From Pyropia yezoensis (Eukaryota > Rhodophyta > Bangiophyceae > Bangiales > Bangiaceae), in the NCBI GenBank assembly GCA_009829735.1, contig CM020618.1:34386894-34450893 (forward strand): DNA of 64,000 bases, read 5' to 3'. The translations under genes were made by a program, and so were the position numbers. Under the pieces are notes generated by a model. That model ran no database searches, was not told the origin of the DNA, and saw nothing but the letters and a program-made list of their open reading frames with translations. Position 1 is the first letter of the stretch, and each line of letters begins with the position of its first letter. Below, one piece after another: positions 1-64,000 of this stretch.

Positions 1-955
1 CCAGCCGCACCAACTCCCGCTCCCAGCACGGGTCCACCTTGACGCGCCGGGAGGATTCTCCACGGGGATGCACCAGGTGGAAGTCCACCCGCATACGCCC
101 ATCGGACTCCATCGACTCTTGCACCGTGAGGCCTCGAACCCGAGCCACCAAGTCGGACACCGACATGGCGGGTTGACCCGCCGCCACGGCGACGCCGCCA
201 CCCAACGGGGCAACCCGGGCAGGACCAGGAAGAATCGGGGGCGCCGGGGGACGCACCACCGGCAGAGGGGCCGACGTCGGAGATCGACGAGGCCGAGGAG
301 GAAGAAGAAGGGCGGGCGCCCGCCCGGAGTAACTCCCGGTGTCAACCGCCATGGGAGAAGGAGCGTCTTGACCGCTCGACGCCCGCGGCACCGCAGGTAC
401 GGCACCGGCGCCGGCACCACCCGTCGGCGTAGCCCCCGCCTCGGAAGGGGAAGGCACTTGGACAGCCTCCGGAGCCGGAGCCCCGGCCGTGCGGACACCC
501 GCACCGTCTTGACCCGCCGCACCGGGTGTCGCACCGCCACCACCACCCGCGTCAACGTCGGGACCGCCTCGAGGAGTCACCGCCCGGACACCCGGACCAC
601 CTTGACCAGCCGGAGTCGGCTGCGGGTCGCCACCTCCGCCGCAGGGCGGACCATCTTGAGGTAGCTGCGGTGAGCCGGCACCGGCACCAGGCTCCATCCG
701 GGCAGCCGGCAGAGAGGGGGTAGAAGCCGCCACGCGCGGTTGACCGCCGGGTTGACCGCCGGCCGACGGCACCGTCGTGCCGCTGCACACGGACGACAGT
801 CCTCCGGCCGACAGACGGACGGACACCGCAGGCCCGTCGTCGTCAGACGAGCTCACCCCGTAACGCGCGGCGTCGGGACCGACAGGCGCGTCGTCCTCCA
901 TCTCCTCCCCGATCAGGAGGTCTTCCTCCTCTTCAAGCACCTGGGGATAGGACAT
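1..955 (-). CDS. Family A antisense ORF, partial (open at the window edge)
   Basis: A reading frame of at least 318 codons runs from an ATG at 955 down to base 1 without a stop and is cut by the window edge. The start is acidic (EEEEDLLIGEEMEDD). A long Gly/Pro/Ala-rich low-complexity stretch follows, and near residue 265 a more globular part begins (SVSDLVARVRGL, then RMRVDFHLVHPRGESSRR). It lies upstream of a polypurine tract and LTR that are oriented on the plus strand, so it is antisense to its element and sits where families C and D carry their antisense ORFs. I do not recognise a domain. It could instead be the gag start of a minus-strand element, but no primer site follows the LTR in that orientation. 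The frame stays open upstream to at least about 1090, so the start is uncertain. Confidence 0.55.
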   Translation of the reverse strand, partial: MSYPQVLEEEEDLLIGEEMEDDAPVGPDAARYGVSSSDDDGPAVSVRLSAGGLSSVCSGTTVPSAGGQPGGQPRVAASTPSLPAARMEPGAGAGSPQLPQDGPPCGGGGDPQPTPAGQGGPGVRAVTPRGGPDVDAGGGGGATPGAAGQDGAGVRTAGAPAPEAVQVPSPSEAGATPTGGAGAGAVPAVPRASSGQDAPSPMAVDTGSYSGRAPALLLPPRPRRSPTSAPLPVVRPPAPPILPGPARVAPLGGGVAVAAGQPAMSVSDLVARVRGLTVQESMESDGRMRVDFHLVHPRGESSRRVKVDPCWERELVRL

Positions 956-1513
956 GATAACGGGTGCGGAGTCCCCCGCGCCCACAAGCCGTCGACGGCT
1001 ACGACCCGGTACAGTGGGATAACCGGGACGAGCCAGGGAAGCGCGGACACCCGCGCTTATGACCACAAACGGCCACGAGAAGCGCCGCAGGCACGCGGGT
1101 CGACCCGCGCCCCACGGGGCTACGACCGCGCTCCACCCAGGCACCTGGGCGGGACGGGGCCACCCCCACACCCGGGGTAAGCAAGGGGGGTCACCCCCAA
1201 CCGACCCCACTCAATCGTCCACACGAGAGGGGCCCCACTACCAGCAGGCACCTGGTGGCGGATCCGCTTGCACCACCCCTCGGAAAGGGGGGTCGTGAAC
1301 AAAAACCCGCATCGGGAAATTAACGGTCCGGAAAACGGATCGTGTGTGTACCACACAAAGGGGGGCACCCCCCTCGGACAACCTCGAAAAGGGGTGTCTG
1401 TCGCGACGGGGCGCAAAGCCCCACCCGACGGGTAAACAGTCACGCGACCCACTTACATTCGGTAACCCGAATGCAACTCGACCCGAGGACGGGCCGAATC
1501 TAAGGGGGGGATA
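956..1513. other. Non-coding 3' region of family A with polypurine tract
   Basis: There is no supported gene here. The stretch separates the antisense ORF from the LTR. A purine run, AAGGGGGGGA at 1502-1511, ends two bases before the LTR. It is the expected plus-strand primer for a plus-oriented element and is placed as in family C. Confidence 0.5.
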
Positions 1514-1877
1514 TGTAGCAATATGGTTGTCCGTATTGTGACCCTAATATTAGGGGGAGCTACTTCTAATCCTTAACTTTCAATTTGAGAGTCCGAGCTG
1601 GTCACGGTATCTATAAGTTACTTATGACCAGAGGGACTTGCATCTTGGGGTGGAGGGTAGTTAGTAGTGTCTCCGAGGGTTTATAACGAGGGGGCCGGTG
1701 GCGAATCCACCGCCGGCCAAGGTAGAACGACAAACCCCTCCCATTTGGGCTCCCATCTTGGTCCCGTGGCTTGCGCTCCAAGGACAGCAACCTTGGCCTC
1801 CCGGTGACGTTGGTGCCGATCCCCCTTGGTGAGTGTTCCCTGAGAGTGGACGTGCGACGGATTCCTATTGTGCTACA
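1514..1877 (+). repeat. LTR of family A (putative 3' LTR)
   Basis: The 364-bp segment starts TGTAGCAATA and ends TATTGTGCTACA, giving inverted termini TGTAGCA/TGCTACA. These parallel the TGTGGCA/TGCCACA ends of the family C LTR. A polypurine tract directly precedes it, which fits a 3' LTR of a plus-strand element. No second copy lies in the window, so the boundaries rest on the termini and the tract only. Confidence 0.5.
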
Positions 1878-3156
1878 TGGGGGAGGGGGGGGTGGAAGGG
1901 GGGGGGGGGGGGGGGATGTCATCACGTGAGTGTGTGTTGCAGGCCCTCGAACAGCAAGTACGTGCGCTTCACCACAGGTACAGGCGCTTGAGCTGTGGGA
2001 TCGGCGCCTGGCACGGTTCACGCAAGGACGAAGGCCCGCTTTCTTGGCCTGTATCGGCGTGTGACTCCTTTGAGGGCCAGCGACCTGCTGTTGTGCCCTG
2101 TGTTGCACCGGCCAGGTATGGGGCCACCCTGCGACGCCTTGCAGGGGTGAACTCGCTGTATGCTCCTCAGTCGCTGTCGGGGAGGGTGGCTGTGTGGTGC
2201 ATTGCAAGGTCCAGTGGGAGCTCCGAAGGGGTGTGTGCCAGGGGGGGGGGGGGGGGGGGGGGGGAGCAGGGAGGCGCCGGGGAGGGCAGGGGGGAGGCGT
2301 TGATGCCCGAAGCTACTGTGTCCACAAATAGGTGTATGCGGGGCCAGTTCGTCGTGGCGGATTGCGTTGATTGGTCGGACGAGCAAATATAACGTGGAGC
2401 TTGCTCGACCGGGTGTCCCGGTCAGATTCTCTGCGGTCACAGCTCTAAAATGAGACACGTACTTACAGAACATTTTTTGTGATTAACGACATGTAACAAC
2501 TATATAAACGACTGTAAGTTATTAACTTCGTCTATGTCTTTGAGTGCGGTGAACTCACGGTGGAAAGAGACTCTTGGAGCCCGTTTACGTATCGACCAAC
2601 CAGAACAAGGCGTGTGCATACTTTGCAGGACAAAATCCGTATTTCTTCAGACTTCACGAACACATTCACACTCCCACGGCACTTGAATGATACATGCTGC
2701 TCCTTATCCCTACTTGGAAGCTCGGTAGTCCTGCGTGTACGGTGGGGTATTTTTGCCAACAACCGTGATGAAGTAAATAGAGGAGGGGAGATTGTGCCAT
2801 GAGAGTTGCTGTGTATCTCCTTGTGCACGATCTGCGGTGGGGCCGGCGCACCATGCTCGCCACACACAGCAATTCTGCTCACTGCAAAGCGTGTCCACAG
2901 GTGCGGGGCGCGGGTGTGACGAGAACTGGTTGCCAAACTGGGGTGAGCACGTTGTCCGGCTGCCCCATTGTCCTGCACTCCGTCGACCGATCACGGATAT
3001 TGCTCGCGAGCGGGAGGATTGATTCTCAACCCCGGACTCGGCGGCTGGAACGGCGTGTGTCCTCTATGCCTGGGGCGCGCGTGTTTCCGTCGTCCGTGTG
3101 TACCTTTGCGTGGGTGTGCACCGGGGTCATCGCTATTTTCGTTGGCGAAGCCACGT
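1878..3156. other. No gene seen; G-rich low-complexity stretch
   Basis: Only short unrelated reading frames occur here, none with a recognisable motif. The left part contains two very long G runs (18 G at 1898-1915 and 24 G at 2241-2264). The 2400-2800 part is AT-richer than its surroundings. It is probably the flank or outer end of the transposon that carries the transposase at 3237-6873. Confidence 0.5.
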
Positions 3157-3236
3157 GGTGCATCTGAGTTGCAGTGCGTTGCAATTGTCAATGCACGGAG
3201 ATGCTATGTGCTACACAACGGCGGTGAACAACTGTG

Positions 3237-6200
3237 ATGATCGATTGTCCTGTGTTCGACTGCGGGGAGCAGTTTGTGTACTCCATTTTATTGGGTCGCC
3301 ACCTACGGAGGCTCCATGCCTTTGATGGGCGACGCCCCGTCGACGATCCCGGGAATGCTCGTGGAGATGGCTGCGGTGATGCCAATCCAGTTGGAGGCGC
3401 AGCAGGCGGGGGCGATACAGTCGGTGGCGGTGGTGAAGATGCTGGTAGTTTGGCTGGAGGTGGTATGGGCGAAGAGGATGGAGGCCCTCACCCTAACGAT
3501 CTTGGAGACGACTGTGCAAGCTCGGTCGGGACAAGTGACGGTGAGAGCAGTGACTCGGATCGATTCATGGACGAGGATCGCAGTGAACCTGGTGACGAGA
3601 CGGACGAGGAGGGGGTACTACCAAGCGACGACACTGGTTCAACTGTCGCAGAGGACGCGTGTTCTGATTCTGAGACCTGTGGATCCATCCGAATGGGGGC
3701 AGAAGGCGAGTCGAGCGAGCCCGCGGACGACGTGGAGGATCACGCCTTGTCCAAGTTGTACTCCCTTGCCGCACGTCATCATCCGGGGGAAGTGGATATT
3801 GGAGCAGGCGACCTTGGGGCCTCGTTGTGCGGGCAAGTGTGGGACTACTACAACGCACTGCCGTGCGCCAGCAACTCCGTGTATCACCCTGCAACGTTTG
3901 CTTCATCCCACAGGCACGTGTCTGCATTTAGGTCTCCTGCAACAAGACAATTCTTGTTCTACGTTTGTACGTCTGGTGGCACTGGTGTGTCGAAGAATGA
4001 GGTCGCCCGGCTGTATCGCCTTTGTCGACGGGTCGCAGACGGGACCGGCTCGACTACCAGACCCATCAAGGACGCCTTCAAGTCTCCAACCTCCATCAAA
4101 GAGGCTGTTCAGAAGGAGAAGAAGCGACTGTTGCAGTCGCTTGGATGGAAGCAGGCCGACGCTCCTACCGTGCTTGGACCGCAGCGGATCATCTTCCGCA
4201 GTGGCATGGCGGAGGTCATGAAGGCAGTCGCCTCGGCACCAGTTATTCGTTGGGAGCGTGGAGGTGGTACCTGCAACTGTCGAGAGGGTGTGCGCTACGA
4301 CCGACCCAACTGTGATACAAGCAAAGGCAGTGTGTTGCAAGGCGACCCAAGCAATGTCGAGAGTCCTCGGGTTGAAAGAGGTTGCCGCGCTTGCACTCCT
4401 GAACTCGACGAGTGTGGCGAGCCGCGGCTTTCACCGATGCAGAACGACGACGTGCTACGTGACTGCTTCGATGGGAAAGCGTACGAGGCCCAGAGAGCCG
4501 ATGTGCTCAAAGTTCTCGGCATGGGTGCGCTCATGTTGGCCTTGGCTCTTTACTCGGACGGTACTGTCGTGACCACCTCTGGAGGTAAGACATGCCACTT
4601 GCCACCTTCGGCGACCATTGGGTACATTCTGCAGTATGTGGCGCCACAGCTTCGTCAGCGTTGCGTTGATACGTATGTGCGTCGCCTTGTGTTGTGGAGG
4701 TGTTGCATCGACTTGCATTTTGTTGTATCTTGTCGCGTTGCACGATGTGTACCGTACTGACATCGTGTCCGCATATTTGGTCACCAACATGCCTTTCCAC
4801 AGGTGTGTCTGCTTACCCGATAAGAATGAGGATTATGAACTTGTTGTCGCGTGTGCCTGTTTGGGTGACTGTGGCATATGTTCCACAGGTATGGGCAGAC
4901 TTCCAGAAGTGCTCGGCATCCAACGCCGCTGCAGCGCGTGCGCAGGTGTTGCAGCACACGCTCAACCTGGCCTTTGGCGACCTTATGCGTGCGAGTCACT
5001 TCGGCGTTGCAGTTACCATGCTGGACGGTACGCAAGGCATTGTATCGCCTCGCGTCGTACTGTATGTCAGTGATCAGCCTGAGGAACGAGACATTGTGTG
5101 TCTGAAGAGGCACGGTACGGCCTTCAGCTGTACACCTTGTATGGCTCCTTTAAGCAGCTGTGGTCGTCGGCCGAGTGTGCCACACAAGCAGCGCAATGTG
5201 TTGAAGATGGTGGGCAAGCAACTCAAGGGAGCTCTAATGAGAGGGTCCTATGGTGCGGGTGTCGTGATTGATGCAATGGAGATGAAGTATAGTATCCACT
5301 GTATCGTACCTGCACTGGCAGCCTGGGCGGGTCTGGGCTCCGGGTGTCTTCTGCTCTACAAAATATTCGGATTCGACCGCCTGCATGTACGTTTACCATT
5401 TCGTTTATGTTTGTGTGGGTAGTGTGCTGTTGTTGATTGTATGTCGCTGCATGTCGCTGTCTTCCGTACGAGGTAACTGTGTATGTTTGTCATTCCCTGT
5501 ATGTTCTTGCCACTTACTAATCATGTACGTGACGAGACAGACGTCCCACCGCAATGCACTCTTGGTTATGGCCTGGTCGTCTCGTTCGCCAGGTGATCGA
5601 TCTTGGTATCTGTCGGGATCTGACAAAGGGCGTGTACAACTACGCGAAGGCGACTGCGCGACAGGGACTTCTCCTCCGTGGGGCAGACACCGAGTCGATA
5701 CGTCACGCTAACAAGCGGTTCCGCTTCGCGTGCCGCACCCATCACGTCCCCTCTGTGACCCCCGGCTACTTCATTAAGCCGGGTGTGTTGCAAGCCACGC
5801 TGAAAGGAAAGGAGCACCGCGACGCTGTGCACTTCCTGCCTTTTGCGGTTGCAGGCTTGTTTGGGCGAGGTGCGCCCGGTCGTCGATTCCATGGGATATT
5901 GACATGGAGCATCTGTGAGCTGGCGGCGCTGCTCAGGGACTTCTTCGATCCGCGGGCGAAGACGTGGCGCGATGCCAAGGACCTGTGCGAGCGGTTTTCA
6001 GATTGGGTTGAGAATGACTTCCACGAGCTGTTTGGCGAGACCAACACGAGCAAGGTGCATCGCACTGTATCTCATCTTAAAGATGAGTTCTTGTTGCGCG
6101 CGAGTGTGATTGACGGCAACACCGGCGCAAACGAGGCGCTGCATAAGTACGTGAAGCGGGCCTTCCAGCTCACCAACAAGAACCGCGGACATGCAGCGCT

Positions 6201-6873
6201 ACAGATGGTGTTGGCTGAGCAGATATCGACCCTCATCTCGCCTTTGGAGGCGGAGCAAAAAGCAGTCAGGCGGGAGGGCAACCGGCGCAGGCGGGTAAGG
6301 ACACGCGGCAGGCCGTGCTCAGCTGGTGACCTCGCGGTTGATCTAAGCCTGCCTAAGCTCTGCGACGCATTGCAATGTGATGCATCTGACTGTGTCGTCT
6401 TGCAGTCCGGTGTGTGGCTCTCGGAGGAGGCGCCGCGAAAGGCGGACGGACGTCGGTCGACTTTATGGGCGACAGCCAATCTCAAGGGCCGTCCTTGGTT
6501 TGACTGGGTGAACTACCGGGCGTCCGACGGCTCGGAGCGATACGGACGAGCCCGTGTCTTGGTGGTGAGCCTGAACGGGTCGGTCCGCAGAACTGTGGTC
6601 GTCGAGCGCGCAGAAGCAACAACTGCAGTACCGGACTGCCCTTTTTCTGCCTATGGGTGCACCCGGCTGCGTTGGGTTCATCAGCAGGGTTGTACTGAGG
6701 CAGACCTTGAAGCCATTGATTTGAGTGCCATTACGAAGGTGCTCTGTGTTGAGCTCGACTGGGACGATTGGGTGACGCGGGACGGCCTCATCGACTTTCC
6801 GACAACGCACCCGATTGATGATGCAAGCGACCTCCACCAGCGACGCTTCTTCGTCAATGCATTTGCTTTTTAG
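3237..6873 (+). CDS. KDZ/Plavaka-like DDE transposase gene with introns
   Basis: Probable transposase of a cut-and-paste DNA transposon. Exon 1 starts at the ATG at 3237 and encodes a Cys2-His2-like finger (CPVFDC ... HLRRLH), a Gly-rich and then strongly acidic linker, and a Lys/Arg-rich helical part. It ends near ALYSDGT, the likely first catalytic Asp, at about 4540-4670. Exon 2 (4889-5386) holds VLYVSDQPEE with the second Asp and ends FDRLH. Exon 3 (5593-6873) starts VIDLG and contains ANEALHKYVKRAF, with the likely catalytic Glu, followed by TNKN. The FDRLH-VIDLG junction forms only after removing a 206-base GT-AG intron, which supports both the family call and splicing. The donor of the first intron is unresolved, because candidate GT sites near 4585-4673 do not keep phase with the acceptor at 4888. 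Family naming is by motif memory; a related CACTA-like transposase is possible. Confidence 0.65.
4673..4888 (+). other. Probable intron, donor uncertain
   Basis: The protein-like frame is lost after about 4620-4670 and resumes at 4889 behind TTCCACAG. GTATGT at 4673 looks like a donor, but splicing there would leave two extra bases of phase, so the true donor may differ or the local sequence may carry an indel. A second acceptor-like TTTCCACAG ends at about 4802. Confidence 0.35.
5387..5592 (+). other. Spliceosomal intron in the transposase gene
   Basis: Donor GTACGT at 5387 and acceptor TTCGCCAG ending at 5592, phase 0. Removing it joins FDRLH to VIDLG and so restores the conserved F-D-x-x-H-x-x-D-L-G type block of these transposases. 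The intron contains in-frame stops. Confidence 0.7.
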
Positions 6874-7865
6874 GCTGCTTTGTCGTACGTGTCTTCCAAT
6901 GTCTTGCTCTGCAATCCTCTGTACACACATAGCATTTGATTGCAACTCGGGAATACTTCCATTCTGTCTTTTCCATACTGTCATTGTGCGCCTCGGGAGT
7001 GTGTTCTCTGGTGCTTGCTTGTATGGCCATGTATCGACTTGAATGTTTCTCTCTGAAGCGACTATGAGCGATTGTGCCAAGTGGAAGTGTGTATGTTGAG
7101 CGTCTTGCTCCCGTCGTCATTTTTCCTCACGTTCCATGAGCTGATTTGATGAATCAAGGGCCCTTCTTGGAAAGGGGTCGACATGGGCAAGTGAGAGGGC
7201 TGGAGGGCGGGTAGGACGGTGGGTCGGACAGCATCCGCAGCTGCGATTGACCATGATTTGAAGGTTCAGACAAAGATTCCGGGAAAGAGGGGTGGGGATG
7301 GCCCAGGACGTAGCAAGGAGAGGCCATCGAGTAAAATCTTCAATCATGGTCGGGTGAGCTCACAGGCTCTTGATCTCCGCGACTGCACCAAGTCGATAGT
7401 CCTCCGACTTGGGCAAAGAAACGACCGTATCCCTCACCAAGGATGATTCTCGGGAGGTGCATTGTGTGAGAATATGAGAGGCGCGCGAGCCGGGAACCGG
7501 ATCATCGCTTATGGAGGGTCGTGGTGCGATTTAGGACACGCTGGGTCCAGAATCAGCTCACTGGCGTCGGTAGATGCGCAACTGAGCATGTTCAGGAGGG
7601 GGTGTCAAAAAGTAGCCTCCGTGAATGGAGGCTCGGGCGAGGCTGTGTGGTCAATCAGATGCCGTGAAACCTCCGGACCGGGCGATCGGAAGAATTGGTG
7701 GACTCTTCAGCGATGTATTTTAAACGAAGATGACACTGGCGGCCGGGCGCGTACGCGTGGAGAACGAAAGGTCGATGTTCCGTCGTCCGCGACTCGACCA
7801 GCTTGTCCGATGCGACTGTCGGAGTCGCGATGGCCAGTGTGTGAGGAGCGGTGATGTCCATGAAG
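6874..7865. other. Non-coding 3' part of the DNA transposon
   Basis: No supported ORF. There is a small perfect hairpin, GCCTCC-GTGAAT-GGAGGC, at 7615-7632. The stretch is repeated after the gap with homopolymer differences only. Confidence 0.4.
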
Positions 7866-8042
7866 GATCTGTGTTGCAGCGCAATACAAGAAGATGCGGC
7901 GATACACAAGTCATGACATGTATTGCAGTGGTGCTCTTTTTTCATCAGTGCGCGGTCTTCACTTGATTTTGCAGTACGTTGCAGTGGAAACTTGTGAAAT
8001 GCAACGCCATGCAGTGTTTGTGATTGAGTTGCATGTGGTTCC
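7866..8042 (+). repeat. TTGCA/TGCAA motif cluster, putative transposon end
   Basis: Many TTGCA, TGCAA and ATGCA words occur within 180 bases. A smaller similar cluster in inverse arrangement lies at 3157-3205, just before the transposase (TGCAGTGCGTTGCAATTG versus the reverse complement of the block around 7983-8012). The cluster ends exactly where the family B antisense remnant begins. It may be subterminal transposase-binding repeats. Exact terminal inverted repeats were not found. Confidence 0.3.
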
Positions 8043-8704
8043 GGTCGCCGACGATCATCCGGTCGCCCTCTACCCCGGGGGCTCCTCCTCGTGCGGCGTC
8101 TACGACTGAAGGTGGCTCCGTGCCTACGCTGGAGCTTGATTCTCCAGTCTCTGGCGTCGGTGTTAGCCGTCCTGTTGTGGCGCCGCCTAGTCGGTTCGAG
8201 ATTCCAGTCCCTACGGTGCGTCTTTCCCACTCTCGGGTGCCTGACTAGTACCTTACTCAAGGTGGGCCCTCCTGTGACCGGTACGACGTGGGCATGATCG
8301 AGGATCAGCTGGGCCGACTTCCGGTACAGGTTGAGGGCGTCCGGTCTTCCTTGGTGCTTGGTACGAACGCCAGCGTCTAGAACGACGTGGTTGACCAGGT
8401 GTTTGCTTGCGCGGACAGCGGCCAGATGTCGGACAGTCCGGTGGTCGGCGAGCTCCTTGCGACCTTGACCCGGCATGGGTTGGCCCAGCGCTGGTCAGGG
8501 ACCTTTAAGAGCTTCCCGGAGCGCCGGCGGGCCTACCTAGAGCAGCGGGAGCGTCCGGCTACTACCAGTGCAGTTCCGGTGGCGGAGTATGCCAAGGCGT
8601 CTCGACCGCCTTATCACGTCATCCCTTCATCCTCGGGGTCCCGTCGTGCAGCTGGAGAGGCGCCGGAGGATGCACCTGCGGCGCTGCGCGCGCGCCGGGT
8701 ATAA
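8041..8704 (+). pseudogene. Family B antisense ORF remnant
   Basis: One plus-strand frame can be followed from about 8041 to a stop at 8704, with in-frame stops at 8246 and 8378. It is antisense to the family B pol and ends 25 bases from the pol stop, tail-to-tail. The first part is Pro/Ser/Thr-rich (STPGAPPRAAS). The end contains VVGELLATLTRHGL and an Arg-rich FPERRRAYLEQRE segment. By eye, LLATLTRHGLAQ resembles LLSLVDRNGILG near the end of the family D antisense protein, but the match is weak. The 5' part is missing, probably removed or interrupted by the DNA transposon. Confidence 0.4.
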
Positions 8705-8729
8705 TACTTGAGGGCGAGGAAGGCGGGAG

Positions 8730-9119
8730 TCACAGGGGAAGGGAGGAGGGAAGAGGCGGAGAGAAGGGTTGCTCGAACGGGTGCTTGCTTGTTTTCCAGT
8801 AGTTCCATGCTTGTAATGCTTGATTCCTTGATACACCCGTTCCCTTGTATGAATCTTCTTGTTCCTCGACAGTTGCGGCCGAGCTCGCCTCGTCTAGCAA
8901 GCCCCGGTCAGCTCCTTCCTTCTCGTCATCCTCAGAGTCTGAATCTAGGATCTTGCCAGCTCTGGCCACCTGGGTGCCCTCAATCCCGTTCCGCCGCGTG
9001 TAGGCACATACATCAGCAATGGGTAACCGGTTGGATGGCTTCCAGGTATTACCAGCCGTGTTGAAGCCGAACCAGCGTACGCGCAGGTATAGGCGTCCCT
9101 CCATCCAGGCATGGTCCAC
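8730..9119 (-). pseudogene. Family B pol end: chromodomain and acidic tail
   Basis: This is the C-terminal part of a Ty3/gypsy polyprotein. The chromodomain is seen as LYLRVRWFGF followed by NTWKPSNRLP, with its first strand (VYIKFVDHAWMEG) in the preceding bases. A tail of about 60 residues rich in Asp/Glu/Ser follows (DSDSEDDEKEG). It is out of frame with the integrase at 9160-9972, so the copy is broken. In related chromoviruses the chromodomain directs integration to marked chromatin. Confidence 0.65.
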
Positions 9120-9159
9120 AAACTTGATGTAGACATTCTCGGCCTTACTGTCGGGATAA

Positions 9160-9972
9160 CTAGGGTACCGCAGCGCGCTTGCGTCGAGTCAGGTCTGGCT
9201 TTCTTGGCGGTGGAGTTCGAGTAACGTGTTCACTACTCACCCGGAACAGTGAGTCATCAACTTCTAGAAGGAACGTCCAGCCGTCCGTGCTAAGAATTTC
9301 GTAGGGCCCATCCGTCCTGGAGTCCAGTTTCTCCCGGGTCTTACTGTGGCTATCCACGAAAACCCAGTCGCCATCACGCAGTTCCTTGTTCTTTTCCCGG
9401 ACACCCTTGTCAAAGTTCCGCTTGTATCGCACCTGAGTCTTCGCGATTGAATCCTTGACTGGTGGTAGAAGGAGCTTCAGTTGTTTCAGGAACTCCTCTT
9501 TTGCCTTGGGGCCCGGCTTCAGGGCAGGTTGGAGACCGTCCTGTATTCTTTTCAGGGAGAATTTGGTCAGCCGCCTTAGGGTGACAAAGTGCAGTGGGGC
9601 TACTCCGGTCGTCCGGCGAATACGAGAGTTGTAGGCCAGAGTCAGGACAGCTATGAGCTCGTCCCAGCCTTCTTGATGCTCCTCGACGTAGTGCCGGAGC
9701 ATGCCCAGCACGGTCCGGTTGAATCGCTCCACTTGACCATTCGTTTGTGGGTGGTACGTCGTAGTAAACAAGTTCTTGATACCCACCAGATCGCAGACTC
9801 CTTGGAAGAACAGGGATACAAACTGGGGACCGTTGTCGGTCAAGACGGAGTCCGGGGGGTCGTAGGGGGCTATCCAGTACTCATAGAAGGCCGATGTGAC
9901 GTCCAGGGCCGTAATAGTTTTCAGTGGGATTGCTCGAATGAACTCGGAGAACCGGTCACAGATAATGAGCAC
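9160..9972 (-). pseudogene. Family B integrase core (broken)
   Basis: Minus-strand fragment of a retroviral-type integrase. It starts LIICDRFSEFIRAIP, has the second catalytic Asp in SVLTDNGPQF and the catalytic Glu in HPQTNGQVERFNRT, then the GDWVFVDSHSKTREKL/GPYEIL module that precedes chromodomains. The first catalytic Asp, which should lie just upstream, is lost: the expected M-D-I-L-G-P is disrupted by a stop and frameshift near 9975-10010. The integrase cannot be functional as read. Confidence 0.75.
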
Positions 9973-10007
9973 GTAAAGGTTGCCACTGGATGTATCAGGT
10001 TGGGGCC

Positions 10008-10196
10008 TCAGGATACCATACTCAAGCTTTCAAAGGGTTTCGCCGCTGGAAACAGGCGTAGCTTAAGAGTCTTCTGCCACTGGGTCAACCGGTTCCTTGC
10101 ACAGGAGACACAGCCGTCTAGATGGTTATGGACGTCACTTGCCAAAGGTTTCCCAGTAGTAGTGTCGCCGCATCGAGGCATACATCCGGTTGATGC
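10008..10196 (-). pseudogene. Family B integrase zinc finger, left part
   Basis: Minus-strand fragment encoding the Cys half of the integrase HHCC finger (GCVSCARNRLTQW) and the linker RLFPAAKPFESLSM before the lost catalytic Asp. The His half lies at 41638 and beyond, separated by the inserted family C elements. NRMYASMRRHYYWETFGK is readable in a neighbouring frame just inside the junction. Confidence 0.65.
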
Positions 10197-10846
10197 TGTG
10201 GCATAAATACCCCCCGCACCGCACCCGCCTAAGGGGACGGGGGCGTGCAGGGGTCGGGCCACGGGCGGAACGGGACGCTGCCAGCGCCAAGTGCTGGCAG
10301 CACGCCCGCCGCCGCCCGGGCGATCCTGCCCCCCGACGCCTGCTGGCGTCGGGCAGCACCTGCGGCCGCGACTGGTGATCCGCCACCAGGCGTGACCCCC
10401 CCTGGGCAAACAAGTGGCGGGCGTGCGCCGGCGGGCGATCCCACCACTTGTTGGAGCTCCCGGGCTCGTGGAGGGCAGCCACGTGGAGCCAGATCTAGTA
10501 CTCCCTGTGACAACCGACGGGAGTTACCCGTCGGTTGTGGCAAGCCCTTTCGGGGGGTACTTAACTATTTTCGCATGTAATTATCGTCTTGGAGGGATTT
10601 CTTATCGTTTCTAAGGACAGGCCGGACCAACCGGGTCGGCCTCGCCGATCGAGGGTTGCGACCGGCCGGCGGGGCCCTCTTCAGGGCCCGCGCCGGCGGT
10701 CTCGTCTCGCATCTCCTTGCTCGGCAGGTTTACACGTATCCTTCTTTGTCCCGTTTACTTGCCTTTGACTTGGCACTGCGGTTACGAGCCTGTACGTGAC
10801 TCCTCCCCTTGGGTACAGTCCCCCGCGGGGGTCCCGTCTTGCCACA
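10197..10846 (+). repeat. Family C LTR, first copy (5' LTR)
   Basis: The 650-bp LTR begins TGTGGCATAAATA and ends GTCTTGCCACA; near-identical copies are at 23035, 32011 and 40988. It is rich in perfect stem-loops: 10277-10301 (9-bp stem), 10332-10353 (9 bp, TGCT loop), 10372-10389 (6 bp), 10510-10538 (12 bp, AGTTA loop) and 10672-10689 (7 bp). The target duplication GATGC lies at 10192-10196. This copy is probably the same molecule as 23035-23683, present twice because of unmerged contigs. Confidence 0.9.
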
Positions 10847-10847
10847 T

Positions 10848-10866
10848 TGGTGGAGCAGCAGGGGAT
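10848..10866 (+). promoter_or_regulatory. Primer binding site, family C
   Basis: TGGTGGAGCAGCAGGGGAT starts one base after the LTR and begins with TGG, the complement of a tRNA CCA end. It implies a tRNA whose acceptor stem starts GGAGCAG; I cannot name that tRNA. The identical site is found in family E at 57643-57661. Confidence 0.75.
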
Positions 10867-11523
10867 GGAGTCAACTGGCTGTTGCAAAAGTACGCAACAC
10901 CCGACAAGTTAAACGAGGCGTACTCGGACATCATCTCTGCCCACCAAGAGCAAGAAGAAGCTCCTCGTTCGTTCGGCGAACGCCTGGAGCGCATGTGCGA
11001 TCGACTCGACGGTCTCTTCAACAGCGGCGATATCGTTGACACCTTCGTCAACGGCCTCAACGACGCTGTCAAGGCGCATGTGCTCACCTTCCAGATGACC
11101 AAGGGCCGCGTATCGCTCCCCGAGGCGATCACGGCTGCCCAAATCTACTGGACCGGCATCCAGAAGATGAAAGTCGACTTGCGTCGACACATCCGGAACA
11201 CCACGACTCCGATCCGAGTCGCTACGGTGCCCGACGCGGTGGGCGTGGCAGCAGCGGTAGTGACACCACCGCTACCGCCCCGCTTCGCGCGTGTCGAGCG
11301 AGACACGCCAGCGGTACCACGGCCGCGATCGCCGTCACCCCGTCGAGCAGCGGCCCCGACGGACGAGTGCTACAACTGCCACAACTTCGGTCACTTCCTA
11401 GCGGAGTGCCCCGAGCCCCGGCGCCCGCGGCGTCAAGATCGCGACGCAGGCCGCGTCAACGCGGTCGTCGACGCAATGGTCGACGAGCAAGTCAACCCAC
11501 CGGAGCAGAACCAGGAAAACTAG
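10867..11523 (+). pseudogene. Family C gag, N-terminally truncated (first copy)
   Basis: Gag remnant. It starts directly behind the primer site with VNWLLQKYATPDKL, which corresponds to the middle of the Gag of families D and E (VNWFLETYAEP, VNWLLRAM), so the upstream capsid part is missing. It ends with a zinc knuckle (CYNCHNFGHFLAEC, CX2CX4HX4C), an Arg-rich stretch and a TAG at 11521-11523. The frame is open backwards through the primer site into the LTR without an ATG; the first ATG is at 10993, inside the conserved block. The same truncation is present in the copies at 23704 and 32682. Confidence 0.7.
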
Positions 11524-14500
11524 GGGGTCGGCCGCCCAAGCCCGGAGCAGCCGACCGACCCCGTGACCCCGGCAAACCTTCCCGTGACCCGACCAAGCGC
11601 TCAACCTCCATCCTCAACGCGGCCTACCGGCACTACACCGTGCCACTGTGCCTGGGGCCCGCCCCAGAGCACATGCGTGCCATGCACCCGACGCTCGACA
11701 CCGGCGCAGGCCTTAACCTCATTCGGGTTGATGCCCTGCCCAAAGACTGGCCTTCGTACGCTACGAAGGAACGAAGGACACCCAACGTAGTGGATGCCAA
11801 TGGCAACCCACTTCCGGTCATCGCGGCTATCAACATCATCGTCGACACCGGCAACGTCAAGATGATCTCGACGTTCCACGTCGTGGCAAGCATGGCTGTG
11901 CCGGCCATACTTGGCACACGATTCATCAACCAGCACGTGGAAGCTATCTACCCACGATTGGAGAAGGTGTACTGGGCAGCCCCCGACTCGCCACAATCGG
12001 TGTGCATGCCCATCCTTGACGCGGACGTCAAGCAACTTCAACAAGGCAAGGTGCGTCTCGCCAAGCGGACGACGCTGCCACCCCTGTGCGAGGTAATCGC
12101 ACAGACGAATTGCGACATCCCCGGGTTGGTCCACGTCCAGACCAACTCTCGGCTGCACCAGAGGCACCAGATCATCTTGGCGAATGGGCTGGCGTCCTCA
12201 TCACCCGGCGTGCCCTTCCAAGTCAAGCTCTGCAACGTCGGTACTGCGACCCGACATCTCCAGAAGGGCACCGTCATTGGGTTCGCCGAGGTGTACTCCG
12301 GGCCCGTCATCGCCCTCGTCGATGAAAAACCACAACCTCCGGCGGACAAGCCCCCACCGTCGATCGAAGACGTGGATCTTACGGACGCACCCAAGAACCT
12401 GCACGCCCGCATCCGCAAGATGCTGGACAAACACAAGATCATGTGGGATGGCAAGCTCGGCTCCATCCACGCCACCGTCCACCGTATCGAAACGGACGAC
12501 AAGGCGCTACCAATCCACATGGCCTCGTACCGGACCGGCTTGCGCAAGCGCGAGATCATCACGGACTGCGTCAACGCGATGCTGAAGCAAGACGTCATCA
12601 GACCAAGCCGCAGCGACTGGTCGAGCCCAGTCGTCGTCGTTCCCAAGAAGAACGGCAAGCCAAGGTTCTGCGTCGACTACCGACGCCTTAACGCGATCAC
12701 CAAGAAGGACACGTACCCCATCCCTCGGATGGACGACTGCCTAGACTCCTTGGGCGAGGCGCAGTTCTTCTCAACGCTCGACTGTACGGCGGGGTACTGG
12801 CAAGTGCCCCTCCGCAAGGAGGATCAAGAGAAGACGGCCTTCGCGTGCCATGACGGTCTCTTCGAGTGGGTCGTCATGCCGTTCGGGCTTACGAATGCAC
12901 CCGCGACCTTCCAACGAGCCCTCGACATCATCTTGTCGGGCCTCAAGTGGCAGATGTGCCTCGTCTACCTTGACGACGTCATCGTCTTCTCCAAGACGGC
13001 GGAAGACCACGTGCGCCATCTTGACTTGGTCTTGACACGTCTGCGCAAGGCAGGCGTCACGCTCAACCTCGAGAAGTGCGCCTTCTTCAAGCGCGAGGTC
13101 GAGTACCTCGGGCACATCATCTGCCCCGGCCAGCTGAAGGTGCACAACAAGAACACCGACGCCCTTCGGGAGGCAAAGCTTCCCCAAGACCAAGACACAG
13201 ATGAAGAGCTTCCTCGGGGCCTGCAACGTCTATCGGCGCTTCGTCAAGGACTTCGCCAAGAGAGCACGCCCCTTGACCGAGCTGACCAAGAACGACGTTG
13301 GCCCCGAGCTGCCGCAGCCAACGGACGCGCAACGCGCGTCCTTCGAGGACCTCAAGGGGGCACTAGTGTCTCCACCCGTGCTCACCATCCCGCATCCAAC
13401 ACGTCGCTTTGTAGTCGACGTCGACGCGTGCGCAGACCAACTGGATGCGCCTTGCTGCAGGAACAACAAGACGGTGAGCTGCTGCCCGTCGGCTTCTACA
13501 GCCGCACGCTCAAGCCAGCCGAGCAGAACTACTGCACGACCGAGCGCGAGTGCTTGGGCCTCGTCTGGGGTGTCTTGTACCTCCGACACTTCCTTGACGG
13601 CAACGTCTTCACAGTGCGCACCGACCACCAAGCGCTGCGGTGGATCTACAACACCACCGACCCGAGCAGTCGCTTGATGCGATGGCGACTGCGCTTGGCA
13701 GAGTTCACCTTCGACGTCCAGTACAAGCCTGGGGGCAAGCCATCACGCCCCAGACTTCCTGTCGCGCACGCGCACGGACGCCTTGGACGACTCCGACATC
13801 GACGACGAGATCCCATGCTTGAGTCTGGCCGAGACGGCCAGAAGCTTGCAGAAGGGGCGGTACACGCACTCGACAAGGCTTACGCCGATTGCGTTCGACG
13901 ACCTCGTGGCCGACCAAGCAACCGACGCCTTGTGCAAGGTGATTCGCGAGAAGATGGCCGACGACAAGGCCCCCAACTTCTCGATGAAGGGCGGCGCGCT
14001 GTACCGCCAAGGGGTCAACGGTGATCAACTCGTCGTACCCCACAAACACCGAGCCAAGCTGCTCGACCTTGCGCACTTCCCAACGACGGAGGGACATCCG
14101 GGATCGAACCGGATGTACTACTCAATGCGGCGCCGCTTTTACTGGCCATCGATGGCGACCGACGCCTACGGCGTGGTGACCAGGTGCGCAGCTTGTGCGC
14201 AGAGTCGACTGGCGTTGCGGCGCCACACGGCGCCAATGAGGCTCTTCCCGTCGACCGAGCCGTTGACGGAGGTCAACGTCGACATCCTTGGGCCCCTGCC
14301 CAAGTCCTTGTCACGCAACAGGTACATCCTTGTCTTCACCGACCGCTTCTCTAAGGTCGTCCGGTGCGTGGCCTTGCGGAAGATCACGGCCGTCACCGTC
14401 GCCTCGGCCTTGATCGAGGTGTGGGTGGCAAGCTATGGCCCCCCCGACATCCTCCTGTCGGACCAAGGAAGCCAGTTCATGTCGAAGTTCTTCCTTGCCG

Positions 14501-16064
14501 TCTGCCGCTCCCTCGGCATCGAGACGAGGGAGTCGACGCCGTACCACCCGCAGACGAACGGCCAAGTGGAGCGGTACAACCGAACCATCATCAAGCAGAT
14601 CCGGCACTACGTCGCGGACAACCCGAGGCGATGGGATGAGCTATTGCCGATCCTCACGTACGCGTACAACACGCAGCCGCACCGCTCGACCGGAGTGGCC
14701 CCGTTCGAGATGGTCATCCCAAGGAGGATCCCCAACCTCTCGGTGCACAGCCCGCCGCCTGGCGTGGCCATCCAGGCGCACGGCACCACCAAGGACGGGT
14801 CGCCCTTGTCCGTCAAACGCTCCTTCATGGCCCGCCTCCGGAAGACCATCCCGTTGGTCGCCGAAGCGCTGCGCAAGACGCAGCAGCGGTACAAGAAGAA
14901 CTACGACAAGAACCTTGCCATCCGGAACAAGGACGTCAAGATCGGCGACTACGTCTACCTCAAGAACAACCAGAGGGAGCACAAGTTGTCAAGCCTGACA
15001 ACGGGCCCGTTCCTTGTCGTCGACCTCGACGACAAAACCTTCGTCGTCCAGATGGGCGACGAGGAGAGCCGGGTGTCATGGGACCAAGCAACACCGGCAC
15101 CACGGCCGGACGCGGCCGGCCAGGCCAACTCGACGCCGCACGCCCTTCTCAAGGACAAGGTCAACTTAGCCGACCAGCCGTCGGTGCTCGACGACTACCT
15201 CATCGACAAACTCGTCGGGCTACGGATCGTCGATGGCGAGCACCAAGCACGTGTACGTTGGTGGGGATACCAACGTGACGTAGACACTTGGAAGCCCCTC
15301 GACGAACTACCGAAGCACCTCGTGCTTCGGTACCTGCGGACCCAGAACAAGCGGGTACCCGGGTACGACTGGGCCCCCATCAAGATGACTCTGCGTTCGC
15401 AGAGCCAAGGCCTCCCACACCCCGATGCCCGCGTCAACATCGTTTGCCGACGCGGAGCCGTGGGTCCCCACCATCGTGGCGTTCCACCGAGCCACTGACG
15501 GACACGTCCAAGCGCGTCTGCACTGGACTCACCCACGCGGCGACGTGGGCGAGATCATCCCACTGTACTGCCTACGCAGTACATTCCCCAAGAACTTCCC
15601 GCGCAACATACCTGAGCGCGACGACTGGACGACGCCCCGCGTCATCGTCGACCGGCTGGAACGCCTCCATGGCCCGCACACCATCGACTTGTTCGCCAAT
15701 CGGGCGAACAAGCAGTTCCGCCGCTATGGGTCTGCGGAGGCAGACCCCGACGCAGTCTGGTGCGACTCAACACGGCACTCTTGGGAACAGGAGAACGCCT
15801 GGGCCAACCCGCCCCCGTCGCTCCTGCCCAAGGTAGCGGACAGGCTGTCAAGTAGCCCCCATTGGCACTTACGGTCATTGCCCCCAAGTGGGAAGGGCAA
15901 GAGTGGTACGGAGTCTTCATGGCGCAGTGCTTCGAGTACGAAAGAATTGCCCATGGAAATTGCCGACTTCAAGCCCACGAGTACCAACTTGCTGGTCACC
16001 GAACACCCACCGGTGTGGACCATTGATGTGTTTTCGCTTCGAGCGAAATCATATCTATGGGTAG
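11367..16064 (+). pseudogene. Family C pol, first copy, broken by homopolymer indels
   Basis: Same polyprotein as at 24204-28898 but shifted by single-base changes in short runs: extra A near 13175, missing G near 13443, extra G near 13735, extra T near 15445, missing C near 15860, extra A near 15945 and extra T near 16022. I noticed no base substitutions against the intact copy. The indels crowd towards the contig end at 16101, as expected for low-quality contig-end sequence, so the breaks are probably technical. Protease, reverse transcriptase, RNase H, integrase, chromodomain and methyltransferase-like parts are all present in pieces. Confidence 0.8.
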
Positions 16065-16101
16065 TCGAACCTTTTCTGACCTCCCAACGAAAGATTGAAA
16101 T

Positions 16102-16601
16102 NNNNNNNNNNNNNNNNNNNNNNNNNNNNNNNNNNNNNNNNNNNNNNNNNNNNNNNNNNNNNNNNNNNNNNNNNNNNNNNNNNNNNNNNNNNNNNNNNNN
16201 NNNNNNNNNNNNNNNNNNNNNNNNNNNNNNNNNNNNNNNNNNNNNNNNNNNNNNNNNNNNNNNNNNNNNNNNNNNNNNNNNNNNNNNNNNNNNNNNNNNN
16301 NNNNNNNNNNNNNNNNNNNNNNNNNNNNNNNNNNNNNNNNNNNNNNNNNNNNNNNNNNNNNNNNNNNNNNNNNNNNNNNNNNNNNNNNNNNNNNNNNNNN
16401 NNNNNNNNNNNNNNNNNNNNNNNNNNNNNNNNNNNNNNNNNNNNNNNNNNNNNNNNNNNNNNNNNNNNNNNNNNNNNNNNNNNNNNNNNNNNNNNNNNNN
16501 NNNNNNNNNNNNNNNNNNNNNNNNNNNNNNNNNNNNNNNNNNNNNNNNNNNNNNNNNNNNNNNNNNNNNNNNNNNNNNNNNNNNNNNNNNNNNNNNNNNN
16601 N
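16102..16601. other. Assembly gap of exactly 500 N
   Basis: A run of 500 N, a conventional placeholder for a gap of unknown size. The left contig ends inside family C, just after pol. The right contig begins inside exon 1 of the transposase. Because 16602-28935 repeats 3768-16101, the real distance is probably negative, an overlap of about 12.3 kb. Confidence 0.95.
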
Positions 16602-19600
16602 GCCGCACGTCATCATCCGGGGGAAGTGGATATTGGAGCAGGCGACCTTGGGGCCTCGTTGTGCGGGCAAGTGTGGGACTACTACAACGCACTGCCGTGC
16701 GCCAGCAACTCCGTGTATCACCCTGCAACGTTTGCTTCATCCCACAGGCACGTGTCTGCATTTAGGTCTCCTGCAACAAGACAATTCTTGTTCTACGTTT
16801 GTACGTCTGGTGGCACTGGTGTGTCGAAGAATGAGGTCGCCCGGCTGTATCGCCTTTGTCGACGGGTCGCAGACGGGACCGGCTCGACTACCAGACCCAT
16901 CAAGGACGCCTTCAAGTCTCCAACCTCCATCAAAGAGGCTGTTCAGAAGGAGAAGAAGCGACTGTTGCAGTCGCTTGGATGGAAGCAGGCCGACGCTCCT
17001 ACCGTGCTTGGACCGCAGCGGATCATCTTCCGCAGTGGCATGGCGGAGGTCATGAAGGCAGTCGCCTCGGCACCAGTTATTCGTTGGGAGCGTGGAGGTG
17101 GTACCTGCAACTGTCGAGAGGGTGTGCGCTACGACCGACCCAACTGTGATACAAGCAAAGGCAGTGTGTTGCAAGGCGACCCAAGCAATGTCGAGAGTCC
17201 TCGGGTTGAAAGAGGTTGCCGCGCTTGCACTCCTGAACTCGACGAGTGTGGCGAGCCGCGGCTTTCACCGATGCAGAACGACGACGTGCTACGTGACTGC
17301 TTCGATGGGAAAGCGTACGAGGCCCAGAGAGCCGATGTGCTCAAAGTTCTCGGCATGGGTGCGCTCATGTTGGCCTTGGCTCTTTACTCGGACGGTACTG
17401 TCGTGACCACCTCTGGAGGTAAGACATGCCACTTGCCACCTTCGGCGACCATTGGGTACATTCTGCAGTATGTGGCGCCACAGCTTCGTCAGCGTTGCGT
17501 TGATACGTATGTGCGTCGCCTTTGTGTTGTGGAGGTGTTGCATCGACTTGCATTTTGTTGTATCTTGTCGCGTTGCACGATGTGTACCGTACTGACATCG
17601 TGTCCGCATATTTGGTCACCAACATGCCTTTCCACAGGTGTGTCTGCTTACCCGATAAGAATGAGGATTATGAACTTGTTGTCGCGTGTGCCTGTTTGGG
17701 TGACTGTGGCATATGTTCCACAGGTATGGCAGACTTCCAGAAGTGCTCGGCATCCAACGCCGCTGCAGCGCGTGCGCAGGTGTTGCAGCACACGCTCAAC
17801 CTGGCCTTTGGCGACCTTATGCGTGCGAGTCACTTCGGCGTTGCAGTTACCATGCTGGACGGTACGCAAGGCATTGTATCGCCTCGCGTCGTACTGTATG
17901 TCAGTGATCAGCCTGAGGAACGAGACATTGTGTGTCTGAAGAGGCACGGTACGGCCTTCAGCTGTACACCTTGTATGGCTCCTTTAAGCAGCTGTGGTCG
18001 TCGGCCGAGTGTGCCACACAAGCAGCGCAATGTGTTGAAGATGGTGGGCAAGCAACTCAAGGGAGCTCTAATGAGAGGGTCCTATGGTGCGGGTGTCGTG
18101 ATTGATGCAATGGAGATGAAGTATAGTATCCACTGTATCGTACCTGCACTGGCAGCCTGGGCGGGTCTGGGCTCCGGGTGTCTTCTGCTCTACAAAATAT
18201 TCGGATTCGACCGCCTGCATGTACGTTTACCATTTCGTTTATGTTTGTGTGGGTAGTGTGCTGTTGTTGATTGTATGTCGCTGCATGTCGCTGTCTTCCG
18301 TACGAGGTAACTGTGTATGTTTGTCATTCCCTGTATGTTCTTGCCACTTACTAATCATGTACGTGACGAGACAGACGTCCCACCGCAATGCACTCTTGGT
18401 TATGGCCTGGTCGTCTCGTTCGCCAGGTGATCGATCTTGGTATCTGTCGGGATCTGACAAAGGGCGTGTACAACTACGCGAAGGCGACTGCGCGACAGGG
18501 ACTTCTCCTCCGTGGGGCAGACACCGAGTCGATACGTCACGCTAACAAGCGGTTCCGCTTCGCGTGCCGCACCCATCACGTCCCCTCTGTGACCCCCGGC
18601 TACTTCATTAAGCCGGGTGTGTTGCAAGCCACGCTGAAAGGAAAGGAGCACCGCGACGCTGTGCACTTCCTGCCTTTTGCGGTTGCAGGCTTGTTTGGGC
18701 GAGGTGCGCCCGGTCGTCGATTCCATGGGATATTGACATGGAGCATCTGTGAGCTGGCGGCGCTGCTCAGGGACTTCTTCGATCCGCGGGCGAAGACGTG
18801 GCGCGATGCCAAGGACCTGTGCGAGCGGTTTTCAGATTGGGTTGAGAATGACTTCCACGAGCTGTTTGGCGAGACCAACACGAGCAAGGTGCATCGCACT
18901 GTATCTCATCTTAAAGATGAGTTCTTGTTGCGCGCGAGTGTGATTGACGGCAACACCGGCGCAAACGAGGCGCTGCATAAGTACGTGAAGCGGGCCTTCC
19001 AGCTCACCAACAAGAACCGCGGACATGCAGCGCTACAGATGGTGTTGGCTGAGCAGATATCGACCCTCATCTCGCCTTTGGAGGCGGAGCAAAAAGCAGT
19101 CAGGCGGGAGGGCAACCGGCGCAGGCGGGTAAGGACACGCGGCAGGCCGTGCTCAGCTGGTGACCTCGCGGTTGATCTAAGCCTGCCTAAGCTCTGCGAC
19201 GCATTGCAATGTGATGCATCTGACTGTGTCGTCTTGCAGTCCGGTGTGTGGCTCTCGGAGGAGGCGCCGCGAAAGGCGGACGGACGTCGGTCGACTTTAT
19301 GGGCGACAGCCAATCTCAAGGGCCGTCCTTGGTTTGACTGGGTGAACTACCGGGCGTCCGACGGCTCGGAGCGATACGGACGAGCCCGTGTCTTGGTGGT
19401 GAGCCTGAACGGGTCGGTCCGCAGAACTGTGGTCGTCGAGCGCGCAGAAGCAACAACTGCAGTACCGGACTTGCCCTTTTTCTGCCTATGGGTGCACCCG
19501 GCTGCGTTGGGTTCATCAGCAGGGTTGTACTGAGGCAGACCTTGAAGCCATTGATTTGAGTGCCATTACGAAGGTGCTCTGTGTTGAGCTCGACTGGGAC

Positions 19601-19709
19601 GAATTGGGTGACGCGGGACGGCCTCATCGACTTTCCGACAACGCACCCGATTGATGATGCAAGCGACCTCCACCAGCGACGCTTCTTCGTCAATGCATTT
19701 GCTTTTTAG
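16602..19709 (+). pseudogene. Second copy of the KDZ-like transposase (5' end lost in the gap)
   Basis: Same gene as 3237-6873, starting inside exon 1 at the contig edge. Exon 2 is about 17723-18220 and exon 3 about 18427-19709, with the intron between them. Here GTATGG replaces GTATGGG at the start of exon 2. Extra or missing bases near 19471 and 19603 break exon 3, which reads open in the other copy. These are likely sequencing indels, so the 3237-6873 copy is the better model. Confidence 0.7.
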
Positions 19710-20703
19710 GCTGCTTTGTCGTACGTGTCTTCCAATGTCTTGCTCTGCAATCCTCTGTACACACATAGCATTTGATTGCAACTCGGGAATACTTCCATTC
19801 TGTCTTTTCCATACTGTCATTGTGCGCCTCGGGAGTGTGTTCTCTGGTGCTTGCTTGTATGGCCATGTATCGACTTGAATGTTTCTCTCTGAAGCGACTA
19901 TGAGCGATTGTGCCAAGTGGAAGTGTGTATGTTGAGCGTCTTGCTCCCGTCGTCATTTTTCCTCACGTTCCATGAGCTGATTTGATGAATCAAGGGCCCT
20001 TCTTGGAAAGGGGTCGACATGGGCAAGTGAGAGGGCTGGAGGGCGGGTAGGACGGTGGGTCGGACAGCATCCGCAGCTGCGATTGACCATGATTTGAAGG
20101 TTCAGACAAAGATTCCGGGAAAGAGGGGTGGGGATGGCCCAGGACGTAGCAAGGAGAGGCCATCGAGTAAAATCTTCAATCATGGTCGGGTGAGCTCACA
20201 GGCTCTTGATCTCCGCGACTGCACCAAGTCGATAGTCCTCCGACTTGGGCAAAGAAACGACCGTATCCCTCACCAAGGATGATTCTCGGGAGGTGCATTG
20301 TGTGAGAATATGAGAGGCGCGCGAGCCGGGAACCGGATCATCGCTTATGGAGGGTCGTGGTGCGATTTAGGACACGCTGGGTCCAGAATCAGCTCACTGG
20401 CGTCGGTAGATGCGCAACTGAGCATGTTTCAGGAGGGGGTGTCAAAAAAGTAGCCTCCGTGAATGGAGGCTCGGGCGAGGCTGTGTGGTCAATCAGATGC
20501 CGTGAAACCTCCGGACCGGGCGATCGGAAGAATTGGTGGACTCTTCAGCGATGTATTTTAAACGAAGATGACACTGGCGGCCGGGCGCGTACGCGTGGAG
20601 AACGAAAGGTCGATGTTCCGTCGTCCGCGACTCGACCAGCTTGTCCGATGCGACTGTCGGAGTCGCGATGGCCAGTGTGTGAGGAGCGGTGATGTCCATG
20701 AAG

Positions 20704-20880
20704 GATCTGTGTTGCAGCGCAATACAAGAAGATGCGGCGATACACAAGTCATGACATGTATTGCAGTGGTGCTCTTTTTTCATCAGTGCGCGGTCTTCAC
20801 TTGATTTTGCAGTACGTTGCAGTGGAAACTTGTGAAATGCAACGCCATGCAGTGTTTGTGATTGAGTTGCATGTGGTTCC
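20704..20880 (+). repeat. Second copy of the TTGCA/TGCAA motif cluster
   Basis: Repeat of 7866-8042 in the right contig. The non-coding stretch before it (19710-20703) holds nothing else supported, apart from the copy of the small hairpin. Confidence 0.3.
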
Positions 20881-21542
20881 GGTCGCCGACGATCATCCGG
20901 TCGCCCTCTACCCCGGGGGCTCCTCCTCGTGCGGCGTCTACGACTGAAGGTGGCTCCGTGCCTACGCTGGAGCTTGATTCTCCAGTCTCTGGCGTCGGTG
21001 TTAGCCGTCCTGTTGTGGCGCCGCCTAGTCGGTTCGAGATTCCAGTCCCTACGGTGCGTCTTTCCCACTCTCGGGTGCCTGACTAGTACCTTACTCAAGG
21101 TGGGCCCTCCTGTGACCGGTACGACGTGGGCATGATCGAGGATCAGCTGGGCCGACTTCCGGTACAGGTTGAGGGCGTCCGGTCTTCCTTGGTGCTTGGT
21201 ACGAACGCCAGCGTCTAGAACGACGTGGTTGACCAGGTGTTTGCTTGCGCGGACAGCGGCCAGATGTCGGACAGTCCGGTGGTCGGCGAGCTCCTTGCGA
21301 CCTTGACCCGGCATGGGTTGGCCCAGCGCTGGTCAGGGACCTTTAAGAGCTTCCCGGAGCGCCGGCGGGCCTACCTAGAGCAGCGGGAGCGTCCGGCTAC
21401 TACCAGTGCAGTTCCGGTGGCGGAGTATGCCAAGGCGTCTCGACCGCCTTATCACGTCATCCCTTCATCCTCGGGGTCCCGTCGTGCAGCTGGAGAGGCG
21501 CCGGAGGATGCACCTGCGGCGCTGCGCGCGCGCCGGGTATAA
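20879..21542 (+). pseudogene. Family B antisense ORF remnant, second copy
   Basis: Identical in content to 8041-8704, with the same two in-frame stops, so these stops are unlikely to be random sequencing errors. It ends 25 bases from the convergent family B pol stop at 21568. Confidence 0.4.
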
Positions 21543-21567
21543 TACTTGAGGGCGAGGAAGGCGGGAG

Positions 21568-23034
21568 TCACAGGGGAAGGGAGGAGGGAAGAGGCGGAGA
21601 GAAGGGTTGCTCGAACGGGTGCTTGCTTGTTTTCCAGTAGTTCCATGCTTGTAATGCTTGATTCCTTGATACACCCGTTCCCTTGTATGAATCTTCTTGT
21701 TCCTCGACAGTTGCGGCCGAGCTCGCCTCGTCTAGCAAGCCCCGGTCAGCTCCTTCCTTCTCGTCATCCTCAGAGTCTGAATCTAGGATCTTGCCAGCTC
21801 TGGCCACCTGGGTGCCCTCAATCCCGTTCCGCCGCGTGTAGGCACATACATCAGCAATGGGTAACCGGTTGGATGGCTTCCAGGTATTACCAGCCGTGTT
21901 GAAGCCGAACCAGCGTACGCGCAGGTATAGGCGTCCCTCCATCCAGGCATGGTCCACAAACTTGATGTAGACATTCTCGGCCTTACTGTCGGGATAACTA
22001 GGGTACCGCAGCGCGCTTGCGTCGAGTCAGGTCTGGCTTTCTTGGCGGTGGAGTTCGAGTAACGTGTTCACTACTCACCCGGAACAGTGAGTCATCAACT
22101 TCTAGAAGGAACGTCCAGCCGTCCGTGCTAAGAATTTCGTAGGGCCCATCCGTCCTGGAGTCCAGTTTCTCCCGGGTCTTACTGTGGCTATCCACGAAAA
22201 CCCAGTCGCCATCACGCAGTTCCTTGTTCTTTTCCCGGACACCCTTGTCAAAGTTCCGCTTGTATCGCACCTGAGTCTTCGCGATTGAATCCTTGACTGG
22301 TGGTAGAAGGAGCTTCAGTTGTTTCAGGAACTCCTCTTTTGCCTTGGGGCCCGGCTTCAGGGCAGGTTGGAGACCGTCCTGTATTCTTTTCAGGGAGAAT
22401 TTGGTCAGCCGCCTTAGGGTGACAAAGTGCAGTGGGGCTACTCCGGTCGTCCGGCGAATACGAGAGTTGTAGGCCAGAGTCAGGACAGCTATGAGCTCGT
22501 CCCAGCCTTCTTGATGCTCCTCGACGTAGTGCCGGAGCATGCCCAGCACGGTCCGGTTGAATCGCTCCACTTGACCATTCGTTTGTGGGTGGTACGTCGT
22601 AGTAAACAAGTTCTTGATACCCACCAGATCGCAGACTCCTTGGAAGAACAGGGATACAAACTGGGGACCGTTGTCGGTCAAGACGGAGTCCGGGGGGTCG
22701 TAGGGGGCTATCCAGTACTCATAGAAGGCCGATGTGACGTCCAGGGCCGTAATAGTTTTCAGTGGGATTGCTCGAATGAACTCGGAGAACCGGTCACAGA
22801 TAATGAGCACGTAAAGGTTGCCACTGGATGTATCAGGTTGGGGCCTCAGGATACCATACTCAAGCTTTCAAAGGGTTTCGCCGCTGGAAACAGGCGTAGC
22901 TTAAGAGTCTTCTGCCACTGGGTCAACCGGTTCCTTGCACAGGAGACACAGCCGTCTAGATGGTTATGGACGTCACTTGCCAAAGGTTTCCCAGTAGTAG
23001 TGTCGCCGCATCGAGGCATACATCCGGTTGATGC
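21568..23034 (-). pseudogene. Family B integrase and chromodomain, second copy
   Basis: Repeat of 8730-10196: zinc-finger Cys half (22846-23034), integrase core (21998-22810, SVLTDNGPQF and QVERFNRT) and chromodomain with acidic tail (21568-21957), with the same frameshifts. The sequence stops at the family C LTR. The remaining 5' part of this element continues at 41638. Confidence 0.75.
23030..23034 (+). repeat. Target site duplication GATGC, left
   Basis: GATGC directly before the LTR at 23035 matches GATGC at 41638-41642 directly after the last LTR. Five bases is the usual duplication for Ty3/gypsy integration. Also seen at 10192-10196 in the overlapping contig. Confidence 0.85.
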
Positions 23035-23683
23035 TGTGGCATAAATACCCCCCGCACCGCACCCGCCTAAGGGGACGGGGGCGTGCAGGGGTCGGGCCAC
23101 GGGCGGAACGGGACGCTGCCAGCGCCAAGTGCTGGCAGCACGCCCGCCGCCGCCCGGGCGATCCTGCCCCCCGACGCCTGCTGGCGTCGGGCAGCACCTG
23201 CGGCCGCGACTGGTGATCCGCCACCAGGCGTGACCCCCCCTGGGCAAACAAGTGGCGGGCGTGCGCCGGCGGGCGATCCCACCACTTGTTGGAGCTCCCG
23301 GGCTCGTGGAGGGCAGCCACGTGGAGCCAGATCTAGTACTCCCTGTGACAACCGACGGGAGTTACCCGTCGGTTGTGGCAAGCCCTTTCGGGGGTACTTA
23401 ACTATTTTCGCATGTAATTATCGTCTTGGAGGGATTTCTTATCGTTTCTAAGGACAGGCCGGACCAACCGGGTCGGCCTCGCCGATCGAGGGTTGCGACC
23501 GGCCGGCGGGGCCCTCTTCAGGGCCCGCGCCGGCGGTCTCGTCTCGCATCTCCTTGCTCGGCAGGTTTACACGTATCCTTCTTTGTCCCGTTTACTTGCC
23601 TTTGACTTGGCACTGCGGTTACGAGCCTGTACGTGACTCCTCCCCTTGGGTACAGTCCCCCGCGGGGGTCCCGTCTTGCCACA
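23035..23683 (+). repeat. Family C LTR, second copy
   Basis: 649 bp; one G fewer than the other copies in the run at about 23391. Termini are TGTGGCA/TGCCACA. It is followed by the primer site at 23685-23703. Confidence 0.9.
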
Positions 23684-23703
23684 TTGGTGGAGCAGCAGGG
23701 GAT

Positions 23704-24360
23704 GGAGTCAACTGGCTGTTGCAAAAGTACGCAACACCCGACAAGTTAAACGAGGCGTACTCGGACATCATCTCTGCCCACCAAGAGCAAGAAGAAGCTC
23801 CTCGTTCGTTCGGCGAACGCCTGGAGCGCATGTGCGATCGACTCGACGGTCTCTTCAACAGCGGCGATATCGTTGACACCTTCGTCAACGGCCTCAACGA
23901 CGCTGTCAAGGCGCATGTGCTCACCTTCCAGATGACCAAGGGCCGCGTATCGCTCCCCGAGGCGATCACGGCTGCCCAAATCTACTGGACCGGCATCCAG
24001 AAGATGAAAGTCGACTTGCGTCGACACATCCGGAACACCACGACTCCGATCCGAGTCGCTACGGTGCCCGACGCGGTGGGCGTGGCAGCAGCGGTAGTGA
24101 CACCACCGCTACCGCCCCGCTTCGCGCGTGTCGAGCGAGACACGCCAGCGGTACCACGGCCGCGATCGCCGTCACCCCGTCGAGCAGCGGCCCCGACGGA
24201 CGAGTGCTACAACTGCCACAACTTCGGTCACTTCCTAGCGGAGTGCCCCGAGCCCCGGCGCCCGCGGCGTCAAGATCGCGACGCAGGCCGCGTCAACGCG
24301 GTCGTCGACGCAATGGTCGACGAGCAAGTCAACCCACCGGAGCAGAACCAGGAAAACTAG
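23704..24360 (+). pseudogene. Family C gag remnant, second copy
   Basis: Same N-terminally truncated Gag as at 10867-11523, with zinc knuckle CYNCHNFGHFLAEC and a TAG at 24358-24360. It overlaps the pol frame, which lies one base back (-1). GGAAAAC directly precedes the stop; it is not a canonical slippery heptamer, so the way pol is reached is unclear. Confidence 0.7.
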
Positions 24361-27300
24361 GGGGTCGGCCGCCCAAGCCCGGAGCAGCCGACCGACCCCG
24401 TGACCCCGGCAAACCTTCCCGTGACCCGACCAAGCGCTCAACCTCCATCCTCAACGCGGCCTACCGGCACTACACCGTGCCACTGTGCCTGGGGCCCGCC
24501 CCAGAGCACATGCGTGCCATGCACCCGACGCTCGACACCGGCGCAGGCCTTAACCTCATTCGGGTTGATGCCCTGCCCAAAGACTGGCCTTCGTACGCTA
24601 CGAAGGAACGAAGGACACCCAACGTAGTGGATGCCAATGGCAACCCACTTCCGGTCATCGCGGCTATCAACATCATCGTCGACACCGGCAACGTCAAGAT
24701 GATCTCGACGTTCCACGTCGTGGCAAGCATGGCTGTGCCGGCCATACTTGGCACACGATTCATCAACCAGCACGTGGAAGCTATCTACCCACGATTGGAG
24801 AAGGTGTACTGGGCAGCCCCCGACTCGCCACAATCGGTGTGCATGCCCATCCTTGACGCGGACGTCAAGCAACTTCAACAAGGCAAGGTGCGTCTCGCCA
24901 AGCGGACGACGCTGCCACCCCTGTGCGAGGTAATCGCACAGACGAATTGCGACATCCCCGGGTTGGTCCACGTCCAGACCAACTCTCGGCTGCACCAGAG
25001 GCACCAGATCATCTTGGCGAATGGGCTGGCGTCCTCATCACCCGGCGTGCCCTTCCAAGTCAAGCTCTGCAACGTCGGTACTGCGACCCGACATCTCCAG
25101 AAGGGCACCGTCATTGGGTTCGCCGAGGTGTACTCCGGGCCCGTCATCGCCCTCGTCGATGAAAAACCACAACCTCCGGCGGACAAGCCCCCACCGTCGA
25201 TCGAAGACGTGGATCTTACGGACGCACCCAAGAACCTGCACGCCCGCATCCGCAAGATGCTGGACAAACACAAGATCATGTGGGATGGCAAGCTCGGCTC
25301 CATCCACGCCACCGTCCACCGTATCGAAACGGACGACAAGGCGCTACCAATCCACATGGCCTCGTACCGGACCGGCTTGCGCAAGCGCGAGATCATCACG
25401 GACTGCGTCAACGCGATGCTGAAGCAAGACGTCATCAGACCAAGCCGCAGCGACTGGTCGAGCCCAGTCGTCGTCGTTCCCAAGAAGAACGGCAAGCCAA
25501 GGTTCTGCGTCGACTACCGACGCCTTAACGCGATCACCAAGAAGGACACGTACCCCATCCCTCGGATGGACGACTGCCTAGACTCCTTGGGCGAGGCGCA
25601 GTTCTTCTCAACGCTCGACTGTACGGCGGGGTACTGGCAAGTGCCCCTCCGCAAGGAGGATCAAGAGAAGACGGCCTTCGCGTGCCATGACGGTCTCTTC
25701 GAGTGGGTCGTCATGCCGTTCGGGCTTACGAATGCACCCGCGACCTTCCAACGAGCCCTCGACATCATCTTGTCGGGCCTCAAGTGGCAGATGTGCCTCG
25801 TCTACCTTGACGACGTCATCGTCTTCTCCAAGACGGCGGAAGACCACGTGCGCCATCTTGACTTGGTCTTGACACGTCTGCGCAAGGCAGGCGTCACGCT
25901 CAACCTCGAGAAGTGCGCCTTCTTCAAGCGCGAGGTCGAGTACCTCGGGCACATCATCTGCCCCGGCCAGCTGAAGGTGCACAACAAGAACACCGACGCC
26001 CTTCGGGAGGCAAGCTTCCCCAAGACCAAGACACAGATGAAGAGCTTCCTCGGGGCCTGCAACGTCTATCGGCGCTTCGTCAAGGACTTCGCCAAGAGAG
26101 CACGCCCCTTGACCGAGCTGACCAAGAACGACGTTGGCCCCGAGCTGCCGCAGCCAACGGACGCGCAACGCGCGTCCTTCGAGGACCTCAAGGGGGCACT
26201 AGTGTCTCCACCCGTGCTCACCATCCCGCATCCAACACGTCGCTTTGTAGTCGACGTCGACGCGTGCGCAGACCAACTGGGATGCGCCTTGCTGCAGGAA
26301 CAACAAGACGGTGAGCTGCTGCCCGTCGGCTTCTACAGCCGCACGCTCAAGCCAGCCGAGCAGAACTACTGCACGACCGAGCGCGAGTGCTTGGGCCTCG
26401 TCTGGGGTGTCTTGTACCTCCGACACTTCCTTGACGGCAACGTCTTCACAGTGCGCACCGACCACCAAGCGCTGCGGTGGATCTACAACACCACCGACCC
26501 GAGCAGTCGCTTGATGCGATGGCGACTGCGCTTGGCAGAGTTCACCTTCGACGTCCAGTACAAGCCTGGGGCAAGCCATCACGCCCCAGACTTCCTGTCG
26601 CGCACGCGCACGGACGCCTTGGACGACTCCGACATCGACGACGAGATCCCATGCTTGAGTCTGGCCGAGACGGCCAGAAGCTTGCAGAAGGGGCGGTACA
26701 CGCACTCGACAAGGCTTACGCCGATTGCGTTCGACGACCTCGTGGCCGACCAAGCAACCGACGCCTTGTGCAAGGTGATTCGCGAGAAGATGGCCGACGA
26801 CAAGGCCCCCAACTTCTCGATGAAGGGCGGCGCGCTGTACCGCCAAGGGGTCAACGGTGATCAACTCGTCGTACCCCACAAACACCGAGCCAAGCTGCTC
26901 GACCTTGCGCACTTCCCAACGACGGAGGGACATCCGGGATCGAACCGGATGTACTACTCAATGCGGCGCCGCTTTTACTGGCCATCGATGGCGACCGACG
27001 CCTACGGCGTGGTGACCAGGTGCGCAGCTTGTGCGCAGAGTCGACTGGCGTTGCGGCGCCACACGGCGCCAATGAGGCTCTTCCCGTCGACCGAGCCGTT
27101 GACGGAGGTCAACGTCGACATCCTTGGGCCCCTGCCCAAGTCCTTGTCACGCAACAGGTACATCCTTGTCTTCACCGACCGCTTCTCTAAGGTCGTCCGG
27201 TGCGTGGCCTTGCGGAAGATCACGGCCGTCACCGTCGCCTCGGCCTTGATCGAGGTGTGGGTGGCAAGCTATGGCCCCCCCGACATCCTCCTGTCGGACC

Positions 27301-28898
27301 AAGGAAGCCAGTTCATGTCGAAGTTCTTCCTTGCCGTCTGCCGCTCCCTCGGCATCGAGACGAGGGAGTCGACGCCGTACCACCCGCAGACGAACGGCCA
27401 AGTGGAGCGGTACAACCGAACCATCATCAAGCAGATCCGGCACTACGTCGCGGACAACCCGAGGCGATGGGATGAGCTATTGCCGATCCTCACGTACGCG
27501 TACAACACGCAGCCGCACCGCTCGACCGGAGTGGCCCCGTTCGAGATGGTCATCCCAAGGAGGATCCCCAACCTCTCGGTGCACAGCCCGCCGCCTGGCG
27601 TGGCCATCCAGGCGCACGGCACCACCAAGGACGGGTCGCCCTTGTCCGTCAAACGCTCCTTCATGGCCCGCCTCCGGAAGACCATCCCGTTGGTCGCCGA
27701 AGCGCTGCGCAAGACGCAGCAGCGGTACAAGAAGAACTACGACAAGAACCTTGCCATCCGGAACAAGGACGTCAAGATCGGCGACTACGTCTACCTCAAG
27801 AACAACCAGAGGGAGCACAAGTTGTCAAGCCTGACAACGGGCCCGTTCCTTGTCGTCGACCTCGACGACAAAACCTTCGTCGTCCAGATGGGCGACGAGG
27901 AGAGCCGGGTGTCATGGGACCAAGCAACACCGGCACCACGGCCGGACGCGGCCGGCCAGGCCAACTCGACGCCGCACGCCCTTCTCAAGGACAAGGTCAA
28001 CTTAGCCGACCAGCCGTCGGTGCTCGACGACTACCTCATCGACAAACTCGTCGGGCTACGGATCGTCGATGGCGAGCACCAAGCACGTGTACGTTGGTGG
28101 GGATACCAACGTGACGTAGACACTTGGAAGCCCCTCGACGAACTACCGAAGCACCTCGTGCTTCGGTACCTGCGGACCCAGAACAAGCGGGTACCCGGGT
28201 ACGACTGGGCCCCCATCAAGATGACTCTGCGTTCGCAGAGCCAAGGCCTCCCACACCCCGATGCCCGCGTCAACATCGTTGCCGACGCGGAGCCGTGGGT
28301 CCCCACCATCGTGGCGTTCCACCGAGCCACTGACGGACACGTCCAAGCGCGTCTGCACTGGACTCACCCACGCGGCGACGTGGGCGAGATCATCCCACTG
28401 TACTGCCTACGCAGTACATTCCCCAAGAACTTCCCGCGCAACATACCTGAGCGCGACGACTGGACGACGCCCCGCGTCATCGTCGACCGGCTGGAACGCC
28501 TCCATGGCCCGCACACCATCGACTTGTTCGCCAATCGGGCGAACAAGCAGTTCCGCCGCTATGGGTCTGCGGAGGCAGACCCCGACGCAGTCTGGTGCGA
28601 CTCAACACGGCACTCTTGGGAACAGGAGAACGCCTGGGCCAACCCGCCCCCGTCGCTCCTGCCCAAGGTAGCGGACAGGCTGTCAAGTAGCCCCCCATTG
28701 GCACTTACGGTCATTGCCCCCAAGTGGGAAGGGCAAGAGTGGTACGGAGTCTTCATGGCGCAGTGCTTCGAGTACGAAGAATTGCCCATGGAAATTGCCG
28801 ACTTCAAGCCCACGAGTACCAACTTGCTGGTCACCGAACACCCACCGGTGTGGACCATGATGTGTTTTCGCTTCGAGCGAAATCATATCTATGGGTAG
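24204..28898 (+). CDS. pol: Family C Pol polyprotein with chromodomain and methyltransferase-like C-terminus
   Basis: The open frame is about 1,564 codons; 24204 is a GTG in the gag overlap and no ATG occurs before about residue 103, so it is probably made by -1 frameshifting. Residue positions are approximate. Protease DTGAG at 111. Reverse transcriptase with YRRLN, PFGLTNAPATFQ and YLDD at 534. RNase H VDVDA at 683 and TERECLGLVW. Integrase finger GHPGSNRMYY...CAACAQSR near 905-945, and core Asp (VDILGPLP), Asp (SDQGSQF) and Glu (QVERYNRT) near 970, 1030 and 1067. Chromodomain near 1276-1330 (ARVRWWGY ... DTWKPLDEL). The protein then continues 230 residues: WTTP (1419), HTIDLFANRANKQF, NPPP (1480) and APKWEGQEWY (1505). 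This tail resembles phage-type DNA N6-adenine methyltransferases and the similar domain of DIRS retroelements; the fourth residue of the catalytic NPP(Y/F) motif is Pro, so activity is doubtful. All core catalytic residues of the other domains are present. Confidence 0.9.
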   Translation: MLQLPQLRSLPSGVPRAPAPAASRSRRRPRQRGRRRNGRRASQPTGAEPGKLGGRPPKPGAADRPRDPGKPSRDPTKRSTSILNAAYRHYTVPLCLGPAPEHMRAMHPTLDTGAGLNLIRVDALPKDWPSYATKERRTPNVVDANGNPLPVIAAINIIVDTGNVKMISTFHVVASMAVPAILGTRFINQHVEAIYPRLEKVYWAAPDSPQSVCMPILDADVKQLQQGKVRLAKRTTLPPLCEVIAQTNCDIPGLVHVQTNSRLHQRHQIILANGLASSSPGVPFQVKLCNVGTATRHLQKGTVIGFAEVYSGPVIALVDEKPQPPADKPPPSIEDVDLTDAPKNLHARIRKMLDKHKIMWDGKLGSIHATVHRIETDDKALPIHMASYRTGLRKREIITDCVNAMLKQDVIRPSRSDWSSPVVVVPKKNGKPRFCVDYRRLNAITKKDTYPIPRMDDCLDSLGEAQFFSTLDCTAGYWQVPLRKEDQEKTAFACHDGLFEWVVMPFGLTNAPATFQRALDIILSGLKWQMCLVYLDDVIVFSKTAEDHVRHLDLVLTRLRKAGVTLNLEKCAFFKREVEYLGHIICPGQLKVHNKNTDALREASFPKTKTQMKSFLGACNVYRRFVKDFAKRARPLTELTKNDVGPELPQPTDAQRASFEDLKGALVSPPVLTIPHPTRRFVVDVDACADQLGCALLQEQQDGELLPVGFYSRTLKPAEQNYCTTERECLGLVWGVLYLRHFLDGNVFTVRTDHQALRWIYNTTDPSSRLMRWRLRLAEFTFDVQYKPGASHHAPDFLSRTRTDALDDSDIDDEIPCLSLAETARSLQKGRYTHSTRLTPIAFDDLVADQATDALCKVIREKMADDKAPNFSMKGGALYRQGVNGDQLVVPHKHRAKLLDLAHFPTTEGHPGSNRMYYSMRRRFYWPSMATDAYGVVTRCAACAQSRLALRRHTAPMRLFPSTEPLTEVNVDILGPLPKSLSRNRYILVFTDRFSKVVRCVALRKITAVTVASALIEVWVASYGPPDILLSDQGSQFMSKFFLAVCRSLGIETRESTPYHPQTNGQVERYNRTIIKQIRHYVADNPRRWDELLPILTYAYNTQPHRSTGVAPFEMVIPRRIPNLSVHSPPPGVAIQAHGTTKDGSPLSVKRSFMARLRKTIPLVAEALRKTQQRYKKNYDKNLAIRNKDVKIGDYVYLKNNQREHKLSSLTTGPFLVVDLDDKTFVVQMGDEESRVSWDQATPAPRPDAAGQANSTPHALLKDKVNLADQPSVLDDYLIDKLVGLRIVDGEHQARVRWWGYQRDVDTWKPLDELPKHLVLRYLRTQNKRVPGYDWAPIKMTLRSQSQGLPHPDARVNIVADAEPWVPTIVAFHRATDGHVQARLHWTHPRGDVGEIIPLYCLRSTFPKNFPRNIPERDDWTTPRVIVDRLERLHGPHTIDLFANRANKQFRRYGSAEADPDAVWCDSTRHSWEQENAWANPPPSLLPKVADRLSSSPPLALTVIAPKWEGQEWYGVFMAQCFEYEELPMEIADFKPTSTNLLVTEHPPVWTMMCFRFERNHIYG

Positions 28899-29054
28899 TC
28901 GAACCTTTTCTGACCTCCCAACGAAAGATTGAAATCTTTCAAGGATCCGGCCAAAGTCGCATCGTTGTCGACAAACAACGAAAATTGACTACCACACCGT
29001 GTCACCACCAAGGCGACACCAACCAAGCCCCTCACCCCCGTCAATCAAGGGCAA
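28899..29054. other. Intergenic spacer between convergent pol and antisense ORF
   Basis: 156 bases between the two convergent stops with no other feature. The left contig ends inside the equivalent of this spacer. Confidence 0.5.
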
Positions 29055-32018
29055 CTAATGCCCCAGGTCGTGCGCGTTGAAGCGACCCGGTGACTCCCCC
29101 CGCACGCGGCGCACAAGCTCATCCAACGCCTGCCGAAAGCGGTCGTATAACACGGCTCGCGACGCCGCCTTGACAGCGGCGTCGCCAAGCCCCCGCGACG
29201 CAGCCACGTGCGTCGCGCCGTGGAAGCGATCGACCTCGGCCAGCAACGCCTGCTGCACCACCCGCGTGGTCTCGCACCACACGCGGTTGTGCAGCCCCGC
29301 CGGGATATACATCCGGCGGAGGCGCCGCACATCTTCAGCGCGAAAGATGCGCCCAAACGCCGCCTCGTCGGCGTCGGACGCGACGAGGCGAACCCACCCC
29401 GGCGTGGCGCGGTACCCGGACGGGGTACGCGAACGATGCCGAGAACCCGACCGGGAGCGCGAGCGCCCTCGACCGCGCCCCCCGGAGCGCGGCCCACGCC
29501 GCGCCGAGGACGAACGAGAAGACGACGAGGAGGAGCTCGTCGATGCAGAACGCCCGCGTCGACGGCCCGAGCGACGGGACGAACGCCGTCGACGCGGAGA
29601 CACCGACCGACCACGGGATGAACGGCGTGCGCTGGCGGCGTCCTCCGACCGGCTACGTCGGCGCCGGGGCCGACAGCGATCGCCATCGGCCGAGCCGCGC
29701 CCCGGGGGGACACCCCCACGCCCGCGCTTGCCGGCTACAGGCGAAGGCCCGTCGGCACCGGCCGACGGACCGCCATCGGCAGGCGGCGGCGGGCGAGCCC
29801 CTGGACCCATGCCCCCTCGGTCGCCATGCTCGCCCTGCCCATCCAGCGGAATGGGCCCGTCACCAGCGGCTGACGGACACCAACCGGGGGACGCCCACTG
29901 CGAACCCCCGGGCGGCCAACGAGTACGGCCACCGCCGCGACCACCGCGTCCGCGGCCCCGCGCACGTGCGCCGCCGCGGCCACGTCGAAACGGGCCCGCT
30001 CCCCCGTCGCCTCCATGTCGACGAGGGTGGAACTCGCCCGCCTCCCGCCACTGCTTCTCGGCGAAGGCAGCCGCCCGGCGACGCGCCGCCACGTCCGCGG
30101 CAGCCGCCCGACGTTCGGCCTCTTCCACGGCGGCGGCGCGAGCCGCGGCCCCCGCCCGCGCCGCACTGGCGCCATGCGCATCCTGGGCCCCGCCGACGCC
30201 AGTGGCCCCCGCCAACCCTGACTTCTCCTCGTTGACATCCCGGTCAACGGACGCCCCCCCCTCCACGGGCTCGCTGGGCGGCACCGACGAAGACCGACGC
30301 GGGAACCTCCCCGCGTTCAACCGGTCGGCTTCCCGCCGACCAGCCGCCGCGTCGCTGGAGGCGCCCGCCGACGCCGCCCGCTTGGCACGGGCCCGCGCCT
30401 GGTCGGCCTCCAGCGCCGCACGCGCCCGCCGTCGGTCATCCGCCCGCTCACCTTCCTCAGCCGCCAAGCTGGCCGCCAACCGCATAGCGGCCCGCTTCCC
30501 CCCGCGGCGTAACGCCGCCGCCCGCACCGACCGCGACGCACGGACGATGGGCCGGAACTCGGGCGCCAACGAGCCCAAGTGCCGACCCCACGCCCCCGGG
30601 ACCACCACCGGAAGCGCGGCGGTGGCCGTGGACGCCGCCCCATCGTCGCCGTCCTGGCGACGCATCGGCCCGCTACCCGACGGCTCCCCCGCCGTCGGGA
30701 AGCCAGGCAACTGCTCCAACGCGGTGAACCCGTACGACGTCGTCGGCGCGTAACGAACGGCCACCTCCCGGGCGGCAACACCAACGCCTCCCGCCTCGAC
30801 GTACGTCGTCACGCTGGCCCACGGGAATGCCAGGGCTCCGACGACGCAGTTGTGGAACGCCAACGCGTACCCGTTCGGCGACCCGTCTTGCAGGTCGCCC
30901 ACCGGCAGGCGCGCAAACACCTCCAAGAGCGCCCGCTTGAGCCGCACCAACACCTCCTGCTCACGCAGGAGGCGGAACCACGTGGACGCGTAGTCAAACA
31001 CCAGCTCCGTGGACACAATAGTCCACGCAACATGGCTGGCATCGCCCAAGTACGAGAACACGTGCTCCGCCAGCCGCGGCATCGTCGGCGGCGACGACAA
31101 GCCCGACTCAACAAACAAGTCGGGCAGCGCCACCATGTCGGCCGTCTGGACAACGTCGTGCACGTTCAACCACGCCGCCCACACCGGGCACGCGTACCCG
31201 CCGACCATCGCCGCCACCCGGCGGCGCTTGAGCTTGCTGCCCGCCAACGGCGGGGTCTTCAAGTACCCCCCGCCGCGGATCGACAGGTCCATGTCGACCG
31301 GCGTCGTCTCCGAGTACGACGCCGACGAGTTCTGCCGCAAGGCCGCACTCAACGCCGACAACGCCGGCATCGCCGCCGTCGTTGGCGCGTACATCATGTC
31401 CAAGCCATCGTAGATCTCCCCCTCTACGACCCGCGCGTGCGGCCACTCCCGCCGCAGGCGGTCAAACGCCATCGCCGCCGTGTGCACCGGCGAGGAGTGC
31501 CGGCGGTCGTAGTGCTTCGCCGCCACGGCGAAGACGCTGCGCACCCACGGCTGGATGCCCTGCTTGCGCGAAAGCTGCCGCAACACCTCGTTGGCAAAGC
31601 ACAACGCCATATACGTCACCGACTGCACCCCCGGCGAGCCCGCCGCCGGCACGCCATGGACGTCCGCCAACCGCGTGCCCTCGTACGTCGCGACGGGGTC
31701 CGCCTCCGTCACGTCGACAAAGTCGACGGGCAGCTCCCACCGGGCCTCGCCCACCCGCCACAAGCAGTCGCGGTGGTGCGACTGCGCCACGCGTTCGAGC
31801 TCCGCGTTCACCTCGACCGCCGTCGAGGCCGCCGTCAAGTTGGCCCATTCCGCCAACGGCGGGAAGTCGACCTCGTCGGGCAGCCCCGCGTGCCAGCGCG
31901 TCGGCACCGGCATCGTGGCAGCGCAGGCGCGCGAGCAGGGAGTGGGGCGCGCCTCCCCCACTCGCCCAACGTGGTCGTCGAGGGACGACGACAAGCTAAG
32001 GAGGGGGGTATGTGGCAT
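29055..32018 (-). CDS. Family C antisense ORF (Arg/Ser- and Gly-rich protein)
   Basis: An intact frame runs on the strand opposite gag-pol, between pol and the 3' LTR. The first ATG (32018) lies 8 bases inside the LTR and gives 987 residues; the next good ATG is at 31913. Residues to about 450 look globular with aromatic residues spread evenly (WANLTAA, WVRSVFAVAAKHYD, VFSYLGDASHVAW). Then come Ala/Arg/Glu-rich helices (about 500-690), a Gly/Arg RGG-like stretch, a Pro/Gly stretch and an RS-rich stretch (RSVSPRRRRSSRRSG, SSSSSSRSSSARR). A C-terminal globular part follows (GWVRLVASDADEAAF). RGG and RS composition suggests RNA binding or nuclear-speckle-type contacts; this is inference. No catalytic motif is recognised. 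A sense env is excluded by orientation. Confidence 0.75.
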   Translation of the reverse strand: MPHTPLLSLSSSLDDHVGRVGEARPTPCSRACAATMPVPTRWHAGLPDEVDFPPLAEWANLTAASTAVEVNAELERVAQSHHRDCLWRVGEARWELPVDFVDVTEADPVATYEGTRLADVHGVPAAGSPGVQSVTYMALCFANEVLRQLSRKQGIQPWVRSVFAVAAKHYDRRHSSPVHTAAMAFDRLRREWPHARVVEGEIYDGLDMMYAPTTAAMPALSALSAALRQNSSASYSETTPVDMDLSIRGGGYLKTPPLAGSKLKRRRVAAMVGGYACPVWAAWLNVHDVVQTADMVALPDLFVESGLSSPPTMPRLAEHVFSYLGDASHVAWTIVSTELVFDYASTWFRLLREQEVLVRLKRALLEVFARLPVGDLQDGSPNGYALAFHNCVVGALAFPWASVTTYVEAGGVGVAAREVAVRYAPTTSYGFTALEQLPGFPTAGEPSGSGPMRRQDGDDGAASTATAALPVVVPGAWGRHLGSLAPEFRPIVRASRSVRAAALRRGGKRAAMRLAASLAAEEGERADDRRRARAALEADQARARAKRAASAGASSDAAAGRREADRLNAGRFPRRSSSVPPSEPVEGGASVDRDVNEEKSGLAGATGVGGAQDAHGASAARAGAAARAAAVEEAERRAAAADVAARRRAAAFAEKQWREAGEFHPRRHGGDGGAGPFRRGRGGARARGRGRGGRGGGRTRWPPGGSQWASPGWCPSAAGDGPIPLDGQGEHGDRGGMGPGARPPPPADGGPSAGADGPSPVAGKRGRGGVPPGRGSADGDRCRPRRRRSRSEDAASARRSSRGRSVSPRRRRSSRRSGRRRGRSASTSSSSSSSRSSSARRGPRSGGRGRGRSRSRSGSRHRSRTPSGYRATPGWVRLVASDADEAAFGRIFRAEDVRRLRRMYIPAGLHNRVWCETTRVVQQALLAEVDRFHGATHVAASRGLGDAAVKAASRAVLYDRFRQALDELVRRVRGESPGRFNAHDLGH
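31998..32010 (+). promoter_or_regulatory. Polypurine tract, family C
   Basis: AAGGAGGGGGGTA immediately before the LTR at 32011, the expected primer site for plus-strand DNA synthesis. The same tract precedes the LTR at 40988. Confidence 0.75.
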
Positions 32019-32660
32019 AAATACCCCCCGCACCGCACCCGCCTAAGGGGACGGGGGCGTGCAGGGGTCGGGCCACGGGCGGAACGGGACGCTGCCAGCG
32101 CCAAGTGCTGGCAGCACGCCCGCCGCCGCCCGGGCGATCCTGCCCCCCGACGCCTGCTGGCGTCGGGCAGCACCTGCGGCCGCGACTGGTGATCCGCCAC
32201 CAGGCGTGACCCCCCCTGGGCAAACAAGTGGCGGGCGTGCGCCGGCGGGCGATCCCACCACTTGTTGGAGCTCCCGGGCTCGTGGAGGGCAGCCACGTGG
32301 AGCCAGATCTAGTACTCCCTGTGACAACCGACGGGAGTTACCCGTCGGTTGTGGCAAGCCCTTTCGGGGGGTACTTAACTATTTTCGCATGTAATTATCG
32401 TCTTGGAGGGATTTCTTATCGTTTCTAAGGACAGGCCGGACCAACCGGGTCGGCCTCGCCGATCGAGGGTTGCGACCGGCCGGCGGGGCCCTCTTCAGGG
32501 CCCGCGCCGGCGGTCTCGTCTCGCATCTCCTTGCTCGGCAGGTTTACACGTATCCTTCTTTGTCCCGTTTACTTGCCTTTGACTTGGCACTGCGGTTACG
32601 AGCCTGTACGTGACTCCTCCCCTTGGGTACAGTCCCCCGCGGGGGTCCCGTCTTGCCACA
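32011..32660 (+). repeat. Family C LTR, shared central copy
   Basis: 650 bp, TGTGGCA...TGCCACA, same stem-loops as the first LTR. It is at once the 3' LTR of the left unit and the 5' LTR of the right unit; the primer site follows at 32662-32680. Confidence 0.9.
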
Positions 32661-32681
32661 TTGGTGGAGCAGCAGGGGATG

Positions 32682-33337
32682 GAGTCAACTGGCTGTTGCA
32701 AAAGTACGCAACACCCGACAAGTTAAACGAGGCGTACTCGGACATCATCTCTGCCCACCAAGAGCAAGAAGAAGCTCCTCGTTCGTTCGGCGAACGCCTG
32801 GAGCGCATGTGCGATCGACTCGACGGTCTCTTCAACAGCGGCGATATCGTTGACACCTTCGTCAACGGCCTCAACGACGCTGTCAAGGCGCATGTGCTCA
32901 CCTTCCAGATGACCAAGGGCCGCGTATCGCTCCCCGAGGCGATCACGGCTGCCCAAATCTACTGGACCGGCATCCAGAAGATGAAAGTCGACTTGCGTCG
33001 ACACATCCGGAACACCACGACTCCGATCCGAGTCGCTACGGTGCCCGACGCGGTGGGCGTGGCAGCAGCGGTAGTGACACCACCGCTACCGCCCCGCTTC
33101 GCGCGTGTCGAGCGAGACACGCCAGCGGTACCACGGCCGCGATCGCCGTCACCCCGTCGAGCAGCGGCCCCGACGGACGAGTGCTACAACTGCCACAACT
33201 TCGGTCACTTCCTAGCGGAGTGCCCCGAGCCCCGGCGCCCGCGGCGTCAAGATCGCGACGCAGGCCGCGTCAACGCGGTCGTCGACGCAATGGTCGACGA
33301 GCAAGTCAACCCACCGGAGCAGAACCAGGAAAACTAG
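32682..33337 (+). pseudogene. Family C gag remnant, third copy
   Basis: Same truncation and zinc knuckle as the other copies, so the deletion predates the tandem. The stop is at 33335-33337, again overlapping pol by about 155 bases in the -1 frame. Confidence 0.7.
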
Positions 33338-36300
33338 GGGGTCGGCCGCCCAAGCCCGGAGCAGCCGACCGACCCCGTGACCCCGGCAAACCTTCCCGTG
33401 ACCCGACCAAGCGCTCAACCTCCATCCTCAACGCGGCCTACCGGCACTACACCGTGCCACTGTGCCTGGGGCCCGCCCCAGAGCACATGCGTGCCATGCA
33501 CCCGACGCTCGACACCGGCGCAGGCCTTAACCTCATTCGGGTTGATGCCCTGCCCAAAGACTGGCCTTCGTACGCTACGAAGGAACGAAGGACACCCAAC
33601 GTAGTGGATGCCAATGGCAACCCACTTCCGGTCATCGCGGCTATCAACATCATCGTCGACACCGGCAACGTCAAGATGATCTCGACGTTCCACGTCGTGG
33701 CAAGCATGGCTGTGCCGGCCATACTTGGCACACGATTCATCAACCAGCACGTGGAAGCTATCTACCCACGATTGGAGAAGGTGTACTGGGCAGCCCCCGA
33801 CTCGCCACAATCGGTGTGCATGCCCATCCTTGACGCGGACGTCAAGCAACTTCAACAAGGCAAGGTGCGTCTCGCCAAGCGGACGACGCTGCCACCCCTG
33901 TGCGAGGTAATCGCACAGACGAATTGCGACATCCCCGGGTTGGTCCACGTCCAGACCAACTCTCGGCTGCACCAGAGGCACCAGATCATCTTGGCGAATG
34001 GGCTGGCGTCCTCATCACCCGGCGTGCCCTTCCAAGTCAAGCTCTGCAACGTCGGTACTGCGACCCGACATCTCAAGAAGGGCACCGTCATTGGGTTCGC
34101 CGAGGTGTACTCCGGGCCCGTCATCGCCCTCGTCGATGAAAAACCACAACCTCCGGCGGACAAGCCCCCACCGTCGATCGAAGACGTGGATCTTACGGAC
34201 GCACCCAAGAACCTGCACGCCCGCATCCGCAAGATGCTGGACAAACACAAGATCATGTGGGATGGCAAGCTCGGCTCCATCCACGCCACCGTCCACCGTA
34301 TCGAAACGGACGACAAGGCGCTACCAATCCACATGGCCCCGTACCGGACCGGCTTGCGCAAGCGCGAGATCATCACGGACTGCGTCAACGCGATGCTGAA
34401 GCAAGACGTCATCAGACCAAGCCGCAGCGACTGGTCGAGCCCAGTCGTCGTCGTTCCCAAGAAGAACGGCAAGCCAAGGTTCTGCGTCGACTACCGACGC
34501 CTTAACGCGATCACCAAGAAGGACACGTACCCCATCCCTCGGATGGACGACTGCCTAGACTCCTTGGGCGAGGCGCAGTTCTTCTCAACGCTCGACTGTA
34601 CGGCGGGGTACTGGCAAGTGCCCCTCCGCAAGGAGGATCAAGAGAAGACGGCCTTCGCGTGCCATGACGGTCTCTTCGAGTGGGTCGTCATGCCGTTCGG
34701 GCTTACGAATGCACCCGCGACCTTCCAACGAGCCCTCGACATCATCTTGTCGGGCCTCAAGTGGCAGATGTGCCTCGTCTACCTTGACGACGTCATCGTC
34801 TTCTCCAAGACGGCGGAAGACCACGTGCGCCATCTTGACTTGGTCTTGACACGTCTGCGCAAGGCAGGCGTCACGCTCAACCTCGAGAAGTGCGCCTTCT
34901 TCAAGCGCGAGGTCGAGTACCTCGGGCACATCATCTGCCCCGGCCAGCTGAAGGTGCACAACAAGAACACCGACGCCCTTCGGGAGGCAAGCTTCCCCAA
35001 GACCAAGACACAGATGAAGAGCTTCCTCGGGGCCTGCAACGTCTATCGGCGCTTCGTCAAGGACTTCGCCAAGAGAGCACGCCCCTTGACCGAGCTGACC
35101 AAGAACGACGTTGGCCCCGAGCTGCCGCAGCCAATGGACGCGCAACGCGCGTCCTTCGAGGACCTCAAGGGGGCACTAGTGTCTCCACCCGTGCTCACCA
35201 TCCCGCATCCAACACGTCGCTTTGTAGTCGACGTCGACGCGTGCGCAGACCAACTGGGATGCGCCTTGCTGCAGGAACAACAAGACGGTGAGCTGCTGCC
35301 CGTCGGCTTCTACAGCCGCACGCTCAAGCCAGCCGAGCAGAACTACTGCACGACCGAGCGCGAGTGCTTGGGCCTCGTCTGGGGTGTCTTGTACCTCCGA
35401 CACTTCCTTGACGGCAACGTCTTCACAGTGCGCACCGACCACCAAGCGCTGCGGTGGATCTACAACACCACCGACCCGAGCAGTCGCTTGATGCGATGGC
35501 GACTGCGCTTGGCAGAGTTCACCTTCGACGTCCAGTACAAGCCTGGGGCAAGCCATCACGCCCCAGACTTCCTGTCGCGCACGCGCACGGACGCCTTGGA
35601 CGACTCCGACATCGACGACGAGATCCCATGCTTGAGTCTGGCCGAGACGGCCAGAAGCTTGCAGAAGGGGCGGTACACGCACTCGACAAGGCTTACGCCG
35701 ATTGCGTTCGACGACCTCGTGGCCGACCAAGCAACCGACGCCTTGTGGAAGGTGATTCGCGAGAAGATGGCCGACGACAAGGCCCCCAACTTCTCGATGA
35801 AGGGCGGCGCGCTGTACCGCCAAGGGGTCAACGGTGATCAACTCGTCGTACCCCACAAACACCGAGCCAAGCTGCTCGACCTTGCGCACTTCCCAACGAC
35901 GGAGGGACATCCGGGATCGAACCGGATGTACTACTCAATGCGGCGCCGCTTTTACTGGCCATCGATGGCGACCGACGCCTACGGCGTGGTGACCAGGTGC
36001 GCAGCTTGTGCGCAGAGTCGACTGGCGTTGCGGCGCCACACGGCGCCAATGAGGCTCTTCCCGTCGACCGAGCCGTTGACGGAGGTCAACGTCGACATCC
36101 TTGGGCCCCTGCCCAAGTCCTTGTCACGCAACAGGTACATCCTTGTCTTCACCGACCGCTTCTCTAAGGTCGTCCGGTGCGTGGCCTTGCGGAAGATCAC
36201 GGCCGTCACCGTCGCCTCGGCCTTGATCGAGGTGTGGGTGGCAAGCTATGGCCCCCCCGACATCCTCCTGTCGGACCAAGGAAGCCAGTTCATGTCGAAG

Positions 36301-37875
36301 TTCTTCCTTGCCGTCTGCCGCTCCCTCGGCATCGAGACGAGGGAGTCGACGCCGTACCACCCGCAGACGAACGGCCAAGTGGAGCGGTACAACCGAACCA
36401 TCATCAAGCAGATCCGGCACTACGTCGCGGACAACCCGAGGCGATGGGATGAGCTATTGCCGATCCTCACGTACGCGTACAACACGCAGCCGCACCGCTC
36501 GACCGGAGTGGCCCCGTTCGAGATGGTCATCCCAAGGAGGATCCCCAACCTCTCGGTGCACAGCCCGCCGCCTGGCGTGGCCATCCAGGCGCACGGCACC
36601 ACCAAGGACGGGTCGCCCTTGTCCGTCAAACGCTCCTTCATGGCCCGCCTCCGGAAGACCATCCCGTTGGTCGCCGAAGCGCTGCGCAAGACGCAGCAGC
36701 GGTACAAGAAGAACTACGACAAGAACCTTGCCATCCGGAACAAGGACGTCAAGATCGGCGACTACGTCTACCTCAAGAACAACCAGAGGGAGCACAAGTT
36801 GTCAAGCCTGACAACGGGCCCGTTCCTTGTCGTCGACCTCGACGACAAAACCTTCGTCGTCCAGATGGGCGACGAGGAGAGCCGGGTGTCATGGGACCAA
36901 GCAACACCGGCACCACGGCCGGACGCGGCCGGCCAGGCCAACTCGACGCCGCACGCCCTTCTCAAGGACAAGGTCAACTTAGCCGACCAGCCGTCGGTGC
37001 TCGACGACTACCTCATCGACAAACTCGTCGGGCTACGGATCGTCGATGGCGAGCACCAAGCACGTGTACGTTGGTGGGGATACCAACGTGACGTAGACAC
37101 TTGGAAGCCCCTCGACGAACTACCGAAGCACCTCGTGCTTCGGTACCTGCGGACCCAGAACAAGCGGGTACCCGGGTACGACTGGGCCCCCATCAAGATG
37201 ACTCTGCGTTCGCAGAGCCAAGGCCTCCCACACCCCGATGCCCGCGTCAACATCGTTGCCGACGCGGAGCCGTGGGTCCCCACCATCGTGGCGTTCCACC
37301 AAGCCACTGACGGACACGTCCAAGCGCGTCTGCACTGGACTCACCCACGCGGCGACGTGGGCGAGATCATCCCACTGTACTGCCTACGCAGTACATTCCC
37401 CAAGAACTTCCCGCGCAACATACCTGAGCGCGACGACTGGACGACGCCCCGCGTCATCGTCGACCGGCTGGAACGCCTCCATGGCCCGCACACCATCGAC
37501 TTGTTCGCCAATCGGGCGAACAAGCAGTTCCGCCGCTATGGGTCTGCGGAGGCAGACCCCGACGCAGTCTGGTGCGACTCAACACGGCACTCTTGGGAAC
37601 AGGAGAACGCCTGGGCCAACCCGCCCCCGTCGCTCCTGCCCAAGGTAGCGGACAGGCTGTCAAGTAGCCCCCCATTGGCACTTACGGTCATTGCCCCCAA
37701 GTGGGAAGGGCAAGAGTGGTACGGAGTCTTCATGGCGCAGTGCTTCGAGTACGAAGAATTGCCCATGGAAATTGCCGACTTCAAGCCCACGAGTACCAAC
37801 TTGCTGGTCACCGAACACCCACCGGTGTGGACCATGATGTGTTTTCGCTTCGAGCGAAATCATATCTATGGGTAG
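33181..37875 (+). CDS. pol: Family C Pol polyprotein, second tandem unit
   Basis: Full-length frame with the same domain order and catalytic motifs as at 24204-28898. Differences seen: Gln to Lys before KGTVIGF, Ser to Pro in the RT entry region (HMAPYRTG), Thr to Met (QPMDAQ), Cys to Trp (DALWKVIRE) and Arg to Gln (FHQATDG). None touches a catalytic residue. The methyltransferase-like tail, including WTTP, DLFAN, NPPP and APKW, is unchanged. Confidence 0.9.
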   Translation: MLQLPQLRSLPSGVPRAPAPAASRSRRRPRQRGRRRNGRRASQPTGAEPGKLGGRPPKPGAADRPRDPGKPSRDPTKRSTSILNAAYRHYTVPLCLGPAPEHMRAMHPTLDTGAGLNLIRVDALPKDWPSYATKERRTPNVVDANGNPLPVIAAINIIVDTGNVKMISTFHVVASMAVPAILGTRFINQHVEAIYPRLEKVYWAAPDSPQSVCMPILDADVKQLQQGKVRLAKRTTLPPLCEVIAQTNCDIPGLVHVQTNSRLHQRHQIILANGLASSSPGVPFQVKLCNVGTATRHLKKGTVIGFAEVYSGPVIALVDEKPQPPADKPPPSIEDVDLTDAPKNLHARIRKMLDKHKIMWDGKLGSIHATVHRIETDDKALPIHMAPYRTGLRKREIITDCVNAMLKQDVIRPSRSDWSSPVVVVPKKNGKPRFCVDYRRLNAITKKDTYPIPRMDDCLDSLGEAQFFSTLDCTAGYWQVPLRKEDQEKTAFACHDGLFEWVVMPFGLTNAPATFQRALDIILSGLKWQMCLVYLDDVIVFSKTAEDHVRHLDLVLTRLRKAGVTLNLEKCAFFKREVEYLGHIICPGQLKVHNKNTDALREASFPKTKTQMKSFLGACNVYRRFVKDFAKRARPLTELTKNDVGPELPQPMDAQRASFEDLKGALVSPPVLTIPHPTRRFVVDVDACADQLGCALLQEQQDGELLPVGFYSRTLKPAEQNYCTTERECLGLVWGVLYLRHFLDGNVFTVRTDHQALRWIYNTTDPSSRLMRWRLRLAEFTFDVQYKPGASHHAPDFLSRTRTDALDDSDIDDEIPCLSLAETARSLQKGRYTHSTRLTPIAFDDLVADQATDALWKVIREKMADDKAPNFSMKGGALYRQGVNGDQLVVPHKHRAKLLDLAHFPTTEGHPGSNRMYYSMRRRFYWPSMATDAYGVVTRCAACAQSRLALRRHTAPMRLFPSTEPLTEVNVDILGPLPKSLSRNRYILVFTDRFSKVVRCVALRKITAVTVASALIEVWVASYGPPDILLSDQGSQFMSKFFLAVCRSLGIETRESTPYHPQTNGQVERYNRTIIKQIRHYVADNPRRWDELLPILTYAYNTQPHRSTGVAPFEMVIPRRIPNLSVHSPPPGVAIQAHGTTKDGSPLSVKRSFMARLRKTIPLVAEALRKTQQRYKKNYDKNLAIRNKDVKIGDYVYLKNNQREHKLSSLTTGPFLVVDLDDKTFVVQMGDEESRVSWDQATPAPRPDAAGQANSTPHALLKDKVNLADQPSVLDDYLIDKLVGLRIVDGEHQARVRWWGYQRDVDTWKPLDELPKHLVLRYLRTQNKRVPGYDWAPIKMTLRSQSQGLPHPDARVNIVADAEPWVPTIVAFHQATDGHVQARLHWTHPRGDVGEIIPLYCLRSTFPKNFPRNIPERDDWTTPRVIVDRLERLHGPHTIDLFANRANKQFRRYGSAEADPDAVWCDSTRHSWEQENAWANPPPSLLPKVADRLSSSPPLALTVIAPKWEGQEWYGVFMAQCFEYEELPMEIADFKPTSTNLLVTEHPPVWTMMCFRFERNHIYG

Positions 37876-38031
37876 TCGAACCTTTTCTGACCTCCCAACG
37901 AAAGATTGAAATCTTTCAAGGATCCGGCCAAAGTCGCATCGTTGTCGACAAACAACGAAAATTGACTACCACACCGTGTCACCACCAAGGCGACACCAAC
38001 CAAGCCCCTCACCCCCGTCAATCAAGGGCAA

Positions 38032-40995
38032 CTAATGCCCCAGGTCGTGCGCGTTGAAGCGACCCGGTGACTCCCCCCGCACGCGGCGCACAAGCTCATC
38101 CAACGCCTGCCGAAAGCGGTCGTATAACACGGCTCGCGACGCCGCCTTGACAGCGGCGTCGCCAAGCCCCCGCGACGCAGCCACGTGCGTCGCGCCGTGG
38201 AAGCGATCGACCTCGGCCAGCAACGCCTGCTGCACCACCCGCGTGGTCTCGCACCACACGCGGTTGTGCAGCCCCGCCGGGATATACATCCGGCGGAGGC
38301 GCCGCACATCTTCAGCGCGAAAGATGCGCCCAAACGCCGCCTCGTCGGCGTCGGACGCGACGAGGCGAACCCACCCCGGCGTGGCGCGGTACCCGGACGG
38401 GGTACGCGAACGATGCCGAGAACCCGACCGGGAGCGCGAGCGCCCTCGACCGCGCCCCCCGGAGCGCGGCCCACGCCGCGCCGAGGACGAACGAGAAGAC
38501 GACGAGGAGGAGCTCGTCGATGCAGAACGCCCGCGTCGACGGCCCGAGCGACGGGACGAACGCCGTCGACGCGGAGACACCGACCGACCACGGGATGAAC
38601 GGCGTGCGCTGGCGGCGTCCTCCGACCGGCTACGTCGGCGCCGGGGCCGACAGCGATCGCCATCGGCCGAGCCGCGCCCCGGGGGGACACCCCCACGCCC
38701 GCGCTTGCCGGCTACAGGCGAAGGCCCGTCGGCACCGGCCGACGGACCGCCATCGGCAGGCGGCGGCGGGCGAGCCCCTGGACCCATGCCCCCTCGGTCG
38801 CCATGCTCGCCCTGCCCATCCAGCGGAATGGGCCCGTCACCAGCGGCTGACGGACACCAACCGGGGGACGCCCACTGCGAACCCCCGGGCGGCCAACGAG
38901 TACGGCCACCGCCGCGACCACCGCGTCCGCGGCCCCGCGCACGTGCGCCGCCGCGGCCACGTCGAAACGGGCCCGCTCCCCCGTCGCCTCCATGTCGACG
39001 AGGGTGGAACTCGCCCGCCTCCCGCCACTGCTTCTCGGCGAAGGCAGCCGCCCGGCGACGCGCCGCCACGTCCGCGGCAGCCGCCCGACGTTCGGCCTCT
39101 TCCACGGCGGCGGCGCGAGCCGCGGCCCCCGCCCGCGCCGCACTGGCGCCATGCGCATCCTGGGCCCCGCCGACGCCAGTGGCCCCCGCCAACCCTGACT
39201 TCTCCTCGTTGACATCCCGGTCAACGGACGCCCCCCCCTCCACGGGCTCGCTGGGCGGCACCGACGAAGACCGACGCGGGAACCTCCCCGCGTTCAACCG
39301 GTCGGCTTCCCGCCGACCAGCCGCCGCGTCGCTGGAGGCGCCCGCCGACGCCGCCCGCTTGGCACGGGCCCGCGCCTGGTCGGCCTCCAGCGCCGCACGC
39401 GCCCGCCGTCGGTCATCCGCCCGCTCACCTTCCTCAGCCGCCAAGCTGGCCGCCAACCGCATAGCGGCCCGCTTCCCCCCGCGGCGTAACGCCGCCGCCC
39501 GCACCGACCGCGACGCACGGACGATGGGCCGGAACTCGGGCGCCAACGAGCCCAAGTGCCGACCCCACGCCCCCGGGACCACCACCGGAAGCGCGGCGGT
39601 GGCCGTGGACGCCGCCCCATCGTCGCCGTCCTGGCGACGCATCGGCCCGCTACCCGACGGCTCCCCCGCCGTCGGGAAGCCAGGCAACTGCTCCAACGCG
39701 GTGAACCCGTACGACGTCGTCGGCGCGTAACGAACGGCCACCTCCCGGGCGGCAACACCAACGCCTCCCGCCTCGACGTACGTCGTCACGCTGGCCCACG
39801 GGAATGCCAGGGCTCCGACGACGCAGTTGTGGAACGCCAACGCGTACCCGTTCGGCGACCCGTCTTGCAGGTCGCCCACCGGCAGGCGCGCAAACACCTC
39901 CAAGAGCGCCCGCTTGAGCCGCACCAACACCTCCTGCTCACGCAGGAGGCGGAACCACGTGGACGCGTAGTCAAACACCAGCTCCGTGGACACAATAGTC
40001 CACGCAACATGGCTGGCATCGCCCAAGTACGAGAACACGTGCTCCGCCAGCCGCGGCATCGTCGGCGGCGACGACAAGCCCGACTCAACAAACAAGTCGG
40101 GCAGCGCCACCATGTCGGCCGTCTGGACAACGTCGTGCACGTTCAACCACGCCGCCCACACCGGGCACGCGTACCCGCCGACCATCGCCGCCACCCGGCG
40201 GCGCTTGAGCTTGCTGCCCGCCAACGGCGGGGTCTTCAAGTACCCCCCGCCGCGGATCGACAGGTCCATGTCGACCGGCGTCGTCTCCGAGTACGACGCC
40301 GACGAGTTCTGCCGCAAGGCCGCACTCAACGCCGACAACGCCGGCATCGCCGCCGTCGTTGGCGCGTACATCATGTCCAAGCCATCGTAGATCTCCCCCT
40401 CTACGACCCGCGCGTGCGGCCACTCCCGCCGCAGGCGGTCAAACGCCATCGCCGCCGTGTGCACCGGCGAGGAGTGCCGGCGGTCGTAGTGCTTCGCCGC
40501 CACGGCGAAGACGCTGCGCACCCACGGCTGGATGCCCTGCTTGCGCGAAAGCTGCCGCAACACCTCGTTGGCAAAGCACAACGCCATATACGTCACCGAC
40601 TGCACCCCCGGCGAGCCCGCCGCCGGCACGCCATGGACGTCCGCCAACCGCGTGCCCTCGTACGTCGCGACGGGGTCCGCCTCCGTCACGTCGACAAAGT
40701 CGACGGGCAGCTCCCACCGGGCCTCGCCCACCCGCCACAAGCAGTCGCGGTGGTGCGACTGCGCCACGCGTTCGAGCTCCGCGTTCACCTCGACCGCCGT
40801 CGAGGCCGCCGTCAAGTTGGCCCATTCCGCCAACGGCGGGAAGTCGACCTCGTCGGGCAGCCCCGCGTGCCAGCGCGTCGGCACCGGCATCGTGGCAGCG
40901 CAGGCGCGCGAGCAGGGAGTGGGGCGCGCCTCCCCCACTCGCCCAACGTGGTCGTCGAGGGACGACGACAAGCTAAGGAGGGGGGTATGTGGCAT
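38032..40995 (-). CDS. Family C antisense ORF, second tandem unit
   Basis: Same protein as at 29055-32018; the two translations look identical, whereas pol differs at five residues. It starts with an ATG 8 bases inside the LTR at 40988 and ends 156 bases from the convergent pol stop. Same globular, RGG-like and RS-rich layout. Function unknown. Confidence 0.75.
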   Translation of the reverse strand: MPHTPLLSLSSSLDDHVGRVGEARPTPCSRACAATMPVPTRWHAGLPDEVDFPPLAEWANLTAASTAVEVNAELERVAQSHHRDCLWRVGEARWELPVDFVDVTEADPVATYEGTRLADVHGVPAAGSPGVQSVTYMALCFANEVLRQLSRKQGIQPWVRSVFAVAAKHYDRRHSSPVHTAAMAFDRLRREWPHARVVEGEIYDGLDMMYAPTTAAMPALSALSAALRQNSSASYSETTPVDMDLSIRGGGYLKTPPLAGSKLKRRRVAAMVGGYACPVWAAWLNVHDVVQTADMVALPDLFVESGLSSPPTMPRLAEHVFSYLGDASHVAWTIVSTELVFDYASTWFRLLREQEVLVRLKRALLEVFARLPVGDLQDGSPNGYALAFHNCVVGALAFPWASVTTYVEAGGVGVAAREVAVRYAPTTSYGFTALEQLPGFPTAGEPSGSGPMRRQDGDDGAASTATAALPVVVPGAWGRHLGSLAPEFRPIVRASRSVRAAALRRGGKRAAMRLAASLAAEEGERADDRRRARAALEADQARARAKRAASAGASSDAAAGRREADRLNAGRFPRRSSSVPPSEPVEGGASVDRDVNEEKSGLAGATGVGGAQDAHGASAARAGAAARAAAVEEAERRAAAADVAARRRAAAFAEKQWREAGEFHPRRHGGDGGAGPFRRGRGGARARGRGRGGRGGGRTRWPPGGSQWASPGWCPSAAGDGPIPLDGQGEHGDRGGMGPGARPPPPADGGPSAGADGPSPVAGKRGRGGVPPGRGSADGDRCRPRRRRSRSEDAASARRSSRGRSVSPRRRRSSRRSGRRRGRSASTSSSSSSSRSSSARRGPRSGGRGRGRSRSRSGSRHRSRTPSGYRATPGWVRLVASDADEAAFGRIFRAEDVRRLRRMYIPAGLHNRVWCETTRVVQQALLAEVDRFHGATHVAASRGLGDAAVKAASRAVLYDRFRQALDELVRRVRGESPGRFNAHDLGH

Positions 40996-41637
40996 AAATA
41001 CCCCCCGCACCGCACCCGCCTAAGGGGACGGGGGCGTGCAGGGGTCGGGCCACGGGCGGAACGGGACGCTGCCAGCGCCAAGTGCTGGCAGCACGCCCGC
41101 CGCCGCCCGGGCGATCCTGCCCCCCGACGCCTGCTGGCGTCGGGCAGCACCTGCGGCCGCGACTGGTGATCCGCCACCAGGCGTGACCCCCCCTGGGCAA
41201 ACAAGTGGCGGGCGTGCGCCGGCGGGCGATCCCACCACTTGTTGGAGCTCCCGGGCTCGTGGAGGGCAGCCACGTGGAGCCAGATCTAGTACTCCCTGTG
41301 ACAACCGACGGGAGTTACCCGTCGGTTGTGGCAAGCCCTTTCGGGGGGTACTTAACTATTTTCGCATGTAATTATCGTCTTGGAGGGATTTCTTATCGTT
41401 TCTAAGGACAGGCCGGACCAACCGGGTCGGCCTCGCCGATCGAGGGTTGCGACCGGCCGGCGGGGCCCTCTTCAGGGCCCGCGCCGGCGGTCTCGTCTCG
41501 CATCTCCTTGCTCGGCAGGTTTACACGTATCCTTCTTTGTCCCGTTTACTTGCCTTTGACTTGGCACTGCGGTTACGAGCCTGTACGTGACTCCTCCCCT
41601 TGGGTACAGTCCCCCGCGGGGGTCCCGTCTTGCCACA
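40988..41637 (+). repeat. Family C LTR, last copy (3' LTR)
   Basis: 650 bp with the same termini, preceded by the polypurine tract and followed by GATGC (41638-41642), the right target duplication. Confidence 0.9.
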
Positions 41638-42639
41638 GATGCCAGGGTGTCCAGCCTGAGGAGACGAGTGTTCCAGGCGGAGGATATCAGCTCGTAGGTC
41701 TTCGGGTACGTAGACTTGAGTTGCCCCATCAAAGGGTGTTACCCGTATCCAGAGTTCATCCGTTGATTCAGAGAAGCGACTATTCCGGCTCAAGTTCATC
41801 TGATGGCGGAGCTCTAGGCAATCAGGGTCCTTGAGCTGCGCCTCCAGCATCCGGTGAGTGGTTACCGGCTGGTTGCCTTCAGGCGTCTCGTACAGGGGAG
41901 CATGCCAGCAACGTCCGACGTTCGTCAGGATGAAGCAGGGTATTTCCTCCGGGATAGGACCCGTATCGACTGCAGGAGTCTCCAACCGGGACATGGGGTC
42001 GGCGCAGTGGTGCTCCCTACCTGCTCTGGTGAACACCTTGTACGTGAACTCCGAGAGGCGTAGACGCCACCGGGCCACCTTTCCTTGGCTGCTGACTATG
42101 CATAGCGGGCACCTGAAGCTGGCGTGGTCCGTCCGGATAAGGAGCTCTTTGTGAGACTACAAAACATGTGCCAACCGTCAAGGCAGGTCTAACGCTCATG
42201 CATCGACGAACGCGCCAAGGTGCAATGAGTCACGCAGAAATATTCACACTCTTGTCCTCCCAGGTAGGGGCGTTACAAGAAGCAGGCCCAGACGACGACC
42301 AAGCGCTCACGTTCCGTGGTAGAATAGGTCTTCTTTGCTGGAGTCAGGACACAGCTGTAGTAGCCCAACGGGAGAAAGTGCACATCAAATTGTTGCGGGA
42401 GTAGAGAACACCCAACCTGGACGCCACAGCCGTCGGCTTCTAGGACAAGCTGGCCCTCACGCTTGGGTGGCGCTAGACCTCGAGTCATGGTCAGGCGCTT
42501 CTTGAGCTCCTCGAAGGCGGTTGTCTGCTTCTCGTCGAAACTCCGGGAGTTGTTCTGGGCGCTTCTTGCTGGTGAGCTTGGTCAACGGCCTGGCTGCCAG
42601 GGTGTAGTCGCGCACAAACCGGCGGTAAAAGTTGAGCAT
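41638..42639 (-). pseudogene. Family B RNase H end and integrase N-terminus
   Basis: Continuation of the family B element on the far side of the insertion. Minus-strand pieces: LNFYRRFVRDYTLAARPLTKL (RT thumb/connection), TYSTTERERLVVVW (RNase H), ARWRLRLSEFTYKV with HHCADPMSRLE (RNase H end), then the integrase His half ending SPQAGHPGI exactly at the GATGC junction. Frameshifts and stops separate the pieces. Taking one GATGC copy as ancestral, the finger continues in the right frame into the part at 23034 and below, which confirms nesting. Confidence 0.7.
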
Positions 42640-42840
42640 AGCCAGAAAGCTGTTGAGTTCCGTCTGGGTATTGGGTTGCCCGGCTTACCGAAGAGCCTTA
42701 ACATTCCTCTCGTTGACCCGGAGCTCCCCCGCACTCAGCACATGCCCCAGGTATTCAACCTCAGTCTCGAGAGGGTGAAACTTTTCGGCCTCCAGGGTGA
42801 CTCCAGTCTTGAACGATTGAGCCAGGACCTCTCGGAGGTG

Positions 42841-43380
42841 CTATAGATGTTCCGCCAGTGCCTTGAAGAAGACGATACTATCGTCCAAGTAAACCAGACA
42901 TGTCCTCCACCTTAGCCCTGACAGAATGATGTCAATCGCTCTCTGGATGGTACCTGGAGCATTGGTGAGGCCAAAAGGAATACGCTTCCATCGTAATAGC
43001 CCCAGATGGCATGTGAAGGTGGTCTGGTCCTTATCCTCGTCGGCCAGGGGGATCTGCCAGTATCCGGCCTTACAATCCAGAGTAGACGAGAGGGTGGCGT
43101 CGCCGAGGAAGTCGATGCAATCATCCATCCGGGCTATCGGGTGTACGTCCTTTACGGTCCCCTCGGTCGGGCACCTGTAGTCAACGAAAAAACGGAAGTC
43201 GCCGCCAGGTATCGGGACAACAACCACCAGAAAGGCCCACTCTCCATCTGAAGGCTCGATAACATCTGTTTTGAGGATCTCGGTAACCTGCTTCTCAATC
43301 TCATCCGGGCGATGTGGTCCAACCCGGTATGGTTGCAAGCGTACTGGCTTAGCATACGGTTTAAGTTGAACCCGGTGTAG
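42841..43380 (-). pseudogene. Family B reverse transcriptase
   Basis: Minus-strand RT palm and fingers: FFVDYRCPTEGTVKD, RMDDCIDFLGDA, STLDCKAGYWQIPL, IPFGLTNAPGTIQRA and CLVYLDDSIVFF with the YLDD active site. Stops and frameshifts on both sides make this a decayed copy. Confidence 0.75.
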
Positions 43381-43473
43381 GGTGGCGTCCGTCTAGCCCA
43401 GCTCCCCGCTCCATAGATGCCGGTATTCCTGGAGAAACTTCTTCAGGGGCTCCTTCAGGTCGGGAGGAACATT

Positions 43474-44358
43474 TTATTGGTTGACATTCGGCATCTTCGG
43501 CGGTGCTTGCTCAGGCTTTGGGGCATCGCCAGCAGCCTGTGTTTTTTCCGGGGGTACGCCCAGGGCTGATAGGTTGGACTCCAGTTCTGGTTGCAGGTTC
43601 AAGAGGTCCTCGTTGTTCAGGGCACGGGCAGAGCCTCGACAAGTTTCGGCCGTCCCAACTCGGGTGACCTTGGCGAAAGGTATCGGTTTCCGGCTCACGT
43701 TGACGACAAGCACGGAGAATGGGACGTGCCTTTCCACCTTTCGGTGCTACCCGTGGGCCAAGTACAATCGGTGTCTTGCCAGAAACTCTTTGCGTCCGAA
43801 GATCAGACTTTGGCCCGTTGTCCGGGTAGACACTGGAACCTTGGTTTCCGAACGAGGAAGAAGAAGCGCTGGTTTAAAAAGCGTCAGGGTAGAGGGAGGG
43901 ATACGGTCCTTCTTGCTCTTGAATACACGAGCCTTGGTGTCCAGATGCTCCATCATAGGTGATACATATCCGTGGTTGAACTGCACGTTTCCGTCTCCTG
44001 GCAGGATAATCTTCACATGCTGCTTCTGGAAGTCCCATTTTAATGTAAAGGGGACTGAGAGGGTCTTGACGACGAGAAAGGGAAAAAGCATCAGTTCCTT
44101 GTTGACAAAGATGGTGACAGGAAGGCGGCCAAGCGGTCGTAGAGTTTGAACCGATGCATCCACAATCTGGTTCTTGGTAGGAGCTCTACAGGCTTGTCGG
44201 CGCCAGCACGGAGGTAAAAGGTTCTCAGTGATGACGCCTGGACCGGCTCCCGTGTCCATCACCGGAGTAGCATCTTGGGGAAGGCTATCCCCCACACGCA
44301 TGCGAGCATCAATCTTGAGGTTGTTTTTTTGCAGGACGAGCAAGGTCCCCTGGAACAA
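43474..44358 (-). pseudogene. Family B protease and protease-RT linker
   Basis: The protease motif TPVMDTGAGPGV lies in the right (5') part. A stop at 43747 interrupts the same frame, which goes on to 43474. The preceding FQGTLLVLQKNNLKI resembles FKGTLLVLRKRNFAL in family D, so families B and D are related to each other more than to C or E. Confidence 0.65.
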
Positions 44359-44486
44359 ACAGGGCGTCCAGGCGGCTACCGGTTGAGCGGGTAACTGCCG
44401 TCCTTTCTCCCGGCATGCAAGGGGAGAACGGGAGACGGTACCATGCCGTCAAATATTCGGGTGGACTCTTGGGGGGAGCGCCTGCC

Positions 44487-44957
44487 CTACTCGTTTTTCG
44501 AGCCCGAGGATTCTGTGGTGGTCTCGGCTTCCAGGTCACAGTCCGTAGGGGCTTCCTTGGTGAGGGCATCAGTGATGCTCTGCAAGGTCGCCACCCGGAC
44601 CGCGTGTACCTGAGCCTTCTCCGTCTTGGTAGGCGTCCGTAGGTCAGCCCAGTTGACCGCCTCGGCGAATACTAGCCCTTGGCGCTTGAACATCTCCTGC
44701 AGATCCTTGGGGATGGTCGGGCACTGGTGAGACAGATGGTCCTCCTTCTGGCACAGCGAGCAAAACCAGAAACGCTGGTTTTTGACTTGTCTAGGAGCCA
44801 CCAAAGTAGGTTGCCTTTTGAAGACGACGCCACCCCACGTGTAACCTGACGCCAAGGGAGAGGTCTCGCCAAAAGCCAGTACCGGTACAGGGTTATCGCC
44901 TGCCTCATACTTGTCGGGTCCAGGGCGAACTCGCGACAACGGCTTGGGAGTGGACAC
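44487..44957 (-). pseudogene. Family B gag, nucleocapsid part
   Basis: A zinc knuckle CSLCQKEDHLSHQC (CX2CX4HX4C) is preceded by Lys/Arg-rich residues. It ends in an acidic tail and lies in a different frame from the capsid part at 45011-45366, so gag is broken. Confidence 0.6.
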
Positions 44958-45010
44958 CGCAGGGGCCTGGAGTGCCTTGGCTTGCCGGTACTTGCTCTCG
45001 GTGTAGGGGA

Positions 45011-45366
45011 TCAGCTGCTGGAAGGGATAATCTTGGTGTTCCTCGTTGTAGTTCTCAGCATCAACCTGGAGATTTCAGGGAGCCCTTCCGAGAAGATCAT
45101 CTTGAGCCTGTCCTTAGGGTAAACGTTGCCACAAGCCTCGCTCATATCACGGACACGACGGGCGAAGGCCTCTGGAGTCTCCTGTCGCTCCATAGTTGCC
45201 CGGTTCAGCTTTCCCACCGCCTTGCGCAGGACGTCCGCGTCGGTGTAGTTGGACAGAATCTGGTTGACCGCTTCCGGATAGCTACCAACGGTGCGCCCGA
45301 TGACGTGTCCGGCTGAGTCCGGAAAAACTTGGCCGAACCGCTGTTCCGCTTCTCCGATCATCAACT
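45011..45366 (-). pseudogene. Family B gag, capsid part, cut at 45366
   Basis: Minus-strand Gag segment with SYPEAVNQILSNYTDADVLRKAV and ETPEAFARRVRDMSEACGNVYPKDR, matching the Gag core of family D (SYPEAVNWFLETY ... IEAFAARLRGLTELCGNIH). Similarity stops at about 45366, where unrelated GC-rich DNA begins, so the 5' end and 5' LTR of family B are missing or displaced. Confidence 0.6.
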
Positions 45367-45968
45367 TACTACGCCCTGCACAGTGCAGGCTTGACACGGA
45401 CGCGCCGTCATTGTCCATCGACGGCGTGGCCGGGGGCGGCGACGGCGGCGGTTGCGGGGGTGGCGGTCGCCGCCCGACAGGGGTGGCGTAGGGCGACCGC
45501 CGCGGGCGGCTGCGGGCGCCGCCCGCGGGGTCCCGTCGTGGACATGGCTGCGCCGCGCAGTGCTCCTTAACGGCCGTTTCGGGACAAGACCAAGCCCGCG
45601 GCACACCGATATTGCGGCGCCGCGAACTGGTTGCCACATTGCAGTACCCCTAAAGGGCGACCAATGGCAAGGATCGATTTGCCCGAGATAATTGCAAAAC
45701 GCGCCCTCCGCAAGCCACGAGCTACGTAGCAGCCACAAGGAAACTTGCGGGTCCACAGTTCATTGCGGCTTAGCCAGTTTGTGTCTCTGCGGCGCCATAT
45801 CTCCTGTCTTGAATAGCGATGCGCAACGACGTCGACCTATGAGAGGACGAATAAGCAGTCGCTGGCGTGGCACGTCGAGCAAGAGAGCGCCGCCCGGGGA
45901 ACCCGACTCAATCACGGACGGTTCCTATTTAGGACACCCCGTCTGATCAACCTTTATTCCGTGTTACT
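45367..45968. other. GC-rich non-coding stretch
   Basis: No supported gene. It contains a 15-base palindrome (CCTGCACAGTGCAGG near 45375), self-complementary GCGGTCGCC/GGGCGACCGC segments near 45463-45505, and a pair GGACACCCCG (45932-45941) / CGGGGTGTCC (46005-46014) that could form a hairpin. Confidence 0.4.
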
Positions 45969-47875
45969 AGAGACTTTCAGCAGGTGCAGATCCCGTTAGG
46001 AATGCGGGGTGTCCCGCAAACGTATGCCATGTATGGCCGTCATATTGCTGTTCTCCCAATTTTGGCCAATCCGGACAGGAACAACACTGCATGAACAACT
46101 GTGTGAGCCAATCGCGTGCTGGCAGGTGGGGGCGAGCCAATCGCGTGCTCTAGGAGCCCAATCGCCCTGAGCAGATGATTGGCTGCAGCCACAGTGGGCC
46201 TCTTACCAATCGCCGATTGGTCGAAGCACTGTTGTTTTCTCGGCTGAGATCGCCGAAGATTCCCCCCACATGGTCTCGTTCCTTTCAGGAACAGTTGTCC
46301 AGCTTGTCTTGGTGTCTGTTCCACTCGGGTTCTCCCCTCCATGTGCTCGGAGTCCCGCTCAAGTGGCAGATCTTGCCGTTTGCACAACAATGGAGGCTGA
46401 TTCAGAGCTCTCATTGGTCAGAGAGGCGTCCTGTGAGGCATGTCATTGGTCAGTGGACTGTTGTTCTTGTTCATGTCCGGATCGGCCAAAATTGGGAGAA
46501 CTGCAATACCGAGATCTGCTCAAGGAGAGTCCCTTAAATTGTCGACCATAGCAGAGTGGATTCCGGCTGGGAAAAATCGACACGTTGTGACGCGGGTCGC
46601 AATTGACCTTCCTTTCATCCTGGAATGACGGCTGGAGGCACGAGTGACTGCCACTCCGCCCGCATACCAGCAAGCGCTGACCGGCTCTGCGACCAGCAGC
46701 TGGCGTCACTGCCCATCGTCCACATAACCACCCCAGTTGCCCAGCGCAGTGGGTCTTAGACCATGTACCTAGAAATCCGCGCATGTGAATGCGAGCACGT
46801 GCTAGAGCGTGTTTTTGGTCTCCGTCGACCTCGGTTCCCCGTGTAAACATCTGCTTCGAGTTCGAGAACGATCACGCCTGAGATGTCAAAAAACACGAGC
46901 CGTGCGCGCTCTCCCACATTCTGCGTGCACTCTGCCACATATCCAAAAGAAAAAACACTCTGGGTGCCTATGCATGTTTATTTTGTTGCAGCCCTCACGA
47001 GAAGCATGCAAAATGATGCTAGGGGGCCACCTTATTCGAGCATTCCACATCCTCGTGCACAGCACGTCCGCGCGTGTCAAACACGTGTCTGCACAGTTCG
47101 TGCGGGTAGCGCTGCTTGACCACGCCCGGGTTCCCGTTGGGACTTCGCGGTCACCGATCGTCAACCTGGGGCACTTGGTCTGCGCCGGTTTTGGCGGACA
47201 GTCATACGATTGTGCAGCGAAACGTGTCTGAAACGACACGTCCTTTGTGAAAGGATGGGTGCACGGCACCAAATTGCATCGAGGATTTGCGTAATTCTGC
47301 TTCGCTGATGCGCGTTTGCAAAAAATTGCTCTGCACTGCGGTTTGGACTGGCACGGGACACGTGCATCTCGGATTGTTCCATGCGAGAATTTGCTGCAAA
47401 ACCATGCGGATTTTTTTGGCTATCTCAGCCGGTACTGAGCAACAAGTTTCACTTCTTATATGAGGACGTAGCCCTTCACGTCCTGGTCATCGTAGGCAAG
47501 AAACAGAGAGAAAGATAGCGCCATATTCGTCGTGGTCGTTGTCGTACTCGTTTTATGCGCGTTTTTTGGTCCTCAGAGGCCATATGGGCCACTTTGCGAC
47601 TTCATGCGTTGTCGATGCGGGCCCGATGCGCGGAATTCTAGGTACATGGGTTAAGACCCCCTGCGCAGGTGCGCCGACACCCATCCGCGGCAAAGAACGC
47701 CGACACCCCACTACACGTTCATAAAGTACTGTGGACTGCGGGTCGACCATTCCGTGGCGAGGTTTGTTACCTGCTGAAGGTCCCGGCGCTAAAGGCTCGT
47801 TGAGGAAATCCTCATGCCACGTTACAGAGAAAGTACCGAGATCTGTTTCGAGATCTGTACCTGCTGAAAGTCTCT
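45969..47875. repeat. Three nested inverted-repeat pairs (possible foldback or MITE-like elements)
   Basis: Outer pair 45969-45992 and 47852-47875 (23 of 24 bases complementary). Second pair 46044-46085 and 46463-46507 (about 39 of 42), enclosing 377 bp. Third pair 46741-46784 and 47626-47669 (39 of 44), enclosing 841 bp. No ORF with recognisable motifs lies inside. A direct repeat GAGCCAATCGCGTGCT occurs at about 46105 and 46134. This fits non-autonomous DNA transposons inserted in or beside one another; target duplications were not identified. Confidence 0.5.
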
Positions 47876-48474
47876 ATTGGGAGACTTTCCGCCACAGACG
47901 CCATGACACACGTGGCGCCGTGACAAATCCAAGTACAGATGAACGGCGCTTGGAGCGGGGCGGTGTGCCTTGCTGCCGCGATTTTGGCCACCGTGACGCG
48001 GCCGCCGGACGCCGCCGGCCGCCGCCCCCGGGGAGCCCCTCCCCGCTCGGCACGGCAGCCGCCAGTAACAGCGGGGCGCGCACCGGCGGCGTTCAGCTTG
48101 ATCATCACCCTGGACGGTAGCGGCCGGCAGCCGCGTGGCCACTGCCAGCCCCGCCGCCGCCGACCTGCACTCCCGACGCCCAGCCGGGAGCGGCGGCGGC
48201 GGCGGCCGCCGCATGCAGTCAGCGAGATCCCGCTCACCCCCATGGCCGCGCGGCCGTTCCGCGCTGCGGCATCGCGAGGCGGAGGTTTGGGGAGGAGCGT
48301 GTAGCGTAATGGGACCCAGATTCCCGGACCCAGGAACCACAACCACACACACAGAGACCACAGTCCGAAGCCCAGGAAGGAACAGGTAAGAGCCCTTGCT
48401 GATCCACTCGCCCGCCACGATACGGGGCAAAGGTAAACAGGACAAAAGCCCGAGGGAGAAGGAACCCAAAGTAC
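47876..48474. other. GC-rich non-coding flank
   Basis: No supported gene. There are GC-rich simple stretches (GGCGGCGGC near 48195) and several overlapping frames without motifs. Confidence 0.4.
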
Positions 48475-49071
48475 TGTTGATTTTACAAGATGGCCCCGGG
48501 GAGAACCCCGGAGCACCCCTCAAGAACCTCCCCCCCTGGCCCCTCCAGGGGCCCTGAGCGAGGCCCCCAGAGGGCGCCTCCAGCGGGCCAAGTGCCAGCA
48601 AGGCACCGGCCGCTCACTGGGCCAACACACAAAAAGCAAGCGAAATCCCCCCACACACACATGTCAATCCCCAAAAAAAACCCAGCGGGAAAAAGGGGAA
48701 AGACACGAAATCACGCAAGGAAAACAAATGCGAAAAATCAAACAAATAACGCGAACGTCCGTATGCCCCAGCCCGGCAAGTCCACCGCTCCGGGTGACCA
48801 ATCAGGGCACCAGGCGTGTCGCCACTGCCCCGGGCCACCGATGCAGGGATCCTCGGCCAGCGCGTGGTTCCACGTAACGCTGCCAGCCGGGTCCCAAGTC
48901 AGTCTCCCGGGTTCCACCGGTCCCAGGGGCTCAGAACGCCACATGGCCCCCTCACTAGGGCCGAGCGTCCCGCCGGCCAACAAGGAAACCGAGGGAAAGG
49001 GACTGGGGAACGTCTGACAGGGTTACAACAGGGCCACAACGGACGGGTTGTGGGGCAAGTGTCTGTCAACA
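48475..49071 (-). repeat. Putative 3' LTR of family D
   Basis: A 597-bp segment with inverted ends TGTTGA at the left and TCAACA at the right. To its right, on the minus strand, lies a purine-rich run (GTCGGGGGGTCCC) that could be the polypurine tract. It sits where the 3' LTR of the minus-strand family D element is expected, beyond the antisense ORF. No second copy is in the window, so the assignment is tentative. Confidence 0.4.
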
Positions 49072-49515
49072 GGGACCCCCCGACAGGTGCCTCGTGCGAG
49101 GGGAACCCGTTGAGACTGGCCAGGGGCGGGTACAGGAGAGGTGTGGGCCACGCGCAGGGTAAACCAAAGGGGGTGTGGCGCAGCCCGCGCCGGCCGCCCA
49201 CCTGCATTCCTCCTCCCCGTCGCCCACCCCATGTGGCGCCGCACGCCAGGGGGGGGTGACGCGGTGTAGGAGCACAGGCGGGGGCCAGCGGAACGTGGGC
49301 GCAGCCCTGGTACCATTTGGAACGCAGGAGGCGAGTGGATAAGGGCACCCTCACGGGTTCCCTCGTCCCTAGCACCCGGGTCCCATCGTACCATCGTCCC
49401 CGCGGCGCTTACCGTGACCACCTCGCTCTCCTTCGTTACCGCGTTCCCCTTCTCCGTCTCCGTGCCCACGTACCCCACCACACGTACCACCACTTTCCCC
49501 TCCACCCGGGCCCCT
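49072..49515. other. Leader region of the family D antisense ORF
   Basis: The plus-strand frame of the antisense ORF is open back to at least 49414 but has no ATG before 49516. No other gene is seen. Confidence 0.4.
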
Positions 49516-51261
49516 ATGGATACCGGCAGCGCCGCGGCGGGTTCGCCTGCTGACGCGGGCCCTGGGGCCCCCATCCTTCAAGGTGACCGAGCGGTTCAAG
49601 GTGGCCCCGCTTCTGGGTCAGGCATTCCAGGTGGGCAAGGCGTACGTGCTGCTCAAGGTGGCCCCGCTACTGGGCCAGACGTTCTATCTGCAACCCAAGA
49701 GGGAACCGGGGCGGGCCAGTTGTTTGCGGCCGTAGTTGGCGTGGTTCCTGAAGACTTCGGACCCGAGACGGTTACGGCGTGGCGTCGGGAGGAGGCGCGA
49801 GGTTGGGTTACTGGTTCCCCGGCTCATGGGATCCTTCGAGCCGTGGACGGGAGCTGTCCGGGTAACTCGTTTCGTAAGCAGATGGCGGTGATGCCAGAAG
49901 CTCGGACCCCTGTCCTTGCGGACCGTTCCCTGTCGATCACGGTTGTACGGCACGCGGACGAGGTCAGGTACATCGAACGGTTCAAGGCGGTCCGCATGGA
50001 ACTCTCCCAAGGGACCCTACCTGCCGCACCTTCACCCTGTTACCTGATCGGATCTCCCCCGTACCCGAACCGTCCCGGGTACCAAGTGACCCTACCTAGC
50101 CAGGTGTTCAGTCGGCACCACCGTGACAAGAGTCGGCTCCTGGTCGGGTGGCATCAACAAGAGTTCTCCAACTGTTCAGCGGCTACCCGAGGGCTCCATT
50201 ACGTTCGGGTTCCTCACTGGTTCGAGAACGTGGAACTACCATTCGGGGCCCTTGTGGAACTTCCTGCGGTCCAGTGTTACTTCACGGAACTTCTTCGTTC
50301 CTCGGACGCGTTCCCTTCGTACGTGTTTCGGACGGAATGGGCTACCAACTATGCGGTGTACCTGCTCGAGTTCGCCCGGCGGGAGAGTTACCTGTGCCTC
50401 TTCTCTCGGCCCCTGCGTACGTGGATCCAGCGCGTTGGTACCCGTACCATCTGTCAGGGTCCCGGTGGCGTGGACGAGGCCGCAGTGCGGGACCTGGACG
50501 CCCTTCTGACCCTCAGTGACCAAGTGGTTTCCGTGGCGGGGCTCAGTGCGCGTCTCCTTGCTTCCGGGAAACGTCGCAAAGATCACGGTTCCTTCGTCCA
50601 GGTTCGATTCGAGAGTCGGGACGGGGTATGGGCGGCCCTGGTAGACGAGGACCTGGCCCCGTTGGACCTACCGTACTCGTCGGACGTACTGGAAGGGCGC
50701 GAGATCCTCGGGGCCCAGGACGGGAACGCTGATCAGTCGGACGAGGCGGTTCCCGCTGGTCCCTCTGGGTTCCCGGGCGCTCGGTCATCGGGGTCAGCTG
50801 GGCATCGTTCCAACCCTCCCGGGGGTCGTACCGTGTACGTGGCTGACCTTCTGGACCATGGGGACGTGCCCGACGCGGAACTTGTGGACCTGGAGGGAAA
50901 CCTGACTACCACGGCGGTTCTTGGGCTACGCAGTTTCTTTAGGGGTCCCGCGGACGTCCTTGCTAACGCTCATGTCGGGCCCCTGTTGTCAGCTTCCCTT
51001 CACGCGACGGTTAACCTTGGAGCCCGCGTAGCCGAGTGGACCCGTGTTCAAGGGGGCTCCAGTAACCAAGACTACAAAGGGCTACTGAGCCTGGTTGACC
51101 GTAACGGGATCCTTGGGGACCTTGGTGCCGAGTTGGGTAACGCCGAGGCAGCCGCGCGACGTGCCTGGACGGGGACTCAGGAAGGTTCTCGGGTCCGTGG
51201 CCGGGACGACATGGACGAGGAAGAGTCTATTCGTCCCGACAGTCGCTTCCGTAGGTACTAG
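49516..51261 (+). CDS. Family D antisense ORF
   Basis: Intact frame of 581 codons from the ATG at 49516 (CCTATGG context) to a TAG at 51261, on the strand opposite the family D gag-pol, between pol and the putative 3' LTR. The N-terminus is Gly/Ala/Pro-rich with repeated QGGPA-like units (VQGGPASG, AQGGPATG). The centre looks globular (RSLSITVVRHADEVRYIERF; LPAVQCYFTELLRSS; WATNYAVYLLEFARRESYLCLF). The C-terminus is helical (LLSLVDRNGILGDLG) and ends charged (GRDDMDEEESIRPDSRFRRY). No known domain recognised. It is intact although the accompanying pol is broken. It has no RS-rich tract like that of family C, so homology between the two is unproven. Confidence 0.7.
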   Translation: MDTGSAAAGSPADAGPGAPILQGDRAVQGGPASGSGIPGGQGVRAAQGGPATGPDVLSATQEGTGAGQLFAAVVGVVPEDFGPETVTAWRREEARGWVTGSPAHGILRAVDGSCPGNSFRKQMAVMPEARTPVLADRSLSITVVRHADEVRYIERFKAVRMELSQGTLPAAPSPCYLIGSPPYPNRPGYQVTLPSQVFSRHHRDKSRLLVGWHQQEFSNCSAATRGLHYVRVPHWFENVELPFGALVELPAVQCYFTELLRSSDAFPSYVFRTEWATNYAVYLLEFARRESYLCLFSRPLRTWIQRVGTRTICQGPGGVDEAAVRDLDALLTLSDQVVSVAGLSARLLASGKRRKDHGSFVQVRFESRDGVWAALVDEDLAPLDLPYSSDVLEGREILGAQDGNADQSDEAVPAGPSGFPGARSSGSAGHRSNPPGGRTVYVADLLDHGDVPDAELVDLEGNLTTTAVLGLRSFFRGPADVLANAHVGPLLSASLHATVNLGARVAEWTRVQGGSSNQDYKGLLSLVDRNGILGDLGAELGNAEAAARRAWTGTQEGSRVRGRDDMDEEESIRPDSRFRRY

Positions 51262-51643
51262 GTTAGCGAGGGTATTGGGGTTCTGCGGGCGTGTTCCATG
51301 TGTTGACCCTTCGTCTTGTTGCTTGGAGGGCTCTAAAGTTTCCACTGCTTGTTGCCATCCTCTTGGTAGTCCTGCCCCCCTTCCGATAATCACCCTTTCT
51401 TGTAGTCCCTGAAAGGGGGGCGAGAGTAATGGGGGGAAAGGGGGAAACAACCAACCCAAGGTTAGCCAGAAACAGAATTCCAAGTAGCCCTCCATTCAAA
51501 GAAAAACAATGTATTCCTTGCCACATACATGTTGACTGGAACCGTATATTGAACCTGTGACCTTCCCATGCTCATGGGCCTCTTGCATGGCACTTAACCT
51601 GGGCGGGGTCCGACTGACCAGGTCAAAGGCGCGTGGCCTAGGG
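51262..51643. other. Spacer between convergent family D antisense ORF and pol
   Basis: About 380 bases without a supported gene, including a short pyrimidine-rich part near 51340-51400. Confidence 0.4.
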
Positions 51644-52700
51644 TTAGCAACGGGGCCACATATCCGCGCCCGGTTCAAGGTTCCAGGGCCACACAGCATA
51701 GATAGCTTTGAAGGGTTCCAGTAGTACGATGGCCTCCTCCTCCCGCAGTGGAGGTTCGGTCCCAACGCGTTCATAGTACTGGATAACCTTGGCCCTGTCG
51801 AACTTGTGGTAAGGTTCCCAGGTATCCTCGGACTGGGCGTAGCCCCACCAGCGTACCAAGAGCCAAAGGTTCCCTTCCTGGTCCCTGTCGTGCCCCAAGA
51901 AACGTTCCCAAACAAAAGGGGTGCCAGAGTCCTCGTGGTCCAGGGGTTCAACCGGTTCTTGCGGACCATGCAACATGGACGTGGAGTCCGTCTGGCCAGA
52001 GGGTGTGGGTGCACGGGCCACATGGTCACTACTAACCCGGTCACGGATCCCTTCAACCAGTACCGTGAACGTGTGCCCATCTCGGTGCACGATCCGATAG
52101 GGACCCTTGACTCTTTGGTCCAGTTTCTTCCGACTGTCGTCGTTGGTATCCACGTACACCCAGTCTCCCACGCGAAGGGTCTCGTTCACAGGCGTAACCC
52201 GCTTATCTTAACCCCTCTTATACCGGCGCTGGGCCAGGTCAAGGTTCTTGCGTACCGTGAAGGCTAGGTTCCTGACGTGGGCCCGTCTCATCTCGCGTAC
52301 CTGGCATGCGTTGCCACTGAACTCCTTGGGATACGGGGACCCTGGGAGCCGGTCCAGTGCAAAGGTACGCAAGCGTTCAGGGATAACGAGCTCAAACGGG
52401 GCCACGCCGGTACTCTGTTGTGGCCTTGTGTTACACGCCACGGTAAGCACGGAAACCAATTCGTCCCACTGGTCCTGATGGTCCTCGATGTACGTACGTA
52501 ACTGGGCCACGATAGTTCGGTTAAAGCGTTCCACTTGTCCCTGGGTCTGCGGATGGTACGTGGTAGACGTTACGTGTTTGATCCCAAGCATACTGCAGAC
52601 GCCACGGAAGTGCGTGGACGCCAGCTGGGGCCCATTATCAGTCAGTAACGTTTCCGGGGGCCCGTAAGAAGCGACCCATGTATCCGAGAAGGCCGAGGCC
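51644..52700 (-). pseudogene. Family D integrase C-terminal half and chromodomain
   Basis: After a one-base shift near 52700 the frame carries TYHPQTQGQVERFNRT (integrase Glu) in the piece 52208-52591. The piece 51644-52189 carries the GDWVYVDTNDDSRKKLDQR module and a chromodomain (LWLLVRWWGY ... DTWEPYHKF). It ends at a stop at 51644, 382 bases from the antisense ORF stop. Confidence 0.7.
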
Positions 52701-55235
52701 CACCACTTCCGCGTCCTGACTGCTGATGGGTACTACTCTGGTAAGCTTGGTGAACCTGTCCACGATAACCAAAAGGTACTTGTTCCCGTTCACTGTCTCG
52801 GGCACGGGTCCCAACAGGTCAAGGCATACGTCCCTAAAGGGATCCGTGGCGGGGAACAACTTCAACGGATTGGTACGTCGCCTTCCTTGAACCTTGCCCT
52901 TGGAACAAGCGGTGCAGTTGGTAACAAAAGCGTGCAAGTCGGCCACCATAGTTTCCCAGTAGAACGTTCGTCTCATAGAGGTGTACATCTTATTGATCCC
53001 TGGGTGTCCCGCGTGGCCTGGTTCATGTTCCAAAGTCAGTACCTCCTGCTGTAGTTCCTTAGGAACCACAATCTGAACGGCTCGGTCCAGAGGAGCCAGT
53101 CGTACAAGTAACCCTTCAGGTGTTTCCCCGTACCGCGAGTTAGCGTTCCGGTTCATCTCTTCCTGAAGTTCCTTGCAACGCTTGTCGTTTCCCTGAGCCT
53201 TTAGGATCCTGTCAACCGACAACGGTGGGTACCTCTTGTGTGTCTTGAAGTTCGGGCGGGCCCATCCGGTAACAAAGTTGGCCATAGTTAACAGGGAAGG
53301 TATCTCCTCGGGTATAAGTCCTCGGTCGTGTCCCGTAGTTTCTAGCCTTGACATAAAGTCTGCGGCATGGTGGTGTTGACCAGGCCGAAACTCAACTGTA
53401 TAATTGTACTCGGCTAACCGGAGTCGCCAACGAGCCAAACGTCCATGGGCTCCGTCCATGTGTAACATCCACTTTAATGCGGTGTGGTCCGTGCGTACAA
53501 CGAAGCGTGTCCCCTCTAGGTACGGTCGTAACAGAAAGAGAGCCTAGACAACCGCGAGGCACTCGCGTTCCGAGGTACTATAGTTCCGTTCCGCTTGTGT
53601 CAGGACCCTGCTCCAGTAACCCACGGGCTTGTGGGCCCCGTCCTCTTGTTCCTGTAGCAAAACGCACCCAATCTGGGCAGCGCTCGCGTCGGTATCTACA
53701 ATAAACTGGCCCGAGCGTCGCGGAAGCGCCACGATCGGTGTGTGGGGTAGACGGTACTTGAGTTCCTCGAACGCGTCCGTCTGAGCCGGGGTAAACGGGA
53801 GCAGAGGGTCGGGTACCTTGGTACTTGTCATAGCCAACAGAGGGCGGGCAACCTGAGCATAGCCCTTAACAAAGCGACGGTAAACGTTATACATTCCCAG
53901 GAAACTGCGTAGGTCCTTCTTGGTTCTCGGTGTTTCGGCTTCTCGTAGTCCAACTAGGTTCTTCTCGTTCACGCGTAGCTGGCCCTTGCCGACGATATGG
54001 CCAAGGTACTCAACCTCGTCATGGAACAAAAAGCACTTGCTGGCCTTGAGGGAAACACCGGCCTTAGCGAGTAGCCCAAAGATCTCTTCCAGGTGTTCCA
54101 GGTGTTCCGTAGGGTTCTTAGAGAAAACAACAATGTCGTCCAGGTACACGAGGCACGTCTTCCACTTAACCCCGGATAGGATCATGTCAACGGCCCGTTG
54201 AAACGTAGCCGGAGCGTTCGTAGGACCAAAGGGGAGCCTTATGTACAGGAAGGTTCCTTCGTGACACGTAAACGTCGTCTTATCCTGGTCCTCGGCAGCA
54301 ACAGGGATCTGCCAGTAACCACAGTTCGCGTCCAACATCGAAAACACGGTTGCTTCTCCCAGAAAGTCGATACAGTCGTCCATCCTCGGTAACGGGTACG
54401 TGTCCTTAACCGTCACATCGTTCAGTCTGCGGTGGTCAACACAGAACCGCGGGGTACCATCGGGCTTGGGGACCAAGACGACCGGGAACGACCACTCAGC
54501 CTGTGACGGTTCAATGACCCCGAGCTTGGTCTTCTTTTCAACTTGTTCCTTGATCAGGTCCCGATGATGGAGCCCGGTACGGTACAGTTGGGAACTAATA
54601 GGCTTGGCCCCATCTTTCAAAGTGATCCGGTGGGGCGTCACATTAATACGTCCCTGTTGTCCGTCCCAAAGTTCCTTGTAGCGTTCCAAAAGTTCACGTA
54701 CAGCCTGGTGCAGTTCAGGCGGGATCAGCTCGTACGCCACCTTGGGCATCTTGACCGGGGTTCCGTCCGACGTCTTTCCCTGTGTATCCGGCTCGGGTAC
54801 CGTGGTTCCATCGGATCCCTTAGGGGTCTCGCCCCCCGGTGACGACGCTTGACCCGACGTGCTCCCTTGCTCGGTTCCCAGCGTGACAATAGGGTCGGCC
54901 CCCTCACTAGGGGCCGGCAAGTAACCAGTGGGGACCTCGAGCACGGGTCCGTCGTACGGGATAGCGAGGCCTATGGCGAAGTTCTTGGGCAAGTTAACCG
55001 GCCGGTTCGAGATGTTCATGATATGGATCCGGAAGTCCCGCCGGGTCCGTACGTTAACCAGGGCGTTATGCAGACGGAGCCCTTTCTTAGCCATCTTGTG
55101 CGGTCGTTCATAAAGTAAACAACGTCCATTCGTTCCGCACTTGACGTAGACCGCTTGGAGGGATCGGGGTGCCAAAGTTACACCCTTAGAGAGGTACAGG
55201 GCAGAAGGATCTTGGCGTACGGGGTTACCCTTCAC
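52638..55235 (-). pseudogene. Family D reverse transcriptase, RNase H and integrase N-half
   Basis: One minus-strand frame with a stop at 53544. RT: FCVDHRRLNDVTVKD, PFGPTNAPATFQRAVD (Pro replaces the usual Leu) and CLVYLDDIVVFSKNP. RNase H: FIVDTDASAAQIGCVLLQEQ and STSERECLAVV, then HHHAADFMSRLE. Integrase: GHPGINKMY, CTACSKGK and LDLLGPVPETVNGN with the first Asp. The frame is lost near 52700 by one extra G. Confidence 0.8.
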
Positions 55236-55262
55236 AGGAAAAGCGTTCTGGGTCCTTCCGTC

Positions 55263-55890
55263 TCACGTTTTCTTGGCGTACGTCAGGAAACCCAGGTTCC
55301 AAAGCACAGACTCTGTCCCAGGGTAGATCGCCTTAACGTGTTCCTTCTGAAAGTCCATCCCGAGGATCAACGGTACCGAGAGGGCCCTGACCACGAGGAA
55401 CTCGAACTCCATCGGCTTCCCGTTCACAACAACCGATAGGTCCACGATCCCACGGGCCCGTCACAACTGACCCGAGGCGTCCCACACGTGCGTCGACTTG
55501 GGGGCCCTCGACGCCAGTCGTCGCCACCCGTCAGGAAGGATGTCCTCGCGTACCACGCTTGGCCCAGCACCAGTGTCCAGGATAGCAGTGGTGTCCTTCG
55601 GTTCCTCCTTGTCCAATCGAACCAAAGCATTCAAAGCAAAGTTTCTCTTACGCAGTACAAGCAAGGTACCCTTGAACCCATAGGGCTTCTTCATTCCCAT
55701 CCGACGTCGGAGCCCAGACTTGGATCGTCGTGCCAGAGAGGGCAAACAGGAACAAGGGCTGTTCAAAGTAATAGGAGACTCAGAACGTACAGGTATAACG
55801 GGGCCCTTAAAGAGCTTTGAGAACCCCAACGCAGTTACAAACGAGCAGGTACTATCCCGACGATGGGGAGGGGACCGTTTCGATCCGCCC
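55263..55890 (-). pseudogene. Family D protease region
   Basis: ILDTGAGPSVVREDIL marks the aspartic protease; LVVRALSVPLILGMDFQKEHV is its flap-distal part. In-frame stops at 55461 and 55263 interrupt an otherwise single frame that continues into RT. Confidence 0.7.
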
Positions 55891-55894
55891 CCCG

Positions 55895-57270
55895 TTACTC
55901 TTTTCCCGAGGGTCCCGGCTCCGGGGAACCGTCGTTCACTTGGTACGCTTGGTCCGCCTCGTCATCCGAGAGGGTAATCCCTTCACAAAGGGCCTGAACC
56001 ATAGCAACCCGGATCTGACGATGGAACTGGCGGTCCGCGTTCGGCTTTACATCGGTACTCTGACTCCGTTCACGAGTGGCCGCACGGAACGAGTCCCGGG
56101 CCTGGAGAACCGCTTTCCGTTGGACCTCAGACAACATGGAACATTGATGGGCCATGTGACCCGGTTCCCAACAAAGGTAACAACGGTACGGGCGTCGACT
56201 GTCCATGGTACGTACTCCCACGAACTGGGGTGTGGGTCCCTTGAACCCAAACACTTGACCCGACCCGTTCTTCTCAGTTTCCTTCTCGAGGGGGCCCTTA
56301 AGAATCGTAGAGGGGCCCATAGGATTAACAGCCATCAACGGGGACGAGTCCAACGAACGATTGGGCCTCGGTTCAGTGGGTCTGCGGACGGTTCCAGCGG
56401 GGCCAGCGTTGGTCACAGAGGACCCTCGGGCCATCTTAATAACCTCGGTAGCCGCCTTGTTCTTGCCCGCAGTAAACGCTACCACCTGCTGGTACGTACG
56501 GTCAGGGATATTGTAGACAAATGCGTCCGTACGTAGGTACTCAGGGAGCCCTTGGATCAGCAGCTGTTTCATGGTACCTTCGGTATGGATGTTACCGCAT
56601 AGTTCCGTCAGACCCCGTAAGCGTGCTGCGAAGGCCTCGATACCCTCATCTGGTTCCTTGGCGGCCCGACTGAACTTGTCCTGCGCCAGTGCTAACGCAT
56701 GGGGTTCAGCGTACGTTTCAAGGAACCAGTTAACAGCCTCGGGGTAACTCGTGATCGAAGCGCCACCTGACGCGCTTGAGGAGTCCGGAAGGGCCCGACT
56801 GTACCGCAGTTCCGCGTCCCCGGACAAGAAATGAGGGATCGCGTACAGGGCCATGCCCGCGGAATCCCCATTATCGTTACATGCCTTAACCAGTTCGCGG
56901 AGCCAAGTGAACACCTTGAGGGCCTCTTTCCCAGAGAGATTAGGGTACCCAGCAAAAGAGTGTTTCGTGTTACGAGCAACCCGTCCCATCTTGCGTGCTT
57001 ATCGCGTTCCATAGGTCGATTTCTTGTTCCGTAGGCGATACGTACGATAGTCCAGGACCCGAGCAAAACGATCGTCGGAACACTTGATTACCTGTGGCTC
57101 GGTTCGTGGGTTCTGAAACGTAAATCCTGACCCGTTGTAGCCCGGATCTCACCCGGGGGCGCTGTCCCCCGTGTGGCAGTATTGACCCCCAGGTAGGGGG
57201 GCAACACGTGCCATGCAAGGGGCGGCAGGCCACTAGCCTGATCCGTTCCTCCCCCTGCATTTGGGTCCAT
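55895..57270 (-). pseudogene. Family D gag, frameshifted
   Basis: The start is the ATG at 57270 (MDPNAGGGTDQASGLPP); this frame stops at 57088. The rest is in another frame from 56989. It holds SYPEAVNWFLETYAEPHAL and IEAFAARLRGLTELCGNIH (Gag core) and a zinc knuckle CYLCWEPGHMAHQC. It ends at 55895, just before the protease frame. Confidence 0.75.
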
Positions 57271-57354
57271 ATTCCCTAAGTTTGGGATAGTTAGCTTAGT
57301 AGTAAATCCAACTTGGATTTGAGGGTTTTCTGCATTTATCGTCTTGAATTTTCG

Positions 57355-57640
57355 TGTGGCCCGGTGGGCAGGTGCTGGGGTGGGAGATTCTGAGTGGCGA
57401 GATTCTGAGTGGACACTGGGGGGATAAGGGGAGGGACAGCGGGGCTTGGCCCTGCGTCCCCGTCCCGACCAAGAAACTGTTGGACCACACACCATCCTCT
57501 TGTTTGTCCGTGGGGGGATTGCCCCACAACAGGGACAGAGTGTGTGCGACTTGCACTTCTTCCGGTTCCCCCGACACGGGAGGCAGCCCTAGCACACCGC
57601 CCCAACTTGGGTGCCGTGTGTGCTAGTGGTTTTTGCCACA
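57355..57640 (+). repeat. Family E 5' LTR
   Basis: 286 bp from TGTGGCCCGG to TTTTGCCACA; the ends TGTGGC/GCCACA resemble family C, but the body is different and much shorter. TTTCG at 57350-57354 would be the left target duplication. The 3' LTR is outside the window. Confidence 0.7.
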
Positions 57641-57642
57641 TT

Positions 57643-57661
57643 TGGTGGAGCAGCAGGGGAT
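57643..57661 (+). promoter_or_regulatory. Primer binding site, family E
   Basis: TGGTGGAGCAGCAGGGGAT, two bases after the LTR and identical over 19 bases to the family C site. It implies the same unnamed primer tRNA. Confidence 0.75.
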
Positions 57662-57759
57662 AGAGGTAAACTTTACCTCCGGGTGCACCCGGGTGTAGGG
57701 GGCCCTCTGTCTCAGAGGAACGGTGGTCTTGGACCGTGTCATACGGATCGTCAGCCAAC

Positions 57760-59706
57760 ATGGCTAGCTTGGACCCCCCGTCGTCCGGGGAGTACACGGG
57801 TGACGCACGTACTTCAGTGCCTTTGAATACTGGTGAGACACAGGTGGGTTTACCTGGGGTCGCAGAGGGACTAGAGGTCCCTCAAGCCAGCAGGACTGGA
57901 AGTACGGGCGGGCAACAGGCCACCCTGACTCAGTCGGGAGTTCACTCGGGTGACACTTCTGATGTGGGTGGGCCGAAGTCTGGCCACCGTGTGGTATACT
58001 CAACGGGAACGTCCCAAGGGGTGAGGACTGTCCCCGCGGGTTCCACTCGGGTTGGAGCCAACTTTGGCTTGGAGTCGTCGCCAACTAGGCTTTCGGAGGA
58101 CGGTGGACCTCCGTTGGTCGGCGATGGGCTCGCGCCCATGCCCCCGGTTGAGACCCCTGAGGAACGTGGTTACCCCTCAGGTGGACTCCCGGAGGCGGAC
58201 CAAGACTCAACTGGAGTCTTCAATCCACTCCTCGCGGAAACTGTCCGTCGGGAGGCGACCAATGTGTTGCGGCAGACTTTGCCGGACCTGGTGGTCACGA
58301 TGACGAATACTATTCTGAATCAAATTGTGGCGAGTTTGCCAGATGGCCTTAATGTCCGAACCGGATTGGGGCTTTCGAGCCCGCAGGCGCAGGGGGAATC
58401 CCCCCTCACGCCTATCTCTGGTCGCCCCGAACTGGGGGCGACACCTGTGACTCCCAACGAGGGAGCCACACCATACTCGGTGGGGCGTACGCCCTTCACG
58501 GGGGAGTTCCCCCCGGAAACGCCGGCGGCTACACCAAGCGCGCCGCGCCGGACTACAGGCACTGAGAGTGAACTTACCCCAGTGCCACAGCGGCTGTTCC
58601 CTCAACGTGAGGTGCCGCCCAAGATCCAGGTAGCCAACCCGGTCTACCAGAGGATCTTTGACTGTGAGACCTACGCCCTCCACAACAAGTCGGTGGCGTA
58701 TGGTCCTGACCAGGCCCGAGCCATGGGCCGTGCCAAGAAGAATGCACTTCATTCTTTTGGGCACAAAGCGGAGTGGGACGGAACTCCCACCCTCCGTGTC
58801 TTTGAGTTCCTACGTCGTTTCACAAAAGCCTGTGACGACAATGCCATAAGTGAAGGCATGGCTTTTTACATGCTACAGGAGTTTACGAAGGGCGACCTAC
58901 GGACAGAACTTATGTCCGTCATGCCCAGCTCCTCAAGTGGAGGCGCTGGGGAGGTGACGTCCTATTTGGAGCTCGTCAACTGGTTGTTGAGAGCCATGGT
59001 TGATGAGGCAGCGTTGGCTTCTCAAGTCGAGGAGTTTACGCAAGCCCATCAGGAAGAGGCGGAGGACGAATTGTCCTTTGCGGAGCGAGTCCGTGAGCTC
59101 AACAATTTTTGTGGGTTTCTTCATCCACAAGCTGTGGTGAAGAGTCGGTTTGTGGAGGGACTCCATTGGTCAGTCCGGATGGAGACCCGGGAGCATAACA
59201 CTGCCCGGGCGACCCTGGCCGAGTTGGCCAGGTTCGCCTATCGCAGAGGCGAGGCCTACAGAAAGTTGCGGGAGGAACAACGCCAGGAGCGTCAGGCCGA
59301 GTTGGCCAAGAAACGCGAGGAGGCGCGCCAGGCCAGAGAGTTGAGAGAGGCACGCCGAATCCGCAAGGAGAGGGTGGCAGCTGCCGTGGGAACTTCCCAG
59401 GGTATCCCTTCGTCTTCCCCAGTTGGGAAGACCCCTCCCGGAACGGACCATCGGTGTTGGAACTGCAACTCCGATGGTCACTGGGCAAATGATTGCCCCA
59501 AGTTGAGTAAACGCATCCAACAACTTGTTAGGAATGCGAGTAAAAAGTCGGCTACGAACGAAATACGTTCACGCCGCGAAGGTGGGTCTCGACCGGTCGT
59601 TGCGGTCGCCACACCCTCGGCGGAGGAGGCGGACACGTCGTCCTCGGACTCGTCGTCTTCCTCCCCGCCCTCAGATTCGGACGCTAAGTCGGCGGGAAAC
59701 GAATGA
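57760..59706 (+). CDS. gag: Family E Gag
   Basis: Structural Gag of 648 residues from the ATG at 57760 (CAACATGG; the frame is open slightly further upstream without ATG). The first 300 residues are Gly/Pro/Ser/Thr-rich and probably disordered. The capsid-like core follows (KAEWDGTPTLRVFEFLRRF, SYLELVNWLLRAMVDEAAL, LSFAERVRELNNFCGFLHP). Then a Glu/Arg-rich coiled-coil-like stretch (REEQRQERQAELAKKREEA), a zinc knuckle CWNCNSDGHWANDC near residue 567, and an acidic Ser-rich end. The stop TGA overlaps the pol ATG (ATGA at 59703-59706). It is uninterrupted, so this could be a functional Gag. Confidence 0.85.
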   Translation: MASLDPPSSGEYTGDARTSVPLNTGETQVGLPGVAEGLEVPQASRTGSTGGQQATLTQSGVHSGDTSDVGGPKSGHRVVYSTGTSQGVRTVPAGSTRVGANFGLESSPTRLSEDGGPPLVGDGLAPMPPVETPEERGYPSGGLPEADQDSTGVFNPLLAETVRREATNVLRQTLPDLVVTMTNTILNQIVASLPDGLNVRTGLGLSSPQAQGESPLTPISGRPELGATPVTPNEGATPYSVGRTPFTGEFPPETPAATPSAPRRTTGTESELTPVPQRLFPQREVPPKIQVANPVYQRIFDCETYALHNKSVAYGPDQARAMGRAKKNALHSFGHKAEWDGTPTLRVFEFLRRFTKACDDNAISEGMAFYMLQEFTKGDLRTELMSVMPSSSSGGAGEVTSYLELVNWLLRAMVDEAALASQVEEFTQAHQEEAEDELSFAERVRELNNFCGFLHPQAVVKSRFVEGLHWSVRMETREHNTARATLAELARFAYRRGEAYRKLREEQRQERQAELAKKREEARQARELREARRIRKERVAAAVGTSQGIPSSSPVGKTPPGTDHRCWNCNSDGHWANDCPKLSKRIQQLVRNASKKSATNEIRSRREGGSRPVVAVATPSAEEADTSSSDSSSSSPPSDSDAKSAGNE

Positions 59707-62700
59707 CCGTTGGGGCTGGTCGTCCGAAGCTCACAACGGCAGCCTCGGCCAAGTGGGCCAGGAGGACGAACCAAACGTGCCGGATACTGCGGCGACCTAA
59801 GGGAGTCCGCCCACCTCGGGTAGGACTCCCCAAGAACGTAAACCCACGTCGGGTCATTGCGGTGCTGACGGGTGAGAACTTCCAGGTGGCTGGACGGGTG
59901 CAACTTGCCCCCGGCCGTGCATGCTGTACCCGTATCGTACTTGATACCGGGTCAGGAGCCTCCTTGATACGCAAGTCGCTATTACCAAAGGAGGTGAAGC
60001 TCCAACGCTGGAGGTCCAAAGCTGACCATATGATTGACATCAATGGTGGGGTACTTCCCATCGTTGGTGCCGTGACCCTACCAACTAGGTTGGGGACCCA
60101 TGAGGTCGACGTGACCTATGGCGTAGTTGAGAATATATCGGTACCCCTGCTTCTGGGTACCCCTTATGTTGTTACACAAGTGCCTTTGATTTGTGGCCCT
60201 GAGTACTGGGTCAAGTTGATGAATGGGGAGACTATCCCCATCCTTGGTAAGGGAAAGTCTGTGGCTCCTGTGACAGTCTCACAGTCGAAGCCTGTTTGCT
60301 CTGTGAGGGAAGGGTTTACTGCTACCCTGCGTCTAGCCCGTAAAGTCACGTTGCCCCCCAACTCGGTGGCGCACGTTGACGTTGTAACTGATTTTACGGG
60401 GAACGGGTTGGTGCACCCTTACCCCCGTCTTGCTCGCAAGCACCAAGTGCATGTTGCCCTTGGCACGATGGACGCCAAAGCCGGAGTCCCGTGGAGGATC
60501 CAGGTGATGAACCTGAGCCCGACGCCCAAGTACTTTAAGTCGGGAGCCAAGTTCGGCTATATCGACCAACACGAGGGACCGGTAGTAGCGGTCACCCTCA
60601 ACGCGGGCGCAAGTAGCGACCCAAAGTCCGGAAAGGAGAAGCATCAAGCCAAGTCGGCCGCCTCTCCTCGACCCCATGTGAACATGGAGGGTGTCCCCCC
60701 CAGGTTGAGGGTTCAAGTTGAACGCCTCTTGGACCAATATCACAAGTTGTGGGATGGTCAATTGGGACTCATGAGAGCCACCCAACACCGGATCGAGTTG
60801 AAGCCCGGTGCACCCCCTATACGCCAACAACCGTATAGGGGAGGACCTCGTTCAAGGGCCCTCGTTAAGGAGCAAGTTGCTCGCATGGAGGCCCTCGATG
60901 TGATCGAGGCCAGCAACGCCGAGTGGGCGAGTCCGGTGGTTATCGTCCCCAAAGTTGATGGGACCCCCCGGTTTTGTATCGACTACCGTAAGCTCAACGA
61001 GAGCACGGTGAAGGACAGTTATCCCCTACCTAGGATGGACGACTGTCTGGACTCTCTGGGGGAGGCAAACGTGTTCTCTACCCTGGACTGTAACGCGGGG
61101 TACTGGCAAATTCCCATTGCCCCGGAAGACAGGCATAAAACTGCCTTTACCTGTCACTGTGGTACCTACCAGTGCAAGCGTCTACCGTTTGGTCTGTGTA
61201 AGGCGCCGGCAGCTTTCCAGCGCGCTATGGACATGATTCTGGCCGGAGTACGGTGGCAGATCTGTCTTGTGTACCTAGACGATATCATTGTGTTCTCCCG
61301 AAGTCCGGAGGAACACATTGGCCATCTTGGCCAGGTGTTCAAGCTACTTGCTGACGCCGGTGTGTCACTGAAGGCGAGTAAGTGCCACCTCTTTACTCAA
61401 GAGGTGGAGTACTTGGGACATGTTGTCCATCCGGGGCGTCTCAGTGTTAACGAGAAGAACTTGAGGGCCATTCGTAAGGCTCAGTACCCCCGGACCCAGA
61501 CCCAGATGAGGAGCTTCCTCGGGATGTGTAACGTGTACCGACGTTTCACCAAGGGCTTCGCCAAGGTGGCGAAGCCGTTGAATGAGCTAGTGAGCTCAAC
61601 GCTACCGAAGAACCTGCCGCCCCCAAGTCGGGTGAAGCAGGAATCCTTTGAGACTCTTCGGGACCTTCTGCTGAAGCCCCCTATCTTGGCTATTCCCAGG
61701 TTGGGAGGCCACTACATCCTGGATGTGGACGCTAGCTACGACCAACTTGGTTGTGTGTTGCTTCAGCAGCAGCCGGACAAGGAGTACTTGCCGGTGGGAC
61801 ACTTTAGTAAGGGGCTGAACTCGGCCGAGAAGAACTACGGAGTCACCGAGTTGGAAGGACTCGCAGTGGTGTGGGCGGTGACGTCACTTCGTCACTACCT
61901 GGAGGGTGAGAAGCTCCTCATCCGCTGTGACCACCGCGCGTTGCAGTTCATCTTTAAGACGGACTGTACGAACACTCGTCTCAACAAGTGGAGGGTGCGA
62001 CTGGCACCCTTCAACTTTGACATTGAATACCGACCTGGCAGGCAACATGCCCTTGCCGACGGCCTCTCTCGGGTACCTACCGAGGGGCTGGACACTAACC
62101 CAGTCGATGAGGACATCCCCATCGTGGGGGTAGTCACGCGTTCGGGTCAGGCGTTGAACCCCGAGGCGCCAGGGAACAAGAAGTACTTGCCCCTGTCCCT
62201 GGACGAGGTGGTGAAGGCCCAGGCCGAGGATCCCTTCTGCAAGTCGCAGAGGGATATACTGGATACAGTGGTAGAGACGCGTTTCTTTCTGGGAGACGAT
62301 GGCCTCCTCATGAGGAGGGGGGTATTCCAGGGGACCGAACAACTTGTCGTCCCCGCATCCCTCAAGGACAGTATCCTTGAGAGGGAGCACAACGCTCCCA
62401 CGGGTGGACACCTGGGGTCTAGTAAACTGTACCAGACCCTGAGGACCAGGTACTACTGGCCGTCCATGGTGGTGGACATCTACAGTTGGGTGGCTGCCTG
62501 CACAAGTTGTGCACAGAATCGTCTGATGGAACGGCGGCCTACTACGGCTATGCTATTGTTCCCGGCCAAGGAGCCCTTCGCCGCGTTGGCGATGGACATC
62601 CTTGGGCCACTGCCCGTGACCGAAAAGGGCAACCAGTACCTCCTGGTCATCTGTGACGGCTTCACGAAACTTACGCGAGCGATCCCACTGGCAGAGATCA

Positions 62701-63686
62701 CGGCCATGTCGGTCGTGTCAGCCTTCCTAGATCACTGGGTTGCCGCGTATGGCATCCCAGATAGTACACTATCGGACAATGGACCGCAATTTGCGTCTGT
62801 ACTGTTTCAGGGAGTGCTGGATATGTTGGGGGTTAAGGCAAACTATGCCACCCCCTACCACCCACAAACTAATGGGCAGGTCGAGCGCTTCAACAACACT
62901 ATTGTTCGGCAGCTGCGCCACTATGTGAGTGAGCACGTGAAAACGTGGGACCAATACATTTCTATTCTTACGACTGCCTACAATTCGCAGGTTCACTCAT
63001 CTACCGGGGAAGTACCCCTCGCTTTTGCGACCCCGCGTCGCGTGCGGTCTATTGCCGTACGGCGGCCGCTCCCAACTAGGGAGGCCGATGGAAGTACGCC
63101 TACTCCCACTGAGAGTAAGGCGCAGCTAGCTGCTAGGCTTGAAAAACTCATCCCTAAAGTGAGGGCTGAGATGGACAAAGCGCAAAAGCGCTACAAGCGT
63201 ACTTTCGACAAAAAGGTGCGCAATGCTAAGCATGTCCCCGAGCAGGGTGACTGGGTACTGGCTCATTCACACACCCCAACTGGGGGTAAGTTGGTGTTCC
63301 AGACGAAGGGACCGTACCAGGTCCTTCGTACTGATTGACGGCGGTTCACTATCGAAAGTGACGATGGGGTCCGCACAGTAAACGGACAGGACGTGGTCAA
63401 ATTTGCACCACGGCCTGAAGGCGACCCATCGTGGGCGCGGGCGCTGGAAGCGTGGCGCCTGCCCTCGCTGCCTGCGGCCAAACATGGCCCGCAGGAGTAC
63501 GTGTTCGATAAGTTCATCGCCCACGGATGGGATGAGGACACTAACCGCCTCATGTTGAGGGTCCGTTGGTTTGGCCACAAAGCCAAGGATGATACGTGGG
63601 AGTATGTGGAGGACCTTCCCGCTGAGAAGGTCCGGGCGTACTGTGCCCGGAATGAGATAGACCCTAACAGCCCTCCCTCAACGTGA
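59703..63686 (+). pseudogene. pol: Family E Pol polyprotein with one in-frame stop before the chromodomain
   Basis: Starts with the ATG at 59703 overlapping the gag stop. Residue positions are approximate. Protease VLDTGSGASLI near 81; RT CIDYRKLNES, PFGLCKAPAAFQ and VYLDDIIVFS near 523; RNase H LDVDASYDQLGCVLLQ near 672; integrase finger HLGSSKLYQTL...CTSCAQNR near 900-935; core Asp (MDILGPLPV), Asp (LSDNGPQF) and Glu (QVERFNNT) near 963, 1023 and 1061. A TGA at 63336-63338 then interrupts the frame. Downstream the same frame continues with RRFTIESDDG and a chromodomain (LMLRVRWFGH ... DTWEYVEDLP) to a stop at 63684-63686. A one-base change would explain the TGA; without readthrough the chromodomain is lost. 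There is no methyltransferase-like tail here. Confidence 0.85.
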
Positions 63687-63797
63687 GGGAAGGCCGAGCA
63701 ACAGTGCCAAGAGAGTGCTTCAAGTCGAAGTGGTACGCAGAGTGGCTTTTAACTACAGCCCTAACCCTCACACTCTCACAACAAAGGCAGCTGCCAA
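63687..63797. other. Short spacer after family E pol
   Basis: 111 bases between the pol stop and the convergent stop of the putative antisense ORF. Starts with a small inverted repeat around CCCTCAACGTGAGGG (63674-63688). Confidence 0.4.
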
Positions 63798-64000
63798 CTA
63801 GGCACGCATGCTAGACTCTCCCACTCCACGGCCCTCGCCCTCACGTGGAGGCGAGCGGCGAGACCCACGCCGATAACGGTCTCCACTCGTTGGAGGGGGC
63901 GGCGGCTCCAAGTCGGACCCGCCGCGCCCGTCACGGTCGCGCAAGTGGCGTCGACCGTGGCCACTCTTCTGCATGGTCTTGCGCGCAAGTTTGCGACGCA
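63798..64000 (-). CDS. Family E antisense ORF, C-terminal end only
   Basis: A minus-strand frame enters from the window edge and stops at a TAG at 63798-63800, about 66 codons. Composition is Arg/Gly/Asp/Pro-rich (HLRDRDGRGGSD, EPPPPPTSGDRYRRGSRRSP, REGEGRGVGESS), like the charged tails of the family C and D antisense proteins. It points tail-to-tail at pol as in those families. It is short and GC-rich, so chance is possible. Confidence 0.35.
   Translation of the reverse strand, partial: RRKLARKTMQKSGHGRRHLRDRDGRGGSDLEPPPPPTSGDRYRRGSRRSPPREGEGRGVGESSMRA

Follow-up and report, generated by a model that had tools for sequence, protein, structure and literature searches.

An antisense accessory gene between pol and the 3' LTR in a Ty3/gypsy lineage of the red alga Pyropia yezoensis, and its possible role as a trans-acting regulator

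The reading frame at 29055-32018 raises the question of whether an ORF of 987 codons, lying opposite to the pol gene of a Ty3/gypsy retrotransposon and between pol and the 3' LTR, is a gene in its own right and, if so, what it might do for the element. The window, i.e. the whole 64,000-nucleotide stretch of Pyropia yezoensis DNA analysed here, holds members of several Ty3/gypsy families, called A to E below. The published P. yezoensis assembly has scaffolds of 43.6, 34.3 and 29.4 Mb and, according to the accessible part of the report, consists of 48% repeats, with LTR elements predominant (PMC7423979). The features needed for the argument are the following:

1 to 955, minus strand: 5' part of the family A antisense ORF; the rest lies in flanking locus L039, from 5008 onward
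1514 to 1877, plus strand: probable 3' LTR of family A, located solely from its end motifs and a purine tract
23035 to 41637, plus strand: family C tandem array, LTR-internal-LTR-internal-LTR, with LTRs of about 650 bp at 23035, 32011 and 40988 and a single GATGC target duplication
24204 to 28898, plus strand: pol of C copy 1 (protease, RT, RNase H, integrase, weak chromodomain, Dam-like C-terminus)
29055 to 32018, minus strand: antisense ORF of C copy 1, 987 codons
33181 to 37875, plus strand: pol of C copy 2
38032 to 40995, minus strand: antisense ORF of C copy 2, 987 codons, protein identical to that of copy 1
48300 to 48943, minus strand: 3' LTR of family D, with a GAGCG duplication
49516 (ATG) to 51261 (stop), plus strand: antisense ORF of family D, 581 codons from the ATG
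51644 to 55580, minus strand: pol of family D, interrupted in the window copy by frame changes and an in-frame stop
57172 to 57640, plus strand: 5' LTR of family E, 99.4% identical to the 3' LTR at 66080-66548 (outside the window)
59703 to 63338, plus strand: pol of family E, ending at an in-frame stop; similarity runs on to 63641
63798 to 64000, minus strand: 3' end of the family E antisense ORF, continuing outside the window to an ATG at about 65741

Families A, C, D and E all have the antisense ORF in the interval from pol to the 3' LTR, tail to tail with pol, the LTR of A being a motif placement only. The coordinates and orientation that the first-pass annotation had given for the intact ORFs of C and D proved correct, and the two ORFs that it had taken to be cut by the window edges were completed beyond them: that of A extends left to about window position -1492 (L039:5008), giving 900 codons from stop to stop, with pol ending tail to tail at L039:4526, and that of E occupies L040:298-2412, with 724 codons from stop to stop and 704 amino acids from a TTG. 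The convergent stops are 156 bases apart in C, about 111 in E, about 382 in D and 481 in A; no gap of 25, the lower end of the spacing put forward earlier, was found. The 5' LTR of D, past the window edge at about 66836-67479, is 98% identical to its 3' LTR, and the E element (57172-66548, with a CCCCG duplication) is nested inside D. The antisense ORFs of C, D and E are thus inside mobile units bounded by target duplications. The pol order typical of Ty3/gypsy elements (protease, RT, RNase H, integrase) was found by Pfam in A, C and E; in D, RT and RNase H were found by Pfam and the remaining domains by tblastn. TG...CA ends and a 5-bp target duplication are present in C, D and E, with a single LTR seen for A, and a purine tract before the 3' LTR can be read in C and E. 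In C copy 1, the first ATG of the antisense ORF falls inside the edge of the 3' LTR; the annotated protein P0005 begins at a later ATG, at about 31913, for which the alignment shows a methionine in P0006. The LTRs of C (23035), D (48300), E (57172) and A (1514) also share inverted ends that go beyond a plain TG...CA, reading TGTGGC...GCCACA, TGTAGC...GCTACA or a mixture of the two.

The decayed antisense ORF formerly assigned to family B (8041-8704) had to be given up, as no frame in this region matches the antisense proteins of the other families. By its position, the region fits a decayed minus-strand element split by the insertion of C. The fragments flanking the C array, at 21832-23029 and 41638-45637 (both minus strand; the latter includes the pol fragment 41641-44265), correspond to consecutive parts of pol and were therefore read as halves of one element; B and the fragments beyond the array apparently represent a single decayed minus-strand gypsy element, split by the C array. 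The same part of the window contains a 12.3-kb direct duplication (3768-16101 and 16602-28935), 99.9% identical and with about 500 bp between the copies, which includes portions of both the B element and C and has its breakpoint immediately behind the C pol. A fragment of a Plavaka-type transposase (4694-5422, plus strand; PF18759, E 2.4e-8) adjoins the B remnant.

The antisense frames are longer than base composition would lead one to expect. We compared each interval with Markov sequences of order 1 and of order 2, 1000 of each, and the observed length was reached by none of them in any of the four families. The longest simulated frames were 494 codons for E (724 observed), 567 for A (900 observed), 449 for D (663 observed) and 966 for C (984 observed), the last coming closest because the C interval is 72% GC; this interval also holds a sense frame of 564 codons.

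The pattern of substitution points in the same direction. The D antisense protein has 71 scored places in the genome, at 38-100% identity, with 38 of the matched stretches free of stops and 33 containing stops. Of 30 loci fetched, 28 have a convergent pol past the end of the ORF, and two, L011 and L035, have none within the flank. Of 48 D loci fetched, the 28 whose ORF reached 480 codons or more were compared in 378 pairs, and the median dN/dS in the true frame was 0.28 for the 267 pairs below 85% nucleotide identity, 0.38 for 69 pairs at 85-97% and 0.52 for 42 pairs above 97%, values that the exclusion of broken copies biases downwards; a recalculation with a slightly different site count gave similar values. 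Four other frames gave 1.15-1.71 in the diverged pairs and 1.0-1.7 over the three identity classes. The mirror frame also stayed below 1 (0.47 in diverged pairs, 0.47-0.51 over the three classes), as would be expected from the coincidence of its third positions with those of the true frame.

Family A behaves similarly. Its antisense protein has 68 scored places, 64 of them without stops, and the eight best copies show 7, 1 and 26 variable sites at codon positions 1, 2 and 3 (650 sites each) and no indel columns. In pol of the same copies, 11 of 338, 8 of 339 and 34 of 339 sites vary at the three positions, and in the intergenic stretch 21 of 481. The median dN/dS was 0.21 over 55 pairs (the eight best copies plus three of the four lowest-ranked of the 68), a sample made up mostly of top protein matches and hence favouring few amino-acid changes; three pairs of low-ranked copies gave 0.25-0.38. 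Upstream of the query, the A frame has no coding pattern (11, 11 and 5 variable sites of 251 per codon position), and the true start of the gene is therefore probably internal to the long frame. With medians well below 1, the antisense ORF evolves as a coding gene under purifying selection in A and D, the families tested.

Are the antisense proteins of the different families related? BLASTP from E found A (2e-9), D (4e-7) and C (1e-6), and shuffle tests of the core gave 5e-11 for E-A, 2e-7 for E-D, 7e-7 for E-C and 3e-3 for A-D, those of A-C (0.1) and C-D (0.97) being non-significant. The hhalign probability was 95.5% for D-E, 81% for E-A and 80% for D-A, compared with 8% for E-C and less than 1% for D-C and A-C. 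Taken together, these comparisons argue that the antisense proteins of A, D and E are homologous, and that the C protein, through its similarity to E alone, probably belongs to the same family. Protein relatives beyond the fetched loci include P0006 (about 50% to C over 250 amino acids), the E-like P0008-P0010 (56-72%) and the D-like P0012, P0014 and P0015 (about 42-59%). P0011 and P0013, by contrast, are near copies of fetched loci (98%), and P0007 is a near copy of E (96%). In the second protein search, alignment A1 covered the N-terminal part of A only. For the C protein, the relatives with a name are P. yezoensis hypothetical proteins.

The carriers also group together by their integrases. 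In a tree of 17 rows, with L002 (too short) and four window rows (duplicates) left out, A, B, C, D and E were separated from 11 rows of another gypsy lineage with a branch support of 100/100; the order within the A-E group, which has long branches, is not resolved, and the 11 other rows include many near copies. Among 3595 integrase candidates, the other lineage was examined for an antisense gene in four copies, three of them about 94-98% alike. Their shared sequence ends about 2.1-2.3 kb past the integrase zinc finger, and only roughly 0.3-0.4 kb separates the first block of shared sequence from the following one, taken as the LTR, which leaves too little room for such a gene. None of the four copies gave a convincing match to the four antisense profiles; a match of 22 residues between L069 and the E profile, at E 0.028, was attributed to chance. 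Within this sampling, the antisense gene carriers all fall in one of two gypsy lineages, and the simplest account would be a single gain in the A-E lineage before the families split. The lineage-wide accessory gene proposed in the first-pass annotation is thereby strengthened: E matches A, C and D, selection is purifying in A and D, and the carriers belong to one sampled lineage. Its description as a chromodomain lineage can be kept at most tentatively, since the PF00385 matches of C (21.7 bits), E (19.6) and A (15.2) are below the Pfam cut-off of 25.1. The other lineage scores 58 bits (L067), clearly above it, and is chromovirus-like. Behind the weak chromodomain, the end of the C pol (27903-28895 and 36880-37872, plus strand) also carries a Dam-like domain (PF05869, 32.1 bits, cut-off 28.1). 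Dam domains are reported for DIRS elements in the accessible text of one source (PMC6338049), and one in a gypsy pol looks unusual.

The profile and structure comparisons suggested at the outset did not lead to a known relative. The C and D proteins had no Pfam match at E 1, the 29 aligned members of the A, D and E types had none at E 0.5, TRP28 (PF04195) included, and neither PDB sequences nor fold comparison gave a convincing match. The core is predicted, with modest confidence, to be mixed helix and strand. The tail of C is very basic and rich in Arg, Ser and Gly (25 of 60 residues Arg or Lys in its densest stretch), with Arg-Ser pairs not enriched beyond composition; that of E is basic (19 of 60), and A and D are without a basic tail (11 of 60 each).

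We favour, with moderate confidence, a model in which one red algal Ty3/gypsy lineage is ambisense, with gag-pol on one strand and an accessory gene on the other, before the 3' LTR. This gene would have been gained once, before A, C, D and E split, and then kept; its transcripts would start at an antisense promoter within the 3' LTR or next to it, and its product would act in trans, the most likely role being that of a nucleic-acid-binding regulator of transcription, RNA handling or cDNA of the element itself. The regulator part, to which we give a moderate probability, is suggested by the position of the gene, by analogy with plant antisense genes and by the basic tails. A broader form, which we put forward only tentatively, is that nori-related red algae harbour an ambisense clade whose once-gained gene has a novel fold, is needed in trans if the elements are to transpose and is held by selection no less tightly than pol.

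Other explanations account for parts of these data. Chance ORFs in GC-rich DNA, arising where space allows, might be suggested by the composition and long sense frame of the C interval, but are barely credible given the Markov controls in four of four families and the homology among the proteins, and are refuted for A and D by dN/dS. It is also very improbable that the antisense RNA matters rather than a protein, controlling the element as dsRNA with pol or 3' end RNA: this has been proposed for plant antisense ORFs, according to the accessible part of a review (PMC7264820), yet constraint by codon position and the absence of indels are not predicted by an RNA function.

Among the readings that retain a coding gene, a structural or particle protein encoded on the opposite strand, such as a second capsid-like or cell-exit protein, would fit the length and mostly unmatched sequence of the product, and accessory ORFs that follow pol in sense orientation often resemble env (PMC7264820, accessible part). 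We nevertheless think it rather unlikely, as there is no similarity to the gag proteins tested and an opposite-strand promoter would seem ill suited to a particle protein needed together with gag. The gene could instead have been captured from the host, once or several times, and have diverged while keeping its host function; gene capture by LTR elements is documented in the same part of that review (PMC7264820), but protein searches of limited sensitivity returned only P. yezoensis hypothetical proteins and contigs, with no host relative, and a Pfam search, likewise of limited sensitivity, returned no family, which makes this origin quite improbable. The trans-acting regulator thus remains our preferred reading.

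The location of the gene is already known from plants and a fungus, and the red algal protein is, by its sequence, unlike the plant one. Antisense ORFs in red algal elements were not found described in the titles and abstracts covered, subscription journals being mostly outside that scope. In plants, the accessible parts of two sources place antisense ORFs between pol and the 3' LTR in Ty3/gypsy elements of the Retand lineage, in Grande (gene23), in RIRE2 and in PvRetro13, report a nuclear location and an own promoter for the Grande protein, and propose that the Grande and Retand proteins regulate their own element (PMC7264820, PMC11963269). In this material, Retand-type elements resemble A, C, D and E in having an antisense protein gene in the same interval, family-wide, with its function unproved in plants. 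The two groups differ in host, plants as opposed to a red alga, and in the protein, since those of Retand carry TRP28 (PF04195), reported only from flowering plants, whereas the nori proteins have no Pfam match; Retand is moreover described as non-chromovirus, whereas the nori elements have a weak chromodomain after integrase. If our model is correct, red algae join the hosts in which LTR retrotransposons carry antisense accessory genes, here for a protein that differs from that of plants, which suggests that a backwards gene before the 3' LTR has been adopted more than once. At least two of these transposon genes are publicly annotated as hypothetical proteins, and the many nearly identical, recent copies of A offer a practical system for studying what such genes do. 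Like the nori elements, chromoviruses are Ty3/gypsy elements with a chromodomain-like end of pol, but the domain is below the Pfam cut-off in A, C and E, and A-E stand well apart from the lineage of this genome whose chromodomain is clear. Boty of the fungus Botrytis is described as having an antisense gene, brtn, in the same place. A final parallel, in layout only, is with HBZ of HTLV-1 and related retroviral genes, which, according to the accessible parts of the two sources, are antisense, lie at the 3' end and encode a nuclear regulator (PMC11963269, PMC7264820).
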